Part shown: piece after piece, positions 1-64,000 of the stretch | Position numbering within the stretch: the first letter of the stretch is position 1 | How the letters are laid out: each line of letters opens with the position of its first letter | IMG/VR virus record: IMGVR_UViG_3300021379_000425 | Coordinates: 21,253 to 85,252 of that record | Direction: 5' to 3' (one strand) | Length of the DNA stretch: 64,000 bases | DNA from: a virus | Program-made: the position numbers and the translations under genes | The notes under the pieces: generated by a model | What the model saw: the letters and a program-made list of their open reading frames with translations, nothing else | The model's database searches: none | Told to the model about the DNA's origin: nothing

Positions 1-702
1 ATCTTTTATTCGCTCGCCCAATCTGTCATGCAACTTAGGCAGGTCAGCCCATGCCCCAGCGTGTGCAATCAGCATATCGGGGTCACACTCTATCAAGTGT
101 GCAACGAAGTTGGATAACATGTACTCTTCGCTTGCGAATGTACGCAATTCATAGCCATCGTATCTGTCTATCCATTCCTTCTTTGTAATGCGATTATCAT
201 ATGAATCTTGACTCCATGCGAATACTACATTCTTCTCAGCATGTGTATCACACACTGCTATGACTGTGATTCTACCTTCACCATCTGTCTCCCACTCCAT
301 ATCGTAATACCACTTACGAGGATGGAATTCGGGAATGCCGTTAGGATAACGCTCAAGCAATACTTGGTCTAGGTAAGGTGTGTCCATCTCACATGTCCAC
401 TTACCTTTAGGGTCAATAGCATCTTTCATGTTCCACGAATCAAACGGATTGTCGTAAGTGACCTTCCATAGTTTACCACCATCAAGGGCAGTAGCCACGA
501 TGTTTGAATGTATTACTGCTTTGAATCTCTTAAGTTTCTTTAGTATGAATGAAGGCGCATTCTGTCTAATCCAAAAGAACGGTTTAACAAATGCACTATC
601 ATCACTGTAAATATAATTCTCTTTGAGTACCCCATCAGGCCCACGAGTGCGCTCGTACAAATACAAACCCTCGTAACGGCTTTGTACAAAATCTACAATC
701 AT
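1..702 (-). CDS. polB: Family B DNA polymerase, N-terminal part (cut by window edge)
   Basis: Reads open from an ATG at 702 to the window edge, giving the first 234 residues. The region holds a 3'-5' exonuclease domain of family B polymerases: an Exo I-like segment WYYDMEWETDG followed by a beta strand, and an Exo II-like segment DPDMLIAHAGAWADLP. The polymerase palm lies beyond the window. The start ATG lies one base past the stop of the clamp gene, so the two are probably co-transcribed and coupled. The role is viral genome replication with the neighbouring clamp and clamp loader. The exonuclease assignment rests on motif shape; Exo II is atypical (HAGAWAD rather than NxxFD). Confidence 0.8.
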   Translation of the reverse strand, partial: MIVDFVQSRYEGLYLYERTRGPDGVLKENYIYSDDSAFVKPFFWIRQNAPSFILKKLKRFKAVIHSNIVATALDGGKLWKVTYDNPFDSWNMKDAIDPKGKWTCEMDTPYLDQVLLERYPNGIPEFHPRKWYYDMEWETDGEGRITVIAVCDTHAEKNVVFAWSQDSYDNRITKKEWIDRYDGYELRTFASEEYMLSNFVAHLIECDPDMLIAHAGAWADLPKLHDRLGERIKD

Positions 703-703
703 C

Positions 704-1453
704 TCACTCAGCCTCGTTAGTAATCAATAGCAGTGTGTTGTTCTGTTCAAAGATGACTAGAGAGTTGTCAGCAAAGTGTAGCCTAGCGGAACCTTCATCC
801 AAATATTGTAGGCATGTAGGGAACCAGTCTCCAAAGTTAGTCTGTACAGTAGCGTTAGGTCCATCTGTATCAGTAACAGGAAGGACAGTGAATAGTCTAC
901 CAGTGACCGCTTTACCAGCCACAATGCCTAACTCTTCTTCGCCGCAATGTACACGCAGTTTGAACTGCGAATCCTTCTTGACTAAGTTCTTCATACCCGA
1001 CAGGGAAATCAAATCCTTTGTCTGTACTGTAACATGGGTATCAATTATTTCACCAGCAAAAGACTTCCAGCCGCTATCAGCAGACTTGGCTACAAGTTTT
1101 CCTTGTACTACCGTCTTTGATGCGGAGATAATGTCGTCAGTGCTAGGTAACTGTATCTTGTTACCACCTGCTACAATGTACAGGAACTTACCTGTGCTTT
1201 CTTGTCGCAGTACTACTTTGTCGCTCTTGGCTGACTTCAAGAATGCTACTGCCTTCTCAAGTTCCATGATGTGAATGAATCCTTCATCCACTACATTGAC
1301 ACCCAGCAGTTGCTTGCGTAGATAGTGTGTACTGTATCCAATCTCAACAACCACTCTATTACCAGCGCAGTTCACTCGCAGGTCAGTCACTTGCTTCCCA
1401 AACGAGGAAAGGAAGGTGAGCAATTCTTTTCTGTCAACTTCTATTCTAGTCAT
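704..1453 (-). CDS. PCNA-like DNA sliding clamp
   Basis: A 249-residue protein, the usual length of archaeal and eukaryotic PCNA. Its alternating short strands and helices fit two clamp domains, ending in a strand-rich C-terminus (SARLHFADNSLVIF, NTLLLITNEAE). It lies directly between the polymerase gene and the RecA-like/RFC genes, which is where a processivity clamp is expected. The start ATG at 1453 has a good GAGGTGA ribosome binding site. Sequence similarity to cellular PCNA is weak by eye, so the call leans on length, secondary-structure pattern and context. It would ring the DNA and tether the polymerase, loaded by the clamp loader at 3911-4852. Confidence 0.6.
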   Translation of the reverse strand: MTRIEVDRKELLTFLSSFGKQVTDLRVNCAGNRVVVEIGYSTHYLRKQLLGVNVVDEGFIHIMELEKAVAFLKSAKSDKVVLRQESTGKFLYIVAGGNKIQLPSTDDIISASKTVVQGKLVAKSADSGWKSFAGEIIDTHVTVQTKDLISLSGMKNLVKKDSQFKLRVHCGEEELGIVAGKAVTGRLFTVLPVTDTDGPNATVQTNFGDWFPTCLQYLDEGSARLHFADNSLVIFEQNNTLLLITNEAE

Positions 1454-1457
1454 AGTA

Positions 1458-1556
1458 TCACCTCATGAAAGGGGGGAACAGATAGCGGAAAAGCACAGGG
1501 AGAAAACCAAAGCCCCAAAAACCGCTACGAAGGAGGTGTTCAGCCCGTCTGTTCAT
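1458..1556 (-). CDS. Possible 32-residue hydrophobic leader peptide
   Basis: A short frame upstream of the clamp gene. It starts at an ATG preceded by GAAGGGTA and stops inside the ribosome binding site of the clamp gene. The peptide is Phe/Pro/Leu-rich (SGFWGFGFLPVLFRYLF) and could insert in a membrane or serve only as a translated leader. The frame fills most of the 136-base gap between 1453 and 1590. No homologue is recognised, so coding is uncertain. Confidence 0.25.
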   Translation of the reverse strand: MNRRAEHLLRSGFWGFGFLPVLFRYLFPPFMR

Positions 1557-1589
1557 TACCCTTCAAAACCCCTCTCAAATTAATGAGTA

Positions 1590-2561
1590 TCACAAACTCC
1601 CGTCACTCAACTCCGGTAGACCGAACCATTGCGGCTCGCTATCGGGTCTTGTAACAAACAGTGTTCTTTCTTGGTCTTGCAGTGTAGGATTAGTCTTACA
1701 CTTGTGAAATTTAGCCTTGTAGACTGTCTTTACCAATTCACCCTCATCATCATACTCATCCTCAGTGGATGTGTAGATAATGGTAGGAAGGTAGTTGTTA
1801 GTCTTCTTTTCCCATTCGGGTTGCCATACTTGTTCATCATCGTTAGTCTTACCAAAGGAGAAGGATGTTGCTCTCATGTGTGTCTCCCAAAAGACTCTCA
1901 CGCCTGCTCTCACTAGGTTACGAGATAGCGCAGTCAGTTGGTGGAATCTAGTGTTACGAATAGCCCAGTCGGATTGTCTTTCGACTCTCTTCGCTTCCCC
2001 AGCCCCACGATTGTCAGCCGCTTCGATACCATCCTTTGCTAGTCCTAAGTCAATGATACGCATGTTGTTGGTACATACTTCTAACCATGAGTCAAGACCA
2101 CTGACTAGTACACCCCAAATGTTTGCTTCACCGCTTTCGGCTCTTGTAAGAATGAATTTCATGATGTCCATCACACGCTGATGTGTACCCGGATAGTCGT
2201 AAGCAGTTCTATCTGCAACACCCATTTGCCATGGCCTCCATGACTTGATGTTTTCATTAGGGTTGACTGCTGAGTTCAGCATACTAACACCCATGTCAAA
2301 GTCGATAGCGTGTAGTTCCGCATCGGGGTTGTCTTTGACATACTCATCGAATGCGCCTTTGACTATACCCGATTTACATGTTCCGTCAAATCCAGCAATA
2401 CCTACAAACATGTGAGTCAAGTTGACTGGCTTCATTGCTTGTAGTTCTGCTTCTAAGTGAGCAAAAGGACTACCACCAAGCGTAGGTGCTTGTTGTGTAG
2501 GTGCTTTCACTACTTCTTTCTTCTCTTCTTGTTTCTTTACTGTCTGTCCAAATCCTGCCAT
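1590..2561 (-). CDS. RecA/RadA-like (Sak4-type) recombination ATPase
   Basis: A 323-residue P-loop ATPase. The Walker A-like loop is GFDGTCKSG at residues 57-65, with Cys in place of the usual Gly. A strand ending in Asp (HAIDFDMG) follows, and a Walker B-like strand GVLVSGLD. The first 45 residues are a low-complexity Lys/Gln/Pro tail. Size and order match phage Sak4/RecA-core proteins and viral RadA-like ATPases that support strand annealing or exchange. The gene sits between the clamp and an RPA-like candidate in the replication operon. The start at 2561 has a GAGGTGA site. A single-strand-annealing or recombination-mediator role is inferred. Confidence 0.6.
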   Translation of the reverse strand: MAGFGQTVKKQEEKKEVVKAPTQQAPTLGGSPFAHLEAELQAMKPVNLTHMFVGIAGFDGTCKSGIVKGAFDEYVKDNPDAELHAIDFDMGVSMLNSAVNPNENIKSWRPWQMGVADRTAYDYPGTHQRVMDIMKFILTRAESGEANIWGVLVSGLDSWLEVCTNNMRIIDLGLAKDGIEAADNRGAGEAKRVERQSDWAIRNTRFHQLTALSRNLVRAGVRVFWETHMRATSFSFGKTNDDEQVWQPEWEKKTNNYLPTIIYTSTEDEYDDEGELVKTVYKAKFHKCKTNPTLQDQERTLFVTRPDSEPQWFGLPELSDGSL

Positions 2562-2570
2562 TTAATCACC

Positions 2571-3914
2571 TCACTCGAATTGCTTTACCCCTGTGTCTCC
2601 ACCAGTTGCTCTTTGTCTGCATCTTCTCCAATCCCCAAAGATACCGTGTGCAGTAATCTTGGGTGTGCTTAGTCCGTCAACGGTTCTCATACCAATTCTA
2701 CCGAATACATACACTGTACTCTTCTCACCGTATGGGAATTCCTTTCCTCCACCAGTTGTGAATGGGTCAGTCATCATACCGACTGCACCGCTTATCCAGC
2801 AAGAGATGTCACCAGCAATAGGACTAGTCAATGTCATGACATAGTTGTGTCCTTCTTGGTCGTAATCGGAATCTCTTGGTGATGTGTTCATGTTGACAAT
2901 AGTTGCCTTAGTAATCACGAGTGGTCCACCCACACGCTTTTCACCGTTGATTGTGAATGTCTGCTTTCTTTGCTCGTATGCTTCCTCTAAGGAATCAATG
3001 CTTACGAACATGTCATGGAACTCCGGTGAAGTCCAGTACTTGGCAGGATGCAATAGTGAGCGCATGTCTTCACTAACGAATGTGTTTGTGTACTCTATCT
3101 CAAAGTTAGAGTAAATACCTAGTACATCCTTGAATGCTTCAAGTCCACCTTCTTTCGGTGGAGTTACAGGAATCTTACATGCCTCACCAATCTTGAGGTC
3201 CTTGTATACATGGTCGCCAGTTAGGTCAACTCTCCATAGTTGGATGTCACCGTCATTCACGAACTTGCTCTCTTCATTACCCAAGAAGTATGCATATCTA
3301 CCAAATTTTTCATAGTGTGTTGGCTGTCCGTTGTATGAAGTCAAACACAGTTTCTCTTTGCCAGTGTAAGGTATCACATATGGTGGTTGTTCTGTTACAG
3401 GGTATTCTGTTGTGATTGTGTTGTCCTTAGTTTCAACCTCCCAAAACTCCTTGCCCTTTGAGTATACACCGACTCTACCCGATGATACTGCGTGGTTCGG
3501 GTCTTCTTTGAATAGTTTCAAGTTAGCCCTTACGATGTTCTTCTGTCTGTCAGCCTTCTTGTCAGCGACACCTAAGAAGCACCCTACCCATGTAGATAGG
3601 TTACTGTTGCCACTGCCTGTCTGTCTTCTTGTTTCTACAACGAATCCTTCACACCAATCAAGCACTAAGTCTTCATCGGGTTCAGTCGTAACATCTTCAC
3701 CAAAGTTTTTCTTAACATCTTCTGCAAATGCCTTTATCGCATCGGGCAGTTTCATGTTGGTGCGTTCAGCATACTTAGTCAGCAAATCTATTACTGACTG
3801 TGGTAAACCACCTGTGTCGTTTGTTTTTGCTACACTACCAAACCCATTACCTTTAGATTCTTCTGCCGGCTCTAAGTGGTCGTATTCATCTTCTATATCC
3901 CATTGTTCTGTCAT
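2571..3914 (-). CDS. Probable single-stranded DNA-binding protein (RPA-like candidate)
   Basis: A 447-residue protein starting at the ATG at 3914, which overlaps the clamp-loader stop as ATGA; a longer frame to 3986 lies inside that gene and is rejected. The N-terminus is acidic. The rest is rich in beta strands with two or three segments that could be OB folds (around EFWEVETKDNTITTEYPV and STVYVFGRIGMRTVDG). There is no enzyme motif and no zinc cluster. Position between RecA-like and RFC genes favours an RPA-type ssDNA-binding protein. This is inference from context and strand pattern; an unrelated replication accessory protein is possible. Confidence 0.4.
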   Translation of the reverse strand: MTEQWDIEDEYDHLEPAEESKGNGFGSVAKTNDTGGLPQSVIDLLTKYAERTNMKLPDAIKAFAEDVKKNFGEDVTTEPDEDLVLDWCEGFVVETRRQTGSGNSNLSTWVGCFLGVADKKADRQKNIVRANLKLFKEDPNHAVSSGRVGVYSKGKEFWEVETKDNTITTEYPVTEQPPYVIPYTGKEKLCLTSYNGQPTHYEKFGRYAYFLGNEESKFVNDGDIQLWRVDLTGDHVYKDLKIGEACKIPVTPPKEGGLEAFKDVLGIYSNFEIEYTNTFVSEDMRSLLHPAKYWTSPEFHDMFVSIDSLEEAYEQRKQTFTINGEKRVGGPLVITKATIVNMNTSPRDSDYDQEGHNYVMTLTSPIAGDISCWISGAVGMMTDPFTTGGGKEFPYGEKSTVYVFGRIGMRTVDGLSTPKITAHGIFGDWRRCRQRATGGDTGVKQFE

Positions 3915-4852
3915 TCTATCTTCTCCATTTCTTTCTTTAGTTTCGCTACCAATACTTCCACGAATGCCTCGGCTGAACCGCCCCATTCATAGATTCTTCC
4001 CATCATGTCTCCCCATACCACCATGATAGCAAAGGTCGTATCGGGAGAGTTGTCGAAATGCTTTCTAATCGAGCGTTGGAATCTGTTCATGAATTCCTGT
4101 ATACCACTGCAATCGTGAAGCATTGTGAGTAATGTCTTTCTCAATTCATTGTACTTGTGTTCAACCGTGAAATCCCACCAGTCATCATCATCATTTACTT
4201 TAGCCGTAAATTGTTTTATGGCATCGGCATTCTTTGGGATGCGCTCTAGGGAGTTGACCGCCGCCCTCAAATCACCATCATGCCACTCTACAACATCGCC
4301 GTAGAACGGTTGCCAGTCAATAGGCGCACCGCATGATTCTGTTAGTCTGTGAAGGTGTTTTGCACCCTCGGTAGGACTTACACGATTGAATGTATATGTT
4401 GTACACCTGCTCTTGATAGCAGGTCTAATCTTGTCACCGTAATTAGCGGTAAGAATGAAGAGTACCTTGTCAGCATACTCTTCCATGATGCCTCTCAGTG
4501 CATCTTGAGCAGACGGAGTTAGACCGTCAGCCTCATCAAAGAAAATTACTTTGCGCTTCGCACCGTAACCTTTGATACGAGCGAAACGCTTTACTTCATC
4601 ACGAATGAATCCAATGCCTCTATCGTCACTTGCATTGCCCTTCATCATGTTCAATTCATTATATGCTTCGCCAAGCATGGTTTTTCCAACTGCAAGTGCC
4701 GCACTTGTTTTACCTGTACCCGGTCCTCCTAAGAACAGGAGAGCAGACGGGTATACACCAGTTTTTTCCCACTCCCCAGCATCCTCTACGAATTGTTGAT
4801 TACCAACAATCTGTGTAGGGTGGCTGGGTCGTACCATCTCATTCCAAGTCAT
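3911..4852 (-). CDS. rfcS: Replication factor C small subunit (clamp loader AAA+ ATPase)
   Basis: A 313-residue AAA+ protein of clamp-loader type. The N-terminus (MTWNEMVRPSHPTQIVG) matches the RFC W-x-E-x-x-RP start. Walker A is GGPGTGKT at residues 42-49, Walker B is VIFFDEAD near residue 100, and the RFC signature SRC follows in the sensor region (IKSRCTTYTF). It would load the PCNA-like clamp. An ATG at 4861 lies only about 21 bases from the TATA centre, probably upstream of the transcript start, so the ATG at 4852 is preferred. The gene is first in its operon, behind the promoter at 4871-4890. Confidence 0.93.
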   Translation of the reverse strand: MTWNEMVRPSHPTQIVGNQQFVEDAGEWEKTGVYPSALLFLGGPGTGKTSAALAVGKTMLGEAYNELNMMKGNASDDRGIGFIRDEVKRFARIKGYGAKRKVIFFDEADGLTPSAQDALRGIMEEYADKVLFILTANYGDKIRPAIKSRCTTYTFNRVSPTEGAKHLHRLTESCGAPIDWQPFYGDVVEWHDGDLRAAVNSLERIPKNADAIKQFTAKVNDDDDWWDFTVEHKYNELRKTLLTMLHDCSGIQEFMNRFQRSIRKHFDNSPDTTFAIMVVWGDMMGRIYEWGGSAEAFVEVLVAKLKKEMEKIE

Positions 4853-4870
4853 AATATTCATCTCCCTTCT

Positions 4871-4890
4871 CTTTATCAGTTTAAATAGTC
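4871..4890 (-). promoter_or_regulatory. Conserved archaeal promoter cassette, copy 1
   Basis: Plus strand CTTTATCAGTTTAAATAGTC; on the minus strand this reads as a TATA box (ATTTAAAC) preceded by GACT and followed by TGATAAAG. It lies 20-40 bases upstream of the clamp-loader gene. The cassette also encodes the last residues DYLN and the stop of the gene at 4876-5301, so promoter and coding sequence share bases. Confidence 0.85.
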
Positions 4891-5301
4891 CGACTCCAAT
4901 TTTTCCTTGTTAGCATCAAAGTCGTCTACCCATTGTCTAAACTTGGGCCAGTTACGAACCTGTGACTTTGGTATTCTTGGGTAGGGGTTGTCTAGTATCC
5001 ACTTCATCTGCCAGTAGTTCACACGGTCTTTCGCTTTCATTAGAAACTCAAACGGCTCAAGTATGTCCATCCACTTGCGTACTAACTCTTCACGCTGAAT
5101 CGTTTTGAATCCGTACACTGTCAAGTCATGTGTGTTAGCCCATACCTCAATGCACTTCTTTTGGTCGTCAGTGACATTCTCCTTTAGGCTGATACATCTG
5201 CGTACCTTGAAGCCATATCCTGTATCAATGCGCTCGAATGATATGTAGAACGACAATGACTTGAGAGCCAGCCCCAGCCCGATGTATTCAGTAGGGTTCA
5301 C
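4876..5301 (-). CDS. Unknown protein, 141 residues, possible degenerate LAGLIDADG-like fold
   Basis: Not recognised with confidence. The N-terminal half has a helix followed by paired strands (LALKSLSFYISFERID, GYGFKVRRCISL), then a helix, a second strand and helix, and a C-terminal Lys/Trp-rich part. This order resembles one LAGLIDADG half-domain without its catalytic acid, but could be coincidence. It starts at the ATG overlapping the DEEE* end of the gene upstream. Its last codons are shared with promoter copy 1, giving the C-terminus DYLN. Confidence 0.6.
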   Translation of the reverse strand: MNPTEYIGLGLALKSLSFYISFERIDTGYGFKVRRCISLKENVTDDQKKCIEVWANTHDLTVYGFKTIQREELVRKWMDILEPFEFLMKAKDRVNYWQMKWILDNPYPRIPKSQVRNWPKFRQWVDDFDANKEKLESDYLN

Positions 5302-5639
5302 TCTTCCTCATCTCCTATGTAATAACAATAACGAGCATACTTGGAAAATAATTTACCGTTAATCTTCACCCATTCTTCACCGTTCTTAATTTTCCACTTT
5401 GATTCTTCGAGTACTGATTTGATTATGTACGGCTTTTGCTTCAAGTCTTTACTGTACCTGCTACTACCTGCGGCGTTACCTCTTGCTTTCTTTCTTTTAG
5501 CATGAATCGCTTTGGTGTAATTCAAAGCAAATTGAGGATACAAGTCGTCTACCCTATGCTTCTCGGATTTATCTAACGAATTGAATATGTCTAGTTGTAT
5601 CTGTTTCATCAATTGGAAGTCTATCTTTGGGCGTGTCAT
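5298..5639 (-). CDS. Unknown basic protein, 113 residues
   Basis: Lys/Arg-rich in the middle (HAKRKKARGNAAGSSRYSK), acidic at the C-terminus (YIGDEEE). The composition suggests nucleic-acid contact, but no domain is recognised. It overlaps the genes on both sides by ATGA, so it is co-translated with them. The purine-rich GAAGAAGAATGA at its end is the ribosome binding region of the next gene. Confidence 0.6.
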   Translation of the reverse strand: MTRPKIDFQLMKQIQLDIFNSLDKSEKHRVDDLYPQFALNYTKAIHAKRKKARGNAAGSSRYSKDLKQKPYIIKSVLEESKWKIKNGEEWVKINGKLFSKYARYCYYIGDEEE

Positions 5640-6829
5640 GCTACCACCGTATAGTAATCGTTGATGTCGTCAATGTCATCTATGCCCATGTCATCTTCTA
5701 CACTGTCTAACTTGAGATGCCAGTCATGGGTAGGACTCCAAGTGTAATTTACTTTCACGACTAAACAATCTTCGACCTCGTGGTTCACGAACTTGACTCT
5801 AGGAGAAACACCCCTCCGCTTCAATGCCGACTCCAACTCGAAAGTTAGGTTGTCAAGCACTATCATATCCTCGGCGACTGCTTCATCCCCATCCATGAAG
5901 GCTAAAGACAACTCAAATTTATCATCAGCATTTTTCCGTATCATGGAAAGTTGAGCGTACAAAACGGAACTTCCATTGGAAAGCAAGGTATAATTTCCTT
6001 CATGATAAATCAAAAATCCACCTCTTGCGTATGAGTCTAAAATCACCTGCGACTCATGCCATTCATGAAACATCGGTTCTTGATAGGTTGAGAAAGGCAG
6101 TACTGTGTCCTTACTGTGCCTGCGCCCAGTGCCAGTTGGATTACTCCAACACCAACAATTTACCTCTTCTTCAACTAACGGAGTTAATTCACCGTTAATT
6201 TTTCCACTCCTTTCTTTAACTACCCTATCACCTATATACAATAAAGTTCCACAGTCGGGGATGAACCACCAACTGTCGGGAACATCACCAGTCCACTTCG
6301 ACAGTTTTGTAAACGATGAACTTACCTTGTCTACGCTTAGGCCATCGAAGATGACCGCCATCTGTGTGTCCACGCCATGAGTACTATCGACACCACTAGC
6401 CTTTGAGAACCACGCTCTCATTCTATTTCGTATCGCTTTCCAGTAGTAATCTAATGCCCATCTCCATATTAGTTCAGCCTCTTCTTCGCTGAGTGTGCGG
6501 CAGAAGTCTAGTATCCATACATCATCGTTACGAGCATTGCGTATTACTTCAACGACTTGCTTTAGTGTCAACTCATGTTCAGTTGTTTCGGGTGACTCTA
6601 GCATTAGTATTCTAGCAAGAGCCAGCCCCTCAGTGACCTCTTCTAATCTCTCCATGAATACCCCGCACTCTTTGGCGAGGTTCACCTTGAGCATGTGCTG
6701 AGTGATATTCAGTTTGTTACTGGTAGTCATGAAAGACCACAGTTCAGTAGCCTCTCTCTTGGTGATGTCACTAGGGTTCAACTTGTGTGGCATTCTTGCT
6801 ACTAACTCAGTTGCCCTCGATAACTTCAT
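5636..6829 (-). CDS. Unknown 397-residue protein of the replication operon
   Basis: Two parts can be seen: a helical N-terminal part (residues 1-150, many Leu/Glu heptads) and a C-terminal part rich in beta strands. The overall build faintly recalls ATP-dependent ligases: a helical DNA-binding domain, then strands around GGFLIYHEGNYTLLSNG and LAFMDGDEAVAEDMIVLD. The motif I lysine (KxDG) is absent, so it would be inactive if related. A primase-type hhDhD motif is not convincing either. The C-terminus is acidic. Coupled by ATGA to neighbours. Function not assigned. Confidence 0.6.
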   Translation of the reverse strand: MKLSRATELVARMPHKLNPSDITKREATELWSFMTTSNKLNITQHMLKVNLAKECGVFMERLEEVTEGLALARILMLESPETTEHELTLKQVVEVIRNARNDDVWILDFCRTLSEEEAELIWRWALDYYWKAIRNRMRAWFSKASGVDSTHGVDTQMAVIFDGLSVDKVSSSFTKLSKWTGDVPDSWWFIPDCGTLLYIGDRVVKERSGKINGELTPLVEEEVNCWCWSNPTGTGRRHSKDTVLPFSTYQEPMFHEWHESQVILDSYARGGFLIYHEGNYTLLSNGSSVLYAQLSMIRKNADDKFELSLAFMDGDEAVAEDMIVLDNLTFELESALKRRGVSPRVKFVNHEVEDCLVVKVNYTWSPTHDWHLKLDSVEDDMGIDDIDDINDYYTVVA

Positions 6830-7548
6830 TCCTCTTCGCCACCGTGATGTACAATCTTAACGGTTGTACCCCACATCCACGGAGGAACTTTTTCACCTTT
6901 GTAGGTCTTACCAAGCAGTGTAATGAATGGTGGTACTGATTCATCAAAACAACCAGCATCAGCCAAATCAACAATGTTGTTTCTCGTAAGAGCCGCCAAA
7001 GTTTCTTCACCGTTATTCCATTTCATGAATGCCTCATCGCCAGCCAACAACAAGAAGTCATCGGGGTCAACTGAAAGGTCATAGCCACATGAGTTACAGG
7101 GCATTATGTATCTCCACAACTCTAAAGGAGCAGTAGTACCGTCATTCAATTCAGCATCAATCGTTTCTACGAATTCCAAGATGTGATTGTCGAAGTCATT
7201 GTTAGCAAGAGGGTATCCACATTCGGGGCATTTCCAGCCCTGTGCTACCTTCTGCTTGTGTTCGTGTTCCATCTGCATTTGCATCTGTGGATTCAATGGT
7301 GGGGTTTGTACCTCAACATCATCGGGTTCAATTACATTGTACCCGCACTCTTTCAATAGTAGACACAACTTCTCGTAATGCTCTCTAGCAGTTGGATGGT
7401 TGTACATGAATACGAGTTGGAAGGTATCTTCCGCCGTCTTCATGAACTGTACACCACTATCTTGTGGTGTCCACATTGCGTCTACACTGAGAGCCTTGAA
7501 ATGCTCGTTGCCCCATTTAATCAAATCTTCATTCGGTTTCCAATCCAT
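6826..7548 (-). CDS. Zinc-ribbon protein, 240 residues
   Basis: The central region carries two Cys pairs about 60 residues apart (CPECGYP and CNSCGYD), a likely split zinc ribbon. The N-terminal 80 residues look like a small alpha/beta domain (ALSVDAMW, TFQLVFMYNHPTA). The C-terminus ends GGEEE, part of the coupling junction with the next gene. The start at 7548 is chosen because GGTGAGGA lies just upstream; an alternative ATG at 7557 overlaps the preceding gene more deeply. DNA or RNA binding is plausible, but the function is unknown. Confidence 0.6.
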   Translation of the reverse strand: MDWKPNEDLIKWGNEHFKALSVDAMWTPQDSGVQFMKTAEDTFQLVFMYNHPTAREHYEKLCLLLKECGYNVIEPDDVEVQTPPLNPQMQMQMEHEHKQKVAQGWKCPECGYPLANNDFDNHILEFVETIDAELNDGTTAPLELWRYIMPCNSCGYDLSVDPDDFLLLAGDEAFMKWNNGEETLAALTRNNIVDLADAGCFDESVPPFITLLGKTYKGEKVPPWMWGTTVKIVHHGGEEE

Positions 7549-7804
7549 TGTCCTCACCTGTGTCCTTACCTGTTACCTCGCAGACAGCGAACTCCCCACA
7601 ACACTTTGCTATGTAAAGGTACTCGCCAGTATCCAGTAGAAATCCTCTATTCCCTTCGCATGGTGGAGAAGCGCAAACAGGACAGTCGAAGTTGAGCATT
7701 GACTTCTCAATCTCCATTACTATCCTTACCTCGTTGCCATCCAGTAGAAGTACATCATTGATGAACTGCTCATCAACATCCTCTATGGTAATTGTTTCAT
7801 TCAT
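7529..7804 (-). CDS. Small Cys-containing protein, 91 residues
   Basis: An acidic N-terminus and a Cys-rich middle (CPVCASPPC, then KCCGEFAVC) suggest one zinc site. It overlaps the next gene by 20 bases and the previous one by ATGA. No family recognised. Confidence 0.55.
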   Translation of the reverse strand: MNETITIEDVDEQFINDVLLLDGNEVRIVMEIEKSMLNFDCPVCASPPCEGNRGFLLDTGEYLYIAKCCGEFAVCEVTGKDTGEDNGLETE

Positions 7805-8130
7805 ACATCTTCCTCTTTGTCTAATCCAATTTCAATTCGTATTTCTTGCCACAAGTCATAGTGGTGTTCCATCATGTAGTTGTCTATGTCTAAGAACCAA
7901 CCATACACCTTGTTGTATTCTCTCCTTACACGAGTAAAATCATTCCAAAGTTTAGGTGCGTCTGCTATCAGTTGTGCATCAGCCTCACTCATTAGTTGCC
8001 CTTTGTTGTTTTCGTCTACACGAAGAATCCAATCATCATCACCAGTAATGACCGCCCACCCAGTAGGAAGTTCCTTTGATGCTAACCACGGTCCGGGCGT
8101 ATGTCCTTCGTATTTGTCTATGTCAATCAT
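7801..8130 (-). CDS. MID..KYEG family protein (phage ADAxLIADAP type)
   Basis: A 109-residue member of a family present five times in this window. It has the N-terminal signature MIDIDKYEGHTPGPW and the downstream helix start SEADAQLIADAPKLW, a pair widespread in phage hypothetical proteins. After that comes a helix with Arg/Tyr and an acidic tail. Function in phages is unknown; the arrangement suggests a small beta sheet packed on one helix. Coupled by ATGA to both neighbours. Confidence 0.7.
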   Translation of the reverse strand: MIDIDKYEGHTPGPWLASKELPTGWAVITGDDDWILRVDENNKGQLMSEADAQLIADAPKLWNDFTRVRREYNKVYGWFLDIDNYMMEHHYDLWQEIRIEIGLDKEEDV

Positions 8131-8375
8131 TCTTCTTCACCCCATATTTTCAATTGTTCTTTAGTGTAGCCACCTGTTCTTTTCTTTTCTTCAAAGCACT
8201 TAACGCAAATCTCGTCTTGAAAAGTGATGTGCTTTTGTGCATTCAATGAATTGAAATGTGTCATAGGGAAGAAGCCCAAACAATAATCGCACCTACCCAT
8301 AGGTATGCCTTTTGTTTCCCAAACCTTCAACGCTTCGTCATGTGTGAGTCCTTCGTATTTGCTCGTATCAATCAT
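8127..8375 (-). CDS. MID..KYEG N-terminus joined to a zinc finger
   Basis: An 82-residue protein that keeps only the first ten residues of the MIDTSKYEG family. It then switches to an HNH/zinc-finger-like body with CDYC and CVKC pairs about 30 residues apart. The missing ADAQLIADAP helix shows that the N-terminal tag can be joined to unrelated domains. Ends GEEE in the ATGA junction. Confidence 0.6.
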   Translation of the reverse strand: MIDTSKYEGLTHDEALKVWETKGIPMGRCDYCLGFFPMTHFNSLNAQKHITFQDEICVKCFEEKKRTGGYTKEQLKIWGEEE

Positions 8376-8629
8376 TCAATCAACTCCACTAACTCTTCAT
8401 CTCCATACTCCTGCACAAGTTTCTTCCCTTCGTGTTCTAAACCGAGCCAACAAATAAACTCAAGATAACGATTGTTCTCTTTCTGTAACCGTTTGACTTC
8501 TGCTAGGAGAAGTGGAGCGTCTTCTACCAATGCTTGAGACGCTGGTGAGAGTTTCTTCCATTCTTCATTTGAAATGCTATGGACTAAAGAGCCATGTGGT
8601 CGTCCATCGTACTTACTCGTATCAATCAT
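8372..8629 (-). CDS. MID..KYDG family protein, 85 residues
   Basis: Starts at the ATG at 8629 overlapping the stop of the DUF932 gene; a longer frame to 8656 lies inside that gene. It has the tag MIDTSKYDGRPHG and a diverged helix region SQALVEDAPLLLAEVKRLQKE, followed by a short coiled-coil-like tail. Closest in its helix to the gene at 11558-11983. Confidence 0.65.
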   Translation of the reverse strand: MIDTSKYDGRPHGSLVHSISNEEWKKLSPASQALVEDAPLLLAEVKRLQKENNRYLEFICWLGLEHEGKKLVQEYGDEELVELIE

Positions 8630-9624
8630 TGAGCCATCTCCATAAGTTTGTTCCATGCCTTCTGCTTCTTGCGTGAGTATGGTCCGAATAGTGCAGACTC
8701 CATTCTCTTCTTGCTTTCAGTACCATCTTTCAGTTTGGTGAAGTGGTGGTCGATGACACCAGTAATGGTGTTGTAAGCAGACCACGCAGTACCACTCATA
8801 CCGAATACATGGTTGGAGTCATCCTTTGAGTACTCTCTAATCTCATTGAGTATGTTCATTGAACGGGTAGTCAAGTCACCCTCTTTGTTGAATTGTAAGT
8901 CCATGACATCAATGTAGTATTCATCCATCTCATCAGCAGTCATCTTGATGTTGACGAGTTCTTGTGCCTGCTCACCCCATGCGATGAAGTCCTTGTTGAC
9001 AAAGCCTAGAACCTTCTTGGCTTCCTCAACCTTACTGTGCATCTTGCTGGTGTGTCTAATGTTGTATCCACCTTGCCTGCCTTGTAGAGCCATTGTCAAA
9101 GTGTTGGCACATACCACACGGATAGGTGTCAAGAATACCTTGACTGAACCTTTACCATCGTGGTTGTTGACAATCAGTATGTACTGGTCTACTACATCTG
9201 CGCCATTGATAACAATACTGTGTGGTAGTTTGGCTAGAATCCAAACTCTCTCACCGTTACCCAATGCACCTGCTACCTCAATCTTGGCTTCGTGGTTATC
9301 AGTCAACTCATCCAAGAATGCGAATGCATCTACATTCTGCATTGCTTTCCATACCTTACCGACTGCGTTGCTACGAGTCAGTGCAATATAGTCATCATCT
9401 TCTTTTCTAAACACACCAAAGGTATTAGGTACAACTTCGATTGTACCGTCATCCAGTTGGTTGAACAGTGGTCGCTTGACAACTTCCCAGTCAAGGTTGG
9501 CTAGTGCCAACGCTTCTGCTGATGTCATCAGTCCTTCTGCTTGCGTTCCCAGCCTGTGCCACGGTGTATTACCTGCCCATGCCGTCATATATCTTCCGTT
9601 CTTTACTTGTGCTATTCCATGCAT
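8626..9624 (-). CDS. DUF932 phage/plasmid-like protein (TIGR03299 type)
   Basis: A 332-residue protein with the typical DUF932 start: a His-Gly pair, then TAWAGNTPWHRLGT and a segment FGVFRKEDDDYIALT. The conserved middle region is present (VCANTLTMALQG). The family is common in phages and plasmids next to recombination or replication genes; its biochemical role is not established. The start at 9624 is preferred over 9633 because AAGGAGATG sits at ribosome-binding distance. First gene of the operon read from promoter copy 2. Confidence 0.85.
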   Translation of the reverse strand: MHGIAQVKNGRYMTAWAGNTPWHRLGTQAEGLMTSAEALALANLDWEVVKRPLFNQLDDGTIEVVPNTFGVFRKEDDDYIALTRSNAVGKVWKAMQNVDAFAFLDELTDNHEAKIEVAGALGNGERVWILAKLPHSIVINGADVVDQYILIVNNHDGKGSVKVFLTPIRVVCANTLTMALQGRQGGYNIRHTSKMHSKVEEAKKVLGFVNKDFIAWGEQAQELVNIKMTADEMDEYYIDVMDLQFNKEGDLTTRSMNILNEIREYSKDDSNHVFGMSGTAWSAYNTITGVIDHHFTKLKDGTESKKRMESALFGPYSRKKQKAWNKLMEMAQ

Positions 9625-9656
9625 TTTTTTCATCTCCTTGTTTTCATCTCTCTTTT

Positions 9657-9676
9657 CTTTATCAGTTTAAATAGTC
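9657..9676 (-). promoter_or_regulatory. Conserved archaeal promoter cassette, copy 2
   Basis: Exact copy of CTTTATCAGTTTAAATAGTC. The TATA centre is about 44 bases upstream of the DUF932 start, leaving a short leader with a ribosome binding site. As at copy 1, the box also codes for the DYLN* end of the upstream gene (9662-10120). Confidence 0.85.
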
Positions 9677-10120
9677 ATTATTTAATTCTTGGAGGATTTC
9701 GTTGTAGAACTCCTGCCTCTCGTCTAGTATCGTAAACCACTCTTCTTTCATCGCAGGTCGCATGTAATGTGTCATAAGTAGACATGTTTCTTCATGGCTC
9801 CATGAGGGAAACATTGTTTTGAGTACAACATAGGCAACTCCGCCTGTCCTATCCCTACCGTGTACGCAATGTAGTAGTACATCCTTACCACCTCTCATTA
9901 GGTCTACAACCAATCGAACTGCATGACTCCATATCGCAGGGTCAGTATTATGCGCTCGGAAGTAATAGTGGTGTCGCTCATTGCTATCTGTCGAAGTCCA
10001 CTTAGGTTTGTATCTACACAAGGTAACAACAGTATGTTCCTTCTTGAGTGTATCACGGAAATCATCCACACCGCATAAGGTTAATGAACCCCTTCCTGCT
10101 AATTCCACTCTTCTATTCAT
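9662..10120 (-). CDS. Dual-specificity/tyrosine-type protein phosphatase
   Basis: A 152-residue Cys-based phosphatase. The P-loop is LLHCVHGRDRTGG, with catalytic Cys85 and Arg91 five residues apart. A candidate general acid region lies upstream (RAHNTDPAIW). The size fits a minimal dual-specificity phosphatase. The start at 10120 is chosen over 10177 because GGAGAG precedes it and the longer form runs deep into the gene upstream. It may act on host or viral phosphoproteins, RNA 5' ends or nucleotides; the substrate cannot be told from sequence. Confidence 0.85.
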   Translation of the reverse strand: MNRRVELAGRGSLTLCGVDDFRDTLKKEHTVVTLCRYKPKWTSTDSNERHHYYFRAHNTDPAIWSHAVRLVVDLMRGGKDVLLHCVHGRDRTGGVAYVVLKTMFPSWSHEETCLLMTHYMRPAMKEEWFTILDERQEFYNEILQELNNDYLN

Positions 10121-10556
10121 AGAATCTCTCCGAAAATTCAATCTTACAATCCCTGCATGTCCTGTGGTCGTCAGCATCGTAGTCTTCTCCTACGCATGAC
10201 GGGCAACAGCCGCACTGCCTACCATCTTCAAAGAGGTAGAAGCCATCGCATTTGTCACAGAACTCTACAAGTTCACATTCCTTGATGAAAGTAACCAAGT
10301 CGTTTAGGTATGCCCTTGTAGCAACTAATTGTCCTGCTAGGCTCTTACACTTCGCTAGAAGTTTTGGTGCGTCTGCTATCAGTTGTGCATCTGCCTCAGC
10401 GTATTTGTTTTCAACTTCAACTTCCGCTAACACTTCGTTAGTGTGTGTAGTCAAAGGGGATTCAATTACTATTGCGCTTATTTCCTCACCGACTTTGTGA
10501 ACATCAACAGTCCACGGTGCAGGTGTGTGTCCTTCGTATTTCTTTGCATTAATCAC
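10113..10556 (-). CDS. MIN..KYEG family protein with C-terminal zinc cluster
   Basis: A 147-residue member of the tag family (MINAKKYEGHTPAPW, EADAQLIADAPKLLAKCK). It continues into a Cys-rich tail with about nine cysteines (CDKC, CGCCPSC, CRDC), suggesting one or two zinc sites. The start codon is GTG at 10556 and overlaps the TAA of the small membrane gene upstream. Function unknown. Confidence 0.65.
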   Translation of the reverse strand: MINAKKYEGHTPAPWTVDVHKVGEEISAIVIESPLTTHTNEVLAEVEVENKYAEADAQLIADAPKLLAKCKSLAGQLVATRAYLNDLVTFIKECELVEFCDKCDGFYLFEDGRQCGCCPSCVGEDYDADDHRTCRDCKIEFSERFYE

Positions 10557-10665
10557 TCTTGTTCAACTCCTTCAATTCTTTCTGTATCTCGTGCAGTGAC
10601 ATAGCAAACCAGCCCACCCATGCACCAAAATATGCTAACAGAAATATTACTGTGTAATCACTCAT
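10549..10665 (-). CDS. Small single-pass membrane protein, 38 residues
   Basis: The frame starts at an ATG overlapping the stop of the gene at 10658-10981, preceded by GAAGAAGA. One hydrophobic helix (VIFLLAYFGAWVGWFAM) is followed by an amphipathic Glu/Lys tail (HEIQKELKELNKSD). The exact overlaps at both ends support real coding. It is probably a membrane peptide; role unknown. Confidence 0.6.
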   Translation of the reverse strand: MSDYTVIFLLAYFGAWVGWFAMSLHEIQKELKELNKSD

Positions 10666-10981
10666 TCTTCTTCACCCCCCAGTATTTGTCATGGCATTTC
10701 TGTGAACAGAAATGTGTATCTTCAAAATCCTCGTCTGTAATCCAACCATCTAAACTGTCAGTTGTAGTTTGGCACTGGTCGCAAGTGTACGATACCTCTT
10801 GCTCACCATCTATTACTAAGGTATAGTACTCATTAATATCCCAAGAGTAGTCTGTTCTTCTTTCTTCACCGCATCTGTCACATGTCGCTTCTACCTGTAC
10901 ATGTACAATACCATCGCTATCACTAGGTCTGTACGGTATACTGTAACTCCACATGTGGTCGCATTCTATTTGTTCTTTCAT
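10658..10981 (-). CDS. Zinc-finger protein, 107 residues
   Basis: Three Cys pairs are visible (CDRCGEE, CDQCQ and CSQKC), plus several His, consistent with two small zinc sites. The start at 10981 forms an ATGA overlap with the GEEEE* end of the gene upstream; the frame extending to 11014 is rejected. Function unknown; nucleic-acid or protein binding is likely. Confidence 0.6.
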   Translation of the reverse strand: MKEQIECDHMWSYSIPYRPSDSDGIVHVQVEATCDRCGEERRTDYSWDINEYYTLVIDGEQEVSYTCDQCQTTTDSLDGWITDEDFEDTHFCSQKCHDKYWGVKKNE

Positions 10982-11268
10982 TCTTCTTCCTCTCCATATT
11001 GTTCTTTTACCCATTCTTTTGCCATATCTTGATACTCTTTTGCTATTTCAAAATAATTACCTTCTAAAGTAAGATAACCAAGTTCTACGCAGGGGTATCT
11101 TAATTCCTTGTGCCACGGTGAGCCACGACTACATGCCTCCATCCATGAACCTACAACTGCTTTCTCTAGTCTTCTTAGTCGCTCTAATTCATCTGCAATC
11201 TTCCATGCTAGTTCAATAAGATGTTTGTGACCATCAAACATCTGTGCCATTTCGTCTTTCTCAGTCAT
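10978..11268 (-). CDS. Unknown helical protein, 96 residues
   Basis: Mostly helix: an N-terminal helix (HLIELAWKIADELERLRRLEKAV), then a short loop with two Cys and a C-terminal helix ending GEEEE. Coupled to both neighbours by ATGA. No family recognised. Confidence 0.55.
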   Translation of the reverse strand: MTEKDEMAQMFDGHKHLIELAWKIADELERLRRLEKAVVGSWMEACSRGSPWHKELRYPCVELGYLTLEGNYFEIAKEYQDMAKEWVKEQYGEEEE

Positions 11269-11561
11269 TCTTCTTCACTTCCTGTATCTCTAAATTCTGT
11301 CCATGAATCGTACACTTGCTCTTCCGCTATGTCGAACTTGACATGCGCTTCCAGCCCGCATACTCTACAAACAAACGGTACACGGAATCCATTCTTGTCA
11401 TATCTAGGTGAATGTATACCCGATGGAATCCACTCGTGGGTGACGGGGCATACTACACTACTGTATCCAGTAGCCTCCCACTCCCCCAGCCTAGCCATTC
11501 TCTCTTGCAGTGCAAGCATTTCATTTCTCAATTGAGTCTTGTAATCGTCTGTCTTTGTCAT
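11265..11561 (-). CDS. Small protein with Cys pair, 98 residues
   Basis: An N-terminal coiled-coil-like helix (LRNEMLALQERMARL) is followed by a beta region with Cys-Pro and CRVCG. These could form one zinc ribbon with the earlier Cys. Ends GSEEE at the ATGA junction. Function unknown. Confidence 0.55.
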   Translation of the reverse strand: MTKTDDYKTQLRNEMLALQERMARLGEWEATGYSSVVCPVTHEWIPSGIHSPRYDKNGFRVPFVCRVCGLEAHVKFDIAEEQVYDSWTEFRDTGSEEE

Positions 11562-11983
11562 TCTTCTTCACCTCTCACAGTAAATTCAATTGGTTCGCTT
11601 GATACCTTAGTTTCGTCATCCCATTTGTATGAGTATGGAATAAATGTGGAAATTGAACCACCATCGGGGGCAGTAAAAACACCATGCTGATTCAAGAATT
11701 GATAATCTAAATCATGCTTGGACATGAAGTTCATGGCACAATGAACAAAGCGATTCAGCCGCTTGACTTCTGCTAGTAAATCGGGTGCGGCGGCTATCAG
11801 TTTAGCGTTCCTTGCTTGTACATCTTTGTATAGAGGGTGATAATCTAAATAGCAAACATGCTCATCTGCGATTTCATTATTACCTTTTACTCTCACTTCA
11901 TCTTTACGGACACTTTCATGGTGTACCACAAACCAACTGCTATCATGTCCTTCGTACTTGCTCGTATCAATCATTCTTCTCAT
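11558..11983 (-). CDS. MID..KYEG family protein, 141 residues
   Basis: The tag MIDTSKYEGHDSSW is followed by the helix NAKLIAAAPDLLAEVKRL and a beta-rich C-terminus. The start is either the ATG at 11983, which overlaps the upstream stop, or the ATG at 11974 with GAGAAGA before it. Longer versions to 12034 overlap a real gene and are rejected. Ends RGEEE. Confidence 0.65.
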   Translation of the reverse strand: MRRMIDTSKYEGHDSSWFVVHHESVRKDEVRVKGNNEIADEHVCYLDYHPLYKDVQARNAKLIAAAPDLLAEVKRLNRFVHCAMNFMSKHDLDYQFLNQHGVFTAPDGGSISTFIPYSYKWDDETKVSSEPIEFTVRGEEE

Positions 11984-12297
11984 TTGTAAACACCTCTTTG
12001 TAGTCCAAACATGACATGCCAAACATCCATGCAAGCATTAGCATATTCAATGTCGCTGATTGTGTTCTTGAAGTTGTCATACTGCATGTCATTGAATCTC
12101 TTCGATACAACCTCAATCACTTTGTCTCTCGGTATCTCAGCCCTGTACAAGTAATCGGCAGTCGGGTCAGTGAACATGACACCCTTGCCAAAGATACGAG
12201 GTATGGTTCTCTCCTGCCTTGCCCTTACCAGTAGCATGTCGGGATTACTACGGTGAGCAACAATGCTCAACCATCCTTCTGTAAACGCCAGCCACAT
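11980..12297 (-). CDS. Conserved phage-type protein (MWL..GxLSIVA family), 105 residues
   Basis: The N-terminus MWLAFTEGWLSIVAHRSNPD with LLVRARQERTI matches a small-protein family seen in many phages. That family probably has a two-strand sheet with an Arg-rich turn; its function is unknown. The ATG at 12297 overlaps the TGA of the gene upstream. Confidence 0.65.
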   Translation of the reverse strand: MWLAFTEGWLSIVAHRSNPDMLLVRARQERTIPRIFGKGVMFTDPTADYLYRAEIPRDKVIEVVSKRFNDMQYDNFKNTISDIEYANACMDVWHVMFGLQRGVYK

Positions 12298-12464
12298 CAC
12301 TCAGCACTCTCCAATTCTTTTAACACACTTTTCAAACAGTCATGAAATCTTTTTGCATCAATAACAAATTTCTTCTTGGTGTATTCTCTTGATTCTACTT
12401 GCCAATATTTTTCGGGGTACATTCTCAGTAGTTCTTTTATCATCTCTATTGCTTTTTCTTCCAT
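12297..12464 (-). CDS. Small helical protein, 55 residues
   Basis: The frame starts at 12464 after TACAGGAGGAATTGAG, a strong ribosome binding site, and stops overlapping the next ATG. The peptide is Lys/Glu-rich and helical (AIEMIKELLRMYPEKYW, HDCLKSVLKELESAE). It fills the gap between its neighbours. Function unknown. Confidence 0.6.
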   Translation of the reverse strand: MEEKAIEMIKELLRMYPEKYWQVESREYTKKKFVIDAKRFHDCLKSVLKELESAE

Positions 12465-12465
12465 C

Positions 12466-12927
12466 TCAATTCCTCCTGTAAATGTAGTAGTCTATGTCAT
12501 CAATCTGCACATGATTTTCTTCATGGTCATAAGACGCAAGGAAATGTCCTCGCCCATCACAACGCACTGCATCTTCAACAAAGTAATCGAAGTCTTTTAT
12601 CATCGCCTTGAGTGGTTCATTAGCACCCTCACATTCTTTTTGGATTATCTCAATTGCGTCAGCGTCAACTCCTGTGTGTGCTTGTAAGAATGATGGTGTG
12701 AATGCCCATACTAATTCTTCAATCTCTTCTCTTACCCATTCGTCTGCTTGCTCATCAGTTAGCACTAAGGTATCTTCCATGTCAATTTCATGTTGTGCAT
12801 CTTCTAACTCACTTGCAGTGAGTTTTCCCCTGTGCAATGCTAAAGCGACTGCCTCAGTAGAAGCATTTGTATCATCCAATGTGTTCCTCCATAGGTCTTC
12901 TTTCAATTTATCATATTCGTATTTCAT
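12466..12927 (-). CDS. Conserved phage-type protein, 153 residues (DGRGHFLASYD motif)
   Basis: The C-terminal part (FDYFVEDAVRCDGRGHFLA, YDHEENH, ending YYIYRRN) matches a widespread small phage protein of unknown function. The N-terminal part is an acidic helix. The start at 12927 lies seven bases after GGAGG; an ATG at 12933 is possible but sits too close to the site. Confidence 0.65.
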   Translation of the reverse strand: MKYEYDKLKEDLWRNTLDDTNASTEAVALALHRGKLTASELEDAQHEIDMEDTLVLTDEQADEWVREEIEELVWAFTPSFLQAHTGVDADAIEIIQKECEGANEPLKAMIKDFDYFVEDAVRCDGRGHFLASYDHEENHVQIDDIDYYIYRRN

Positions 12928-12929
12928 AT

Positions 12930-13139
12930 TCATTCCTCCTTATCCTTTTTTATCAATCTCATAATTCTCTTGAATTCTTTTTCCTCAAACACCTTTTCGA
13001 TTATGTCTCTCAAGTCACCGTGAAGACTACACATTTCGTCATACTCCAAATCGTAAGCATGACAAAATGCATTTGTCTCATGTTCTAAGTAAGTCCATGT
13101 GGTTAGTATGTAGTCTGCCAAATAGTACATCATGTTCAT
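12930..13139 (-). CDS. Unknown small protein, 69 residues
   Basis: Aromatic N-terminus (MMYYLADYILTTWTYLEHE) with three Cys/His residues, then a basic, Lys-rich helix at the end (KEFKRIMRLIKKDKEE). Preceded by AGGAGGAATATGA and overlapping the gene upstream. No family recognised. Confidence 0.55.
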   Translation of the reverse strand: MNMMYYLADYILTTWTYLEHETNAFCHAYDLEYDEMCSLHGDLRDIIEKVFEEKEFKRIMRLIKKDKEE

Positions 13140-13372
13140 TCATATTCCTCCTGCTCTACATGTACCCACTCTTCGGTTACATTGACTGGTACATTGATGT
13201 CAAATTGTTGACCGCACTCATTACCTTCTTCGTCTTCTTGTTCGCAGTACATTACAAAATCAAAGACAATTCCATTGTCTCCCATGTCCACCATGTCAGG
13301 ATTGAGATAATCTAAATCCCACACTATGTCTACTATCGTTGTCTTGCCACATTTGTTACATGTTATCTTCAT
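13136..13372 (-). CDS. Zinc-ribbon protein, 78 residues
   Basis: Starts MKITCNKCGK and has a second pair at CEQ...CGQQ, giving a classic four-Cys ribbon over about 60 residues. First gene after promoter copy 3. The ATG at 13372 is used; a GTG at 13381 is the alternative. It may be a small transcription or translation modulator. Confidence 0.6.
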   Translation of the reverse strand: MKITCNKCGKTTIVDIVWDLDYLNPDMVDMGDNGIVFDFVMYCEQEDEEGNECGQQFDINVPVNVTEEWVHVEQEEYE

Positions 13373-13420
13373 TGCTTTCACTCATCCTTTTGGTTTGGTT
13401 GGTATTTCCAACCTTATTCT

Positions 13421-13440
13421 CTTTATCAGTTTAAATAGTC
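13421..13440 (-). promoter_or_regulatory. Conserved archaeal promoter cassette, copy 3
   Basis: Exact copy of the 20-bp cassette; TATA box ATTTAAAC on the minus strand, about 60 bases upstream of the zinc-ribbon gene. It lies in the short gap after the stop of the kinase-like gene. Confidence 0.85.
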
Positions 13441-13451
13441 AGTAATTAAAA

Positions 13452-14102
13452 CTAGGCTACTCGCCTCGCCAAATCCTGCACTCGCTGTTGCATTATGTTA
13501 CGAGTTTGATTATCTCGTAAGTGTTGAAGCGCATCTTCCATTGCTGATTGCCCTCCGTGAATATCGTAAGACCTTCCTATGTCTTGTTCTGTTATACCTG
13601 CTAATGCAGGATTCTTTTCTCGTAGTGTATCTAGTTCACCTACGCTTGTAGCAAACGCACCACCTTTCGGTGCGCCCATTGCCCTGTACTTCCCAGCCCC
13701 GCCTACATCAACATAGGAGAGTGTACCATCGGGTCTTCGTATTGCATTGTCGCCCTCCATCCCTAGTACATCCCAGTTCGCTACAAGGGCGTGGGGTACA
13801 AAGTCTGTCGTCAGTTGGCGTATGTCTTGTTGTGTAGGATTGTATCCTACTGGTTGTCCTGCCTCCATTTCTGTGAGCATAGTATCACCTTGTAGTCCTG
13901 CTCGTGGTACTGCCACTCCCAACGCATTGAGATATTGATTCATGTCAAATTCATTTTGTATATGGTCGGGGTGTGCGCCACGCTTCTCTACAAATCTACC
14001 CATTGGTAGGTCGTGTCCTCTTGCGCCAGTCGAGCCACCCATGAACCTACCCTGTGGTTGGTTCTGCCTTAGATAGTCAAAGGCTTCATCGAATGCGCTC
14101 AT
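13452..14102 (-). CDS. HipA/PI-kinase-like protein kinase with N-terminal LLK-type tag
   Basis: A 216-residue protein. Residues 1-12 (MSAFDEAFDYLR) are the short peptide shared with late proteins of this virus. Residues 40-150 have the layout of a HipA/phage-type kinase: a conserved acidic residue in a helix (NEFDMNQYLNALG), a hinge strand TMLTEM, a catalytic-loop-like NWDVLGMEGDN (Asp111, Asn119), and a DFG-like YVDVGG (Asp132). A P-loop-like Gly-rich segment may be GGSTGARG at 22-29. It is shorter than full HipA. Likely an active phosphotransferase; target unknown. It sits in the early block although its tag is a late-protein feature. Confidence 0.55.
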   Translation of the reverse strand: MSAFDEAFDYLRQNQPQGRFMGGSTGARGHDLPMGRFVEKRGAHPDHIQNEFDMNQYLNALGVAVPRAGLQGDTMLTEMEAGQPVGYNPTQQDIRQLTTDFVPHALVANWDVLGMEGDNAIRRPDGTLSYVDVGGAGKYRAMGAPKGGAFATSVGELDTLREKNPALAGITEQDIGRSYDIHGGQSAMEDALQHLRDNQTRNIMQQRVQDLARRVA

Positions 14103-14127
14103 GACTATCGCAAGGATTCACCATTAA

Positions 14128-14343
14128 TTATTCTTCTTCGCAAGCGGAAGGCATCCTGTATGATGGAACTAACATTCTCTCGTCACGGAATGCCTGCCAG
14201 CCAGTAGGAGTCTTTACCATTAAATCTCCAACATATATCTGTGGCATACTATTTACTTCAATTACCTGTGAAATAAATTTCGATATTTGTTCGCACCTTA
14301 TCCATGCATGTCTTCCTTGCTTTATCTTAAACTTCCTTGTCAT
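14128..14343 (-). CDS. Unknown small protein, 71 residues
   Basis: Basic N-terminus (MTRKFKIKQGRHAWIRC), one amphipathic helix and two strands (PQIYVGDLMVKTPTGWQAF), ending CEEE. Coupled by ATGA to the methylase gene upstream. The fold may be a small beta-barrel; function unknown. Confidence 0.55.
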   Translation of the reverse strand: MTRKFKIKQGRHAWIRCEQISKFISQVIEVNSMPQIYVGDLMVKTPTGWQAFRDERMLVPSYRMPSACEEE

Positions 14344-15119
14344 TCTTTCACCTCTCTTTTACTTACTATCAAAATCTCATTTGACTCTTTACTACTGTTC
14401 ATTCCGTACTTCCATTCAAGCGGAATAATTTCAAAGTCACTATACCACTTCTCGATTTGTTCATTACCATTGTAGGACATGACTATTTTCCAGCCCAGCG
14501 CATCCAGTCCTTTGACAACTTTGACTAATGCTTTGTGGTCGAAGTCTTTGTGCATGTCACCTTTGTTACCGTACAAATTATTCTCTATCATGTAAGGCGG
14601 GTCAAGGTAAATCACTTTGCCCGATGGTTCTTCTCCCATCAACATTCGTAGGAAAGTGAATGCATCATTGTGACCTACCTGCACATTCGGTGCTTCAAAA
14701 TATCTCAGCCTGTCAATGGATGCTTGATTGAATCTTGGATGGTCGGGTGACATACCTCCCGAATTAGTTGAACCCGAAAAGGATGCCCTGTTTAGAACAT
14801 AGAACATAGAAGCAATGTCAAGAGGCTTCCATGTCTTAGGTAACTTTTCTTGTAAGGATTTGAATTCATCCTTTGACAATGGGTGATACTCTTCCACCTT
14901 GTCTGCTAAACTGATTGGGTCTTTGAGTACCTGTTGCCAAAACATTGCGACTGGTTTGTACAAGTCACAACCGATGACCTTACCTTTCTCGGAGAAAGCA
15001 AACTCGATTGAGCCTCCCCCAAAGAAGGGAGAGTACAATGTGTCTGCGCCCTCAAGGTAAGGTAGGATGTGCTTGACTGCCCTACTCTTACCACCGACAT
15101 ATCTTAGAATACTCTTCAC
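14340..15119 (-). CDS. dam: Dam-type adenine-N6 DNA methyltransferase
   Basis: A 259-residue methylase of the D12 (alpha) class. The N-terminal LRYVGGKSRAV and SPFFGGGSIEF form the AdoMet-binding part. The catalytic motif is VIYLDPPY, followed by the target-recognition segment and a C-terminal sheet ending NEILIVSKRE. It would methylate adenine in a short target, possibly to mark viral DNA against host restriction. The start codon is GTG at 15119, directly after GGAGGTGACGGC, one of three copies of a junction repeat. Length and motif order are normal for the family. Confidence 0.92.
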   Translation of the reverse strand: MKSILRYVGGKSRAVKHILPYLEGADTLYSPFFGGGSIEFAFSEKGKVIGCDLYKPVAMFWQQVLKDPISLADKVEEYHPLSKDEFKSLQEKLPKTWKPLDIASMFYVLNRASFSGSTNSGGMSPDHPRFNQASIDRLRYFEAPNVQVGHNDAFTFLRMLMGEEPSGKVIYLDPPYMIENNLYGNKGDMHKDFDHKALVKVVKGLDALGWKIVMSYNGNEQIEKWYSDFEIIPLEWKYGMNSSKESNEILIVSKREVKE

Positions 15120-15409
15120 GCCGTCACCTCCACGCCTTCTTCATCTCCTAACACAGACCAATCAAACTCACCGTCTGCTTTCCATCGAATGACCCAACTT
15201 TTAGGAACATACTTGATATGCTCTTTGTGTAGTTTGACTCTTTGGTGAAGTCGGTTTGAATCACCATGAGCAGGGCATAAGCCCCACTCCATGTCTCCTT
15301 CATGTTTATCCCACTTCGGAGTTCGCTCGATGAAGTATGGCTCTTGTTCATCACCACACTCCATACAATACCAACTCATCTTGAGTGAATGGTACTGTCT
15401 TTTACTCAC
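15116..15409 (-). CDS. Zinc-binding small protein, 97 residues
   Basis: Starts with GTG at 15409 inside the junction repeat. CMECGDEQEP at the N-terminus and CPAHGD further on suggest a single zinc site; the rest is basic with Trp-rich strands. Ends GVEVTA, which is the translated junction repeat. Function unknown. Confidence 0.6.
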   Translation of the reverse strand: MSKRQYHSLKMSWYCMECGDEQEPYFIERTPKWDKHEGDMEWGLCPAHGDSNRLHQRVKLHKEHIKYVPKSWVIRWKADGEFDWSVLGDEEGVEVTA

Positions 15410-15596
15410 GCCGTCACCTCCACGCCTTTTTCTTTCAACCATTTGATAATATCATTCACATCTCGTTCAGCCAAATCCCACTGTTCATCGGCTCTATAAT
15501 TATCACGCTCTTGAATGAACCTTTGATAACTGATACCTCTTTCAACAAGTTGCCACAACATAGTTTCTGTAATTTTCACGCCGTCACCTCCACGCC
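15117..15596. repeat. Three copies of a 20-bp gene-junction repeat
   Basis: CACGCCGTCACCTCCACGCC occurs at 15117-15136, 15407-15426 and 15577-15596. Read on the minus strand it carries a ribosome binding site (GGAGGTGA) and a GTG start, and it also codes for the C-terminal VEVTA* of the gene before. Each copy joins two genes. Confidence 0.95.
15406..15579 (-). CDS. Small helical protein, 57 residues
   Basis: Starts with GTG at 15579 and ends in the next junction repeat (GVEVTA). The peptide is mostly helix with charged and Trp residues (LWQLVERGISYQRFIQERD, DVNDIIKWLKEK). A small DNA-binding or adaptor protein is possible. No family recognised. Confidence 0.55.
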   Translation of the reverse strand: MKITETMLWQLVERGISYQRFIQERDNYRADEQWDLAERDVNDIIKWLKEKGVEVTA

Positions 15597-16121
15597 TCGC
15601 CACCAGTCGGGAGCAGGTGTACCCTTCTCCCACTTGGCGAACTGCTTGGAATGGTAGTATCTTCTGTATGCATTGACCGCTACCTGCCCCTCCGCATGAT
15701 ACAAGTCTTGCCAGTTGTTGTCAACTGGTCTGTACTCATCGGGCATTGCTAGAGCAAATGGTGTTTTGTCACCACTGGGTAGCATACTTGTCATGGCAGA
15801 CATTTGGTAGATTGCATTGTGGCATGTGTGTACCTTACCGAACCTGTTGTAGTATTCGTCAAGCAGTGCCTCCCCATGCCATGCAAGCCACTGGAAGTTA
15901 CCTACTGAGTCACCAGCCCATACTGTGCAAGGGTGATGGGCATAGCCACCCTTGTAGGGTGTACCACTCTTGGTAAGTGGCATCTGCTCATCAGTCGCAC
16001 CGTGTCTTCTCAATGCACTAGCCATCATCTGCGCTGTCTCAACAACCATCTTTGGTATGTGCTTGTCGCACATCATGTTTGCCGATGTGAATGCGTTCTC
16101 GTGTAATACAAATATGTTCAT
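15576..16121 (-). CDS. Conserved phage protein, MCDKHxxKMxxETAQ family
   Basis: A 181-residue protein of a type common in tailed phages. The first strand is MNIFVLHENAFTSA, followed by the signature MCDKHIPKMVVETAQMM. Later come HHPCTVWAG, a Trp-rich helix and TPFALAMPDEY. Conserved His, Asp and Lys residues suggest an enzyme; some relatives have been named as DNA repair glycosylases, which I cannot support here. Ends in the third junction repeat. Confidence 0.7.
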   Translation of the reverse strand: MNIFVLHENAFTSANMMCDKHIPKMVVETAQMMASALRRHGATDEQMPLTKSGTPYKGGYAHHPCTVWAGDSVGNFQWLAWHGEALLDEYYNRFGKVHTCHNAIYQMSAMTSMLPSGDKTPFALAMPDEYRPVDNNWQDLYHAEGQVAVNAYRRYYHSKQFAKWEKGTPAPDWWRGVEVTA

Positions 16122-16564
16122 TCTATCAATTCCTTCAATAAACTATTTGAAAGAGAAACCTTCTTTTGATAATCGGAATAAGCCCCTTCGTATTTGCTTT
16201 CCCCGTTAGTAAGAGAAAGCACTTCTTTCATCTTTTTCAATCTCTTTATGTTGCTTTCAATGCTATTTAACGCTCCAATCATGTCAGCAATTAACATGAA
16301 TTCATCTTGTGCGAAATATGTTTTCTCTTCATCAGTTTGAATATGCTCATCCCAATTGTGAATAGGTTTTACTAAAACAACTGTACCTTGTTTTTTTCTC
16401 TCCCACAAATGATGCACTCTATTCATTCTGTGATATACTGTTACTTTTCCTGTATCGGACAAGGAAATCATGTTTCTAAATTCCGCCCATCCTGTCTCAT
16501 CTTTGGCTTTGTCATACAAAGCAACCAATATATTCATCACTTCTTTATCATCGTTTATTCTCAT
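16118..16564 (-). CDS. Possible winged-helix regulator, 148 residues
   Basis: Residues 8-70 look like a winged helix: helix (VMNILVALYDKAKDETG), recognition-like helix (GKVTVYHRMNRVHHLWE) and a wing with KKQGTVVLVKP. A long C-terminal coiled coil follows (DMIGALNSIESNIKRLKKM). The start is the ATG at 16564 after GGGAGAG. It could be a viral transcription factor; the motif is weak. Confidence 0.5.
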   Translation of the reverse strand: MRINDDKEVMNILVALYDKAKDETGWAEFRNMISLSDTGKVTVYHRMNRVHHLWERKKQGTVVLVKPIHNWDEHIQTDEEKTYFAQDEFMLIADMIGALNSIESNIKRLKKMKEVLSLTNGESKYEGAYSDYQKKVSLSNSLLKELIE

Positions 16565-16566
16565 TT

Positions 16567-16806
16567 TTATTCTCTCCCTAGTACTTTGTTTAGGCTGATT
16601 TGTGGGTCGCCTAACACCCATCTAAGTGAGTAGCAGACTCCCTGCAACCCCTTGTAGTCTCTCATGTGTTTCGCTTTCTCCTTCATTGAAGTATTTTTAT
16701 CGTGAATTAATTTTTTGTGCTTCGCCCTTTCAGCCTCAGCGAACTCTAACAACTGGTAGATTTCAGCCCACTCTTTATCGTAAGTGAATCTACTGTCGTC
16801 AATCAT
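16567..16806 (-). CDS. Small charged helical protein, 79 residues
   Basis: Almost wholly helical and Lys/Glu-rich (LLEFAEAERAKHKKLIHDK, MKEKAKHMRDYKG). Start chosen at 16806, six bases after GGTGA; an in-frame ATG at 16812 is the alternative. Overlaps the gene upstream by 8 bases. Function unknown. Confidence 0.5.
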   Translation of the reverse strand: MIDDSRFTYDKEWAEIYQLLEFAEAERAKHKKLIHDKNTSMKEKAKHMRDYKGLQGVCYSLRWVLGDPQISLNKVLGRE

Positions 16807-17089
16807 TTTCATTCACCTCTCTTTCATAGCAGTAAAGACATTCGTAGTTACCGTCTTCATCTTTACCTAGTGTCTTACCACGCCAATATTCATAACAACC
16901 GTGACCGTCATCGGGTCTTTGACATACAGGACACCATCCTGCATGGACAACCATGTGTTGATAATACTGCCATTCAAGAAGACCGTAGCCATCAATCAAG
17001 TGTTTAACTATTACATCCTTCCAGTCGGACATGTACCTATGGTAATCTTCTTCTTTGGTGCATTCAGCCCATTCAGGTTTGTCAATCAT
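16799..17089 (-). CDS. Zinc-ribbon protein, 96 residues
   Basis: The helical, acidic N-terminus (EEDYHRYMSDWKDVIVKHL) is followed by CPVCQRPDDGHGC and CLYCYE, a four- or five-Cys zinc site. Coupled by ATGA. No family recognised. Confidence 0.55.
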   Translation of the reverse strand: MIDKPEWAECTKEEDYHRYMSDWKDVIVKHLIDGYGLLEWQYYQHMVVHAGWCPVCQRPDDGHGCYEYWRGKTLGKDEDGNYECLYCYEREVNEND

Positions 17090-17427
17090 CTTAATTCCTC
17101 AGCAATTGTTTCGTCTATTCCATCCATGAATACAGGTGCATCAATAGCCTCTAAATATCGGTTCAAGTCATGCTCGAAATGTTCTATGTGGTCATCATAT
17201 ACCTTCTGTGCTAACTCAACACATTCTTTCATTCTCTTTATCGCATAATTGAAATCGTGGTACACCTCTTCATAATCATCCATGTTACAATCACCAGTAT
17301 CTCTCACTGTTTCCCTAACTTGTGAAGAAGACTCCTTCACTTTACTGAATGCTTCGTCAATCAATTGTTGGTATCTCACTAAGCGACTCTCTAAGAATCG
17401 CAATTTGTTAGTCAAGAAATCATTCAT
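17086..17427 (-). CDS. Coiled-coil protein, 113 residues
   Basis: Two long helices (FLTNKLRFLESRLVRYQQL and AIKRMKECVELAQKVYDDH), probably an antiparallel coiled coil, with an acidic tail. Start at 17427 overlaps the upstream stop as ATGA. Function unknown. Confidence 0.55.
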   Translation of the reverse strand: MNDFLTNKLRFLESRLVRYQQLIDEAFSKVKESSSQVRETVRDTGDCNMDDYEEVYHDFNYAIKRMKECVELAQKVYDDHIEHFEHDLNRYLEAIDAPVFMDGIDETIAEELR

Positions 17428-18002
17428 GCCCATTCCTCAGCGAAAGCACTATCATCAAACAGGTCAGCCTCATCATGCTTACGCAAGGGCAGTAGTAGCG
17501 AAGGCTTCATGTTCTTGATTTTCTTTACTGCATCCTCAAACCCATCGGGTAACTCGAATAGATATTCCTCGTCTTCGTCAATCAGCCCTGCATCCTTACC
17601 ATCAAGGAAAGCAATGTACGGTAGTATCATTGACTTACCCTCATCATCTACAAAGATGTCTTTGTCAATCTTGTACTCGGACTGTATCTCTACACGGAAG
17701 TTATTGTTAACGCCATCAACAACTGTATGAGGTATCAACATCACCCACGACATAGGTACATCGTGGAAGTTAGCAATGTGTTGTAATGTATGAACTAACT
17801 TGAACTTGACAGTCATGTTATCTTCCAGTGCCTCCAAAACAAATGTTTGTGTGGGATGAAAGGGATGCTTACTCGAATTACTTTTGAGTAGTGCTTTGTT
17901 GTGAAACTTCATTTCATCAAGCAAAGTATTCATCCACTTAGGCATACCATAAGATGAATCCATGTCATCATACAGTTGTTTTATTTTCTCGGTAAAAGTC
18001 AT
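17424..18002 (-). CDS. Unknown 192-residue protein
   Basis: An N-terminal helical part (FTEKIKQLYDDMD) is followed by a beta-rich core (MTVKFKLVHTLQHI, SWVMLIPHTVVDG, NFRVEIQSEYKI) and an acidic C-terminus. No catalytic motif is seen. Ends EEWA at an ATGA junction; starts within the EDEEE* junction of the upstream gene. Confidence 0.55.
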   Translation of the reverse strand: MTFTEKIKQLYDDMDSSYGMPKWMNTLLDEMKFHNKALLKSNSSKHPFHPTQTFVLEALEDNMTVKFKLVHTLQHIANFHDVPMSWVMLIPHTVVDGVNNNFRVEIQSEYKIDKDIFVDDEGKSMILPYIAFLDGKDAGLIDEDEEYLFELPDGFEDAVKKIKNMKPSLLLPLRKHDEADLFDDSAFAEEWA

Positions 18003-18442
18003 TCCTCTTCATCCTCCATTACAAATCTGTTCTCATCCAATTCAGTGACGAGTCCTTCCTCAGTAGCGAAGTTAATCAGTGCGTTAGCACCCATATCCTT
18101 CTCATTCAAATCGAATTGCCATGCGTTGTCTTTGTTACCATTGTTGTCTGCAATATCCAAATACAATTGATAGCCGTCATTGTATTTGTACACAATCATG
18201 TGTCCACGCAAGTAGTCTTTCGCATTGGTAGCAAGAGACTCAACAGCGTATTCAAGGTAAGAGTTGTAGTCAATAGTAACACCCTGTGGTAGAGTGAGGT
18301 TGACTGCGAACCCGTACTCTCTATTGTATTCTGTTTCAGCATAACCTTGTATGTGAAGTGCTGATACACCGTTCACCATCTTCAATTGTAGTATTGCTTC
18401 GCCTTTCGTTAGTTCTTTTTGTTTATACCATTCGTCATTCAT
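17999..18442 (-). CDS. Unknown 147-residue protein
   Basis: Beta-rich with repeated aromatic strands (HIQGYAETEYNREYGFAV, KDYLRGHMIVYKYNDGYQLYL), perhaps a single barrel or sandwich. The ATG at 18442 is used, with GGAGAG at the right distance; a GTG at 18451 is possible. Ends EDEEE. Function unknown. Confidence 0.55.
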   Translation of the reverse strand: MNDEWYKQKELTKGEAILQLKMVNGVSALHIQGYAETEYNREYGFAVNLTLPQGVTIDYNSYLEYAVESLATNAKDYLRGHMIVYKYNDGYQLYLDIADNNGNKDNAWQFDLNEKDMGANALINFATEEGLVTELDENRFVMEDEEE

Positions 18443-18447
18443 TTTAT

Positions 18448-19575
18448 TCACTCTCCTTGTTGTGTTACTCCTTTAAACCAATTATTAATGCTGATACTGT
18501 CAATTGAATTTTGGTACACTTTGTACTTACCTCTCAATATGTCTTGATGCATTTGTGAAGGTGTAGGTAAGGTTTCAACCTCAGCCTCACCTTTCAACTC
18601 TATTTTATTAGTACGCTCAAGAACTTCACTGTATTCTATTGTACTTGCGAATGAATCTGCATCTGCTTTGTCAATAAATGATTTAACAGTAATGTTCTTA
18701 GTCGAATTATTATGATGAGTGATGTTGTTCTTGGCGTAGTAACTGTATGTAGAGAACTCCATGTAACCTCTTGAAACGCTCATTTGCACATCGTATTGTG
18801 ATATGGTATTCTCATTACCCAGTGGCTTCCAGCCGTGAACAGGTGTTTGTAATCCGTAGTGGGTGTTGTATCTTAGCGGAGTGTACACCCAGCCGTTAAC
18901 TACATCACCCTCTTTTCTCACTTTACCAGTAGCAGAAATATGCTTAGTTCTTATCTCATTGAGCCAGCCCCAAGAGTTCCATTTGAATTTACGACCCCTG
19001 CCTTGAGTAACTTGTGTGACTGAGCCACCTCTTTTCATTCTGTTGAGAGAGTTGTTGATTTTCTTGAGTACATCTTTTTCATCAACTGAGTTGATGAGTG
19101 TACGCATGACTGGTTGAGCAAGGTCAAGGTCTACATCAATATTCATTGAAGTCCAATAGTAACTACCTTTGTAAGCAAGTCTAACTCGGTTGTTAGAATA
19201 ATCATGTGGTGAGATGTGTAACCTACTACTCCATCTTGATGTAGGATGGTTTCTGTGAATCATCTGTCCACCCTTGTCGTATACCCATGTGAGTACACCT
19301 TCAATCTTAGTAGTAGCAATCAGCCCAGCCTCAACCAAGTATGCAATCTTAGTGTGCCTGTTAATTAGTTCACTAGCAGTTGGTTCTGCTTCCATGCCCA
19401 ATGTAATCATGCTGTATCTAACTGCTGAATCCATTGCACAATGGTCGCCATACTTACCAGTCAGCATACCAATAGCAAGAGTATTGATTGCTTCGTCAGT
19501 AGTGAAGCCTACGCTATCACCAATCACTCCAAGTTCTTTCCATGTTTGTCCGTTTTCATATCCACTGTAATACAT
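18448..19575 (-). CDS. Unknown 375-residue protein heading its operon
   Basis: Not recognised. The N-terminal third contains an apparent helix-turn-helix region (FTTDEAINTLAIGML, AYLVEAGLIATTKIEG). The middle is Trp/Tyr-rich beta (WSSRLHISPHDYSNNRVRL) and the C-terminus basic. GGAAGTGA lies before the ATG. It is the first gene behind promoter copy 4. A DNA-binding regulator is possible but unproven. Confidence 0.6.
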   Translation of the reverse strand: MYYSGYENGQTWKELGVIGDSVGFTTDEAINTLAIGMLTGKYGDHCAMDSAVRYSMITLGMEAEPTASELINRHTKIAYLVEAGLIATTKIEGVLTWVYDKGGQMIHRNHPTSRWSSRLHISPHDYSNNRVRLAYKGSYYWTSMNIDVDLDLAQPVMRTLINSVDEKDVLKKINNSLNRMKRGGSVTQVTQGRGRKFKWNSWGWLNEIRTKHISATGKVRKEGDVVNGWVYTPLRYNTHYGLQTPVHGWKPLGNENTISQYDVQMSVSRGYMEFSTYSYYAKNNITHHNNSTKNITVKSFIDKADADSFASTIEYSEVLERTNKIELKGEAEVETLPTPSQMHQDILRGKYKVYQNSIDSISINNWFKGVTQQGE

Positions 19576-19607
19576 TCTTTCACTTCCTTTTGTTTCATCT
19601 CTCTTTT

Positions 19608-19627
19608 CTTTATCAGTTTAAATAGTC
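19608..19627 (-). promoter_or_regulatory. Conserved archaeal promoter cassette, copy 4
   Basis: Exact copy of the 20-bp cassette. The TATA centre is about 44 bases from the start at 19575, the same spacing as copy 2; both leaders begin AAAGAAAAGAGAGATGAAA. Confidence 0.85.
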
Positions 19628-19638
19628 AGTAATTAATT

Positions 19639-19935
19639 TCATTCAATCATCTCCATTTCGTCAAAGTCAAAGTTATCCCAAAGAGTATGACCTGCCCAGC
19701 ATACTCCCATTTCACTTATCATGTTATTATCGAGAAGTAGTTCTTTGTTCTCACACAATAAGGCATACATCTCTTCAACATTATCCATGATGTTTGAAAA
19801 GAACCCGTAATTATCAAGGTGTTCTATTGCGAATAAGTCCGCAAGTGTCCATGCTTCATCATTGACTTCAATGGGTGCTTCGTCTTCGTCTTTGAAGTTG
19901 CTTCGTAGTATTGATATTAGTTCTTCTTTGTTCAT
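19639..19935 (-). CDS. MNKEEL paralogue A, 98 residues
   Basis: A small acidic helical protein closely related to the gene at 23347-23643: both share MNKEELI, EAPIEVNDE.WTLADLFA, LLCENKELLLDNNMISE and LWDNFDFD. No known domain is recognised. Some leucine-rich acidic proteins mimic DNA or bind regulators, but that is only speculation here. Confidence 0.65.
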   Translation of the reverse strand: MNKEELISILRSNFKDEDEAPIEVNDEAWTLADLFAIEHLDNYGFFSNIMDNVEEMYALLCENKELLLDNNMISEMGVCWAGHTLWDNFDFDEMEMIE

Positions 19936-19939
19936 TCTT

Positions 19940-20335
19940 TCATCTCCTAGTTAGATACCTTTCATCAATCCCTGTGAGGAATGACCTTATCTCCGCCTTA
20001 GTCATTTTTTCGGCTATCGACCATCCACCGACATACGAGCCATCATTAGGAATCCGACTCTTTACTGCATCCCATACGCATTCAGCCCAGTTCATACCGT
20101 AGGGTTCATCACGCCACTTGCCGTATGCGAAACCGTGGGCTACATCATAAGGGTTTAATCTCCATTCTTGGTCTTCCCACAAACTATCCGTCCATCCATT
20201 CACATAATCCCTAATCTCGGAATAAGGAAGATGCCATGTCAAAGTAACAAGGTGTTCTTCTTCCTCGCCTTCTGCTATTATGTGGTCTTTTCCATCTTCA
20301 AATATGAAATACATACTCTCTTTTTTGTTAGTCAT
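19940..20335 (-). CDS. Unknown 131-residue protein
   Basis: Trp- and Asp-rich, mixed alpha/beta (HLVTLTWHLPYSEIRDYVNG, EPYGMNWAECVWDAVKSRI). No Cys cluster or nucleotide-binding loop. Function unknown; co-directional with paralogue A. Confidence 0.55.
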   Translation of the reverse strand: MTNKKESMYFIFEDGKDHIIAEGEEEEHLVTLTWHLPYSEIRDYVNGWTDSLWEDQEWRLNPYDVAHGFAYGKWRDEPYGMNWAECVWDAVKSRIPNDGSYVGGWSIAEKMTKAEIRSFLTGIDERYLTRR

Positions 20336-20337
20336 TC

Positions 20338-20514
20338 TTAATCCTCCAATGGGATAACTTCTGTAATGTTACCACACATGGGGCAAAAGATACGGTCTGC
20401 TCCGTCACCGTATATGTCATCCCAAATGTATAACAGTTCTTTCAATAGTTCTTTCATTCCACCATTGCTTCCGCAATTGTTACATTTTATTTCATCTACA
20501 TCATCTGTTCTCAT
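20338..20514 (-). CDS. Small zinc-ribbon protein, 58 residues
   Basis: CNNCGSN near the N-terminus and CPMCGN near the C-terminus, separated by a helix, give a minimal zinc ribbon. The start at 20514 overlaps the KEEEE* end of the gene upstream as ATGA. Confidence 0.6.
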   Translation of the reverse strand: MRTDDVDEIKCNNCGSNGGMKELLKELLYIWDDIYGDGADRIFCPMCGNITEVIPLED

Positions 20515-20789
20515 TCTTCTTCCTCCTTTCTTATCCATCCATCTTCTTCTGTGTATGTGTACAATTCTTTGAGAAGTATGTAACCATCCTGTTCAACATA
20601 CTCATCGGGTAATGGTTCGTACAAATCAATCAGCCGATAGTCGTCAAGACACACATTGTAATTTTCAACACCATCCCAAAGAGCATTGCCACTTAGAACC
20701 ATTTCTATCAATTGTTCTTTGCTGTATTTTCGATACTCTTTTTTCCTTTTCTCGATGTATTCTAATTTCTTTCTTGTTTCTTCCTTCAT
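20511..20789 (-). CDS. Unknown small charged protein, 92 residues
   Basis: A basic N-terminal helix (EETRKKLEYIEKRKKEYRKY) followed by an acidic Tyr-rich C-terminal half ending KEEEE. Directly coupled by ATGA to the SNF2 gene upstream, so it may be produced along with it. No family recognised. Confidence 0.55.
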   Translation of the reverse strand: MKEETRKKLEYIEKRKKEYRKYSKEQLIEMVLSGNALWDGVENYNVCLDDYRLIDLYEPLPDEYVEQDGYILLKELYTYTEEDGWIRKEEEE

Positions 20790-23350
20790 GCTTTCACCTT
20801 CTTTATCTTTCCAAAGTCAGCAGGTAAGTCACCTGCATCAATCATTGATTCAATCAATGCTTTGGCAATACCTTCTCTTTGTCCGATGTCGCCTCCATCT
20901 AGTACTGCCTTGACGACCCTTCTTTTCTGCTCTACAACATAGTCAAACTTCTCGTCAATGGTCTTAGCCACTGAGAGATAGACTGCGTGTACTGATTGTG
21001 ATTCTTGACCGATACGGTTGACTCTATCTTCTGCTTGCTCTTCCCATGCAGGAGTCCATTCTCTCTCAACGAAGAGAACTGTATCGGCTGATGTGAGTGT
21101 GATACCTTCCTTAGCGGCTACCGTAGCGCATACGATAACATCTAACTTGTTTGCTTGGAATGCCTCAACCATTTGCTGACGCTTCTCGGCTGATTGCTCC
21201 CCAACGATTACACCAACTCTCAAGTTGGTTTCTTTCAGTTGAAGTGTGATGCCCTTGAGTACATCTCGATGATGTGCAAAGACAACGATGGGCTTACTAG
21301 TGATGTTGTTGTACTCCTTGATGTAGTCAACTGCTGAATCAACTTTGATGAGTCCACATTCATGCCTCAACGCTGTAAGCATGTTCAACACGAATCCCTT
21401 TGGAATGCTACCTTCTCTTGCATACATCTCGTAGTCTTCAAGCCATGCTCGATGAAGGTCATTGTATCTCTTGAGGTTGGTCTTGCTTGGTTGCACTGTA
21501 TTGATTGTCCTTACCTTGTCGGGTAGTTCATCCAGTACCTCTTTCTTGAGCCTACGAATACAGAAGTCTCTTGTTCTATGATGCAACTCTTCTGTGTTGC
21601 TTGCACCGTTGAAATCCCAGCCAAAGCCAGTCTGTTGTCCGTCACAGTATGTGATACCGTAGTTGAAGAATGAAGGGAATTCATTCGGTCTAAGTAAGTT
21701 GAGTGTAGTGAAGAACTCGTTTGGTCTGTTGGTTATCGCAGTACCACTCAAGCAAAGGATGTGTTCCGATGCTTGAGCAATCTCAAGGGTTGCCTGTGTT
21801 CTTTGTGCCTTACTGTTCTTGAGATAGTGCGACTCGTCACAGACTACAATGTTGAATCCATAGTCAAGCAATTGTTCCATTCTACCCTTGATGATGTCGT
21901 AGTTACATACAATGATGTCAGCCTGTGGCATTGCACCTTTACGCCCTTCCAGTACCTCAGCAGTGAGGCTAGGCATCCATGCTTGACACTCCTTCTTCCA
22001 GTTGTACTTGACAGAAGCAGGTGCGACAATGAGGGCAGGTAACTTGTCAGTGTTGAGTGCGATGTGTGCAATGGCTTGGATAGTCTTTCCAACTCCCATG
22101 TCATCACCAATCAAACATCTTCCACCAGCCAATTCAGCAAAGCGAACACCGACATACTGGAACGGGTATAACTGACGGTCATCGGGGAATACCTTCGACA
22201 GTTTGGCATCCATTTGAGCAATCAGTTCTTCATCAGCCAGTGCCGATGCACCACTGATAGCGATTCGCTGACCTCTCTCTTCCATGTATGTACCGATTTG
22301 CGGAATGTCCTCAAGCATCTCGTACAAGTCATAGAGAACAGTGTTAGTGTTGTCGTTAGTGTACGCTTGCTCAAGTCTATCCATGAAAGCACCAGCCTCG
22401 CCAATTGAGATAGACCATGTTTTCTTGTTTGGATTGTATTTCCGCCCTTGCGTATCTTTGATTAGAGCAATAAGTCTCTCGTTGTATGGGAAAGCCATCT
22501 CTAGTGATGTACCCTTGAGTTCAACTGCCATGACAACCTCTTCCTTCTTTGGCTTCGCAGTACCACTTTCAGTAGTTTGTTGCACACTGGCTAGAGTGGT
22601 AGGACATGCCCAGTATTTTGTTCCCGAATAAATCAACTCCACAGCCCTCGCCAGTACACTATCATCATTCTGTAATGTCCACAGTTTGCGTGTGCCATCA
22701 TACTTACACGCAGGGAATCCCAGTCTACTCTTGAGCAAGTTGTTCACCTGCGGGTCATACGGATAGTGTAGTGCAATTCTTTTACTGGTGAATTCTTTTC
22801 CGTACCTGTTAGTCCATACATCATCCACGCATGAGAATCTAATCAGCATACTGCTCGGTGGTTTCCACTCGGCTACCTTCTGTTCCATCAATGCTCTCGC
22901 CTCATCAACCTCGATGTCGAATGCTTCTGCAACTCTAAGCAAGTTCTTCTCATCGTATCTTACTTCCAACTTTTTGTTCAGTCTTCTTTCTGTGGCGTGC
23001 CATAGTACATGTTGTCTTTTCTTCTCAGCCTCTTGCTTGGCGTGAAGGATTGCTTGCTGTTGCTCATACACACGCTTGGCTTCTTCGCCTTCTTTCTTTA
23101 GTCGTGAAATAAATTCAAGGGCATCGTCATCCAGTCCTGCATCCTGCAAGAGTGTAGGCAGTTGTGTGTTACGATACTTGTAGAATCTCTCGCTTGCTTC
23201 AACCATGTCTTTCATATCAAGAGTGTCTTGATGCGCCAGCCTGTTGAAGAAAGGATAGTCAGGTTTGTTTGCACCAGTATCATCCTTGTGGTCGGGCGCA
23301 CCATATCCTACAAAGGTGCGAATCATCTTGTGTAGTTTTAGTTCATTCAT
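20786..23350 (-). CDS. SNF2-family ATPase with HARP-like repeats (SMARCAL1-like)
   Basis: An 854-residue superfamily 2 DNA translocase. The N-terminal part has a coiled coil (about 80-115). Two similar beta-alpha units follow at about 192-228 and 285-316 (HYPYDP..VNNLLKSR, AFPYNERLIALIKD, each ending in a Trp strand), resembling HARP domains of SMARCAL1/ZRANB3. The helicase core starts near 390: Walker A DDMGVGKT at 416-423, DESH at 505-508, motif III SGTAITNRP, and motif VI QAEDRVNRIGQ. It would rewind or remodel forks, fitting a replication-restart role. Coupled by ATGA to small genes on both sides. Confidence 0.9.
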   Translation of the reverse strand: MNELKLHKMIRTFVGYGAPDHKDDTGANKPDYPFFNRLAHQDTLDMKDMVEASERFYKYRNTQLPTLLQDAGLDDDALEFISRLKKEGEEAKRVYEQQQAILHAKQEAEKKRQHVLWHATERRLNKKLEVRYDEKNLLRVAEAFDIEVDEARALMEQKVAEWKPPSSMLIRFSCVDDVWTNRYGKEFTSKRIALHYPYDPQVNNLLKSRLGFPACKYDGTRKLWTLQNDDSVLARAVELIYSGTKYWACPTTLASVQQTTESGTAKPKKEEVVMAVELKGTSLEMAFPYNERLIALIKDTQGRKYNPNKKTWSISIGEAGAFMDRLEQAYTNDNTNTVLYDLYEMLEDIPQIGTYMEERGQRIAISGASALADEELIAQMDAKLSKVFPDDRQLYPFQYVGVRFAELAGGRCLIGDDMGVGKTIQAIAHIALNTDKLPALIVAPASVKYNWKKECQAWMPSLTAEVLEGRKGAMPQADIIVCNYDIIKGRMEQLLDYGFNIVVCDESHYLKNSKAQRTQATLEIAQASEHILCLSGTAITNRPNEFFTTLNLLRPNEFPSFFNYGITYCDGQQTGFGWDFNGASNTEELHHRTRDFCIRRLKKEVLDELPDKVRTINTVQPSKTNLKRYNDLHRAWLEDYEMYAREGSIPKGFVLNMLTALRHECGLIKVDSAVDYIKEYNNITSKPIVVFAHHRDVLKGITLQLKETNLRVGVIVGEQSAEKRQQMVEAFQANKLDVIVCATVAAKEGITLTSADTVLFVEREWTPAWEEQAEDRVNRIGQESQSVHAVYLSVAKTIDEKFDYVVEQKRRVVKAVLDGGDIGQREGIAKALIESMIDAGDLPADFGKIKKVKA

Positions 23351-23643
23351 TCAATCAACTCCATTTTGTAGTATAAGTCAAAGTCAAAGTTATCCCAAAG
23401 AGGATAGCCCGAATTGTTTCTTGCCGATTCACTTATCATGTTGTTGTCGAGAAGTAGTTCTTTGTTCTCGCACAACAAAACATACATCGCTTTAACATCT
23501 GTCATGTAAAATCCATCACAGGCATTGTTTAGGTACTGTCGTGCGAACAAGTCAGCGAGTGTCCACTGTTCATCATTCACCTCAATAGGTGCTTCATCAT
23601 CATAGTTGCTTTGTAATGTTTTTATTAGTTCTTCTTTGTTCAT
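23347..23643 (-). CDS. MNKEEL paralogue B, 98 residues
   Basis: Same family as 19639-19935, with the same four conserved blocks and the same C-terminal aromatic-acidic patch ending LIE. It precedes the SNF2 gene and overlaps it by ATGA. The pair of paralogues therefore flanks the SNF2 segment at 19.6 and 23.6 kb. Confidence 0.65.
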   Translation of the reverse strand: MNKEELIKTLQSNYDDEAPIEVNDEQWTLADLFARQYLNNACDGFYMTDVKAMYVLLCENKELLLDNNMISESARNNSGYPLWDNFDFDLYYKMELIE

Positions 23644-23831
23644 TCAATCATCTCCCTGTGTTGTTCATGGAAGTCGGGTACAAGTGAATGCTTGATATTG
23701 CTAAGGCACTCCATCGCTTTCATCACATCTGTATCGTAACCATGTAATCCATCATCAAGCATCCTAGTAGATACACCAAATATCTTCCAAAGGATGTCAT
23801 TGATTTCTATTGCATGTTTCATTTCATTCAT
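23640..23831 (-). CDS. Unknown small protein, 63 residues
   Basis: His- and Met-rich helical peptide (MKHAIEINDILWKIFGV, DVMKAMECLSNIKHSLV). The start at 23831 overlaps the upstream stop; a longer frame to 23885 lies inside that gene. Function unknown. Confidence 0.5.
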   Translation of the reverse strand: MNEMKHAIEINDILWKIFGVSTRMLDDGLHGYDTDVMKAMECLSNIKHSLVPDFHEQHREMIE

Positions 23832-24003
23832 ATGTATCACCGTGTTGGAACTCACTCTCCTTCTGTCTGTCTCTAGCATCCACAAGTGTTCTGTTGTAGT
23901 TGCCTATTGAATCCATTATCTCTCTTAGGTTAGTCATGCTCAGGTCATTCCTGTCCAGCCACCTAAGCACATATATTGCTAGTTGTTGTGTATCATCATT
24001 CAT
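23824..24003 (-). CDS. Small helical protein, 59 residues
   Basis: Begins MNDDTQQLAIYVLRWLDRND; mostly helix with charged residues. First gene behind promoter copy 5, with its ATG about 30 bases from the TATA centre. A GTG at 24012 would lie upstream of the expected transcript start and is rejected. Confidence 0.5.
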   Translation of the reverse strand: MNDDTQQLAIYVLRWLDRNDLSMTNLREIMDSIGNYNRTLVDARDRQKESEFQHGDTYE

Positions 24004-24021
24004 TGTTATCACTTCTCAATT

Positions 24022-24041
24022 CTTTATCAGTTTAAATAGTC
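24022..24041 (-). promoter_or_regulatory. Conserved archaeal promoter cassette, copy 5
   Basis: Exact copy of the cassette, directly after the stop of the gene at 24043-24246. The leader GAATTGAGAAGTGATAACA is nearly the same as at copies 6 and 7. Confidence 0.85.
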
Positions 24042-24042
24042 T

Positions 24043-24246
24043 TCATTCTTCTTCATCGTTTTTGGTAGGATTGACATGCCAGTACTCTTCACTGTCTTGT
24101 AAGTCATCTTCATTCACTTCCTCAATGTAATGTGCTTCACGCCATTCTTCATCGTGTGAATCATAGTGTGCCTTTGCTTCTTTGTAGGTAGCAAACGGGC
24201 CATCGGACTCTCCACTCTTGATGTGTGTTACCATGTACTCAATCAC
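24043..24246 (-). CDS. Unknown small acidic protein, 67 residues
   Basis: Starts with GTG at 24246 seven bases after GGAGG, overlapping the upstream stop as GTGA. The N-terminal beta-alpha unit (YMVTHIKSGESDGPFATYKE) resembles short phage proteins that present one sheet and helix; the tail is acidic (NDEEE). Function unknown. Confidence 0.55.
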   Translation of the reverse strand: MIEYMVTHIKSGESDGPFATYKEAKAHYDSHDEEWREAHYIEEVNEDDLQDSEEYWHVNPTKNDEEE

Positions 24247-25400
24247 TGTTCTTCCTCCTTGATGTTCTTGTCACCGTATGCACACTCACCGCAGATGAAT
24301 TCCTTCTCGGTCTTATCCCACATAGTAATCTCAATGTTGTCTTTCATCTGCTTGCACTCGGAACATTGCACAGTTGTGTAGTCGAACTTGATTTTGTTCT
24401 GTGATGCAACACACTGTATGCAAGTACCCGACTGATAGATACCATCAATGATGTTGATTGTTTCGGGAGTCATGTCATCTCGGTAGTCCTTCTCGTCACC
24501 GCATGTGTCACAGTAGGTTGTACCACTAGGCAACTCGAAGTAGTCACAGGCTGAACAGTGAGTCTTGTCAGCCATAGGAGATTTACAACAAGGGCATTTA
24601 CCATAGTTGTCAAACAGTATGTCCATACCATCATCGTAATACTCTTCTTCAAATTCAAGGTAATCGTCAAAGGTATAAACAAAATCATCTATACCAGTGG
24701 TGGCTTTGGGAAAATTTGTATCACCGCCCCACTTAGAACCGATAGTCATGTCACCGACAGGCAACTGACACACATCAGCAATGTACTGCAACTGTGCTTG
24801 AGTCTCAACTGCATGATGACAATAGACATCACGAACCCAACGCACGATGTCACTGGCTGAGTTGTAGTCGCCACGCTTGTCATCGCATAGAAGGTAGCGA
24901 AGGATAGACAACTGAACACCAGTACGACCATGACCGCCAGCACACTGAGTAGAGATAGTCTTGATACCATGAACACGGATGTCACGAGTAAGTGCATACC
25001 AAAACTCAGCACCACTAGCAGGGATACCAAAGTCGGGGAAGTCAAGGTGTATGAACAGTGGGTCTTTGGGTGGCTGAACAATAGCGTCAGCGCAAGACCA
25101 ACCATCGGGTACAGTAGTCTCGTCAGCGATAGCAGTTTTGGACTTGCCCCATGCAGTCATAGTTTCACTAGCACCAATGGAGAGGTCGGGCAGTGGAGTC
25201 ATAGTCCACCAGCCACCTTGTCTGTTACGACCACCGCCATGTACAGTGATGCCGTCATGTGTAGTGAACACGACTGGCATACCAGTGTGGCATTGTGGTT
25301 TAGGTTCGTATGGTTTCTTCATATTGTTCACCTTAGTTTTCTTGTTAGTCCATTTGTGTAGTTTCGTTTGTTGTTTCTTTATCTTGTTCTTCTTTCCCAT
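24243..25400 (-). CDS. Cys-phosphatase with C-terminal zinc ribbons
   Basis: A 385-residue protein. The first 30 residues are Lys-rich and may bind nucleic acid. The phosphatase domain spans about 60-210 with P-loop TQCAGGHGRTGVQ (Cys153, Arg159). Residues 260-380 hold at least five Cys pairs (CPCC, CSAC, CDTC, CIQC, CSEC, CGEC), likely three zinc ribbons. The combination of a tyrosine-phosphatase-like loop and ribbons is unusual and suggests a nucleic-acid or ribosome-directed phosphatase. It lies two bases downstream of the PEP-utilizer-like gene, in the same operon. Confidence 0.75.
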   Translation of the reverse strand: MGKKNKIKKQQTKLHKWTNKKTKVNNMKKPYEPKPQCHTGMPVVFTTHDGITVHGGGRNRQGGWWTMTPLPDLSIGASETMTAWGKSKTAIADETTVPDGWSCADAIVQPPKDPLFIHLDFPDFGIPASGAEFWYALTRDIRVHGIKTISTQCAGGHGRTGVQLSILRYLLCDDKRGDYNSASDIVRWVRDVYCHHAVETQAQLQYIADVCQLPVGDMTIGSKWGGDTNFPKATTGIDDFVYTFDDYLEFEEEYYDDGMDILFDNYGKCPCCKSPMADKTHCSACDYFELPSGTTYCDTCGDEKDYRDDMTPETINIIDGIYQSGTCIQCVASQNKIKFDYTTVQCSECKQMKDNIEITMWDKTEKEFICGECAYGDKNIKEEEQ

Positions 25401-25402
25401 GT

Positions 25403-27691
25403 TTATTCCTCCATCACTGACGAGACTATTTTGCTTTGTATGTACTTAGCGAACTCAGTGAAGAGTTGCCAAAGTGTAAGGCTAGTTTCTTCAATACCAC
25501 TAAGGTATTCTTTAGCGTGTTTTGTTAGTTTGTTGTAGAGTAGTAAATCCTTTTGAGTCATGTTGACAATACCTGTGCTGATGTATGTAGCATTGCTAGT
25601 TGTCAACCACTGCGGGTTGTGCATACAATACTCATTAGCAAAGGCAAGGAAGTATGGATTAGGTTCACCGTATGCTTCCCTAAACTTAACGACCTTCTCT
25701 TCCGACTCAGGCTTAGGTAGAGTGAGACTTGTATCTTCGTGGTACGCAGTAGCCATGTGAGATGGTGATGCTTCAACTTGCTTCTTCTTCTCCGTATGAC
25801 AGATAGGACAGTTCTCGACACCACACATGATGTGCTTCTGCCCTACCGTCTGTGGTGGATGTCGGAAGCCTTGAGTAAGTACATCCCTGTATGTAGCAAG
25901 GAATGGTGTAACCTCACCAGTCTTGGTGAACTTCTTCACGCTGTCAAAGATAGGTTGAATGGAATGGAGAGCAGGCAATGGTTCGTTGCCAATGTGTTGC
26001 TCGTAGACATCCATAGCAACTGCGTATATCTTGAAGAACATGTTAGGCTCTACTTGTATATTGTTCGGGTCAGTACCCCAGTCAATTGCTTTCTTATCCA
26101 TGAACTTGTTGAAGAAGAAACCATTGTTGTGTACTGCATGTTCAAGTGCGTTGGCTTTGTCAATGAGTGTCATGAGATTGTCACGGCTACCATCAGCCCA
26201 GTAGTCCTTGAGTGCATCAATCGCTTCGATGCCCATGCGAACAGTCTTGGAGTATGCCTTACCACCGTAGCCACTAGACCATTGTAAGTTGAACACTTGG
26301 TCTAGCATCTGCATCATGAAGTCCATTGACTCGCAATCAAGTGGCTTGCCCTCGATGTTGAGATAGTATGATTGTCTCTCATGCATAGAGCGAGAGTGTA
26401 TCTCACTCCACTCAGTATCGTAAGCATAACGAGCGAGTGCATATGGTATGAAGTTAGAGCCAGTAGTCCTTGACTTAGCGTGGCGTAACTCACCGAGAGA
26501 TACTGCGTAAGTCGCTTGGATAATCCAGCCAACGAATGCACCACCGAGCAGTGCAATGGTTTGTGGTTCAGCAGTAGGTCCACCTGCATACTGATGGAAT
26601 GGATTGGATAGGTAGCCATGTTGTCTAGCGAATCTTCGATAGCCAATCTGCAAGCCAGCATCGAACTGTTCCTTGAAGTCATAAGGGTCGTAAGGTTGTG
26701 GCTCGTATGTACCATCATTGTCAAGGACAACCCAGCCAGCCGCCGCCTGTGTCCACTGCTGACCGACCTCGACATCAAGTGATGCAATGTATGGAACATT
26801 GTACTTGAGACACTGTGTTGCATGATGGGATAGGTGAGTGCCGTTGTTGTGACACACCACTGAACCATCGGGCATACCATTACGAAGTGCCTCTTCCATC
26901 TTGTCTAGTTGTTCTTCACTTGAGTCCTCGACTAAGTGAATATGTTTGACTGTGATTCTGTCAACACCATGAAATGTACCACTGATTGTCACACCCGCAG
27001 GAGCAGGAACAATAGGTTGTACACCATCACAACCACGCAGTTGCACGAGGTAGGACAGTGGCTCAACGAGTGATGACCTTCTAGTATTCTTGTCGCTTAT
27101 AGAAGCAACGAACTCCAACTGAATGTTTTCGGGTGTGAGATTCATTTGCTCGAAGTCATGGTTGATGTTGGTATCCTTGCCTTGTGCAAGTGGGATAGCA
27201 AACTTGAGTCCATCCTTACCAGCAGTGATACCATTGTTGTCACGCCCCATGTAGATGTAGTTGTTAGGTGCAACTACGGCTGATGCGAATGCATCAATGT
27301 AAGGCATAGCAATGATACAACCATTGGGGTCAGTGAACCCATGCTCGTACTCCTTGACTGCTGACTGGTCTTCGCCTAGCATACACTCGGCAATGTTGAG
27401 GACAGCATCCTTGTACTCCTGTTCATTGTGTACTGCAACAGACTCAAGCACACCCGCACGAGGGTTGAGTGGACAAGCACGAATGAACTGTGGGAAGTTG
27501 ACCCACTCGAAAACCATATCATGTAGTGTGTATGCCAGTGCTGTGTACGCATCTTGACAAGTCTGTTCTGTGACCTCACCCACTACGAGGTCGAACCTCT
27601 TAGTCTCAGGTACATTCCAGTTAGTCCAACTGTTGTAGTCGCTCTTCAATGCGTTGTATGTTTCTAATGCTTTTGCTTTTTGACTCATCAT
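25403..27691 (-). CDS. Large protein with PEP-utilizer (phosphohistidine swivel)-like domain
   Basis: A 762-residue protein. Around residues 275-325 it matches the swivelling phosphohistidine domain of PEP synthase, PPDK and rifampin phosphotransferase: GSVVCHNNGTHLSHHATQ, then NVPYIAS and GWVVLDNDGTYEP. His289 would be the phospho-carrier. Just before, EPLSYLVQLRG resembles the end of the ATP-grasp domain in that family. An upstream ATP-binding part is possible but diverged. The C-terminal 400 residues are helical with a CPICH zinc-like motif near 630. The exact reaction is unknown. Starts at the second ATG behind promoter copy 6. Confidence 0.45.
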   Translation of the reverse strand: MMSQKAKALETYNALKSDYNSWTNWNVPETKRFDLVVGEVTEQTCQDAYTALAYTLHDMVFEWVNFPQFIRACPLNPRAGVLESVAVHNEQEYKDAVLNIAECMLGEDQSAVKEYEHGFTDPNGCIIAMPYIDAFASAVVAPNNYIYMGRDNNGITAGKDGLKFAIPLAQGKDTNINHDFEQMNLTPENIQLEFVASISDKNTRRSSLVEPLSYLVQLRGCDGVQPIVPAPAGVTISGTFHGVDRITVKHIHLVEDSSEEQLDKMEEALRNGMPDGSVVCHNNGTHLSHHATQCLKYNVPYIASLDVEVGQQWTQAAAGWVVLDNDGTYEPQPYDPYDFKEQFDAGLQIGYRRFARQHGYLSNPFHQYAGGPTAEPQTIALLGGAFVGWIIQATYAVSLGELRHAKSRTTGSNFIPYALARYAYDTEWSEIHSRSMHERQSYYLNIEGKPLDCESMDFMMQMLDQVFNLQWSSGYGGKAYSKTVRMGIEAIDALKDYWADGSRDNLMTLIDKANALEHAVHNNGFFFNKFMDKKAIDWGTDPNNIQVEPNMFFKIYAVAMDVYEQHIGNEPLPALHSIQPIFDSVKKFTKTGEVTPFLATYRDVLTQGFRHPPQTVGQKHIMCGVENCPICHTEKKKQVEASPSHMATAYHEDTSLTLPKPESEEKVVKFREAYGEPNPYFLAFANEYCMHNPQWLTTSNATYISTGIVNMTQKDLLLYNKLTKHAKEYLSGIEETSLTLWQLFTEFAKYIQSKIVSSVMEE

Positions 27692-27709
27692 TGTTATCAT
27701 CTCTCAATT

Positions 27710-27729
27710 CTTTAGTAGTTTAAATAGTC
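27710..27729 (-). promoter_or_regulatory. Conserved archaeal promoter cassette, copy 6 (variant)
   Basis: CTTTAGTAGTTTAAATAGTC; two bases differ from the main form, TATA box intact. About 30 bases from the ATG at 27691. It overlaps nothing but the two-base gap after the gene at 27731. Confidence 0.82.
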
Positions 27730-27730
27730 C

Positions 27731-27913
27731 TCAATTCTCAAAGGCTTTCTCTCTCATGTATGCTTCGTGGTTCTGTGATAGGAAATCCTTGATGGCTTCT
27801 TCCCTGCTGTAACCAATGTAGAACTTGTCTGTATAGAAGCCCTCGATTATATCACTCACTAGGTATGCCCCATGTTTTTCTTTTACCGTTATTCTATCTC
27901 TTGCGTATGTCAT
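27731..27913 (-). CDS. Small protein, 60 residues
   Basis: A beta-beta-beta-alpha mini-fold (RITVKEKHGAYLVSDIIEG, YIGYSREEAIKDFLSQN), like other one-sheet phage proteins in this block. Starts by ATGA overlap with the DDEE* gene upstream. Function unknown. Confidence 0.55.
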   Translation of the reverse strand: MTYARDRITVKEKHGAYLVSDIIEGFYTDKFYIGYSREEAIKDFLSQNHEAYMREKAFEN

Positions 27914-28080
27914 TCTTCATCATCTCCCCAGTATTGTAGTCTCTTTCTTCCAGCAGGTAGGCTTGTTATTTTCTTCACTAATTCTTCTCTATTTACTTTA
28001 TAGGATTGTAAATACCACATGCAATTAACAATGTAATCTATTTCATCCTGTGATATTATTATCCAATCTGCGTCAGTCAT
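27910..28080 (-). CDS. Small protein, 56 residues
   Basis: The frame starts MTDADWIIISQDEID and ends RLQYWGDDEE, overlapping the genes on both sides by ATGA. Mostly helical with a basic middle (LVKKITSLPAGRKR). The double overlap and GGGATGAAGA site support coding. No family recognised. Confidence 0.6.
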   Translation of the reverse strand: MTDADWIIISQDEIDYIVNCMWYLQSYKVNREELVKKITSLPAGRKRLQYWGDDEE

Positions 28081-28256
28081 TCTTCATCCCTCCATATCTT
28101 AGGGTATCTGTCGTGTCCTACACAAACACAACATAGTGAAACAGATTTCATATCGTAGTTGTTTAGATAGTCTTCTTTGTCATCGTTACCATTGGGTACA
28201 CAGACCTCGACTTCAATGAGTTCGCCTAGACTTTGCTTACAATAATCGCAGTTCAT
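28077..28256 (-). CDS. Small zinc-ribbon protein, 59 residues
   Basis: Starts MNCDYCKQSLGE and has CCVCVGHDRYP near the end: a four-Cys ribbon separated by an acidic loop. Ends RDEE with an ATGA overlap to the next gene. Confidence 0.6.
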   Translation of the reverse strand: MNCDYCKQSLGELIEVEVCVPNGNDDKEDYLNNYDMKSVSLCCVCVGHDRYPKIWRDEE

Positions 28257-28262
28257 TCTTCA

Positions 28263-28463
28263 TCACTCCTGCCTGTTCCAGTATTCATCTTTCTTATCCC
28301 ATTTCCAGTACCAGCCACCGACTTCAAGGATGACTGAGTGGTAATGTACTAGGCTGTAAAAAGCACTGTCAATATTTACCGAGTGTCCTTCTTCTTGTAG
28401 GTCTTGAAGCAAGTCAATGCAAGCCTTCAATGCGTTCTCTATTTGTTCTTGTTTGTTATTCAT
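28263..28463 (-). CDS. Small helical protein, 66 residues
   Basis: Helix (QEQIENALKACIDLLQDLQEE) followed by aromatic strands (YSLVHYHSVILEV, WYWKW). Start at 28463 overlaps the EEEE* end of the gene upstream; an extended frame to 28487 is rejected. Confidence 0.55.
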   Translation of the reverse strand: MNNKQEQIENALKACIDLLQDLQEEGHSVNIDSAFYSLVHYHSVILEVGGWYWKWDKKDEYWNRQE

Positions 28464-28738
28464 TCTTCTTCCTCCGTGTTCAACCATGCGTCAATCAATT
28501 CATTGAGCAGTCCACTTCCAACACCCCATGTCCTGTCTGCATAATCGAATGCCCAAAGGATAGTCTCTTTGCAGTACACATCGGGTGTCTCTTCTATCAA
28601 AGCAATCAAGTCTCGCATTGCGTCTTGACTGTAAGTACCACCACCACCGTACCCCGTAAGGTGCATCATTGTTTCAGGGTCAAGCATGTATTCCATACCG
28701 TTTCTTATCTCTTCCATTGTCGTAAATCCGTGTCTCAT
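28460..28738 (-). CDS. Unknown protein, 92 residues
   Basis: Helical, Met- and Asp-rich, with a Gly run (TGYGGGGTYSQDAM). The C-terminal helix is LLNELIDAWLNTEEEE. Coupled by ATGA both sides. No family recognised. Confidence 0.55.
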   Translation of the reverse strand: MRHGFTTMEEIRNGMEYMLDPETMMHLTGYGGGGTYSQDAMRDLIALIEETPDVYCKETILWAFDYADRTWGVGSGLLNELIDAWLNTEEEE

Positions 28739-29019
28739 TCTTCTTCACCTTCCTCTTCGTAAAACTCAATTTTGTAGTGCGTGTCTTTTGGTAAGTCAAC
28801 CACATTGACTTTCCATTTACCTGTTACTATGTTCAGCAACTCACGACCTGTTAGGTAGGGCATCAGTACTGCTTGTTGCCATAAGCGAACAGCCATGTCA
28901 CGAGATTCTTTATTGTAATTAGTTGCCCGCCAGTTCATGTTGTATTCTATTAGGCTAGGTTGTATTATTGAATCCTTATTCCATCGTAGTGTCTTTGTTA
29001 CTTTCATTGTTACTTTCAT
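28735..29019 (-). CDS. Unknown protein, 94 residues
   Basis: Basic N-terminus with repeated MKVT (from a short DNA repeat AAAGTAACA), a helix (DMAVRLWQQAVLMPYLTG) and an acidic end EEGEEE. The ATG at 29019 is chosen because it lies 30 bases from the TATA centre of copy 7; 29028 would be upstream of the transcript start. Confidence 0.5.
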   Translation of the reverse strand: MKVTMKVTKTLRWNKDSIIQPSLIEYNMNWRATNYNKESRDMAVRLWQQAVLMPYLTGRELLNIVTGKWKVNVVDLPKDTHYKIEFYEEEGEEE

Positions 29020-29037
29020 CTTAATCATCTCTCAATT

Positions 29038-29057
29038 CTTTATCAGTTTAAATAGTC
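29038..29057 (-). promoter_or_regulatory. Conserved archaeal promoter cassette, copy 7
   Basis: Exact copy. The TATA box ATTTAAAC contains the stop codon of the upstream gene (…LTI followed by TAA at 29048), another case of promoter bases shared with a gene end. Confidence 0.85.
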
Positions 29058-29374
29058 AGCCTTCCATCTTCCTTTGCATGTTGAATGAACCAATCACTTA
29101 GCAACTCATTCTCATACAACCACTGGTACAGACGAGGGGGTAAGTCTGCTACGCCATCGTAGTCACTCAGTTTGTTATCGTCAAACCAAAGCCCACCTTC
29201 CGCATAGAACCTGTTGCCTCCTGTTTCTATGTCGTACCATTCAAGTCCACCTCTTTGTCTCTCAAGGTCAACCCAGCATGTTAGTTTCATCGTAGCAGGT
29301 TGTGGCTTAGTAGCACCCCAACTTCCTTCGTGAAACACTTGTTCTTCTTGTTCGCTATCGTAATCGTATCTCAT
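29048..29374 (-). CDS. Unknown protein, 108 residues
   Basis: Acidic N-terminus (MRYDYDSEQEEQ), then a beta-rich part (LTCWVDLERQRGGLEWYD) and a Trp/Leu helix (LPPRLYQWLYENELLSDWF). Start at 29374 follows AGGAGGAATAAAC. Function unknown. Confidence 0.55.
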   Translation of the reverse strand: MRYDYDSEQEEQVFHEGSWGATKPQPATMKLTCWVDLERQRGGLEWYDIETGGNRFYAEGGLWFDDNKLSDYDGVADLPPRLYQWLYENELLSDWFIQHAKEDGRLTI

Positions 29375-29376
29375 GT

Positions 29377-29769
29377 TTATTCCTCCTGTGTGCATAAGTG
29401 GTCGTAGTCCTCGTCAGTTACTCTCATGTCCTTGAGATGAATCATCTCGCAGTCAAGTGTGATGTAATCGAAGTGCATCGGATAATACTTCTCCGTTGTT
29501 TCGGGGTCATCATCATAAGCCCAAAACATCTCATCATCATGTGGTAGTCTTTCTAATGTAGCAATCCAATTCCCATCCAAGTACAGGTTAATGAAGTTGT
29601 ATGAGTAACCGTTATCACCGTAGTCTGTGTATGATAACCTGTCCTTACTCCAATCAACTAGCATACGGAAGTCAAGCGTTTCTTTGTCAACGCATTCCAT
29701 TACATCCCCGTCATATGAAGAGCGACCTCTACCCTCACAGAAGTATATTTGATTCTTTACCATGCTCAT
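29377..29769 (-). CDS. Unknown protein, 130 residues
   Basis: Asp/Tyr-rich, largely beta (NFINLYLDGNWIATLERL, YITLDCEMIHLKDMRV). Starts MSMVKNQIYF after GAGGTGATTGC, overlapping the previous gene. No motif recognised. Confidence 0.55.
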   Translation of the reverse strand: MSMVKNQIYFCEGRGRSSYDGDVMECVDKETLDFRMLVDWSKDRLSYTDYGDNGYSYNFINLYLDGNWIATLERLPHDDEMFWAYDDDPETTEKYYPMHFDYITLDCEMIHLKDMRVTDEDYDHLCTQEE

Positions 29770-29984
29770 GCAATCACCTCTTGTGCGTCAGCGTAGCCAC
29801 CGTTGTTGTCTCGCACATCCTCAATGCACCACGCCTTGAACTCATCATGCGAGCCAAACAATTCCCAGTCACCAGCCATGATGTGATAGGTGTAGCGTAC
29901 GCCATCGTGATTGATGCTCACCGACTTGGTACTGAAACACACCGATGTTTGGAATAGGTTCTCGTATGCTTGTGGTCCTATCAT
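29766..29984 (-). CDS. Unknown small protein, 72 residues
   Basis: One beta hairpin (KSVSINHDGVRYTYHIMAG) and a helix with Cys. Its two ends carry the repeated junction GGTGATTGCATG, translated as the C-terminal VIA of both this gene and the one upstream. Confidence 0.55.
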   Translation of the reverse strand: MIGPQAYENLFQTSVCFSTKSVSINHDGVRYTYHIMAGDWELFGSHDEFKAWCIEDVRDNNGGYADAQEVIA

Positions 29985-30334
29985 GCAATCACCGCCGTAA
30001 GTGTGTCCTCATCATCAGCAAGCACGAACCTATTGACTACGAAGCCATTGGTGTCAGCCCAAATGGTAAGCCTGCCATATGATGCAAGCGAGGTAGTGTC
30101 CTCTTCGATGAGCCTTGCCTTGTCCATGACTGTGTGATGGTCGGCGTAAAGTATGGTAGATACATATGCAAGTGTGGTGTGACCAGTCTCAATAAGATAC
30201 ATGTATCTGTTCCAGCCCATGCCCTGCGTGTACTTCTTAGTGAACCCAGTATCCATACGAGATGCTGATGGTGGTACGAAACCTAATGGGTTGGTACTGT
30301 TGTGGTATGTTGTGTCGATTATCTTGTAGTTCAT
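29981..30334 (-). CDS. Unknown protein, 117 residues
   Basis: Begins MNYKIIDTTYHNSTNPLG; mixed alpha/beta with a Tyr/Met-rich centre and a C-terminal strand pair (SYGRLTIWADTNGFVVNRF). The ATG at 30334 lies about 24 bases from the TATA centre of copy 8, so the message is probably leaderless. First gene transcribed leftwards from the hub. Function unknown. Confidence 0.55.
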   Translation of the reverse strand: MNYKIIDTTYHNSTNPLGFVPPSASRMDTGFTKKYTQGMGWNRYMYLIETGHTTLAYVSTILYADHHTVMDKARLIEEDTTSLASYGRLTIWADTNGFVVNRFVLADDEDTLTAVIA

Positions 30335-30346
30335 CAACCTTGAATT

Positions 30347-30366
30347 CTTTAGCAGTTTAAATAGTC
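30347..30366 (-). promoter_or_regulatory. Conserved archaeal promoter cassette, copy 8 (variant)
   Basis: CTTTAGCAGTTTAAATAGTC; one or two bases differ from the main form. Drives the gene at 29981-30334, with the ATG at the expected transcript start. It stands just left of repeat array A. Confidence 0.85.
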
Positions 30367-30411
30367 AAGGCTTCAGTCCATCGGTTTTTGCTTTGCTCAC
30401 TATGTTTAGAA

Positions 30412-30682
30412 TGTTCACAATGTTCATCAGTATGTTCATCAATTTTGAGCATGTTCATTATGTCATTACACCCCTACAATAATATGTGATTCTCCCCCTA
30501 CGAATGTTCATTATTACTATATCCTATACTCATATATATTATAGAGAGTAGGAGTACTATGAAAATGAGCAAAGCCTGTGAGATTTTCCCTATGTAATTG
30601 AAGCAAGGTATTGAGCATGAACAATGTTCATTTTTAGTGAACATGGTGGTGAACAAAGTGAACAAAGTGGGCATCTTGAACA
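30412..30682. repeat. Symmetric TGTTCA/TGAACA array A with AT-rich core
   Basis: TGTTCA occurs at 30412, 30421, 30433, 30452, 30505 and 30625; TGAACA at 30618, 30638, 30650, 30659 and 30677. The left half is thus nearly all TGTTCA and the right half nearly all its complement, making a long interrupted inverted repeat. The centre is an AT-rich stretch (about 30511-30545) followed by AGAGTAGGAGTACTATGAAA at 30545-30564. No gene is seen here. The design suits a replication origin with initiator sites, or a large operator. Confidence 0.85.
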
Positions 30683-30689
30683 TGTGATA

Positions 30690-30988
30690 TTAATTGCTTT
30701 TCAGTAGGTGAATATTAATTGCTTCTCGATAGGCGTTTGATGTGGGGAAATGAAAGCCTCCCCTTCCCATGTGAAGTGAATACCATCAGCCTCATAAGCG
30801 GGGGTACAGGAAATGCGCTTCTCTCGCACTCGAAAAAGGCTGAGAAAAATACAGGCGGGGTTGTAGGAGAGGCATACTCTTCCCAACCCATATGGGTGCG
30901 ATGCAATTACTCGCAAGGCTGTCAGTTAGACAGGCGCAAGCGAGGCATCGTTACCCCTTGCGAATTGCGCTATGCGAATTTTTGCGAT
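30690..30988. other. GC-rich intergenic segment without convincing genes
   Basis: Follows array A and differs in base use from its surroundings (many G/C runs, CGCAAG repeats). Contains the palindrome ACCCATATGGGT at 30886-30897, which recurs at 32067-32078. Possible short frames on both strands lack ribosome sites and typical protein composition. No tRNA cloverleaf was found by eye; a structured RNA cannot be excluded. Confidence 0.5.
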
Positions 30989-31027
30989 AAAAAAAGCCCC
31001 CCGCACCCCCACAGGGGTACGAGGGGC
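30989..31027 (-). terminator. Intrinsic-type terminator after the gene at 31074
   Basis: On the minus strand: GCCCC...CCCC, loop TGT, GGGG...GGGGC, then seven T (30995-30989). A GC-rich hairpin plus U-tract, placed 47 bases downstream of the stop at 31074. It would end the short minus-strand transcript of the hub before array A. Confidence 0.7.
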
Positions 31028-31073
31028 GAACTCGGCTAACCGCCGTACTACTTCACTCGGCTACGAGTTATGC

Positions 31074-31952
31074 TCAAGAGAGCATGTCAGGTGTGAGTTT
31101 GCTGATGTTCTCAGTGATGTACTGCAATGCTTTGGCTTTGGTCTTGGACTCAGCCTCGGATGCACCCATGTCTCTAGCGACTCTCTTGATTGTGGAGTGG
31201 TGCTTGCCCTCGATTACTGCAAGTGCATGTTGACCTGCTTCTTGATGACCTTCGTTGCCCAGTGATGTACCTTGCTCGTACACAAACTTGCTTGCTTCCT
31301 CAAGTCTGTCTTGCTTCTTAACAGCCCACCAGTCTTGCCCGTACTTGTTTCTTGCCCACGCTTTCTTAGCCTTAGCCTTAGATGGGTATGGGATTGCTTG
31401 TCCTTGCTTGTCACCTTTTGCGTATACAACACCTTGAGCGAAGAATGCTTCACCAGCCTTGAGTGTGTCTGCAAGTTTGTTCGCTTTACCCAGCCTCTTG
31501 AGTGTCCTGCGGTAGTTGCCTAGAATGTGGAAAGCACCGTTTCTCTCAATGCCTGCATTGTTACCCTTGCTAGGTGTGTAAGGGAGTGAGAAGAGTTTAG
31601 CCATGTGCGCTCTTGTGTTCCAAAATGCAGGTATTTTGTTCCTCATTGCAACAGGTGTGCAAGGGTCTTCTCTCAAGTCCATGAGCATCATGCCCAAGTT
31701 AACCAGTTGTTCAGCAGTGAACTCGTTGTGTGTGTACACAACTGTCTTGTCTGCGCCTTTGCCGACTTGCTTGCTGTCGAACTCAGGTGTGCCTGCTTGT
31801 ACGCTTGCTTGTGTAAGTGGTAGTACGCAAGTCTTGGACTTGCTCGCTAGGAATGCTCCTATGCGTTCACCCACCCCCGTCATTTGGTTAGCGTATGCTA
31901 CGGTTCGGTCTATGTTATCTGTGCTTATGGGTATCATGTATTTGTTTGCCAT
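31074..31952 (-). CDS. Unknown hub protein, 292 residues, possible C-terminal HTH
   Basis: Starts at the ATG at 31952 behind GGAGGTTAAGAAC; the open frame to 32012 only reads through the promoter. Lys/Ala-rich with an even charge spread. A helix-turn-helix-like end (HSTIKRVARDMGASEAESK) suggests DNA binding, and KAKAKKAWARNKYG gives a basic patch. Its transcript is isolated, with its own palindromic promoter and terminator between the two gene blocks. That is a position typical of a replication initiator or master regulator, but no family is recognised. Confidence 0.6.
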   Translation of the reverse strand: MANKYMIPISTDNIDRTVAYANQMTGVGERIGAFLASKSKTCVLPLTQASVQAGTPEFDSKQVGKGADKTVVYTHNEFTAEQLVNLGMMLMDLREDPCTPVAMRNKIPAFWNTRAHMAKLFSLPYTPSKGNNAGIERNGAFHILGNYRRTLKRLGKANKLADTLKAGEAFFAQGVVYAKGDKQGQAIPYPSKAKAKKAWARNKYGQDWWAVKKQDRLEEASKFVYEQGTSLGNEGHQEAGQHALAVIEGKHHSTIKRVARDMGASEAESKTKAKALQYITENISKLTPDMLS

Positions 31953-31976
31953 GTTCTTAACCTCCACCCTTCGATT

Positions 31977-31999
31977 CTTTAGCAGTTTATATACTAAAG
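31977..31999 (-). promoter_or_regulatory. Palindromic variant of the promoter cassette, copy 9
   Basis: CTTTAG at 31977-31982 and CTAAAG at 31994-31999 flank a TATA box (TATATAAAC on the minus strand). The left half matches the common cassette, the right half has diverged into a perfect inverted repeat, which could bind a dimeric regulator over the TATA box. It lies about 36 bases from the ATG at 31952. Confidence 0.75.
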
Positions 32000-32024
32000 A
32001 CGCTTTTTGCACTTGTTAGAGAAC

Positions 32025-32284
32025 CATAGCGCATAGCGTATAGCAGGTCATAAGCATGGGTGTACTACCCATATGGGTTGGGGTTAAGGTGTCGCTATTT
32101 ATGGGGGCTTACGCCCTTACGGGCGCAGGATTAGGGGCGAGGTTGGTGGGAGAGGGCATCTCACCCGCCCGCCCATAGGCAGGTACAGGGGCGCAAGGGG
32201 GTCATAGCACGACCCCATAGCACGGTTTTCCCCACCCCATAGCACGCCCTTAGAAGGAGGCATAGCCATAGCACACCCCATAGC
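32025..32284. repeat. CATAGC repeat field in GC-rich gap
   Basis: CATAGC occurs at 32025, 32032, 32203, 32216, 32238, 32261, 32267 and 32279, often as CCATAGCAC. The field lies in the GC-rich gap between the divergent genes at 31952 and 32368, together with the palindrome ACCCATATGGGT at 32067-32078. No supported gene. Possibly operator sites or a structured RNA. Confidence 0.75.
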
Positions 32285-32336
32285 CCTTCTTTTAACCGCA
32301 TACACCTCTCGGAGAAAAAAATTACAAAATGAAAAA

Positions 32337-32348
32337 TTTTTAATAAAC
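32337..32348 (+). promoter_or_regulatory. Late-block promoter (TATA box)
   Basis: TTTTTAATAAAC in an A/T-rich context (32320-32348), about 26 bases before the ATG at 32368. The spacing predicts a leaderless transcript and opens the plus-strand block. Confidence 0.6.
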
Positions 32349-32367
32349 ACCCCTCATACGAGTATCA

Positions 32368-32721
32368 ATGTCTCCTTTCCAAGACGCATGGAATATTTTG
32401 AAATCAAATGTCTATAATGCCGCTAGGCGTTCCACTTTACCAGCATATCACCCTGCGATTATGGGTATGATGGAAAGAAGATACTTGACAGGTGAAGCAG
32501 GACCATTTGAAGGATTTGAGCCTAGCGATGTCCACCCTAACGAGCAATCACCATTTAGAGTAAACAACATAGCAAATATGAGGGCTGATGAACTAAGAGG
32601 TAGAATACAACGCCAAAGTGTACCTAAAGTGATGCCGTATACAGATTCTCCTAGCGATGAAAACATAGACAGGGAATCTCGTGAGCAACTTCTTAGAGAA
32701 AGTAGACCGCAATTTAGATGA
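32368..32721 (+). CDS. Tagged small late protein, 117 residues
   Basis: Starts MSPFQDAWNILKSNVY, one of the N-terminal LLK-type peptides shared by several late proteins. The rest is polar, Arg-rich and apparently disordered (RADELRGRIQRQSVPK, REQLLRESRPQFR). No enzyme motif. It may be an internal head protein or another minor virion protein; this is inference from the tag and position. Confidence 0.6.
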   Translation: MSPFQDAWNILKSNVYNAARRSTLPAYHPAIMGMMERRYLTGEAGPFEGFEPSDVHPNEQSPFRVNNIANMRADELRGRIQRQSVPKVMPYTDSPSDENIDRESREQLLRESRPQFR

Positions 32722-32725
32722 TAAT

Positions 32726-32760
32726 GGTCATTCCAGTGGTCAACCAGTAAGTTTAACTTC
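32726..32760 (+). promoter_or_regulatory. Putative promoter/operator of the HMG-CoA-lyase-like gene
   Basis: A TATA-like GTTTAAC at 32751-32757 lies about 32 bases before the ATG at 32787. Directly upstream, GGTCATTCCAGTGGTCA (32726-32742) has two GGTCA half-sites. A similar pair stands at 50958-50974, before another promoterless-looking gene. Confidence 0.45.
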
Positions 32761-32786
32761 TACACCGCTATCGTCTGTAAGATAGC

Positions 32787-33620
32787 ATGGAAGTCACAGT
32801 GTACGAAGTCGGTCCTAGAGATGGTTTGCAGTACCTTGATGACATCGTGCCGACTAGAGAGAAAGTCAAACTAATCGAGATGCTGTACGACAGTGGGCTT
32901 ACCAAAATCGAGGAAGTCAGTTTCGCTCACCCCAAACTGCTACCGCAGATGGCTGACGCTGAGGCTGTTTTCACAGGGAGTGGGTCTGTGCTGGTGATGA
33001 ACCAGCGTGGGTTCGAGCGAGCCAATTCGTGCGGTGTCGTGCTAATCAATGTGGTTATCAGTCCTTGCGAAGTCTTCAATGTCAAGAATACCGGCAAAAC
33101 ACGGTCCGAGTTGATGACGATGTACAAAACAATGCTGGCGAATCACCCTAAGCAGTTCGTGAGGGTGTACATCAGCATGGCGTTTGGTAGTCCGTATAGT
33201 GGGCAGTTTAGTGCAAGAGAGATTCGTAACTGCGTGAGGGATGCAAGGATGCTTGGCGGTACAGTGGTCTTTGCTGATACCGTAGGGGCTGGTACGCCCG
33301 ATGAAGTAAAGATGATGGCTGACATAGCCAAAGATGAAGGTGTGCGCCCGGCTTTGCATCTGCATCATAAGGGCGAAGACGAGAAAGCGATTCGTTTGGT
33401 GCAGGCGGGGCTGATGGCTGGTATAACTGAGTTTGATAGCAGTATAGCCGGGCTTGGTGGGTGTCCGTTTGCTGAGGGTAGTGGTGCTAACCTGTCTACC
33501 TCGACACTGGTGCGTCATTTACATGCATGGGGCTTTGAGACAGGCGTTGACGAGAAAAAGTTAATTGCCGCTGAAAAATTCGTTAATTATTTTAGTCGTG
33601 ACTCCATCCCAGCCCCATGA
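32787..33620 (+). CDS. HMG-CoA lyase-like DRE-TIM barrel enzyme
   Basis: A 277-residue TIM-barrel lyase of the HMG-CoA lyase type (cleaves 3-hydroxy-3-methylglutaryl-CoA to acetyl-CoA and acetoacetate). Visible: VYEVGPRDGLQ (Arg11, Asp12), EEVSFAHPKLLPQM, SPYSG, ADTVGAGTPDE, metal-binding LHLHHKG (His191, His193), catalytic-loop AGLGGCPFAEG (Cys226) and GANLST (Asn235). These correspond to residues required in known lyases, so it is likely active. Slightly shorter than typical (about 300). Codons are more GC-rich than in flanking tagged genes, suggesting a recent gain. Its stop overlaps the next ATG, so it is part of the late transcript. Confidence 0.85.
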   Translation: MEVTVYEVGPRDGLQYLDDIVPTREKVKLIEMLYDSGLTKIEEVSFAHPKLLPQMADAEAVFTGSGSVLVMNQRGFERANSCGVVLINVVISPCEVFNVKNTGKTRSELMTMYKTMLANHPKQFVRVYISMAFGSPYSGQFSAREIRNCVRDARMLGGTVVFADTVGAGTPDEVKMMADIAKDEGVRPALHLHHKGEDEKAIRLVQAGLMAGITEFDSSIAGLGGCPFAEGSGANLSTSTLVRHLHAWGFETGVDEKKLIAAEKFVNYFSRDSIPAP

Positions 33621-33847
33621 GCGCATTTGACAAGGCGTGGAGTTTACTCAAGCAACAGCCAATGATAGGCGACCCGGAAGGACCTTTGGCACAAGCACTG
33701 GCTAGAGCAAGGCAACAACCAAAGCCAAAACCTTTGCAGATAACCAATCTACCGCCTAAAGAGCCTCAAATGGTGCAGACTCAACTGCCAGCCGAACTAA
33801 CTCAAGGCGCACATGAGACACCTTTCAAGATATTCGGTCAGCAGTGA
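33617..33847 (+). CDS. Tagged small late protein, 76 residues
   Basis: MSAFDKAWSLLKQQPM at the N-terminus, then a Pro/Gln/Lys-rich disordered tail ending PFKIFGQQ. It consists of little more than the tag. Overlaps the lyase stop as ATGA. Confidence 0.6.
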   Translation: MSAFDKAWSLLKQQPMIGDPEGPLAQALARARQQPKPKPLQITNLPPKEPQMVQTQLPAELTQGAHETPFKIFGQQ

Positions 33848-33851
33848 TAGC

Positions 33852-34604
33852 ATGACACCGATGGAGAAGGCTTGGCAATTGCTCAAGGCGACCTATCGCA
33901 TTGAGGCACAGCGACCAATGTATGCACATTCAGGTAGAAGGGAGTATAGGCTCTTAGACCAAGACGACAATGTTTTATCAACACTATCAGGTGATTTGTC
34001 AAGAAATAACAGTCTTAGTGATATTCACGGACATACTCGTGGAAAATACCGTAGACAAGGAAATTATAAAAAATTGATAAATGCTCTATTACAACAAGGT
34101 ATAGGTATAACTAGTAGTGAAAGAAACGATAAATCTCACCCATTTCATGAAAAGTTCATGTCTAATTTACCTAAGAATGTAGATTATGCTGATACATTTA
34201 ATGATTTTCACCACCTTACACCAATACACTATTCAAAAAAGAAAACCGCAAGATTCCCAAATAGCGATTTGAATATTCGTGACTACGGCTCTATTCCTAT
34301 ACATCATCTAGGATATGAAAATCCTACTGAAAATAGTAGATTCCACGGCACAATGGATAATAGAAGATTAACTGAATTTGCTGGTCATTCAATGTTCCCC
34401 GGTAGAGTAGCAAATCCTTTAGATTTCGCTAGAGACTGGGCATGGGAAGATTATGATAAAACTCGAAATGAAAAAGAGAAATTAAATCGTTTACAAGTGG
34501 ATAACCAACCTGAGACTTTCCAAGCCGGACTCGCTAATTATGACAGGAATTTTCTTAAACCGCCTGAATTACAGCAGTTCCTAGATGATATTAACCAAAG
34601 ATAA
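33852..34604 (+). CDS. Tagged protein with possible GNAT-like domain, 250 residues
   Basis: The tag MTPMEKAWQLLKATYR is followed by residues 25-120 that resemble a minimal GNAT acetyltransferase: strands REYRLLDQDDNVLS, then HGHTRGKYRRQGNYKKLIN (like the RGxG acetyl-CoA loop) and GIGITSSERND. The C-terminal half is polar with Arg/Asn/His. The GNAT match is suggestive only. The start at 33852 is four bases after the previous stop; a frame from 33813 overlaps it. Confidence 0.5.
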   Translation: MTPMEKAWQLLKATYRIEAQRPMYAHSGRREYRLLDQDDNVLSTLSGDLSRNNSLSDIHGHTRGKYRRQGNYKKLINALLQQGIGITSSERNDKSHPFHEKFMSNLPKNVDYADTFNDFHHLTPIHYSKKKTARFPNSDLNIRDYGSIPIHHLGYENPTENSRFHGTMDNRRLTEFAGHSMFPGRVANPLDFARDWAWEDYDKTRNEKEKLNRLQVDNQPETFQAGLANYDRNFLKPPELQQFLDDINQR

Positions 34605-34713
34605 TCATGATTAAGTCCTCTATTAGAGGCTTGATAATCTTCTCATACAACCATGCAAACGGCATTAAAATAATCGCTAAACAAACTTTTGCTACTCCTT
34701 TCAACAGTGACAT
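34591..34713 (-). CDS. Small membrane protein, 40 residues
   Basis: Starts after GATGGGGATTTGGG at 34713. A hydrophobic helix (VAKVCLAIILMPFAWLYEK) is followed by an amphipathic end (IIKPLIEDLIMIIFG). It lies 12 bases downstream of the minus-strand gene at 34726 and its last codons overlap the plus-strand gene end at 34604. The size and hydrophobicity recall holin-like or membrane-anchor peptides; role not shown. Confidence 0.5.
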   Translation of the reverse strand: MSLLKGVAKVCLAIILMPFAWLYEKIIKPLIEDLIMIIFG

Positions 34714-34725
34714 CCCAAATCCCCA

Positions 34726-36234
34726 TCAGTAGTAGAATTGGGGTGGAGTATATGTTGGTTTTGCTATATCATCAACATCTTCCTGCATTCCGGTGAGTAA
34801 TTTGACGACATGTTCCATGTCCGGGTGGATATTTCCTACCATAGTGCCGTCACTTGTCTCTTCAAATGTGTGATTGCGGTCTAGCACTGCAAGGTCACGG
34901 CGCATATCTTCACTGATTTCGTTAGGAAGTTGTAGTTCACCCTTGAGCATACGCCATGCTAAGTCCATTGGTTCACTTTTTAGTACTAATTTTTCATTTC
35001 CATATTCATCAGTTTCTATTACATAAGCCCCCGATGATAGCATCATCTGTACTTGTGGGTCATTGCGGTCAACTTTAGTTGGTTCTGCTTGGACATTCAG
35101 TGGATTGACAGTATCGTTTTTTGCCCTAATGTTAAGCAAGTTTTGTTGTAGCGGGTGCTGTGCTTGAAGATATGTAGACCTCGGTGCGCCAGTTTCGGGG
35201 TCAATATCCATTCTACCGGCAAAGTTTTGCATCATTCTATCAGCACCTTGCCTGTAAATGTTTCTTGGATTGAATATATTAGTTAAATTTGCAGAAGATG
35301 AAACATCATCTCTACTGATTCTACCGCCCTCAGCGACTCTTTCTACTGCTCTTTGGTTTATTTCTTGGGCAGATGGTCCTTTTGATTCCATAAATTTAGG
35401 TGCAGAAACGAATTCATACTCGGAATCTCTTATTGGATGCCATTCTTTTGTCTGTCGATGACCAGTATGATGTTCTGCGCCTACTGTTATTAAACCGATA
35501 CCGCTTCCTCCATCTTCTGCTCTTGATGTTTTATGTCCGATTACATAGTGTGGTCTATCAATGCCCTCTTTAGGTTCATCAGTGGAGAGTCCGGGTACTT
35601 TCAAAACAGGATATTCATTGTATGTTTCATTACCCAGCCTTGTTTCTATTTTAGTGTTAAGATACTCTTTCAGTTCGGGATTTTTCTCTAATAAAATATC
35701 TGCAACTGCAAGTGCTACATCTTCATGAGAATAACCCTCAAGACCTTTTGGCATTTCTTGATTCGGTTCTATTCTCTTATCAGCGTTTTTAGAATAATGA
35801 TTTTTATCTGCTAAACCGACAGTGTGTTTTTTCCCTCTTTTCATTTGTGCTTTAATATTGTCTATTTGACTGTCATTCCACATGGCATCCCATTTCCATG
35901 CTTTCATCAAATTCCAAAGGATGTCCATCGGCTCACCTGTGCGTATTTCGCTACCGGCTTTTGCCGCTTGAGCCATCTGTTGATTTTGATTCATCATGTT
36001 TTGCTGTTGCATTTGTTGGCGGTTTGCCTGTTGCTCACCTACATTTGAAGCGATTTGTCCAGCAGTTAGAGCCTGTCCAGCCTTCGTGTTGCCAGCCTGT
36101 ACTGCGACCTTACCTACTTTCTTGGCGGCCTGTTTAGCACCCTGTACTGCCGCCTGCCTTCCAGCCTGTGTAGCCACTGCACCAGCAACCGCCTTTGCAC
36201 CGGCGATAAGTGCAGGAGGTATGAACGCCGGCAT
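34726..36234 (-). CDS. Virion protein candidate with Ala/Gly-rich N-terminus and two EPMD tags, 502 residues
   Basis: Residues 1-65 are Ala/Gly/Val-rich with regular Lys (AGAKAVAGAVATQAG, AKQAAKKVGKVAVQAG), an amphipathic membrane-active pattern seen in ejection proteins. The tag occurs at 101 (EPMDILWNLMK) and at 421 (EPMDLAWRMLKG). The middle is polar with several His and Asn. The gene is on the minus strand inside the plus-strand late block. A membrane-penetrating or internal head protein is inferred. Confidence 0.6.
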   Translation of the reverse strand: MPAFIPPALIAGAKAVAGAVATQAGRQAAVQGAKQAAKKVGKVAVQAGNTKAGQALTAGQIASNVGEQQANRQQMQQQNMMNQNQQMAQAAKAGSEIRTGEPMDILWNLMKAWKWDAMWNDSQIDNIKAQMKRGKKHTVGLADKNHYSKNADKRIEPNQEMPKGLEGYSHEDVALAVADILLEKNPELKEYLNTKIETRLGNETYNEYPVLKVPGLSTDEPKEGIDRPHYVIGHKTSRAEDGGSGIGLITVGAEHHTGHRQTKEWHPIRDSEYEFVSAPKFMESKGPSAQEINQRAVERVAEGGRISRDDVSSSANLTNIFNPRNIYRQGADRMMQNFAGRMDIDPETGAPRSTYLQAQHPLQQNLLNIRAKNDTVNPLNVQAEPTKVDRNDPQVQMMLSSGAYVIETDEYGNEKLVLKSEPMDLAWRMLKGELQLPNEISEDMRRDLAVLDRNHTFEETSDGTMVGNIHPDMEHVVKLLTGMQEDVDDIAKPTYTPPQFYY

Positions 36235-36256
36235 GGAATTACCATAGAGCGATAAT

Positions 36257-36266
36257 TCTTTAAATT
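36257..36266 (+). promoter_or_regulatory. TATA box of the 903-residue gene
   Basis: TTCTTTAAATTA region, centre about 25 bases before the ATG at 36287; no ribosome binding site precedes the ATG. A leaderless transcript is expected. Confidence 0.6.
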
Positions 36267-36286
36267 ATCCGTAATTAAAACATTTC

Positions 36287-38998
36287 ATGCGTAGGGGCGA
36301 AGACATCGAGAAAGCCCCTTCCAAACCTAAATCTTTCAAAGAATATTTAGAAACAATGCTGTCCGAAACTCCACCGTGGGCTTTGTACGAGGAAGGTGGA
36401 GAAACGGCACTTGATTATTCACCTTACGACCACCCTAAACTGAAAAATGTTGAAGATAAAAAGAAAGAAGATAAATTAAGAGAGTTGCTATTACATGATG
36501 AACCTAGATACCGACCTAGACTTCTTGACCCCGAAAATGCTGTGTTTGTACCTAAATTAGATGATAGATTAGATTCTGTTATAGATGACCCTTTGATAAA
36601 CTATGGTAAAAAATTCGCAAAGCCTTTTGAAAATGTAATAAGACAGGGTAAAAGATTAGTTGACCCTAAATTAATACGACCAAAATCGAGTGTACAAACT
36701 ACATTACCGCAACATTTTCCTAGACTAACAACCGAAAATCCTTACGATGAAGAGGGTAGAATAAAACCCGGTGCTATTGCGCCGATAACTGCTTTTAAAC
36801 AAATGGGTAGAGATGCTTTCAATAATCTTCTTTCTTACGGTTTGATACCCGGATTAACAGTTGATTCCTTAGATTGGGAAGATAGGTCTAATTTACGAGA
36901 TATGACTCCTGTTCCTGTAAAATCGGGGGCATCATTTGTAGCCCCAGTAGGTACTTTAGATGCCATAAGGGGTACAATGAATCAATCGGGAGGTCGAGGA
37001 AAACCGATTTATGTAGGCATTAGAGGATTTGCACAACCGGAAGATAAAGCATTCTTGAGAACAGACAGTAGAGAACCAATAGAGGCGGCGGCTTTGGGTC
37101 GTATTCCACCGGAAAGATTGGTTTTACCTTTCAATGTAGCACAATCGGGAAAGGAATTTGGAAGCCCACTTTCTTTTGAAGAATGGCGAAATGCTTCAAA
37201 AGGACCTACAACATTTGAAGATTATGTGGCACAAATGAAAGGTCCGAGGTATCTTCAACATTTACAAGATGCTGGATATACGGAAGAAATAGATGATTAC
37301 AGGCAACTTTGGAATAGTAGACAAGATATGCAAAGATTAGATTATGAAAAGTATTTACAAACAATGAAAAATTCTAGTATAAGAACAAATTTATTGAATC
37401 AAAGACTGGCTGAATTAGGAGAAGATTTTCCACCCTTAACGGCTGAAAATTACCCAATGGAAGGGGGGCAAAGAAATCCTTACCAAACATTATACTACGA
37501 ACATCTTTACGAAGATAAATTTCCAAAAACTGCCGCTGATACAAAAAATACAAGGGTAAAACAGGCTTTAGGTGCTGTGCCGAAAGAATGGAGTCAAAAC
37601 ACTAAATTTAATTTGATGAACCCTGCTTTAAGCGATGCTGAAAGGGAAGCAATAAGACAAGAATTTCAAGCGAATGCTGACCACGAAATACATATGAATA
37701 GTAGACATGATGGCACTGTTCACCCTGCTCAATTCAATAGAATTACAAGAGGTTTGATGAGCGCAATATATGGTCCACAAGCATCTAATATGATTGATTT
37801 CCGAGACAATGTAGGAGATTCTTATTCCGAAAGAGGTGAAAAAATAGGATTAGAAATGAATAACCCAGCGGCGGCATCGTTAGGATTACCTAATACATGG
37901 AACGCACCTCAATTATTCAATCCTAATTTCAATCCTAATCAATCAGTGATAAAAGCACCAAGAATCACTGCATACAGTCCTAGAGAAATAAGAGACATAG
38001 CACCCGACCTGCAAGGAATTAGGTATATACCGAAAGAATACTTAGAATCCGCTGGTAAGCCAATTAGAGTTCATAGTGGTGGGAAAAGAGGTGTAGGGCA
38101 ATCCTATGATTGGGAGCAGGATTTACAGCGATTAAAATACGATATACCGCAAAGTAGTTTTTATTCATGGATGATAAATAAACCAAAACCGCTTACAGGT
38201 TTGTTTAGTGAAGAATTTAGAATGATACCCGAATACAATATTGCAGGAAGAGAGTTAGAATTATCTCCGGTTGAAAGTGGAAATATTGTCGCTGGACAGT
38301 TTATGCACCCACCAGTAAAAGAAGCATTAAGAGAACCCGATTATACTGCACATCTTCACAGACCGATGGCTCTCACTGGAATATTGGAACAGCCTCAATT
38401 CATGAGAGAAGGAACTGAGGGGTCTAAAGGATTAGGTGAAGGATTCCACTATGGAGAACTAGAGCCGGATTCTGTCGTACAATTAGAACTACCACATAAT
38501 ATACAGCCTATGGAAATGGCTAGTGTTGCTAGGAAAAGAGAGTATGATAGACCTAGAAATCAAAGAGAGAAAGACGCAATGAATTGGTTAAGCCACATAC
38601 CAAGTATGGGTGTGCCTACATCTACTGAATGGTGGAAGCAACAGGGTGCAACGGAAATGACCGCACCTCAACTTGAACAGGCTGGATTATTCCAAGCCGG
38701 TGAACCAATGGACATCGCTATGCAGTTGCTAAAGCGGGAGATGAGTCCGGAAGCGAAACAACATAAACTCGAATATGACAAGAAGTATGAGTCCACGCCG
38801 GAGAGAGTCAAGTATCGTGAAGAGTTGAACCGTGAGCGCAGAAAGCGTGGTATCTACGGTAGCGGCGACCATATGGATGTCAGTCACACCGAGGGTGGTA
38901 AGTTAACTCTCGAAGGTGAACATGAGAATAGAGCGAGACATTTCAAAGAGCGTGGTACGCTTAGACCTAGCAAAATCGCTGTACGCAAAGACAATTGA
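36287..38998 (+). CDS. Large tagged late protein with C-terminal HNH-like tail, 903 residues
   Basis: Residues 1-800 are polar, Arg/Pro/Tyr-rich and not recognised; a compact region at about 210-290 (FVAPVGTLDAIRG, GKPIYVGIRGF) may be a folded domain. The tag EPMDIAMQLLKREM lies at 806. After it comes a basic tail: KLEYDKKYESTPERVKYREE, RRKRGIYG, DHMDVSHTEGGKL and HENRARHFKERG. This resembles the H-x-x-x-H/N-R core of small phage HNH-like nucleases. A virion-associated DNA-binding or nicking protein is possible. Confidence 0.6.
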   Translation: MRRGEDIEKAPSKPKSFKEYLETMLSETPPWALYEEGGETALDYSPYDHPKLKNVEDKKKEDKLRELLLHDEPRYRPRLLDPENAVFVPKLDDRLDSVIDDPLINYGKKFAKPFENVIRQGKRLVDPKLIRPKSSVQTTLPQHFPRLTTENPYDEEGRIKPGAIAPITAFKQMGRDAFNNLLSYGLIPGLTVDSLDWEDRSNLRDMTPVPVKSGASFVAPVGTLDAIRGTMNQSGGRGKPIYVGIRGFAQPEDKAFLRTDSREPIEAAALGRIPPERLVLPFNVAQSGKEFGSPLSFEEWRNASKGPTTFEDYVAQMKGPRYLQHLQDAGYTEEIDDYRQLWNSRQDMQRLDYEKYLQTMKNSSIRTNLLNQRLAELGEDFPPLTAENYPMEGGQRNPYQTLYYEHLYEDKFPKTAADTKNTRVKQALGAVPKEWSQNTKFNLMNPALSDAEREAIRQEFQANADHEIHMNSRHDGTVHPAQFNRITRGLMSAIYGPQASNMIDFRDNVGDSYSERGEKIGLEMNNPAAASLGLPNTWNAPQLFNPNFNPNQSVIKAPRITAYSPREIRDIAPDLQGIRYIPKEYLESAGKPIRVHSGGKRGVGQSYDWEQDLQRLKYDIPQSSFYSWMINKPKPLTGLFSEEFRMIPEYNIAGRELELSPVESGNIVAGQFMHPPVKEALREPDYTAHLHRPMALTGILEQPQFMREGTEGSKGLGEGFHYGELEPDSVVQLELPHNIQPMEMASVARKREYDRPRNQREKDAMNWLSHIPSMGVPTSTEWWKQQGATEMTAPQLEQAGLFQAGEPMDIAMQLLKREMSPEAKQHKLEYDKKYESTPERVKYREELNRERRKRGIYGSGDHMDVSHTEGGKLTLEGEHENRARHFKERGTLRPSKIAVRKDN

Positions 38999-39001
38999 TA
39001 C

Positions 39002-39206
39002 TGTTCACTATGTTCACTATGTTCACTTTGCTCATCAAAGTGTTCACTAAAAATGACCATTTCGATTGCCTAATGTTCAATATATCCCTTATTATAATAA
39101 TATAATATTAAGAGTAGTAGTACTATGAAAAAATGAACATTCTCATTCTGCTCATTTTGAATGAACAAAGTGGTGAACATTTTGAACAAAGCGAACATTT
39201 TGAACA
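39002..39206. repeat. Symmetric TGTTCA/TGAACA array B with AT-rich core
   Basis: TGTTCA at 39002, 39011, 39020, 39041 and 39074; TGAACA at 39134, 39162, 39174, 39183 and 39201, plus CGAACA at 39192. This is a five-by-five inverted arrangement around an AT-rich centre (39080-39110) and AGAGTAGTAGTACTATGAAA at 39111-39130, which differs from array A at one of 20 bases. Same orientation as A. It fills the gap 38999-39239. Confidence 0.87.
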
Positions 39207-39239
39207 CAATCTTTATGATGACCTCTCGGTTGACCATAA

Positions 39240-39815
39240 ATGAGGACAATGGATGAAATCAATCACTCGGAAGCAGAAATAAGACTACTGGGGCTGATAC
39301 TTACTCAGTCTGCATTGGTTGGATTAGCAATCGGAGTATTCGACTCGGACATATGGTTGAATAACGATGATGCGTTGGTAAACGGCTTTACATATGCAAT
39401 GGCCGCTTTCTTTATACAAGGAATAGCATATTATTTCTTTAAGATGTTCTTTGAACAGAACATGCAAGAAAGAGTCAAGATGCAGAATATTGAGAGACAA
39501 AGACAAAGCAGATTCAAGAATATGCAAAGCACATTTGATAATCGTAGAGCAGAAATGGAGTTAAGAATGCAAGAAGCACAACTAGAGGCTGAATTGCGCT
39601 GGATGGAGTCCAACCCCGGTAAAATGCCTCCTTCATGGGGTGTACAAGGTGGTTCACCTTCACTGATAAATCAGTATGAAAATAAATTAATTACAAATCC
39701 TCCTACACATCAAGCAGAAATAAAACAGCCAATTAATCTAGGAATAAAAGATGAAGAGGAAGAAGTACCTCTAAAGAAGGATGGAACACCGGATAAGAGA
39801 TACAAAACCGAGTGA
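39240..39815 (+). CDS. Membrane protein with coiled coil, 191 residues
   Basis: Two hydrophobic helices (LLGLILTQSALVGLAIGVF, GFTYAMAAFFIQGIAYYFF), then a long charged coiled coil (about 80-125, MQERVKMQNIERQRQSRFK) and an acidic tail with KKDGTPDKRYK, a short motif seen at the ends of many phage proteins. A membrane-anchored scaffold facing the cytoplasm is likely. TATA-like CTTTATGATG is at 39211-39220. It may begin at 39249 (second ATG after GAGGACA). Confidence 0.65.
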   Translation: MRTMDEINHSEAEIRLLGLILTQSALVGLAIGVFDSDIWLNNDDALVNGFTYAMAAFFIQGIAYYFFKMFFEQNMQERVKMQNIERQRQSRFKNMQSTFDNRRAEMELRMQEAQLEAELRWMESNPGKMPPSWGVQGGSPSLINQYENKLITNPPTHQAEIKQPINLGIKDEEEEVPLKKDGTPDKRYKTE

Positions 39816-39820
39816 TGTAA

Positions 39821-40081
39821 ATGGGTCGCATATTCAAAACCCCTTCCGATGACTCTACGGAGGCAACGCTTAGGGCTATGCATACCCAAAATACTCTTGA
39901 CACATATTACGAAAAAAGTTTAGGATGGATTAGAACCGTAATAATAGGGTTTATCGCAGTATTGATAACAAGTTTTTATGAATTACAAACAGGAAATTCC
40001 GTATGGGAGGGTACAGTAGAATGGTTTTACGGCAAGGTGGAAAATTTAGCGAATTTCTTATTCGGGTGGTTGTATGGTTGA
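39821..40081 (+). CDS. Small membrane protein, 86 residues
   Basis: One clear transmembrane helix (WIRTVIIGFIAVLITSFYE) and a hydrophobic aromatic C-terminus (ENLANFLFGWLYG). Five bases after the previous gene; its end overlaps the GTPase gene by 8 bases, so it is translationally coupled to it. Confidence 0.65.
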   Translation: MGRIFKTPSDDSTEATLRAMHTQNTLDTYYEKSLGWIRTVIIGFIAVLITSFYELQTGNSVWEGTVEWFYGKVENLANFLFGWLYG

Positions 40082-40790
40082 ACCAGCAGGTACGGCACTT
40101 GTTGGTGCGATGGTTTGGGGAAAAGCGGTCTTCAATTCATACAGGCCACGCAAGGTCGGCATTTACGGCGCAGGACTAGTTGGTAAAACTACACTTGACC
40201 GCTTTATGACAACTCCGGGTGAAATGGAAGAGATTGATGAAGAAGATAGAACAACACACCTAAAATTACTGGGTAAATTTCTCTTACCTAAACCGACAAG
40301 AAAAAGAGTAGCATGGAAAGGAGAAAAGAGAGTAGTCTTTTCATCCGATATAGGTGGACAAGAGAGATTTTGGAATCTATGGATAGATGATATGGTATCA
40401 AGACAAGTAGAGGCTGTTGTCTATGTATTTGATGATAGAGCAGTAAAAGGCGGTGATGATGCATTACAACAGATTGCTGGGTTCAAATATCTAGTAGACG
40501 CAATAGTGTACAAGCAGTATCGTTATCGTAGTTTGAAAAGTAAAATTAAAGGAAAAAGATATTCTCCAAAACTGATTATGTTAGTTGCTAACAAAGCGGA
40601 TAGGTTCTTTGACGAGACTGCCGCAATGCTTTGGGGGCAAGACAGAATAGGAGAACACAAGATATTCGACCCGTTTAGAGATGATTTGATTAGGCTACAA
40701 AAGAACGGTATACCTACAAGAAAATCTTTCATGGCTACAAGAATAGGGTGGAATGTTGAAAATACAATGGTAAGTCTTTTGACAACATAG
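40074..40790 (+). CDS. Arf/Ras-like small GTPase, 238 residues
   Basis: G1 loop GIYGAGLVGKTT (Lys38, Thr39), G3 SSDIGGQERFW (Asp92, Gly94, Gly95, Gln96), followed by the Arf-like W, and G4 MLVANKAD (Asn173, Lys174, Asp176). A switch I threonine may be in DRTTHLK. The D-x-GGQ form is typical of Arf, Sar and Galpha rather than translation GTPases. The N-terminal 20 residues (AGTALVGAMVWGKAVF) are hydrophobic and could insert into membrane as in Arf. An insertion at 145-165 is Lys-rich. It probably switches an assembly or membrane process with the two membrane proteins upstream. Confidence 0.75.
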   Translation: MVEPAGTALVGAMVWGKAVFNSYRPRKVGIYGAGLVGKTTLDRFMTTPGEMEEIDEEDRTTHLKLLGKFLLPKPTRKRVAWKGEKRVVFSSDIGGQERFWNLWIDDMVSRQVEAVVYVFDDRAVKGGDDALQQIAGFKYLVDAIVYKQYRYRSLKSKIKGKRYSPKLIMLVANKADRFFDETAAMLWGQDRIGEHKIFDPFRDDLIRLQKNGIPTRKSFMATRIGWNVENTMVSLLTT

Positions 40791-40799
40791 GTGAGATAT

Positions 40800-40967
40800 A
40801 TGGATAAAACGAAAATAGTATCAGTTGGTAAGGCAAGCAATAGCGTAAGAACTGTCATACCGATGTGGGTTGCTAAAATGTTAGAGATAGAAGTAGGCGA
40901 TAAGGTAACTTGGCAGATAGTAAAAACTGACAATGGCTATGCGGCAAGAATAGAGGTGGTAGAATGA
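40800..40967 (+). CDS. AbrB/MazE-type swapped-hairpin DNA-binding protein, 55 residues
   Basis: The frame MDKTKIVSVGKASNSVRTVI followed by PMWVAKMLEIEVGDKV matches the AbrB/SpoVT/MazE fold: two strands, a turn with VPxxVxxxLxIxxGD-like spacing, and a closing hairpin. Starts ten bases after the GTPase stop behind GGTGAGA and overlaps the next ATG. It may regulate this transcript or bind the nearby array B. Confidence 0.75.
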   Translation: MDKTKIVSVGKASNSVRTVIPMWVAKMLEIEVGDKVTWQIVKTDNGYAARIEVVE

Positions 40968-41887
40968 ATCAAGGATATAATTTAGCAGAAGTAAACACAG
41001 CGCATTTGTACGCTTTGAGTCAACAGGGTAACAATATGCTTTCTCATCAAGCCCTTAGTGACCAAGCATTAGCGCAAACAGCAATGCAAGAAATAGGTAC
41101 TGAACAGAATTTACAAGTTCCTAAAGTAAATTTCTACCCAAGTAGACATCCCGACCCTCATAAGGCTAGAAGAAAAGACATCAAACAGGCTTACAAACTT
41201 CTTATGCCTTCAAAACGAAACTTTTTCAATCCGGCAAGAATGTTCTTAGGTCGTAAACATAGATACAACAAGCAAACAAATGTTTGTGTTGTTGATGGAT
41301 GCGATTGTGCTACTTTAATCAAATATGATAACTTGTATGATAAAATTAAAGATGAAGAAACTGGAAAATCTCTTTGGGAATTATACTGGCAAAATCCAGT
41401 AACAGGTGAAGATGAAGCGTTTATTGCGAAAGAAAAAGTCACAAATGGTAGAAAAATGAGAGGTACATATTGCCCCGAACATTTACATCTCTATCATTTG
41501 CTATGTAAGTGGGAAGCAGAAGAAGAGAAAATTCGTGAAGCAAACCCAAGAAGATTGCGTGACCATGTGAGAAAAGGAGTTAGTGTTGTTACTGTACCAG
41601 TATCGACTATCAAAAGAAAAGACCCCACTCCTAAATTCTTAGAAAAGTACGAAGGATTCTTTGCTGAACTAGAAAAAGACTCTAAGAGGACAAAAGGTAT
41701 CAACATTCTGCATTATCAAAACCCTCAAAATGGAATGAATGATGTCACTATGATTGTTTTTGACCTTAGAATATTCCAGCAAGAACTAGCAATGATGAAC
41801 CAACCGACCCCTGCATTTCAACAAATGATGAATGGGCAAGTTAATATCCAAGCCCCTGCTGAGGAAGTACCACTGATGGGTGAGTAA
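40964..41887 (+). CDS. Unknown late protein, 307 residues
   Basis: Has a Gln/Asn/Ala-rich N-terminus and a central basic domain with a possible zinc site (CVVDGCDCATL, then YCPEHLHLYHLLC). The C-terminal part has a strand (DVTMIVFDLRIFQQE) and a disordered tail. No enzyme motif. Starts by overlap with the AbrB-type gene. Likely virion or assembly protein by position. Confidence 0.55.
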   Translation: MNQGYNLAEVNTAHLYALSQQGNNMLSHQALSDQALAQTAMQEIGTEQNLQVPKVNFYPSRHPDPHKARRKDIKQAYKLLMPSKRNFFNPARMFLGRKHRYNKQTNVCVVDGCDCATLIKYDNLYDKIKDEETGKSLWELYWQNPVTGEDEAFIAKEKVTNGRKMRGTYCPEHLHLYHLLCKWEAEEEKIREANPRRLRDHVRKGVSVVTVPVSTIKRKDPTPKFLEKYEGFFAELEKDSKRTKGINILHYQNPQNGMNDVTMIVFDLRIFQQELAMMNQPTPAFQQMMNGQVNIQAPAEEVPLMGE

Positions 41888-41888
41888 C

Positions 41889-42476
41889 ATGCTCGGACTC
41901 GGAAATAATAATCAACAACCAATGAATAACGGTATGCTTAATTTAGGTGTACAAACACAAACACAACCTGTACCGGGTCAATTCCCCGGTATGGTGCAAC
42001 AACAACAGTTTGGACAACAAATGTATCAACAACCAGCACCTCCTAGTGAAATGGAAATGCAGATTCTTTTGTTGAGAGGTATAGTTCCTGTTGACAGGTT
42101 TATCGCAAGTAATCAAATGGCTACACTAGTACAACTAATCAACAATGTGGTTAGTCTAAGTGTTCTTGAGGTTATGAAGAACGCAGTATTCATTGAAGAC
42201 GAAGAGGCTGGCGGATTAAAACTAGATATTACTAAACTACCAAGTCATCTTCAAACAATGAGTGCTGAGAACATCAAGGCTGAGTTTGCTACAATGCAAG
42301 GCACTGCACAAGGTAACATTCAACAGGCTGAGATGACACAGCAACAAATAGCGCAAATGGCTCAACAATCTGCAATGAGTGGTGCAATGCAACGCTTGAT
42401 GCAAGATGAAAGTCTAATGGATAAGGCTGGTGAAACCGCTGGCAAGTTCATGGGCAACTTCTTAGGCACGAGATGA
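41889..42476 (+). CDS. Gln-rich late protein, 195 residues
   Basis: The N-terminus is a Gln/Pro/Asn low-complexity region (GQFPGMVQQQQFGQQMYQQ). The middle is helical and amphipathic (LVQLINNVVSLSVLEVMKN), with more Gln repeats and a Met-rich C-terminal helix. Start at 41889 follows GGTGAG. Probably a structural or assembly protein. Confidence 0.55.
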   Translation: MLGLGNNNQQPMNNGMLNLGVQTQTQPVPGQFPGMVQQQQFGQQMYQQPAPPSEMEMQILLLRGIVPVDRFIASNQMATLVQLINNVVSLSVLEVMKNAVFIEDEEAGGLKLDITKLPSHLQTMSAENIKAEFATMQGTAQGNIQQAEMTQQQIAQMAQQSAMSGAMQRLMQDESLMDKAGETAGKFMGNFLGTR

Positions 42477-42480
42477 TAAT

Positions 42481-42723
42481 ATGGATGAAAGGAGATACAT
42501 GCCAAGTGGAGTGGCGGCTTCAACGCTAGATGTTTTGAACCCTACAAGAAGCGTTACTGTTGATATGATAATGGTACAGTTCTTGTCTGCCATACTTACA
42601 ATTCTTGTAATCATATTATTCAAAGGTCAAACTTTAGGTTCTTCTACTGCATCTTACTTGATGCTCGCTATGATAGCATCAATTATTATGCTCTCAACAG
42701 TATATGCTAGAATAACCAAATAG
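42481..42723 (+). CDS. Two-helix membrane protein, 80 residues
   Basis: Helices FLSAILTILVIILF and YLMLAMIASIIMLSTVYA joined by a Gly/Ser-rich turn, with charged ends on the same side. The size and topology fit a holin-like or membrane scaffold protein; no proof of lysis function. Confidence 0.6.
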   Translation: MDERRYMPSGVAASTLDVLNPTRSVTVDMIMVQFLSAILTILVIILFKGQTLGSSTASYLMLAMIASIIMLSTVYARITK

Positions 42724-42963
42724 TCACCATTTGTTTAACGGGCAATTAGAGTTGAACAGATTTGTTTTAGCATTAATAAAACATCCACATTCAAGACAAC
42801 GGTTGTTTCTTCTACTTGGGCATGTTTGACAAATTCTGCGTCTTTCATCTTTGAGTATAGCGGGTGCAAATCGACCCTTAGCCGTGTCACTGATAGCCAT
42901 TTTCAAACTATCAATTGATTCTTTTGTGAGAGGCACTTTTGCTATTCTCTTTCCCTTCCACAT
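42724..42963 (-). CDS. Small zinc-binding protein, 79 residues
   Basis: A C-terminal zinc module RRICQTCPSRR, CLECGCFI and CPLNKW, as in a phage small-protein family with CP...KW ends, after a basic N-terminal part. Convergent with the gene at 42481-42723 (stops adjacent), and divergent from 43023. Confidence 0.6.
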   Translation of the reverse strand: MWKGKRIAKVPLTKESIDSLKMAISDTAKGRFAPAILKDERRRICQTCPSRRNNRCLECGCFINAKTNLFNSNCPLNKW

Positions 42964-42978
42964 GATTTGCCCAGCACC

Positions 42979-42986
42979 TATTTAAC
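42979..42986. promoter_or_regulatory. TATA box in a divergent gap
   Basis: TATTTAAC at 42979-42986 lies in the 59-base gap between the divergent genes at 42963 and 43023. The spacing suits a plus-strand start near 43010 with a short leader. A second TTTAAC lies at 43011. Confidence 0.45.
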
Positions 42987-43022
42987 CATAATCGTTTTGA
43001 ATAACCATTGTTTAACCATGCT

Positions 43023-43700
43023 ATGGGCGGAGAGCGTGTTGTAAAACGCTCATGTGCATTTTGCACACATGAAGACCGTGACAAACTTGAGGAACAACTG
43101 CTTCAAGGTTACATTTCTCCAAAGCAACTGGACAAAGATATGGGTTGGAGAACAAACACCACTGACCGTCATTTTCGCAATCACATGGGCGAGTATCACA
43201 TGGCTTCAAACACAAGTTGTGCGCTTTGTACTACACCACTGAGAGCAGATTACGAGAGAATCTATTTTGAGGATGGAAGTAATATAGAAAGGATTGCCAG
43301 TGAATTAGAAATAAGTGAGGATAATGTATATCATCACATGAAGCACCACTTCCAACCGTTAGTGCAAAAGTCTGCGGCAGTGGAAGTAGCATTAGTCGCT
43401 GGGCAAGAAATAAACCTATTGAGGTCAAACGCTGAAAAATTAAACTACAAACTGAGCGAACTGCTTGACGAAGGCACTGTTCATGAAGATGGATTCGTAA
43501 GAGATGCTGTTGCCTTGCACAAGGAAGTTAGAGAAACTGTCAAAGACTTGCTACGCTTCCAAGACCAATGGGGTGCGAAGGCTGAGGGTCAACAAGTCAA
43601 TCAAACCTTCAACATTCTACAAGTTGAACTGGGTAAAGAAAGCCCCGAAACTTGGTCTAGGATAAAGAATCAATTAATGGAAAATATGGGGGTTGAATAA
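43023..43700 (+). CDS. Tandem CxxC-HTH protein, terminase small subunit candidate
   Basis: 225 residues with two copies of one unit: CAFCTHEDRDKLEEQLLQG…TTDRHFRNHM and CALCTTPLRADYERIYFED…EDNVYHHMKHH. Each has a CxxC, an HTH and a His/His end that can complete a zinc site. A long helical tail follows. The second HTH (IERIASELEISEDNVYHH) is clearly DNA-binding. Its place before the terminase cluster suits a terminase small subunit; a regulator is the alternative. Starts at the ATG at 43023. Confidence 0.6.
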   Translation: MGGERVVKRSCAFCTHEDRDKLEEQLLQGYISPKQLDKDMGWRTNTTDRHFRNHMGEYHMASNTSCALCTTPLRADYERIYFEDGSNIERIASELEISEDNVYHHMKHHFQPLVQKSAAVEVALVAGQEINLLRSNAEKLNYKLSELLDEGTVHEDGFVRDAVALHKEVRETVKDLLRFQDQWGAKAEGQQVNQTFNILQVELGKESPETWSRIKNQLMENMGVE

Positions 43701-45757
43701 TGCCAATGATGGGAAGAGGTTCGGACACTCGTATGTACTCGCCCCGTAGCGAGTCCGACAAGATGTATTCATCGGCTAATGAAGACGAGAGTAAGTATAA
43801 TCCTGCGTCACCCGAATACAATGAGGAAAAGCGTGAGGAAAAGAAACGCAAAGAAGAAGAGCGCAAGGAAAGCCGTTCCAAAATAAAACATATCAAAATT
43901 CGTGCATCACAAGGTCTTGGTGAAGAAACCAAAGAAGAAGGGCTTGATGATGGCAACAAGCGTGATGATGAGCGTGAAATGGCTCTTCAAGGTGGTCCTG
44001 CCGGAAGTAGAGGTACACTACTTGACCTCGCTACTGGGGCGAAGAGTGGAACTGGAAGTGCAATGAGTCCGGGTCTACCTATTGCTATGAGCGAACCAAT
44101 GACTGACGCTTGGAGTGACTTGTTAAAGTCTAAGAAAATATCTCCGGGTATTGGCGCAGATGAGTCCGATGCTTTAGAAGAGAGAATGAGAAGGGCTGGC
44201 GAAAAAGTTGGAAGAGATTTCTCTCATTTAGGACAAAGGAGAGTAGAAACAGGTAGAAGTAAGCGTGGAGAAGTAAGTAGAAATTTTAAAACATCAACTG
44301 GTGGCACTGGTAAACTATACACAGGTCCAAGAAATAATCGTGCGTATAGAAGAGAACTGGCTGAAAAGCAAAAAGAGTTAGAGGAAGAAAGAAGAAAGAC
44401 AGAAGATTTCATAAATCGAACCAAAATACACCCCGGAGAGGAAAATTTTAGACCGGATAAAATGATTAACACTGATTCTATATCTAATTTACACGAATCG
44501 GGTTTAATTGAACCGCAAGATGTAGCAAGAGATACTGATAGAGGTGGCTATGCAAGAATAGAAATGGATGGCGACAAACCTGTTTCTACTGGTGTTGCAC
44601 CATCGGAATTTAACGACCTTAGAGGTGCGATGTCTATTGAAGAGGCTTTTGATAGAGCCGAAAGAGGTATACCAGTTATTGAAGTAAATCCCGAACACCC
44701 TGATATGGCAGATGTAGGGGATATAGAATCCGATATGACTGGTACATACATACCCGAATCGCCTAAGATGCAATTTGGTTTTCGTGAAAATCCTTACTTG
44801 AGAAATACTAAAACTGGTAATTTTGCTAGAGTAGATGCAACGCCTTCATTCCGTGGTATTCCGTTCAATGAAAATACATATTTCACAGCGAGTGAGCCAA
44901 TGGATAATGCATGGAGTAGTTTGTTAAAGAGAGAAACACCAAAGACAATTGCATCTCGAAGAAGAAGAGAAGCAAGACAACAATTCCGACCAAGCACAGG
45001 ACAATTCAAGACACCTCCGGGCGGTATGACACCGGAGGGTTCCACAATGCGAAGATTCAAAGCCCGTATGCGTGGTATCAAGGGTGGAAAGAAAACAGGT
45101 TTGATGAAACCTCACCTTTCTGTCGAGATGTCACACAGGGGTATTCAAACGAAGCAACCGTTGAGTAAAGACCCACAAAAGTACACACAATACAAAGGAC
45201 AATCCGAGGCAAGAAAGATTCTCGGTGGTGCAAGAACTGTATATTCTCCACATGCAAGATACGGTGCTAGGTCGAACATAGCAGGACCAACTGGTGCTGG
45301 AAGATTAAGCGGTGTCTTACCTTCTCAAAGAGGACAAATGACAAGACCTTCTCTAAGACAAATGGGTATAAGAAGACCAAGAATGCCTAGAGTAATGAGG
45401 CCACCAATGCCTCCACAACCAATGATGCCACAAATGCAATCATCTGTACCAAGTATGCCAGCACCTATCATGGCGAGCGAAGAAAGAGCGCACAGTGAAC
45501 TTCTAAAGGCAAACTTCGCAAGAAGAATGGAGTTGCTTGAATTGATGAGAAGGCTCATTCGTGCAAAAGAAAAGGAAGCAAAAATCAAGAAGAACATCAA
45601 AGGAACTGATGAAGCACTAGTACCCGGACACCCTGTTGGAGTAAGGGCAACTGATGATGAAGACCCCGATGGACCTACTGAAAACACAGAAACAGATGCA
45701 AAGTTGTTCGGTCTTGACCCTGCTCATATTGTATCACGCAGGGGGCATATGGGATGA
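43700..45757 (+). CDS. Virion protein candidate with two EPMD tags, 685 residues
   Basis: Highly charged, with a Glu/Lys/Arg coil near 40-60 (EEKREEKKRKEEERKESRSK). Tags occur at 132 (SEPMTDAWSDLLKS) and 399 (SEPMDNAWSSLLKR). The C-terminal third is Arg/Pro/Met-rich (MRPPMPPQPMMPQM) and ends with Asp/Glu. Mostly disordered, DNA-binding composition. Likely an internal or scaffold protein; the two tags divide it into three parts of about 130, 270 and 285 residues. Confidence 0.6.
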   Translation: MPMMGRGSDTRMYSPRSESDKMYSSANEDESKYNPASPEYNEEKREEKKRKEEERKESRSKIKHIKIRASQGLGEETKEEGLDDGNKRDDEREMALQGGPAGSRGTLLDLATGAKSGTGSAMSPGLPIAMSEPMTDAWSDLLKSKKISPGIGADESDALEERMRRAGEKVGRDFSHLGQRRVETGRSKRGEVSRNFKTSTGGTGKLYTGPRNNRAYRRELAEKQKELEEERRKTEDFINRTKIHPGEENFRPDKMINTDSISNLHESGLIEPQDVARDTDRGGYARIEMDGDKPVSTGVAPSEFNDLRGAMSIEEAFDRAERGIPVIEVNPEHPDMADVGDIESDMTGTYIPESPKMQFGFRENPYLRNTKTGNFARVDATPSFRGIPFNENTYFTASEPMDNAWSSLLKRETPKTIASRRRREARQQFRPSTGQFKTPPGGMTPEGSTMRRFKARMRGIKGGKKTGLMKPHLSVEMSHRGIQTKQPLSKDPQKYTQYKGQSEARKILGGARTVYSPHARYGARSNIAGPTGAGRLSGVLPSQRGQMTRPSLRQMGIRRPRMPRVMRPPMPPQPMMPQMQSSVPSMPAPIMASEERAHSELLKANFARRMELLELMRRLIRAKEKEAKIKKNIKGTDEALVPGHPVGVRATDDEDPDGPTENTETDAKLFGLDPAHIVSRRGHMG

Positions 45758-47781
45758 AGGTAAGAGTCATCAAGGCGGAAGGTGTACTCGCTTACCTACA
45801 AGATGGTCCTGTTTATCTTAGAAATCCACCAGTTAATGCACTAAGAGCAGAAGGACAGCCGGATGTACCACCATTTGCTCACGATGGACAAGGTAATGTC
45901 TTAGACGGTGAATACAAAGTAGGACCTCATGGAGAGCAAGTGTTTGATGCCGGGTTCGCTCATCACAGACACGGTATAGATTCGGTGGCTCACCATCTTG
46001 GAGAATTTTTGAAAAATAGAGGTTCAAGGGTCAATCCAGTTGATGTAATTAATCATGCTATTGAAGAGTTCAATGATAATCACACAGATGGCGATACACA
46101 TGCATTAGATAATTTTGATTCTCCACAGTGGAGAAAAACGAATGCGAATGTTTTGCCGGGCGGTGATTCTGCATATAATAAAGAAACTAACGCATTTACC
46201 CACACAAGACCTACAAGAACAAACGCTGGTAAAAAGATTACTAACTATACAAATAAAAATTATCAAACTAATCAATTCGGTAGATTCGTAGAATCATATG
46301 CTATTCCTTTCCATGCTGAATTATTGAGAGCGTTAGTAGATATGGGATTCTCAAGAAACGAACTAATGCAAAGTAATCTAAACTTCTTGAAATATCCTTA
46401 TCTTCCAGTAGAAAAAACTGTTCACTCCCTTGACCCCGATAACGAGATTGGTAAAGTTATAAGATTACACAAACCTATTGGTGACTCCACAGTAACAGAT
46501 GAGGCTAGAAGACAATCTCCTACTGATTACTTTGGTGATACTACACCAGTATTCACATACAATACTCTTCATCATTTACCCGACATATTCTTCCATCCCG
46601 ATTTGAAAGAGTCACTAGGTAAAAAGGGTAAAGTACACTCTTGGGACCACAAAGGAGGACTGTACGCACAGGCTGAATCAATTATTAATCAAGCATTAGA
46701 AAGAGGTGTAGAACACATACCTAATGTTGAAGTTACAATCAATGAAGGCACAATGGGCAATCCACAAATGATTACTAGACCACTTAGAGAAATACTAACT
46801 ACACCGGATTTGAAGCGAAGTCTTATCCAAGACATGTCGCATGTACCTGCTATGATGTATCTTTTTGGTAGGAGTAATCAAGGTAATTTCAAGAAACTAG
46901 AAAACTACATGACGCAGAAATTTGGTGGTGAAGAAGACGGTTTATCCTACGAACACCATCTAGGTTATTTCAAAGCCGGTGAAAAGGGTGGAAAGGGTAT
47001 GCACTCTTCCGCAAGAAGAATCATGGCATTGGCTAGAAAGTCCGGTGTCGGAGAGGCTGAGGACAGGAGTAAATTTGGTGAACACACAATTACGCCCGAT
47101 GAACTTCGTGCGGCTGATATGTATTCTAATGAAAATCTAATGGGTCAAGTTGATAGATTCCGAAATGTATTGGAAGCACTAGCAGACCACCAATCTAATG
47201 CAAGAGGATTAGAACCTAGAATGGTATTAGGAGATATTCCTACATCGCCTCTAATTGCTCCGAATGTTGGTAATTTTCCGGCAGTTAACCCCGAAACAGG
47301 GCAATTAGAAACAGGACTTGAACCACATATGGAAGAGTTCCTACATCACCCGCATGAATATGCGCCTACATCAGCATACGACCCTAGTATGTCTGCTCCA
47401 CAACAGAATGTCCTAGCAGGTCAGTTGCCTCCAATTGTCGGTTCTCCAACCTCCGGCGAGTCACTTCCTCAACCTCCTGTTAGGACACCTCAACCTCCTA
47501 TGGGTGCTATGCCAACATCGTACCCACACACAGCAAGACAACAGTTCCAGCAACTAAGACCACAGTTTGCTGGTCTTGACCCAAGACAGTTTAGACAAGT
47601 ATTGGATATTGCTGGTTCAAGAAGAGCAGGTGCGCCTATAACTGATGACCCACTCTCTCCTGTTGAGATGAGAGCGCAACAAGCATTGGCTGACCCAGCG
47701 CAAACATTACTTCCATTCTTTAACAAGAGCAATCCAATCGGCGGTGCTTTTGACCTACTGAAAAGGAGGGGCATATTATGA
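45754..47781 (+). CDS. Large late protein with C-terminal LLK peptide, 675 residues
   Basis: His- and Asn-rich N-terminal half (HHRHGIDSVAHHLGEFL). A helical middle part follows (VPAMMYLFGRSNQGNFKKLE), then a Pro/Gln-rich linker, and the end NPIGGAFDLLKRRGIL resembles the tag. No enzyme motif. Starts by ATGA overlap. A structural role is inferred from position between tagged proteins and terminase. Confidence 0.6.
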   Translation: MKVRVIKAEGVLAYLQDGPVYLRNPPVNALRAEGQPDVPPFAHDGQGNVLDGEYKVGPHGEQVFDAGFAHHRHGIDSVAHHLGEFLKNRGSRVNPVDVINHAIEEFNDNHTDGDTHALDNFDSPQWRKTNANVLPGGDSAYNKETNAFTHTRPTRTNAGKKITNYTNKNYQTNQFGRFVESYAIPFHAELLRALVDMGFSRNELMQSNLNFLKYPYLPVEKTVHSLDPDNEIGKVIRLHKPIGDSTVTDEARRQSPTDYFGDTTPVFTYNTLHHLPDIFFHPDLKESLGKKGKVHSWDHKGGLYAQAESIINQALERGVEHIPNVEVTINEGTMGNPQMITRPLREILTTPDLKRSLIQDMSHVPAMMYLFGRSNQGNFKKLENYMTQKFGGEEDGLSYEHHLGYFKAGEKGGKGMHSSARRIMALARKSGVGEAEDRSKFGEHTITPDELRAADMYSNENLMGQVDRFRNVLEALADHQSNARGLEPRMVLGDIPTSPLIAPNVGNFPAVNPETGQLETGLEPHMEEFLHHPHEYAPTSAYDPSMSAPQQNVLAGQLPPIVGSPTSGESLPQPPVRTPQPPMGAMPTSYPHTARQQFQQLRPQFAGLDPRQFRQVLDIAGSRRAGAPITDDPLSPVEMRAQQALADPAQTLLPFFNKSNPIGGAFDLLKRRGIL

Positions 47782-48623
47782 GTAAAATTTTAGTCAAGTC
47801 TAATGGCTTTGGTGGAGTATCATACATGATTGACCCCCGACAAAGGGGCGGTCCAACATTTATGGACTTAGGAAGAAGAGTCCTCGATACTAATTTAGGC
47901 GGTGGACAAAGACTGGGTGCTTTGGCTGGTCTTGCAGGTAAGATAGGGGCTGGTGCAGTAGCCGCTAATCAAGCCGCTTATGGATTACAAGCAGGTAACT
48001 TATCTGCACCGTTTGGTGCAATGGACCAATATGCGGCTCTTGACCCTACAAGGGGAATGAAACTAACTGATGCTGAAAACGAGCGTAGAATGCGAGAACA
48101 AGCGGTAGAACAAGTCGCACAGGAAAGAATGCAAGAACAAGCAAGAAGAGATGCTGAGATAGCGGCACAACCACAGGCTCAACCAGCGGAACAAATAGAC
48201 CTACCAGTATACGCTCGTGGAACAGGGCAAATGCGATTACCAACAAGAGGTAATGTCATGACACCTGTACCTACAACTGCTACACAAGCACCAGTGCCGG
48301 ACCCTTCTATGCCTCCTGCGGAAGCAGTTACTCCACAGGTGCAAAATTTAGGTACGACTATGGGCAATACTGTACAACAACCGTTACCAATTAATTCTAC
48401 ACAGAATACTGCTGGTGTAATACAAGAAAGTGTACATCCCGAACATCACGATAATATTATAGAAGAGGCTGACAGAATAAAGCGTTTAGGCCAAGTTACT
48501 GGTGAAGCACAAAAATCGTATGTAGATATGGTATACGATGAGATGGGTGATATTTTCTACAAGCAATCCGCTGAGGATGTAGCGAATGCGATTACATTTA
48601 CATTCCTAAAACATAGAAGGTGA
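47778..48623 (+). CDS. Ala/Gln-rich late protein, 281 residues
   Basis: N-terminal Gly/Ala-rich segment (LGALAGLAGKIGAGAVAANQ) resembling ejection-type membrane-active helices, then a charged coiled coil (RMREQAVEQVAQERMQEQA). A Pro/Thr linker leads to a folded C-terminal helix pair. Immediately precedes terminase. Confidence 0.55.
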   Translation: MSKILVKSNGFGGVSYMIDPRQRGGPTFMDLGRRVLDTNLGGGQRLGALAGLAGKIGAGAVAANQAAYGLQAGNLSAPFGAMDQYAALDPTRGMKLTDAENERRMREQAVEQVAQERMQEQARRDAEIAAQPQAQPAEQIDLPVYARGTGQMRLPTRGNVMTPVPTTATQAPVPDPSMPPAEAVTPQVQNLGTTMGNTVQQPLPINSTQNTAGVIQESVHPEHHDNIIEEADRIKRLGQVTGEAQKSYVDMVYDEMGDIFYKQSAEDVANAITFTFLKHRR

Positions 48624-48627
48624 ACTT

Positions 48628-50115
48628 ATGACAGACATGAATGAGTTCATCATGGACATGGATAGAAAAATGTCCTCGAAGTCATTCAAGTATTTTTTTA
48701 ATGATATTTTAAAATTCGATTATTCTTATCATCACCAGTGCTGGGATGAGGGGCTGGCTGAGAACAGATACTATTGTGTTAAGGCGAGTCGTGACCACGG
48801 CAAGTCTGTATTCTTCATGTCTTATGCTCTTTGGATAGCGGCTTTTCAGCCGGGTACTCACATCATGATTTTCTCTCACTCTCTTGAGCAGACGCTTGAA
48901 CACATGAGATTCATCCGTAACAACATAGAGGGTACACCTTGTTTGAGGTATTTGATACCGGAAGGTAGACCGTGGAGAAAGACATATTTCGAGTTCAGCA
49001 ACGGAAGCCGTATTATGGCAAAGTCCGTTGGTGGTGGTACTCGTGGATTCCACCCGAATGTTGTTCTGTGTGACGATATTTTGTGGGGTACTACTGGTAC
49101 TGAACTACAAAGAGCCGCAGACTGGTTCTACGGTGTATTGCTTCCTGTACTGCACCACACAGGTAGACTGATGATGGTCGGTACACCTTTCAGTTACAAT
49201 GACCTGTACGCTGAATTAGAGCAGACTGAGACATTCACAGTAGAAACTTACCCCGCAATTAACGCAAACGGTGAAGCATTATGGCCGGAGAGATGGAATC
49301 TTGAGGCACTAGATGAAAGGCGTTTGACTATGCCGGCTATACAATTCTCTCGTGAGTATCTATGCGAGCCTATTCACGATGTAGCAAGTATGTTCCCTAA
49401 TGAACTACTAGAGAAAGCGAGAAACACTGACTTGGTTTTACTTGACAAAGCCGAGGTAGAATACAATGCTGATGGTGAAGTAGCCGGTGTATTCGGTCAA
49501 CACTTCATCGGATGGGATACTGCGATAGCCTCCGACAAAAACGCAGACTTTACGGCCATGACTGTGATGAGGATACCTCCGGGTGAAGGTATTAAACAGA
49601 TAGTGGGAATCGTACACGAGAAGGGGATGGGAAGCCTTGCTCAAAAGAAACAGATACTAATGCTGAACAATCGCTTCCAGCCGGATTTGATTGAACTTGA
49701 AGGTAACAACTTCCAGCGTATGTTTGAAGCAGAATTGGTAGAGATGAGAAACGACATACCAATTAAGACCTTCATGACAACTCGTACTCGTAAAGAGAGC
49801 CTGTTTATGTCACTGCTGATGGCATTTGAACAAGGACAAATACAAACTCCATATGGTGACAAGCGAAGCAAAGAGTTCACACACAAGTTAGAAACTGAAC
49901 TGAACAGATTCGGTATGCAGAAAAACGGCAGACTAGAATCCGTAGGTACGCACGATGACTTGGCGATGAGTCTTGCTTTGGCTAATTGGGCTACTAAAGA
50001 ATTCAAGGGTAGCGTAGTTCTGCTAGATGATGTGCTACCCGGCTTTGATGACTGGATGCGTGGAAAACCACACAGGAGCGAAGCAAGCCTAGCAGATGGT
50101 TGGATGATACCATGA
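48628..50115 (+). CDS. terL: Terminase large subunit
   Basis: A 495-residue DNA-packaging motor. Walker A-like KASRDHGKS at 52-60, adenine-region FSHSLEQTL, Walker B VVLCDD at 145-150 and coupling motif TPFSYND. The C-terminal RNase H-like nuclease has GWDTA, an Asp/Glu (IELEGNN) and HDDLAMSL. Sequence order is normal for tailed-virus terminases. Ribosome site AGGTGAAC precedes the ATG. It would couple ATP hydrolysis to packaging through the portal at 52263-53996. Confidence 0.95.
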   Translation: MTDMNEFIMDMDRKMSSKSFKYFFNDILKFDYSYHHQCWDEGLAENRYYCVKASRDHGKSVFFMSYALWIAAFQPGTHIMIFSHSLEQTLEHMRFIRNNIEGTPCLRYLIPEGRPWRKTYFEFSNGSRIMAKSVGGGTRGFHPNVVLCDDILWGTTGTELQRAADWFYGVLLPVLHHTGRLMMVGTPFSYNDLYAELEQTETFTVETYPAINANGEALWPERWNLEALDERRLTMPAIQFSREYLCEPIHDVASMFPNELLEKARNTDLVLLDKAEVEYNADGEVAGVFGQHFIGWDTAIASDKNADFTAMTVMRIPPGEGIKQIVGIVHEKGMGSLAQKKQILMLNNRFQPDLIELEGNNFQRMFEAELVEMRNDIPIKTFMTTRTRKESLFMSLLMAFEQGQIQTPYGDKRSKEFTHKLETELNRFGMQKNGRLESVGTHDDLAMSLALANWATKEFKGSVVLLDDVLPGFDDWMRGKPHRSEASLADGWMIP

Positions 50116-50143
50116 TTTATCCGTTTGAAGAGTGGGGATTTTA

Positions 50144-50335
50144 ATGATAAAAAGTTGTGAATGCGGTCATTGCATAGGAATGTCGAGCGCATGGGATTCT
50201 TTAGAGAAGAAACTATGCCCGGAAGGAAAAGCGGCGGCAAAGCGTAAATTCAAGGTATATCCATCAGCATATGCTAATGGATGGGCGGTACAATATTGCC
50301 GAGGTAAGTTTAGGAAGAAGGGGAAGAAGAAATGA
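50144..50335 (+). CDS. Small YPSAYANG-family protein, 63 residues
   Basis: Contains KRKFKVYPSAYANGWAVQYC and two CxxC near the N-terminus (CECGHC), with a basic tail. The peptide family (CPxGKAAAKRKFxVYPSAYAN) is frequent in phages and large DNA viruses; its role is not known. Start at 50144 (ATG) rather than the GTG at 50132. Confidence 0.7.
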   Translation: MIKSCECGHCIGMSSAWDSLEKKLCPEGKAAAKRKFKVYPSAYANGWAVQYCRGKFRKKGKKK

Positions 50336-50553
50336 TAGATTTTGAATATGTCATGGCTTTTCTAAAAGCAAAGCGTGACGCTCCTAATTATCGTGAGGCT
50401 TCCGAGGAAGAGATGAAACTCAAGAAAAACTGTGGTACATGTAAGGCATGGGATAGTTCTGCAACGGATGACCCTAAGACTGGTTACTGCAAGTGGTACG
50501 ACTTCAATTGTATGGCTGACCATATTTGTGATGCGTGGGTGAGAAAGGAATGA
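50332..50553 (+). CDS. Small Cys-rich phage protein, 73 residues
   Basis: KKNCGTCKAWDSS, CKWYDFNC and DHICDAW give four to five Cys in the spacing seen in short phage virion-region proteins (CgxCkxw...CkxydxxvxxxhxCdaW), possibly an iron-sulfur or zinc site. Follows by ATGA overlap. Confidence 0.65.
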   Translation: MIDFEYVMAFLKAKRDAPNYREASEEEMKLKKNCGTCKAWDSSATDDPKTGYCKWYDFNCMADHICDAWVRKE

Positions 50554-50951
50554 CTGAAAGATGCACCTGCCATGACACTCTTGTAATCAAGAACCTAAAC
50601 CGCTGGTTCAAAGAGAAGTGGGTAGATGTATCTCGCAAGGACAAAGACGGTAAACATCCTCCTTGTGGTAGAAGTAAAGCCAAGACTTCCTCGAAGGGTT
50701 ATCCAAAGTGCAGACCAAGTGTAAAAGTAAGTTCCAAAACACCTAAGACTAGTGGCTCTATGAGCGAAGGTCAAAAGCGAGCCGCTACAAAGCGTAAGCG
50801 AGCAAAGAAACAAGGTGTCGGTGGTAAACCAACGGTGGTGAAAAGTATGAAGAATGATAAGAAAGGTAAGAAGGGAATGGTAATGGTTATCGCTGTTACT
50901 GCTAAACCAAAGAAAGACAAGAAAGTGGCTGTAAAAGGGAAGAAAGATTAA
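50550..50951 (+). CDS. Basic DUF5872-like protein, 133 residues
   Basis: NRWFKEKWVDVSRKDKDGKH, PPCGR and YPKCRPSVKVSSKTP fit a family found in large phages and viruses (DUF5872-type). The C-terminus is very Lys-rich (KRKRAKKQGVGG, KKDKKVAVKGKKD). Likely binds packaged DNA. The ATG at 50550 overlaps the upstream stop. Confidence 0.65.
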   Translation: MTERCTCHDTLVIKNLNRWFKEKWVDVSRKDKDGKHPPCGRSKAKTSSKGYPKCRPSVKVSSKTPKTSGSMSEGQKRAATKRKRAKKQGVGGKPTVVKSMKNDKKGKKGMVMVIAVTAKPKKDKKVAVKGKKD

Positions 50952-50977
50952 ATCATAGGTCATTTGAGTGGTCATTA
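50946..50977 (+). promoter_or_regulatory. Putative promoter with GGTCA pair
   Basis: TATA-like GATTAAATC at 50946-50954, 27 bases before the ATG at 50977, so transcription could begin at the start codon. GGTCATTTGAGTGGTCA (50958-50974) overlaps the start site, matching the pair at 32726-32742 at 15 of 17 bases. Confidence 0.5.
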
Positions 50978-52263
50978 TGTGGGGTAGTATGTTAATCGGT
51001 GATGATTACGATACTCCGCTTATTTTTGATGACGAATACTCGGATTTTGTGATTAAAAATCTTAGTCAGCATCCAAACTTCGACCATACTAGTGTACCAA
51101 TTCTCAAGACTGATTTTGTTACAGTAGATGAGATTACTAGTCCAGCGAGCCTCAATGGAGATGGCTTGTTTGAAACAAAGTATGGAAAGAACGCAAACAC
51201 AATCATACGCATGTTTCGTAAGATGAGAAGGCACGATAAAATGAACAAAGCAGAATATGATGCAATAATAGAAGACATTAGAAGCATCAAGGCAATGGAA
51301 ATAGATAGTACAATTAAATCTCTATCGTGGTCTAATGGAATAGAACATGTAATTCGTGGAATAGGTATTGACGATAAGGCATTGAAATCACTACGCAAGT
51401 TCGGTGAATCTCGTAGTACTAGTTTACAAAAAGCATGTCAACAGTTTCTCAAGGCAATCACAGTTTTACAAATGCTCAATGAAAAGTCGGATTGGTCTAC
51501 GGATGACCAGTTAGAGTGGGTAGAGGCTAATCAAATGAAGAAAGATGCACAAAAAATGTGGAGAAACACACTTTCGCAGATTGATACTTTGAACAAACAT
51601 CAGCAAGATTCGCTATACTTCATATCCGATTTATTAGAAAAAGAAGGAGAGATGCAATCTCGTGAGATTCTTAGTAGAGGTAGTGGAGTGTTCAATAAAT
51701 TCATGACAACACAAAAAATATCTGCCCTTCTCAAAATGTATGGAGAAGAAGTTGATGTATACAAAACTGGTAATAGATTTGTAAAAATGGGTTCCAGTGG
51801 TTTGATTATTAAAGACCCAATGGCGTATGCCGCTGGTTTCATAGATGCTGACGGTAGTATTTTTATCAGCGAAAGAGGCGACCCTAGAGTTACTATTGTA
51901 GCCAGTGGAGAGAATGGTAAAAGACACTGTGAAGATTTACAAAAGATGCTTGGATGTGGTAGAATAGTTAGCGACCAAAAACTTGCTAAGAATACTGTCA
52001 AGCCAGTTCACAGACTTATTTTCTCATCAAAAGATTCTATTCGAGAGTTACTAAAAGGAGTTACACCGTTCCTTAGATTAAAGTCTCTACAAGCAAAGGC
52101 TATGTTGTCTTATATTGAAGAAAAAGATTCAATGCGTAAGACCGAGTTGTATCAGTTAGTAACATACAACAATTGGAAAGAACATAAAAGTAAAGCCGAC
52201 TCCCTACTTAATAAGTGGGGAGTTAATGCAGACACGATAGGTGGATACGCTGAGGGATTGTGA
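50977..52263 (+). CDS. Late protein with C-terminal LAGLIDADG endonuclease domain, 428 residues
   Basis: Residues 1-280 are helical and unrecognised. At 285-293 is the LAGLIDADG signature AAGFIDADG, followed by GSIFIS, RVTIVAS and the second half (LIFSSKDSIRELLKGV, LQAKAMLSYIEE). One motif means action as a dimer or a nicking enzyme. Position between terminase and portal is a typical homing-endonuclease insertion place. The N-terminal part may be an original virion protein fused to the endonuclease. A leaderless start at 50977 is preferred. Confidence 0.75.
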   Translation: MWGSMLIGDDYDTPLIFDDEYSDFVIKNLSQHPNFDHTSVPILKTDFVTVDEITSPASLNGDGLFETKYGKNANTIIRMFRKMRRHDKMNKAEYDAIIEDIRSIKAMEIDSTIKSLSWSNGIEHVIRGIGIDDKALKSLRKFGESRSTSLQKACQQFLKAITVLQMLNEKSDWSTDDQLEWVEANQMKKDAQKMWRNTLSQIDTLNKHQQDSLYFISDLLEKEGEMQSREILSRGSGVFNKFMTTQKISALLKMYGEEVDVYKTGNRFVKMGSSGLIIKDPMAYAAGFIDADGSIFISERGDPRVTIVASGENGKRHCEDLQKMLGCGRIVSDQKLAKNTVKPVHRLIFSSKDSIRELLKGVTPFLRLKSLQAKAMLSYIEEKDSMRKTELYQLVTYNNWKEHKSKADSLLNKWGVNADTIGGYAEGL

Positions 52264-53996
52264 TGGCAGAAGAAAGTAGAATTAACCGTTTTTTGTCTAC
52301 CTTAAGTAGACCGTTTAGGAGAAAAGATACTCCTACACCAACCATGCCGTTGTGGACTAGTGGTATTCAAGAACCAGTAATGGCTCAAGGTATCACCATC
52401 CCTGCTCTTTTTGCGGTCAGTAATGAGTCTTTGATTTTGAGAACTATTCTTGCTAAACTAAGACAAGAAATGTTTCGTAGAGGATACCACTGGGAAAAGA
52501 AATTCGCAGTAAAGTGTACACAGTGCGATGAAGAATATCAAAGCGAAGTAGACGAATGTAAAGAATGTGGAGGTCCAGTGAGAAAGCCCGACATTGATGA
52601 ACTTACATATCCTAAGTGGTTATTGAAACAAGAAAACAGCATGGAACAGTCTTTCATCAGTGTGCTAAATGAGATTGAATCCGATTTGAATATTGTAGAC
52701 GATGCATTTTTGATTCTAGTAAAAGAGTATTTTATTGACCCCGAAACCAAAGAAGTTGCTTTCTTTAGAGTCAAAGAAATTATGAGAGGCGACCCAATAT
52801 TCATGCGTATCATCGCTGACAAGCGTGGTGTAAGAGGTGGAAGGTATCGTACATGTTTGATACACCGTGACCAAGTGAAGACACACGCAGAAGACAAGAC
52901 TTGTGAAATATGTGGTGCTGAATTACACGATGTACACTATGCTAACATGGCCGGTAGTGGTAAGACACAATATTTCGTAGAGGGTGAAGTCATACATGTC
53001 AGTAAATACAAACCGTCTAAGTTGTACGGTAGAAGCCCAGTCAATACGATGTGGAGACAAGCCATGACTCTAACTGCGATGGATAATTACATTTACACCG
53101 CATATCAAAAGAGAAGAATGCCGAAAGGTATTGTTTCAGTAACTACCGATAACCTAGAATCAATGAAATCATTTTGGAAGGCAGTTGACGAAAAGATGGA
53201 GCGTGACCCTCACTATGTTCCAAAGGTTGGTATTGAATCCAGTACTGGTCGTGGTGGCGTTAATTGGGTCAAGTTCATGGATACGCTTGAAGAAATGCAG
53301 TATATTGCTGTAAGAGATGAAATACGAAACCGTATGGCGGCATTCTATGGTGTATCTAGTATCTTTATGGTAGACAATGGTAAATCCGGCGGATTGAACA
53401 ATGAGGGTCTGCAAATACTTGTTACCAACAGGGCAGTAGAATTCGGTCAAAAAGTCTACACTCAAGTTCTATTCCCAAGACTTCTAAGGCAGATGAATGT
53501 TGAGGATTGGAAATTGACTCTATATCCAAACGAGGAAGAAGATGAAATTACAAGACTAAGGCGTGATGAACAAGAATTGAATGTAGCACAGCGTATGGCA
53601 CAATTAGGATTCCAACCGGAGTTAGTAGAGGACACCGCTGATAGAGACATTAGATTCGTTTACAGGAAGCCCGAACCACAAGCACAACAAGCCGCACCTC
53701 CGGGTGGCGCACCTCCACCGGGTATGCCTCCGGGTATGCCTCCGGGTATGATGCCTCCAATGCAAGGGGCTGGTCCACAGATGCCTCCACAGATGATGCA
53801 ACAAATCATGCCTCCACCACAACCGGGAGGTCAAGGCATGGGAATACGAAATAGAGGTCCTGCCGCACCACAAAGAAGAGCATCACCCGGTAGCGGTGCG
53901 CCTGTGACTAGTGTACAACAAAGAGGTCCACAGCCATCCATTCAAGAAAGAAATTTAGAAAATATTATGCAATCGAGAAATATTAGAGGCGCATAA
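52263..53996 (+). CDS. Portal protein with zinc-ribbon insertions, 577 residues
   Basis: The core (about 120-470) has the usual portal elements: a wing, a clip region with RSPVNTMWRQAMTLTAMDNYI and a C-terminal barrel helix. Unusual: CTQC...CKEC at 85-102 and CLIH...CEICGAEL at 198-219, zinc ribbons not seen in typical portals. The last 90 residues are Pro/Met/Gly-rich (PPGMPPGMPPGMMPPM), probably disordered. It forms the DNA channel at one capsid vertex and docks the terminase. Confidence 0.85.
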   Translation: MAEESRINRFLSTLSRPFRRKDTPTPTMPLWTSGIQEPVMAQGITIPALFAVSNESLILRTILAKLRQEMFRRGYHWEKKFAVKCTQCDEEYQSEVDECKECGGPVRKPDIDELTYPKWLLKQENSMEQSFISVLNEIESDLNIVDDAFLILVKEYFIDPETKEVAFFRVKEIMRGDPIFMRIIADKRGVRGGRYRTCLIHRDQVKTHAEDKTCEICGAELHDVHYANMAGSGKTQYFVEGEVIHVSKYKPSKLYGRSPVNTMWRQAMTLTAMDNYIYTAYQKRRMPKGIVSVTTDNLESMKSFWKAVDEKMERDPHYVPKVGIESSTGRGGVNWVKFMDTLEEMQYIAVRDEIRNRMAAFYGVSSIFMVDNGKSGGLNNEGLQILVTNRAVEFGQKVYTQVLFPRLLRQMNVEDWKLTLYPNEEEDEITRLRRDEQELNVAQRMAQLGFQPELVEDTADRDIRFVYRKPEPQAQQAAPPGGAPPPGMPPGMPPGMMPPMQGAGPQMPPQMMQQIMPPPQPGGQGMGIRNRGPAAPQRRASPGSGAPVTSVQQRGPQPSIQERNLENIMQSRNIRGA

Positions 53997-54041
53997 ATGT
54001 TATTAAATGGATACGGTATGAGATAAGCAGTAGGGATAGAT

Positions 54042-54389
54042 ATGGACTTACTAAAAATGCACCCAATGGCAAGAAAAATGGAACTAGCACAGAAGGCTTT
54101 CCTTACTGCACTAGAAGACGGCGATGCACAAATGGCAAAGCAACAATTGACAGAAGTACAGAAACTCAGCGACTTTTTGGCTGGTGACTTGGAAAACGAA
54201 ATCGCAAAGAGCGATGTAGTTACCCCAGTTGGACCAAGAGACATATTCGCTGGTGGTGTACCAGTCATGAAGTTTGAAGAACCTTCCAATGTGCAGATTG
54301 AATCCGGTAACAGACTTGGATTCATGTCTTCTAACAGATTAGCAAAGAACTACAAGAGAAGTGCTGGTTCATACGGTAGAAGAGTTTGA
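54042..54389 (+). CDS. Small late protein, 115 residues
   Basis: Helical N-terminus (ARKMELAQKAFLTALEDGD, AKQQLTEVQKLSDFLAG) and a polar, basic C-terminus (NYKRSAGSYGRRV). Ribosome site AGTAGGGATAG precedes the ATG. A head-completion or scaffold role is possible. Confidence 0.55.
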   Translation: MDLLKMHPMARKMELAQKAFLTALEDGDAQMAKQQLTEVQKLSDFLAGDLENEIAKSDVVTPVGPRDIFAGGVPVMKFEEPSNVQIESGNRLGFMSSNRLAKNYKRSAGSYGRRV

Positions 54390-54399
54390 GGTGGACTAC

Positions 54400-54750
54400 A
54401 TGAGTGAAGAACCTAATGCGGCAGATTTAGTCGGCGTTCTTATCACAAAAATGGAGTCTATGGATAACACACTTAACATTCTAAAAGCAGAAAATGAAGC
54501 ATTGAAACAAATGATAAACAACCCAAAATCTCTCATTAAGAAAATGGGTCTTGTTCCTGTTTCTACTCCACTCACTGCTGATTTGACAGTAGACCCATTT
54601 AGAGGTGATGTAGGGCTTGATGATACTATCCTAAAGTCAAGAAATGATTTCTCATCTTTATCTAATGAGCAAGTCCACAGTATGTCATGGGAAGATATTC
54701 ATGAAATGGCTATAACAGCCAAAGAACAAGAAACAGGGGTGAAGCAATGA
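54400..54750 (+). CDS. Small coiled-coil late protein, 116 residues
   Basis: One coiled coil (NAADLVGVLITKMESMDNTL, LKAENEALKQMIN), then a polar tail with FRGDVGLDDTILKSRND. The ATG at 54400 follows GAGGTGG; an earlier frame overlaps the previous gene. Function unknown. Confidence 0.55.
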   Translation: MSEEPNAADLVGVLITKMESMDNTLNILKAENEALKQMINNPKSLIKKMGLVPVSTPLTADLTVDPFRGDVGLDDTILKSRNDFSSLSNEQVHSMSWEDIHEMAITAKEQETGVKQ

Positions 54751-55316
54751 AACCTAGATTTGAAGAAGCAACTTATTTGAAAAAGGCTCGTGAACTAGCA
54801 CTAAGAATAGACGAATTGGAAAAAGCCAAGAAGAACTGCCCCGAATGTGAGGGTAAAGGCGATGATTGTAAGTGTGATGAAAAATGCCCTTCCTGTGGTG
54901 ATAAAATGGACAAGGGCGGCTGTATGAAGATGGGATGCGGAGGCAAAATGGAAAAAGCCGAGCCGGGATACAAGGCTGAGAAAATAACTAATGTTAATCC
55001 TGCTTTCATGGCTGAATCCGGTGGACAAACCAAGACTGGTTATTTTACCACAAATGGAAAGACTATCGAAACAGAAGATGCTAAGAAAACAAAGAAGGGC
55101 AAGGAAAGTGCTAACATGGAGGCTCTTGCATCTGCACAAAACCCACATGAGGGTGGCGGTGTAGAAAGAGAGATTGCGGCTGGTGGAAAAGAGTTGAAGA
55201 AGTTTAGACCACCTACTATTTGTGAATGTGGTGCTACGCCTAGTACCGGATGTATGAGAGCCGAAACTCTTGGCACAAACATCAAGGCTTGCCCCCAGTT
55301 TAGACCGCTTCAATGA
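54747..55316 (+). CDS. Cys-rich late protein, 189 residues
   Basis: CPECEGKGDDCKC and CPSCGDKMDKGGC resemble DnaJ-type CxxCxGxG zinc modules but with other spacing; CECGATPSTGC lies near the C-terminus. Lys-rich elsewhere. It precedes the giant protein and overlaps it by ATGA. Possibly a zinc-stabilised virion protein. Confidence 0.6.
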   Translation: MKPRFEEATYLKKARELALRIDELEKAKKNCPECEGKGDDCKCDEKCPSCGDKMDKGGCMKMGCGGKMEKAEPGYKAEKITNVNPAFMAESGGQTKTGYFTTNGKTIETEDAKKTKKGKESANMEALASAQNPHEGGGVEREIAAGGKELKKFRPPTICECGATPSTGCMRAETLGTNIKACPQFRPLQ

Positions 55317-58300
55317 AGGCGGTGATGTGTCTGTCACAAGAACACTTAATTCATTGCACCAATGAACTACTCAAGTCATTGACAGACGGTTTTGAACTAA
55401 GAACATCAGCGGCAGAATACATTCTCGCATTTGAGAATATGAAAAAATCGCCTACCGATGGATTTTATTTAACGCTAAAAAGACAGGCAGATAGCATCAT
55501 CAAAGAAGAGGATGATGAGACATTCGTTGACATGGATTATGACAAAACTGAGGGTGAAGGCTTACTCCTAGCCACACATCATACTCACGGTGAACCTACT
55601 AACCATGTATGGAAAGATGGTTTAGCATCACCCGATGACCCTAAACATAGGATGTCTACATGGCCTTCTTATTTTCCTAAATCCATGCAACACTCTCACC
55701 AAACACAACATTTTCCCTTCCATGAAGCGAATCACCCATTATTGAGAACACATGCCGTAACTGGTATGCCTCACTTTGTAGAGATGTTACGAAGTCATTC
55801 TCTTGGTGGTAAAATAAAAGAAGAAAAAGAAATGGAGAAGGATTTCTTTTCCCATCTTCCACACGACCATCCTATCAAAGCAGGTTATACCGCTGGTTTC
55901 TTTGATAAAAAGAATATACCATTGATGGGTAATATACACATAAACGGTAGCACAGTGACTCATCAAGATGACATGTACGAGAGAGATTATGCTAGATGGC
56001 TAAAAGAAAATTCTTTCCAAGAAGAAGATTTAGTGAAGGAAGGATACAAACCTGACGACATTGAGAAAATTATGCGTGAAAGGCATTTTGATGATAGAGC
56101 AAAAGACTGGATTTCGGAAGATATAGACCCTTACAGCGGTCTTCCTACTGCTCTTGGACACATGGGGTACATGTTAGGTTTAGAATGGTTAAACCCCGAA
56201 GAAAGAAATGCCGTTTTAGAACATCTTGATGATGTAGGTGTGGATAAATACAAGAGAATTAAATTACCTAATGGTGAATCAATTCCAACGACTAGACTCA
56301 CCTACAATGCATTAATGCGTATGACACCCGAAATGAATTGGGCTATTAGACCAAATACTCACAAGGGTAGAAATGCACACATGTATCAAGAAAATAACGA
56401 AACAGATTACAATCAAGGAGAAGGTATCTTCCTAAGACAATCTTTGGGTACGCTATCACATGTACCGCTTGTACATATGGGCGGTGCGAGCATGTCCGAG
56501 ATTGTTCTTGACAAGTTGCATGAGATGTACGAAGTAGATGGTAGAAAAACACTTACACATATGCCTAAATTGGATTTACATAAGAATAAACCAATGGCAG
56601 AACTAGAGTGGGAAGAACTACAAGATGCTACTGCAAGACATTTCAAAAAGAACACGCCAAGAAGTCAACAGAAAATAAGAATGTCATTTGAAGACTTACT
56701 ACACTTAGGAGGATATGACCCTAACACTAGAGAATTAATGCAAGACCATCCTTTGTACGGTAATTTAGAAGAACCTGTTATTCCATTAGAAGACTTAGAT
56801 ACTATCTACCAAATGGCAAAAGATGGCGGTTCTTTGAAGTCTAAAATAAAAGATGTGAGAAAACATAGAGGATTTTTCACATCTGTATATGGACCACATC
56901 CCGATGAAGAAAAAGCACCCTATTGGAGAGAAGATGAATACGGTGATTTTACTTTTGGACCGGGCGCATTTTGGTCTTCACCTTTCCAAGTCAAGGGAGG
57001 TGCGGGAATTTCACTACCTACATACCTTGAATCAGTACATGCTAATACTCAAGATGAAAATGGTGACTCGTTTTTGTTCGATATTAGAGGTGAAAGTGAA
57101 AATTATATTCAACCTAGAGAGAATATGACATCGTTAATCAATCACTTTATGCCTGAGCGAACTTCACCCATAGGTAAATATGAACTAATATCTACGCCCA
57201 CTAAGGCTGGTATGTCTAAAATAGTAGGAGGTAAGTTCAAATATAACTACAATCAAGATTTGCTACAAAATATGTTATCACCTTTCAATACTTCTAGGGT
57301 TGTTGGTACAAGAGAAGGTATTACTGACAAGAACAATTACACTGAACATAAGTCTAGTCTTTCACCTCAGTATGAATATGCACTTAGAAACATGAATTCT
57401 ATGCAAAGAAAAGAACTGGGTAATCATAGAGAGCCTTCTAAGTTCCCAGTTTCTATTATACCTACTATGGTAGCAAAACCTGAGATGATGTATGGTGCTT
57501 CTACGAGCGATAGTAGATTACTTGAAAATGCACAGTTATCACACTTCATAGAAACTTTAGGAGGGCAAATGAAGCACCCTCACACACCTGCTGAAAAATC
57601 AATAATGTCTTACAAAGATTTGATGAGAGGCGATGAGGCTGTATCGGGCGGTATCACTAGAGATGATTTTACTGATTATATGGGATGGGGAGTTAAACTA
57701 CCCAGTTTCCAAAATCTAAAGAATCAGTTCATGAATGACAAGACATTGAATTCAGCACTTAGGATAATTAATGCAATTGCTAAAATAGAGAATACGAATA
57801 ATCCTAGTAAAATTTTGAATTTCTTAGAAGATGATGACAAGTTGTTAGAATTGAAAAATTCTTTAGGATATTCTGTAAGTGATAAGTTACCTATTGACTC
57901 GGTTTATTCTGCAATTGATGGACTTGCTAACACTATGAAAGAAAGAGGCGATGCGAAAAATCCTACTAGACTTGATTCTATATCACACATGCTAGGATTC
58001 GGTGGGGCTTTACCTATGTTTGAGCAAGAGACTCAACTCAATGATGAGATTGAAAAAATCAATAAACAATTAGCAGGTGCAGAAGACCCAACTACTGTTG
58101 AGATGCTGAGAGAACAATTAGCAGAAAAGTCACAACAACTACAACAAATTCAACAGCAAAGCATGACGAAAGTAATGGGTAAACCTTCAAGTCATTGGGA
58201 AATAAATGCAAAATATCTCAATGATATTGCGTCTAGTCACAGAAAATTAGTAGCCGAGGTTGCTCGTGATAAAATAGTACCAGCAATGTTAGAGGCTGAC

Positions 58301-61009
58301 CCTAATGCTTTCGATACCAGTAATCCTGCTACATTTATTGCCAACAATGCAAGAGCGTTTAGAGATGCTCAAAGATATATCTCGTCTGTACCTCATAGGG
58401 TACACGGTTTAACAGTCAAGAATTATGGTATTGGTACACAGATTAGAGAGAATAAAGGCAAGTCCTCATTCCACACAAATCTTGCACAGCATCTAAACAA
58501 AGATGGTACTGTGATAGATGGTAACATGAGCGTATCTCAAGTTCTTGATACGCTAGGTATCAAACCTTCTACTAAAGCGAATGAACACGCTAGAGAATTA
58601 ATCAATGAAAGTAATAAATTCAATACACCACTGATGGTTTCTACAATTGGTAATCTACTCAAGAACGGTGCATTCAAAGACATAAAAGGTGCAAGTACTG
58701 AACATCTTTTACAAAATGAAGAGTTACAAGTCCGAGAACTTGGAGATTTAAATAACGATGAATTATTTAATAGATTACTTCACGAAGAAGATTATCACAG
58801 TGCGATGGATGCTCTACAACCTAAACTGAGTGAAGGAGATTGGAAGAAGCATTACTCTCATCAGTTACCTAGTAGATTGAATTTATTGTTGAATCAACAA
58901 CAGTTTGGACACGATATGTTAGCCGCTGGTGTAGGTGCGATTAGAAATGATATTCACGGTATGAGAGATTTCAAACAGAAGGGTAAAGGTAAGACATCTG
59001 CACAGACTAAGAATCATTTAGACACGATAGTTCACTTCAATCCAACCGTTTTAGATGATGAAGAAGGTATTTTCACACCCGAAAGAAGTGTTGTGCAAAC
59101 TGCTGGTTTAATAGATAATCTTCCAGTAGGTGCGCCTAACCCTGCTCATGGTTCTTTGATGGACACATTTGACGCTGGTGGGCATCACAAAGCATACGAA
59201 TTGAGTCCTACTGTCGGATGTGAGTTCACTGCTGATGGACAGATTATCGCTGGTACAAATGTAGGCGATGGTCTATATCACAGTGTACCTCATGAGTTAA
59301 CCGATATGGTACACGGACAAGATGTAAGACAACAAGTATGGAGTAATGCACCTCCACCTGCTTATCTGTACAATGCACATCAAAGCATGAACTATGAAAA
59401 TTATTCAATGATGAGCGATAATCCTTCTTCTATCGCTATGAGTGAAATGACAGAATTGATTACATCACTCCTTGACCCCGATATTCTACTAACAAAATCC
59501 GATGAGGCTTCATGGACACCACCTGTAAGACCAATGCACAGAATCTTTGACATGAATGACTTAGAACATTTGAGAGGATTCAGTGGCTCTTGGGTAGTTA
59601 GTAAATGGTATGATGGAAAAAGAATTGTACTTGTAAAGAACGGTGAAGAGATTACTGCTTACGATGAAAACGGTAAAAAGAAAGGCTTGAAGAAAGCAAC
59701 TAAAGAAGCCGTAGAAAAACTAAATGACAAAAACTACACATTAGATGCTATACTTGGTGAAGAAGAATTGAATATTATAGACATCATCAATTATGATGAT
59801 AACAATATATCCGACATGCACATGCATGAAAGAATGAAGATTTTACGCTCACAATTTGATAGTCAAGAGAATGTGATTGTACCGGGTCCACACGATACTA
59901 GAATGACAGACAATGAGGGATTAGAAGATGCCATCAAATCTCTAAAAGAAGACCACGACAACATCCTACTAAGAGATAACAAGTCTACATACATGAAGGG
60001 CGAGCGAAGACATCCTAAGTGGGTGCTACTAAGAGAGGCTAGAGATTTCAACTTCATTGTACTAGATAGGAGAGGGAAAGGACCTTACACATACCAACTA
60101 GGCGCAGGACCATTGTTAGATGACAGTGGATTAGGTAATCGTGTAATCGAAATCAAGGGTAGTCACTACATGGATGTAGGAACTGCACACAACCAACAAA
60201 GAGCATTCAAGATAGGTGACATTGTTAGAGCATCTATTACTGGTGTAACTAAGAAGAACAGAAAGGAAAGACCTGTTTACAATGTACAATTCAAAGAGAT
60301 AGAAGGCGAAGGAGAAGGAGAAGGTGCGGCAAGCACAGAATCTCTTGACTTACTCACTAAGTCCTTTGCACCTGTATTGCTACCACATGACATAGAAGTA
60401 AACGATTCTCATATTCAAATAATCATGAAAGATTTAGATGTAGTCAGTTATGAGTATGAGAAGTTCAATGATTGCTGGATGATACATTCTCCTACAAGTG
60501 CTGTTGGTTCTTTAAAGAAAGCAGACTATCCTGTGATATTGGCTGAGAGCCTTCAACCATACTGGTCGCCGCTTGCGCCATTAATGATAGAGGGATATTT
60601 GCAGAAGGCTGAGATGGATATGCCAAAGAAACCGACAGAAGAGCAAATGGAAGAGGGTAGTGCTGGTATCATAGAAGAAGATGATGAGAATAGGCTACTC
60701 AAACCAAACATGAAGAAGAAAGCATTGGAGTTGATGATTCGCACACTGGATACCATATCCAAAGAAAGAATGACATGGACTGGTCCAAAAGGCTTAGGTA
60801 TAGACATGGTAACACCCGATGAATCGCCTCGTGGACCTACAAAGTTGAGAGATGATGCCACCTTACCGGACTTTGATGGTGAAAGGGAAGAATCGGATGA
60901 TGAAGAAAAAAATAACCGTAAAGAAAGATTAAATCACCTAAAAATAAGTGATAGAGAGGGTGGAGAGGTAAATTTGGACTACGAAAACGACCAACCTATT
61001 TTATCGTGA
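55313..61009 (+). CDS. Giant late protein with C-terminal ATP-dependent DNA ligase domain, 1898 residues
   Basis: Residues 1-1390 form a long, mostly polar body with His-rich stretches (residues 80-150), a coiled coil at about 905-950, and no recognised domain. Residues about 1400-1650 match the nucleotidyltransferase core of DNA/RNA ligases: motif I SKWYDGKR (Lys1431 the adenylate acceptor), a beta pair KNGEEITAYDENG, motif III-like YTLDAILGEEELNIIDI, motif IV-like NILLRDNKSTY and motif V-like PKWVLLREARDF, then an OB-like region. The C-terminus is acidic. Its place between portal and protease suggests a virion protein that brings a ligase into the host. Confidence 0.75.
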   Translation: MKAVMCLSQEHLIHCTNELLKSLTDGFELRTSAAEYILAFENMKKSPTDGFYLTLKRQADSIIKEEDDETFVDMDYDKTEGEGLLLATHHTHGEPTNHVWKDGLASPDDPKHRMSTWPSYFPKSMQHSHQTQHFPFHEANHPLLRTHAVTGMPHFVEMLRSHSLGGKIKEEKEMEKDFFSHLPHDHPIKAGYTAGFFDKKNIPLMGNIHINGSTVTHQDDMYERDYARWLKENSFQEEDLVKEGYKPDDIEKIMRERHFDDRAKDWISEDIDPYSGLPTALGHMGYMLGLEWLNPEERNAVLEHLDDVGVDKYKRIKLPNGESIPTTRLTYNALMRMTPEMNWAIRPNTHKGRNAHMYQENNETDYNQGEGIFLRQSLGTLSHVPLVHMGGASMSEIVLDKLHEMYEVDGRKTLTHMPKLDLHKNKPMAELEWEELQDATARHFKKNTPRSQQKIRMSFEDLLHLGGYDPNTRELMQDHPLYGNLEEPVIPLEDLDTIYQMAKDGGSLKSKIKDVRKHRGFFTSVYGPHPDEEKAPYWREDEYGDFTFGPGAFWSSPFQVKGGAGISLPTYLESVHANTQDENGDSFLFDIRGESENYIQPRENMTSLINHFMPERTSPIGKYELISTPTKAGMSKIVGGKFKYNYNQDLLQNMLSPFNTSRVVGTREGITDKNNYTEHKSSLSPQYEYALRNMNSMQRKELGNHREPSKFPVSIIPTMVAKPEMMYGASTSDSRLLENAQLSHFIETLGGQMKHPHTPAEKSIMSYKDLMRGDEAVSGGITRDDFTDYMGWGVKLPSFQNLKNQFMNDKTLNSALRIINAIAKIENTNNPSKILNFLEDDDKLLELKNSLGYSVSDKLPIDSVYSAIDGLANTMKERGDAKNPTRLDSISHMLGFGGALPMFEQETQLNDEIEKINKQLAGAEDPTTVEMLREQLAEKSQQLQQIQQQSMTKVMGKPSSHWEINAKYLNDIASSHRKLVAEVARDKIVPAMLEADPNAFDTSNPATFIANNARAFRDAQRYISSVPHRVHGLTVKNYGIGTQIRENKGKSSFHTNLAQHLNKDGTVIDGNMSVSQVLDTLGIKPSTKANEHARELINESNKFNTPLMVSTIGNLLKNGAFKDIKGASTEHLLQNEELQVRELGDLNNDELFNRLLHEEDYHSAMDALQPKLSEGDWKKHYSHQLPSRLNLLLNQQQFGHDMLAAGVGAIRNDIHGMRDFKQKGKGKTSAQTKNHLDTIVHFNPTVLDDEEGIFTPERSVVQTAGLIDNLPVGAPNPAHGSLMDTFDAGGHHKAYELSPTVGCEFTADGQIIAGTNVGDGLYHSVPHELTDMVHGQDVRQQVWSNAPPPAYLYNAHQSMNYENYSMMSDNPSSIAMSEMTELITSLLDPDILLTKSDEASWTPPVRPMHRIFDMNDLEHLRGFSGSWVVSKWYDGKRIVLVKNGEEITAYDENGKKKGLKKATKEAVEKLNDKNYTLDAILGEEELNIIDIINYDDNNISDMHMHERMKILRSQFDSQENVIVPGPHDTRMTDNEGLEDAIKSLKEDHDNILLRDNKSTYMKGERRHPKWVLLREARDFNFIVLDRRGKGPYTYQLGAGPLLDDSGLGNRVIEIKGSHYMDVGTAHNQQRAFKIGDIVRASITGVTKKNRKERPVYNVQFKEIEGEGEGEGAASTESLDLLTKSFAPVLLPHDIEVNDSHIQIIMKDLDVVSYEYEKFNDCWMIHSPTSAVGSLKKADYPVILAESLQPYWSPLAPLMIEGYLQKAEMDMPKKPTEEQMEEGSAGIIEEDDENRLLKPNMKKKALELMIRTLDTISKERMTWTGPKGLGIDMVTPDESPRGPTKLRDDATLPDFDGEREESDDEEKNNRKERLNHLKISDREGGEVNLDYENDQPILS

Positions 61010-61021
61010 ATTAACTACCTC

Positions 61022-61030
61022 TTTAATATA
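61022..61030 (+). promoter_or_regulatory. Promoter of the protease-capsid operon
   Basis: TTTAATATA, centre about 30 bases before the ATG at 61055; the gap 61010-61054 holds no gene. Separate transcription would give high capsid protein levels. Confidence 0.6.
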
Positions 61031-61054
61031 CCATGAGTAATCTAGCACAGGTTA

Positions 61055-62431
61055 ATGCTAACACTAAGAAACCCCGAATCCGGTATTGCTCTCGTTAAGA
61101 GCAGTACAGATTTGGTTGTTGCTGGCTATGCGTCAGTAGAGTTAGTAGACAAGCAAGGCGACTTGATTACTCGTGGTGCTTTGAAAGATGCCTTTGATGG
61201 CTTCATGAAGAGCGAGAAGTATAGAAATGTTCAACTTGCACACTCAAACATACAAGTTGGAGAAGTAATTGATAGTTACATAGACTCCAACGGAAGAATG
61301 TGGAAATCCGAATGTGATGACGCAGGTATGTTTGTCGTAGTTAAACTCCGCAACGATATTGAGAAGGCTCGTGAAGTAGCCGCCGAAATCCGTAAGGGCA
61401 ACCTTCGTGGATTCTCTATTGGAGGTCAAGCCTTCAAGAGAGTTCGCAAGTCCGATATGGAAAAAGGCGACTACCAAGAGATTTCAAAAATGGAGTTGCA
61501 TGAGATAACTATATGCGAAAAGGGTATCAACCCGGAAGCACAGTTTACCATCTTAAAGGAGGATAATACCATGACAGAAACAACAGAAATTGGTGATTTG
61601 ATGAACAGGCTAGAAGCCCGACTTGACGCTATGGAGAAAGGCGAACTTCCTCCTGCTCTCCGTGAACATATGGAAGGCAAAAAAGAGTCTAAGGCTGACA
61701 AGACCGAAGAACCTAAAGAAGAAAAAGAAGAAGAAGAGAGTGACGAAAAGATGTACGCAAAAGGTGAAGAATACAGCGATGTCATTTCCTCCGAGTACCT
61801 AAACTGGATGGAAGACACACTAAAATCTGCTGGCGTAGATGTTGCTGGCGTAAGAACACACTTCGACAACTTAGAGAAGGCTCAACTTGGTGGCTTCGAC
61901 AACCCGGATGCGGTTGACGGTGCTGACTACTTTGCTGGACAAGTTAGAGGAAGAGGACAAGACAAAGGTTCTCCTTCCACTGGTGCAATCTCCGCAATCT
62001 CCGCTAGTGGTGGAAAAACACCTGCTGGTGCAATGGGTCCTGCGGAAGTATCCAAAGGATACCTAAACAGTGAAAATGTCAGTGATGCTGACATCGAAGC
62101 GGCTTACGAAGTTTACAAGCAAGCGGCAAAAGAACAACACTTCCGCAATGACTTGGAAAAATCATTTGCTAACAGATTCAACAATGAACTAGAGGTCGCA
62201 AAGGCTGAGGCTGAGAAATCTGCTTTCGATGCTCGTGCGCCACTAGCAGACATCGTAAAGTCAATCGAGGCTTTGTCCGAGAGAATTGACAACATGGGTG
62301 CAGTAAGCGGTACACCAATCGCTAAATCTGCATCTGCTTCAAACATTGAGATTCCTTCTACACAGGATATGGCAAATATGGGCTGGGATGAAGTTCACGC
62401 CCTTGCTAACAGAACATTAAGAGGGGAGTGA
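61055..62431 (+). CDS. HK97-type (S78) prohead protease fused to scaffold-like domain, 458 residues
   Basis: Residues 1-165 are the S78 protease: VVAGYASVELVDKQGD, catalytic-type QLAHSNIQVGE (His63), RGFSIGG (Ser121) and the ELHEITICEKGINPEA end typical of the family. Residues 180-458 are coiled coil and low complexity (EEPKEEKEEEESDEKM), a scaffold-like delta domain, with SSEYLNWMEDTLKS near 250. The protease would process capsid precursors during assembly. Confidence 0.88.
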   Translation: MLTLRNPESGIALVKSSTDLVVAGYASVELVDKQGDLITRGALKDAFDGFMKSEKYRNVQLAHSNIQVGEVIDSYIDSNGRMWKSECDDAGMFVVVKLRNDIEKAREVAAEIRKGNLRGFSIGGQAFKRVRKSDMEKGDYQEISKMELHEITICEKGINPEAQFTILKEDNTMTETTEIGDLMNRLEARLDAMEKGELPPALREHMEGKKESKADKTEEPKEEKEEEESDEKMYAKGEEYSDVISSEYLNWMEDTLKSAGVDVAGVRTHFDNLEKAQLGGFDNPDAVDGADYFAGQVRGRGQDKGSPSTGAISAISASGGKTPAGAMGPAEVSKGYLNSENVSDADIEAAYEVYKQAAKEQHFRNDLEKSFANRFNNELEVAKAEAEKSAFDARAPLADIVKSIEALSERIDNMGAVSGTPIAKSASASNIEIPSTQDMANMGWDEVHALANRTLRGE

Positions 62432-62436
62432 ATAAT

Positions 62437-63537
62437 ATGGCAAGAGATTACATAAGAAACATCAAAGACATGGAGAGATACTACTACGGTGCTGGAAACG
62501 CAATGGGCTACTCATACAGTGGTAGCGAATTGCTGAAAGCAGATGCACCTATGCTATCTACAACAGCAGGAACATACCAAGCAATCTACGGTAGAAAAGT
62601 TTGGTCACAACTAAACCAAGAATTCAACGCTTTCTCTATCCTACCTAAGAGGCCATGGGAAAGAAGTGGATGGAGAGTAGTTACAGCAAAGCCTTCCTTC
62701 TCAGTTGGAGGCGGTGTTGCTGAGAACGCTACACTACCTGAGACAACCAAGCCTACCTTCCAACACATTGCGGCAAAGCCTAAGACAGTTGTTCACACAT
62801 TCGACATGTCCGAGACAGCAATGTTCCTATCCGACAAAGATGACGGACTAGGCGACATTAGAGCAGTTCTAAAGGAAGAGATGGGTAAGCACCACGCTGA
62901 ACACATCAACCAAATGCTAACAAAAGACAAAGCAACAGTGGCAGGTAACGATTTCGAGTCACTAGACCGTGTTACCACTGGTGCTTCTGCTGGTACTGAT
63001 GAAGACATTTACTCCATTGATAGAGATGCAAACTCATGGTCATTGGCAGAACACAATGAGAACAGTGGAACTGACAGAAACCTATCACTAGACCAACTTG
63101 ACGACTTGTTCCAAAAGATTTGGACTCGTGGTGGAAATCCAAAGGTTATCCTAACTGGATATGACACACTAATGAGACTACAACAACTTCTACAATCTCA
63201 ACAAAGATTCATGGAAGAAAAGAGAGTTACACCTACCTACAACGGTGTTAAGGGTGTACCCGGTATCGAGGCTGGATTCATCGTAGCAACTTACAACGGT
63301 GTTCCAATCATTCCATCAAAGGATGTAGAATCTGACACAATCAGCAGAATGTACTTCCTAGACACAGACTACCTATACTTCTCCACTGCTATCCCTACTC
63401 AATACTTTGAGAGTGGTATCGAAACTGGCGACCCATTCGCAATCAACAGATTGGGTCAAGAGGGTATGTACCGCACAATGGGTGAACTTTGGACAACTTT
63501 CTTTGGAGGACACGGTTCAGTTCGTGACCTAAAGTGA
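62437..63537 (+). CDS. Major capsid protein (HK97 fold)
   Basis: A 366-residue protein just after the protease. It shows the order N-arm, spine helix (LGDIRAVLKEEMGKHHAEHIN), P-domain strands and A-domain (NPKVILTGYDTLMRLQQLL, TYNGVPIIPSKDV, RMYFLDTDYLYFSTA). This matches phage capsids of the HK97 lineage. The ATG at 62437 follows GGGAGTGA; the GTG at 62428 is an alternative. Forms the icosahedral shell. Confidence 0.9.
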   Translation: MARDYIRNIKDMERYYYGAGNAMGYSYSGSELLKADAPMLSTTAGTYQAIYGRKVWSQLNQEFNAFSILPKRPWERSGWRVVTAKPSFSVGGGVAENATLPETTKPTFQHIAAKPKTVVHTFDMSETAMFLSDKDDGLGDIRAVLKEEMGKHHAEHINQMLTKDKATVAGNDFESLDRVTTGASAGTDEDIYSIDRDANSWSLAEHNENSGTDRNLSLDQLDDLFQKIWTRGGNPKVILTGYDTLMRLQQLLQSQQRFMEEKRVTPTYNGVKGVPGIEAGFIVATYNGVPIIPSKDVESDTISRMYFLDTDYLYFSTAIPTQYFESGIETGDPFAINRLGQEGMYRTMGELWTTFFGGHGSVRDLK

Positions 63538-63566
63538 GGACATCAAAAATAATGAGGTGAAAAATT

Positions 63567-63962
63567 ATGGCTAAAGAATTAACATTAAGCGGAACAGCAA
63601 CAGCAACTCTTGTAGGTGCATGGGAACTTAGAGCAGGGTCACAAAGTACTACTGAGTGGCTAGACGGTGCGGCAGATGTAACCTATCCGGGCGGTGGTCC
63701 GGGTACTTTCAACGCATCCAACAGCGATGGTGCAAACGGCTACGATGCCGCACCAAAGATGGCTCTTATCAATGTAACAGGTGGTGCAGACGGTGAAACA
63801 ATCATCCTAGCGGGTGGCATTACTTCTATACTTGGTGCATTTACCACTGACACTGGTACTGCGGCAGTATCAGTAGGTGCAAGCGTGTCAAGTCTAACCA
63901 TTACTCTACAATACCTAAGTGGCTCGGCTAACACTACGAGCGTTCTAGTGATGTACAACTGA
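63567..63962 (+). CDS. Decoration-like beta protein, 131 residues
   Basis: Ala/Gly/Thr-rich, all-beta (ATLVGAWELRAGSQ, MALINVTGGADGETIILAGG, VSVGASVSSLTITLQYLSG) with no Cys and few charges: typical of capsid decoration proteins or small head fibres. Good AGGTGA site. Directly behind the capsid gene. Confidence 0.65.
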   Translation: MAKELTLSGTATATLVGAWELRAGSQSTTEWLDGAADVTYPGGGPGTFNASNSDGANGYDAAPKMALINVTGGADGETIILAGGITSILGAFTTDTGTAAVSVGASVSSLTITLQYLSGSANTTSVLVMYN

Positions 63963-63972
63963 GGTTGATTAG

Positions 63973-64000
63973 ATGCCTACGGTAACATTTCTAGGACCTT
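63973..64000 (+). CDS. Start of a further late gene (cut by window edge)
   Basis: An ATG preceded by GAGGTTGATTAG, 11 bases after the previous stop, reads MPTVTFLGP to the edge. Probably a head-tail connector or next virion protein; too short to assign. Confidence 0.4.

Follow-up and report, generated by a model that had tools for sequence, protein, structure and literature searches.

Bacteriophage T4 loads internal proteins into its head by means of N-terminal propeptides of 10–19 residues that are removed by a protease (PMC9026906), and one of the proteins it packages is an ADP-ribosyltransferase, Alt (PMC9026906; PMC5512222). Polyvalent proteins, described from conjugative elements and from phages of the portal-terminase type and thought to be packaged, combine many disparate effector-like domains in a single polypeptide (PMC5512222). 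Cleavage sites have been described for the PrV assemblin, YLQA-T and VQA-S (PMC4498786), and for the SPN3US protease gp245, which cuts after A-X-E with a preference for Val at P4 (PMC10052503). Magroviruses are viruses of marine group II archaea (PMC10160649). All these systems are taken here as presented in the available parts of the cited papers; the magrovirus and Poseidoniales literature, for the most part non-subscription articles and searched by topic rather than by peptide text, contains in its available parts neither a tag of the kind reported below nor a packaged effector set.

The DNA analyzed here, called the window below, is a stretch of 64,000 nt, bases 21253-85252 of the 85,252-base virus record IMGVR_UViG_3300021379_000425. 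Its right arm encodes, all on the plus strand, the terminase large subunit (48628-50115, phrog_38, E 8.2e-59), the portal protein (52260-53996, phrog_18178, E 1.6e-65), an S78 prohead protease fused to a long scaffold-like region (61055-62431, PF04586, E 1.1e-9) and an SU10-like major capsid protein (62428-63537, PF17236, E 2.5e-13), which has about 36% identity to halovirus capsid proteins and no visible long propeptide. The virus looks magrovirus-like, judging from its gene content, because it combines a family B DNA polymerase and a chaperonin, that is, archaeal-type replication and chaperonin genes, with a halovirus-like capsid protein. It shares with magroviruses the polymerase, the chaperonin, the portal, the terminase, the capsid protein and a prohead serine protease, as well as the kinship with haloviruses.

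A predicted helix of about 12 residues recurs in the proteins of this virus, as E-P-M-D-x-A-W-x-L-L-K inside proteins and as M-S-[PA]-F-D-x-A-W-x-L-L-K at their starts. We scored it with a full matrix of 14 positions and, because circularity was to be limited, with a strictest matrix, for whose retraining all proteins clustering with window proteins were left out (at BLAST E 1e-5 and 60% coverage, which may leave some distant relatives in). Six window proteins have firm tags, eight in all, which score 16.1 to 37.6 bits with the strictest matrix, for which shuffled window proteins give 0.02 matches of at least 16 bits per window. Three of the eight are N-terminal and lie on the plus strand: MSPFQDAWNILK (32368-32403; 26.5 bits full, 25.0 strictest) in the 117-residue protein 32368-32721, MSAFDKAWSLLK (33617-33652; 32.7 and 33.0 bits) in the 76-residue protein 33617-33847, and MTPMEKAWQLLK (33852-33887; 34.0 and 34.4 bits) in the GNAT-like protein 33852-34604, the open frame of which runs from 33813. 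Protein 34726-36234, on the minus strand, has two internal tags, EPMDILWNLMK at residues 101-111 (35902-35934; 27.8 and 26.6 bits), preceded by I-R-T-G, and EPMDLAWRMLK at residues 421-431 (34942-34974; 37.4 and 37.6 bits), preceded by V-L-K-S. On the plus strand, protein 36287-38998 has EPMDIAMQLLK at residues 806-816 (38702-38734; 37.1 and 37.2 bits), preceded by F-Q-A-G and followed by a phrog_6437 domain (E 1.3e-17), and protein 43700-45757 has EPMTDAWSDLLK at residues 132-143 (44093-44128; 21.7 and 16.1 bits) after I-A-M-S and EPMDNAWSSLLK at residues 399-410 (44894-44929; 28.7 and 24.3 bits) after F-T-A-S.

The peptide was first noticed in a sequence-only reading of the window, whose coordinates and residue numbers all proved correct, with the peptide present at each site. 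That reading counted at least seven tagged proteins; six are firm, and two others are marginal. One of these is protein 13452-14102, on the minus strand, with the N-terminal tag MSAFDEAFDYLR (14067-14102; 17.6 bits full, 9.8 strictest); a 70%-identical homologue scores 14.8 bits, and in a 54%-identical one a similar helix can be seen by eye. The protein had been called a kinase, a label that gains no support from Pfam or PHROGs, where it has no match, or from PDB sequences, where it has no relevant one; by eye, it has a HipA-like look. The other is protein 45754-47781, for which a C-terminal form of the peptide had been claimed. The form in question, NPIGGAFDLLK (47731-47763, plus strand; 19.6 bits full, 15.1 strictest, and about 14.9 to 19.6 depending on the matrix), was not accepted as a genuine tag, since the C-terminal sequences of most homologues are different. 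Also doubtful is a tag-like coil without Trp, ESMDNTLNILK (54454-54486, plus strand; 16.4 and 17.8 bits), in protein 54361-54750; all 54 members of this coil family matched a first matrix, and the family was excluded from the second. The tagged proteins are otherwise unrelated, as had been stated from the sequence: once the tags are masked, those of the window show no cross-match at E<0.01.

Chance can be ruled out as the source of the peptide. The full matrix finds 361 stretches of at least 16 bits in 137 protein clusters (139 sequences, 1,737 unique proteins; coil family excluded), while shuffled sets give 0.2 such stretches per set. For the part of the loci collected that was also scored in reverse, 245 of 1,683 unique forward proteins reach 16 bits, against one of the 1,683 reversed ones. 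A strict degenerate DNA pattern of the core peptide occurs in 42 viral stretches from 38 records, and in three stretches from a collection of 84,980 cellular genomes, where base counts predict about one by chance. Two of the three contain no tag-scoring open frame of at least 60 residues, and the third lies inside a protein that by eye resembles a trypsin-type peptidase. The three cellular matches are chance-like.

The tag is restricted to one virus lineage. All 38 records with the strict pattern were searched, and 37 of them encode a terminase of the window type, with 51-100% identity; one of these terminases is incomplete because it meets a contig end, and the sole record without one is a 20-kb fragment. 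The window's capsid protein is encoded in 33 of the 38 (76-99% identical). Conversely, 70 of 80 terminase loci contain a tagged gene, tagged genes accounting for 120 of the 1,485 genes called. Halovirus HVTV-1, the capsid protein of which is 36% identical, has no tag of at least 10 bits in the 41 kb around its capsid gene.

We also considered whether the shared stretch could be an element acting at the DNA level, one that favours recombination among genes and has no function in the protein. The shuffling of modules between proteins, described below, would fit such an element, as would the codon choice in the tags, where Ala is GCT in 108 of 164 cases; this leftover bias does indicate common descent of the tags. 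However, identical tag peptides are spelled by differing DNA in 9/9 and 7/7 instances of the two commonest peptides, and the constraint therefore acts on the peptide. The N-terminal forms, moreover, differ in sequence and yet hold the same residue pattern. We therefore regard a DNA element as highly improbable.

The tag exists in two forms. Among 409 instances, 105 begin within 8 residues of the protein start and 284 begin at least 25 residues in, some of them C-terminal; these and the following context counts include the coil family of 54361-54750. After removal of near-copies, the 82 N-terminal copies have a consensus of about M-[STNR]-[PA]-F-[DE]-x-A-W-x-[LV]-L-K, and the 154 internal copies one of about [GS]-E-P-M-[DE]-[IL]-A-[WMF]-[RSQ]-L-L-K. 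The internal copies are preceded by a signature, [FIVK]-x-[TKA]-[GS]-E, that is rare before N-terminal ones: position -4 is usually I, F, K, V or L, position -2 is T, K or A, position -1 is G or S, and position 0 is E. The fair test is position -4, because it falls outside the matrix; 130 of 154 internal tags have a hydrophobic residue or Lys there, compared with 35% in all proteins. All four upstream features occur together before 99/154 internal tags, 8/21 C-terminal tags and 1/16 of the N-terminal tags that have at least 4 residues before them, although these counts are biased at positions -2 to 0 because those three positions belong to the matrix. Positions -3, -5 and -6 of internal tags are far less conserved, which counts against mere shared descent.

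Tagged genes are found among the structural genes. In each of seven records, 85 to 110 kb long, 8 to 14 genes are tagged, many of them in an accessory island 5' of the terminase or just past it, and in one genome three tagged genes stand directly beyond the capsid gene. On the structural-gene strand lie 62 of the 66 tagged genes of these seven genomes, compared with 368 of 786 untagged genes; the 66 include the window's coil protein, the marginal 14102 gene and the doubtful form of 45754-47781, and the four off this strand include the 14102 gene, which is in the other (left) arm. This placement bears on the possibility that the helix docks proteins outside the virion, within the infected cell, for example to a replication or transcription compartment or to one host protein. 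Docking motifs are commonly position-independent and repeated, as the tags are, and one marginally tagged gene does sit among the left-arm genes. However, the strand preference of the tagged genes and their clustering near terminase or capsid genes in the seven genomes speak against docking of this kind, and it leaves the signature before internal tags unexplained, so we consider it unlikely.

Tagged proteins are built from modules that are reused. The 137 tagged clusters have N-terminal, internal or C-terminal tags, and most consist of one or two members. Neighbouring tags (n=116) lie at least 73 residues apart, with a median distance of 160 and quartiles of 117 and 216, and one protein, itself cut by a contig end, has 8 tags. 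Cutting the proteins at their tags yields 514 segments in 182 families, 49 of which occur in at least two proteins, and nine segment families are found both alone behind an N-terminal tag and within multi-tag proteins. One core family is almost always tagged, that of the structural-arm protein 43700-45757 (with the first matrix, 57 of 59 members); the protein itself had no match in named phages. Among other families of at least 20 members, all of the coil family and parts of three further families matched the first matrix, while the families of the terminase, the portal and the 1898-residue protein 55313-61009 had no match to it.

Most tagged proteins have no annotation or recognisable function, and most segments of the multi-tag proteins likewise have no annotation. 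Of the 137 cluster representatives, 19 match phrog_6437, a module that also has matches in four named cyanophage records. Most have no Pfam match; those found are DUF5872 (4), YspA-type SLOG (3), DUF3293 (3), DUF6321 (2), SAM lyase (2, weak, best E 8.5e-5) and, once each, GNAT, HD, methyltransferase and DUF7831. Twenty-five NCBIfam families gave matches, among them one SpoT/RelA-like match (4e-8) and DnaJ-type matches with one member each, and PADLOC gave four families with one member each. Protein L037:5332-7146 has GNAT (E 0.008) and DnaJ-type zinc (E 0.026) matches, both under the Pfam cut-offs. Of the domains known from polyvalent proteins, ART-PolyVal matched only at E 0.096, likewise under the cut-off. 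The kinase-like proteins, so called by eye and from one weak YrbL match (E 0.009), are N-terminally tagged in 5/5 cases, two of them near-identical.

Structure predictions point to two likely folds. Protein 33852-34604, which has no Pfam match, was modelled with an overall pLDDT of 58.8 and a core near 90. Almost every VIA row for it is an acetyltransferase, with a best Z of 7.9 and an rmsd of 3.7 over 109, and Foldseek places pieces of isocitrate lyase 2 on top (E 4e-4), followed by GNAT proteins. The core of the model probably has a GNAT-like fold, with a modest fit. In this family 7 of 8 members are tagged, and the eighth starts at the edge of its locus with what appears to be the end of a tag. 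For the model of the cargo protein L007:9892-10329 (pLDDT 78.8), most VIA rows are ADP-ribosyltransferases, with a best Z of 8.9 and an rmsd of 2.7 over 82 residues, and the best Foldseek E is 0.03, which suggests an ADP-ribosyltransferase-like fold for its family, again with a modest fit. Four of the seven members of this family are above the tag threshold and two near-identical members have no tag; in the member that was modelled, no more than a degenerate helix is visible by eye at the N-terminus. PDB sequence searches with one ADP-ribosyltransferase-like and two kinase-like queries returned nothing relevant, and a viral scan with one ADP-ribosyltransferase-like cargo protein recovered nothing beyond that protein, in two contigs. 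When the L020 ADP-ribosyltransferase-like module was used for an iterative local search, tags and low-complexity sequence were drawn in, and the result was excluded.

The tagged proteins might instead form a prohead core that the tag holds together, the enzyme-like domains being filler or minor passengers. The nearly constant tagging of the 43700-45757 family agrees with this, as does the frequency of small, visibly basic domains (DUF5872, DUF6321, phrog_6437). However, a conserved core would not be expected to contain enzyme-like folds, and the tagged set varies strongly among genomes, with its many clusters of one or two members; we find such a core distinctly improbable.

Capsid targeting, as the sequence-only reading had proposed, is the best available reading because it draws together the late structural placement, the presence of an S78 protease and the resemblance of some tagged families to enzymes injected by phages, namely those with the ADP-ribosyltransferase-like or GNAT-like fold and those with SLOG, GNAT or weak SAM-lyase matches. 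The tag would be a capsid-targeting docking helix, and its cargo would be loaded into the virion as effectors; we give this a probability of roughly 55%. In this archaeal virus lineage, the helix would bring proteins into the head during assembly, standing at the N-terminus of stand-alone cargo and once per domain-sized module in multi-domain proteins. Its docking partner may be the capsid protein 62428-63537, which is a candidate, or the scaffold-like part of the protease. By eye, neither the capsid protein nor an alignment of 27 protease-scaffold sequences (some near-identical) contains a canonical tag or an obvious receptor; the protease-scaffold has a conserved Y-L-x-W-M-E-x-T-L-K stretch and a C-terminal Trp helix, and neither fits the tag. 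The S78 protease 61055-62431 is the proposed cutting enzyme. It would cut at [FIVK]-x-[TKA]-[GS]-E before the internal copies, so that every freed module would begin with the helix. The upstream site is read as a module-freeing cut because internal copies have it and N-terminal ones mostly do not. The signature carries a Pro one residue past the presumed cut, however, which counts against this, and cleavage at internal tags is less certain than loading. Ejected together with the DNA, the cargo would then reach the host and act early in it. The proposed set comprises GNAT-like, ADP-ribosyltransferase-like and kinase-like proteins, SLOG domains, small zinc or basic domains and many unassigned ones. 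A broader version, which we hold tentatively and at less than even odds, is that one transferable helix loads an open-ended, fast-changing set of host-takeover enzymes into the capsid, and that tag-jointed polyproteins, into which many of these enzymes are strung, are cut by the prohead protease into separate effectors that still have their tag.

The resemblance to T4, within what the cited accounts of T4 contain, lies in a short peptide common to unrelated proteins, a prohead protease and an ADP-ribosyltransferase-like fold. Unlike in T4, most copies here are internal, they are repeated, and the helix follows the candidate cut; in addition, the T4 function has been demonstrated by experiment, whereas the function here is predicted. 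The tag would work like a T4 capsid-targeting sequence but is not one, because most copies are not N-terminal. The part of the original proposal that fits poorly is the T4-like leader at the protein start that the protease cuts off, given where the 284 instances begin; a signature resembling a protease site is found only before internal tags, and nothing comparably conserved follows the N-terminal ones. The multi-tag proteins with their domain-sized segments, encoded alongside a terminase and a portal, recall polyvalent proteins, but unlike polyvalent proteins as described in the source available, here a single recurring tag stands between the modules, which are also found on their own behind it. 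A protease joined to a scaffold-like region is reminiscent of the herpesvirus assemblin-scaffold. The candidate site resembles the published assemblin and SPN3US sites in that a small residue at the presumed cut has a hydrophobic one a few positions ahead of it, and it may recall the assemblin sites more than the A-X-E of SPN3US, a likeness that we treat as a lead only.

If this reading is true, the packaged proteins of uncultured archaeal viruses could be read directly from sequence, with an injected protein predicted from each tagged gene; the majority of these genes are presently without annotation. The tag would combine virion loading and polyprotein processing in one short element, and it would make portable loading available for a further type of capsid. 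What these viruses inject is a long-standing question, which would thereby become directly testable by proteomics.

The small coil protein at 54361-54750 contains a stretch that resembles the tag, the roughly 12-residue helix proposed for capsid targeting, though with no tryptophan. All 54 members of its family matched our initial tag scoring matrix, into which the family itself had entered and from which it was left out in the later version. The stretch may be a degenerate tag. With the same initial matrix, none of the 24 family members of the HMGL-like enzyme at 32787-33620 (PF00682, E 3e-22), an untagged protein lying within the tagged island, was scored as tagged.

Two further window proteins have domain matches: a tyrosine-phosphatase-like protein in the left arm (9662-10177; PF13350, E 8.9e-6, above the cut-off), and the product of 40074-40790, from a family of 44, whose match to PF08477, the domain of Roc GTPases, is weak and falls short of the cut-off (E 0.0064).

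Among the related viral records, tagged genes in G015 adjoin an open frame of 5,545 residues (C1:7630-24264, pieces L166 and L167). The terminase matches in G015, G016 and G027 and the capsid matches in G009, G018 and G032 each include one or two stop codons within the aligned stretch, which may simply mark the end of the gene.

Between the window's terminase and portal genes, 50968-52263 matches an HNH-endonuclease PHROG (phrog_5046, E 5.5e-9) and, below the cut-off, LAGLIDADG; the portal protein itself (52260-53996) has a weak zinc-ribbon match, also below the cut-off, at about residues 85-107. A protein of 1898 residues (55313-61009), one of a family of 64 by protein clustering, is placed between the portal and protease genes, and its first 1000 residues found no match in a PHROGs search. 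The equivalent interval of the halovirus HVTV-1 includes a 1048-residue protein and another annotated as 'zeta toxin'.

The protease-scaffold (61055-62431) ends at its C-terminus in a conserved helix, approximately A-N-M-x-W-x-E-V-H-x-L-A, and its variable region contains a conserved Y-L-x-W-M-E-x-T-L-K. The two may each serve in docking.

Follow-up and report, generated by a model that had tools for sequence, protein, structure and literature searches.

What does a DNA ligase-like domain do at the end of a very large protein that is encoded among the head genes of a virus? The question is raised by an open reading frame (55313-61009, plus strand) in the window analysed here, a stretch of 64,000 nucleotides that forms part of a virus record of 85,252 bases. 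The frame runs uninterrupted through all of its 1898 residues, and the C-terminal part of its product is a pseudo-ligase module. The original prediction had located this gene between portal and protease and away from the replication genes, and so it is. The portal protein is encoded upstream (52260-53996, plus strand; PHROG 18178, E 1.6e-65; 30% identity to the portal of HCTV-5) and an S78-type prohead protease downstream (61055-62431, plus strand; Pfam PF04586, E 1.1e-9), next to a major capsid protein of the HK97/SU10 type (62428-63537, plus strand; Pfam PF17236, E 2.5e-13). Two small genes separate the portal gene from the giant gene: a small head gene (54361-54750, plus strand) and a gene of the same operon (54747-55316, plus strand), whose stop shares 4 bases with the start of the giant gene. 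The replication genes (DNA polymerase B, a clamp loader and a SNF2-type helicase) are found on the minus strand in the left half of the window, the virion genes on the plus strand in the right half. In all of the 80 loci that were fetched by the portal protein alone, a homologue of 1718-2003 amino acids occupies the same place. The giant protein has no match among the annotated phage records, and no relatives were found in cellular genomes.

The source of the sequence is a magrovirus-like archaeal tailed virus, in which the giant reading frame belongs to the head-gene operon. Three features fit the published description of the magroviruses, which infect Marine Group II archaea (PMC10768690): a gene resembling HMG-CoA lyase, a clamp loader, and a portal akin to that of the haloarchaeal tailed viruses. 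An endonuclease-like reading frame of the LAGLIDADG/HNH type (50968-52263, plus strand) lies between terminase and portal, the same spot at which HNH genes are found in haloviruses. Elsewhere on the late strand, a protein of 238 amino acids (40074-40790, plus strand) displays small-GTPase-like motifs (GAGLVGKT, DIGGQERF and NKAD), with no match in Pfam or the PDB.

Residues 1403 to 1683, approximately, fold like the core of an ATP-dependent DNA ligase. They comprise a nucleotidyltransferase domain of the ATP-dependent DNA ligase type that has lost its active site (residues 1403-1576; 59519-60040, plus strand) and an OB-like domain that is beta-rich in the model (residues 1577-1679; 60041-60349, plus strand). 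In a single-sequence Pfam search the complete protein matched PF01068 over residues 1478-1570 with an E-value of 7.5e-5, slightly below the curated score; searched alone, the C-terminal part reached 26.7 bits, above the curated 26.2 bits. The same family was found in 45 of 45 diverse relatives, each scanned singly, and the ligase models of NCBIfam also match. AlphaFold2 modelled residues 1406-1655 with block means of about 76-91 in pLDDT, and Foldseek places this model closest in the PDB to ATP-dependent DNA ligases of archaea and humans, the best match being the archaeal 4eq5 (E 1.6e-14). This confirms the nucleotidyltransferase fold that had been proposed from the sequence. The match to the ligase family is far above chance and, given the agreement of PF01068, NCBIfam and the structural comparison, the domain is a true descendant of the ligase fold. 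A ligase N-terminal DNA-binding domain was not recognised by Pfam upstream of the core. The OB domain has been lost in 17 of the 81 aligned rows, where the domain is shortened or columns are missing, a group that still keeps the gene.

Although the fold has been retained, the residues that carry out the ligase reaction have not. Motif I of the ligases reads K-x-D-G-x-R. The giant protein has a degenerate version, SKWYDGKR (59600-59623, plus strand), with two residues between K1431 and D1434, so that the lysine stands three positions before the aspartate and not two. Both phmmer and the profile-profile alignment by hhalign against archaeal ligases place the catalytic lysine opposite Trp1432 (59606-59608). 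Relatives were gathered by means of the portal and two domain profiles, and yielded 107 distinct domain sequences, 104 of which have letters at the catalytic column. This column holds W (45 sequences), Y (15), H (14), L (11), F, Q and M (6 each) and I (1), and never K; in two profile scans no relative with an intact KxDG was found among these 104. The neighbouring Lys1431 is a lysine in 57 of the 81 aligned rows and in 53 of the 104 distinct sequences. Only two changes on the tree of 104 rows are needed to account for it, which makes it a lineage marker and not a family-wide requirement. The original prediction had relied on conservation of this residue, which is not what the family displays, and K1431 as a conserved catalytic residue is ruled out by the family alignment together with the K-x-D-G spacing.

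The other motifs have fared no better. Among 63 distinct rows the Phe of motif III is replaced by I, N or V in 58, the position of the EGE glutamate is taken by I, V, T or A, the Gly of motif IV is gone in all and its Lys has become R in 60, and the lysines of motif V are L/V and R, or are missing. The protein of the window reads DN..R at motif IV and has L and R in place of the motif V lysines. According to the profile-profile alignment, about 35 residues have been deleted between the EGE strand and motif III. Some motif residues are invariant, namely the Arg in KxDGxR, the motif III Asp and, ahead of motif V, K1569-W1570; Arg1437 and the segment STY-G-KW have been retained. Of the earlier reading, in which SKWYDGKR and the motifs that follow form a ligase nucleotidyltransferase, the fold holds, whereas motif I is not a working one, since its catalytic position is Trp1432. 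Judged by these alignments, the domain is not an active ligase.

Could the protein nevertheless seal nicks or genome ends on entry, as a DNA ligase carried in the virion? Such a role, put forward in the original prediction, would require that Lys1431, shifted by one residue, or some other lysine acts as the nucleophile. The ligase fold has been kept, the invariant motif residues listed above remain, and K1431 is present in the clade to which the window itself belongs. However, about half of the distinct sequences lack K1431, the EGE glutamate and motifs IV and V are gone, and the group without the OB domain retains the gene, with selection on the nucleotidyltransferase domain that is as strong in its pair L071/L081 as in the others. 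With a catalytic position that is never K and the other motifs degraded, sealing by a virion ligase is not supported, and we consider it very improbable.

The loss of catalysis has not been followed by a loss of constraint. In those pairs that allowed a measurement, the nucleotidyltransferase domain has a dN/dS of 0 to 0.04, below that of the body in the same pairs, and the mean column identity is 55% for the C-terminal part versus 26% for the N-terminal part. The ligase-like domain is the most constrained part of the giant protein. Since a dead enzyme under strong constraint is expected to have another job and not to be decaying, the domain is probably a retired enzyme that has been retained for a structural or binding function. 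Compared with locus L007, the body shows a synonymous divergence of 0.82 and the C-terminal part one of 0.04-0.11, and the C-terminal region looks as if it had been exchanged recently via recombination.

The remainder of the protein gives few indications of function. No Pfam family was recognised in the large body (residues 1-1376; 55313-59440, plus strand), in line with the earlier description of a ligase-type fold fused to a huge uncharacterised body. Residues 12-900 gave a confident model (pLDDT 80, pTM 0.70), for which there was no structural match in the PDB or BFVD at E<=0.001. A MuF domain (PF04233) was detected by Pfam neither in the giant protein nor in the relatives of its N-terminal part, and typical polyvalent effector domains were likewise not found in the body, the ligase-like domain being the only one recognised. 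The protein ends in an acidic domain (residues 1685-1898; 60365-61006, plus strand) that is partly disordered in the model.

The head proteins of this virus group share a type of site that may connect the giant protein to capsid maturation. Conserved across the relatives are SELLK↓AD near the N-terminus of the capsid protein (the arrow marks the putative cut), LLK↓S/G near the N-terminus of the protease (here IALVK↓S) and xxKS near its C-terminus, and LLK↓S/G in the small head gene at 54361. The HK97 protease also cuts its own capsid protein after a lysine. The giant protein contains three candidate sites: NELLK↓S at K21 (55361-55378, plus strand; pattern in 63 of 81 rows), LLTK↓S at K1395, N-terminal to the ligase-like domain (59486-59500, plus strand; 39 of 81 rows, plus 10 at a neighbouring column) and LLTK↓S at K1683, C-terminal to the module (60350-60364, plus strand; full pattern in 75 of 81 rows). 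K1683 is at least 97% conserved, and invariant in A1. These three are the best-conserved hydrophobic-hydrophobic-(x)-K-[SAG] sites of the protein, and K1395 and K1683 bracket the ligase-like module. The number of LLK↓S-like sites is unremarkable (3 versus 2.5 in shuffles); it is their conservation, and their resemblance to the sites of the other head proteins, that argue for processing. The pattern of conservation suggests that the giant protein may be cut at LLK↓S-type sites during capsid maturation, and the two flanking sites give a precise prediction of the products.

Two observations concern related signals. The small head protein encoded at 54361-54750 and the protease (61055-62431) end in similar tails, MSWEDIHEMA and MGWDEVHALA respectively, with a conserved K-S/G site before each, which suggests a common tail that would be removed at maturation. 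In the region of K1395 some relatives carry SEPM..LLLK. A 13-residue motif, roughly [SG]EPM[DE]xAW[SR]x[LI]LK, is found in late proteins of the virus and its relatives, in one to three copies each: in the window at 44090, 44891 and 38699 (plus strand) and at 34977 and 35934 (minus strand), and also in L010, L012, L050, L058 and others. The motif has 6 PSSM matches in the genome versus 0.65 in shuffles, with 52 distinct instances, and possibly serves as a signal for binding or processing.

Taken together, we consider it rather probable that the giant protein is a minor head protein that is associated with the portal and whose C-terminal module, a ligase descendant without chemistry, has been kept as a binding or structural unit. 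The module, nucleotidyltransferase plus OB domain, derives from an ATP-dependent DNA ligase and has lost its chemistry with the AMP-accepting lysine, the EGE glutamate, the Glu-Gly of motif IV and the lysines of motif V. From its gene context the protein is likely to be located in the virion head; the position of the gene suggests that it becomes part of the prohead, probably in the vicinity of the portal, where the S78 protease would trim it at the LLK↓S-type sites, including the two that bracket the pseudo-ligase. The dead module would then serve most plausibly to hold on to DNA or to a second head protein non-covalently. What speaks for DNA as the partner is confined to the ancestry of the fold and to Arg1437 and STY-G-KW, which have been retained; the charge gives no support, as the domain is not basic (net -5 and pI 5.8 for the nucleotidyltransferase domain, net +1 for the OB domain).

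This lack of positive charge would suit a purely architectural role, in which the ligase fold would form an interface between proteins of the head or of the portal vertex, with no contact to DNA or nucleotide. A domain that is neutral to acidic, that tolerates the loss of its OB partner in one group and that is under very high sequence constraint, as expected for a fixed partner, is compatible with such an interface, but the Arg of KxDGxR and STY-G-KW, which belong to the nucleotide and DNA side of a ligase, have been kept and suggest that some ligand site remains. We regard this role as possible but doubtful. More specific, and unlikely, is the proposal that maturation cleavage on both sides excises the ligase core, which would act as a non-catalytic clamp on the end or nicks of the packaged genome at the portal, or as a mask after entry; such a clamp would put the ligase fold to a new use, one preserved throughout the virus group. 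To a similarly small degree we credit an effector of the polyvalent type, packaged and ejected with the DNA, in which the dead module acts in the new host, for instance by masking ends or nicks from repair or defence. The same slot between portal and protease indeed holds MuF, ART and zeta-toxin giants in related haloviruses, and polyvalent phage proteins are typically encoded with the head genes and injected, an inactive MuF nuclease domain among them having been proposed as a binding module (PMC5512222). However, the Pfam search of the body recovered no typical effector domain, and a single ligase-like domain is present in every relative, whereas effectors usually swap domains.

The reading that we prefer, a minor head protein with a non-catalytic ligase descendant, bears on the annotation of the magroviruses. 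Published accounts count an ATP-dependent DNA ligase, regarded as an enzyme, among a near-complete replication set (PMC10160649, PMC12999244, PMC10768690). A read-mapping result in at least one study places a magrovirus 'ATP-dependent DNA ligase' beside the prohead protease, citing the group A contig_156409 (PMC7318539). Going by its annotation and its neighbour gene, the ligase of contig_156409 very probably belongs to the same family. A separate canonical ligase was found in only 1 of 25 contigs of relatives (63-116 kb; metagenomic records, possibly fragments), namely at L088:1222-2361 on a contig of 102 kb, where a ligase with an intact KFDGVR lies beside a helicase-like gene and the pseudo-ligase is also present. 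The contig of the window itself has no second ligase: PF01068 matches only the giant gene, and neither an RNA ligase (PF09414) nor a NAD-dependent ligase (PF01653) was found. Because a separate ligase is so rare, the published 'DNA ligase' annotations, to go by annotation and neighbour gene, probably refer at least partly to the giant pseudo-ligase gene. In that case a catalytically dead part of a head-gene protein has been credited as the ligase, and most such viruses would need a host ligase; the virus studied here most likely depends on one for its replication.

A nucleotidyltransferase-like fold without the catalytic lysine is also known from the m3G-cap-binding domain of snurportin-1, where it is used for binding. 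Matches to PF21974 (snurportin-1) are weak, in 19 of 45 members with a best E-value of 0.017, and that of the window protein (E 0.19) is not significant. A literature search on snurportin with ligase, or on catalytically dead ligases in virions, gave nothing pertinent, and neither proteomics of a magrovirus nor an experiment on one of its proteins was found. With the archaeal ATP-dependent DNA ligases of Thermococcus and Pyrococcus (4eq5, 2cfm, 3rr5) the giant protein shares the nucleotidyltransferase fold, the order with an OB-like domain, PF01068 and several framework residues. Unlike these enzymes it lacks the catalytic lysine, the EGE glutamate, EG..K of motif IV and KxK of motif V, and its core is shorter and fused to about 1400 residues of a head-gene protein. 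It adds a conserved case of a DNA-repair enzyme fold that has been recruited into a head protein.

Portal-adjacent genes commonly encode minor head proteins, of which SPP1 gp7 is the studied case (PMC5576092). MuF proteins and SPP1 gp7 are likewise encoded after the portal and before the protease, whereas the giant protein is much larger, has a ligase-type fold and contains no detectable MuF domain. The family profile gave no detectable match to the MuF and giant proteins of haloviruses (gp113/114/115-type). In HVTV-1, HCTV-1 and HCTV-5 (L175, L178 and L177, respectively) the interval from portal to protease varies greatly and includes giants of the ART, MuF, sialidase-like and zeta-toxin kinds. 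Polyvalent proteins and these zeta-toxin/ART giants of the Druskaviridae resemble the protein described here in being giant late proteins with an enzyme-derived domain, encoded in the same interval; in the magrovirus-like group, however, it is one dead ligase module that is found throughout, in place of varied effectors.
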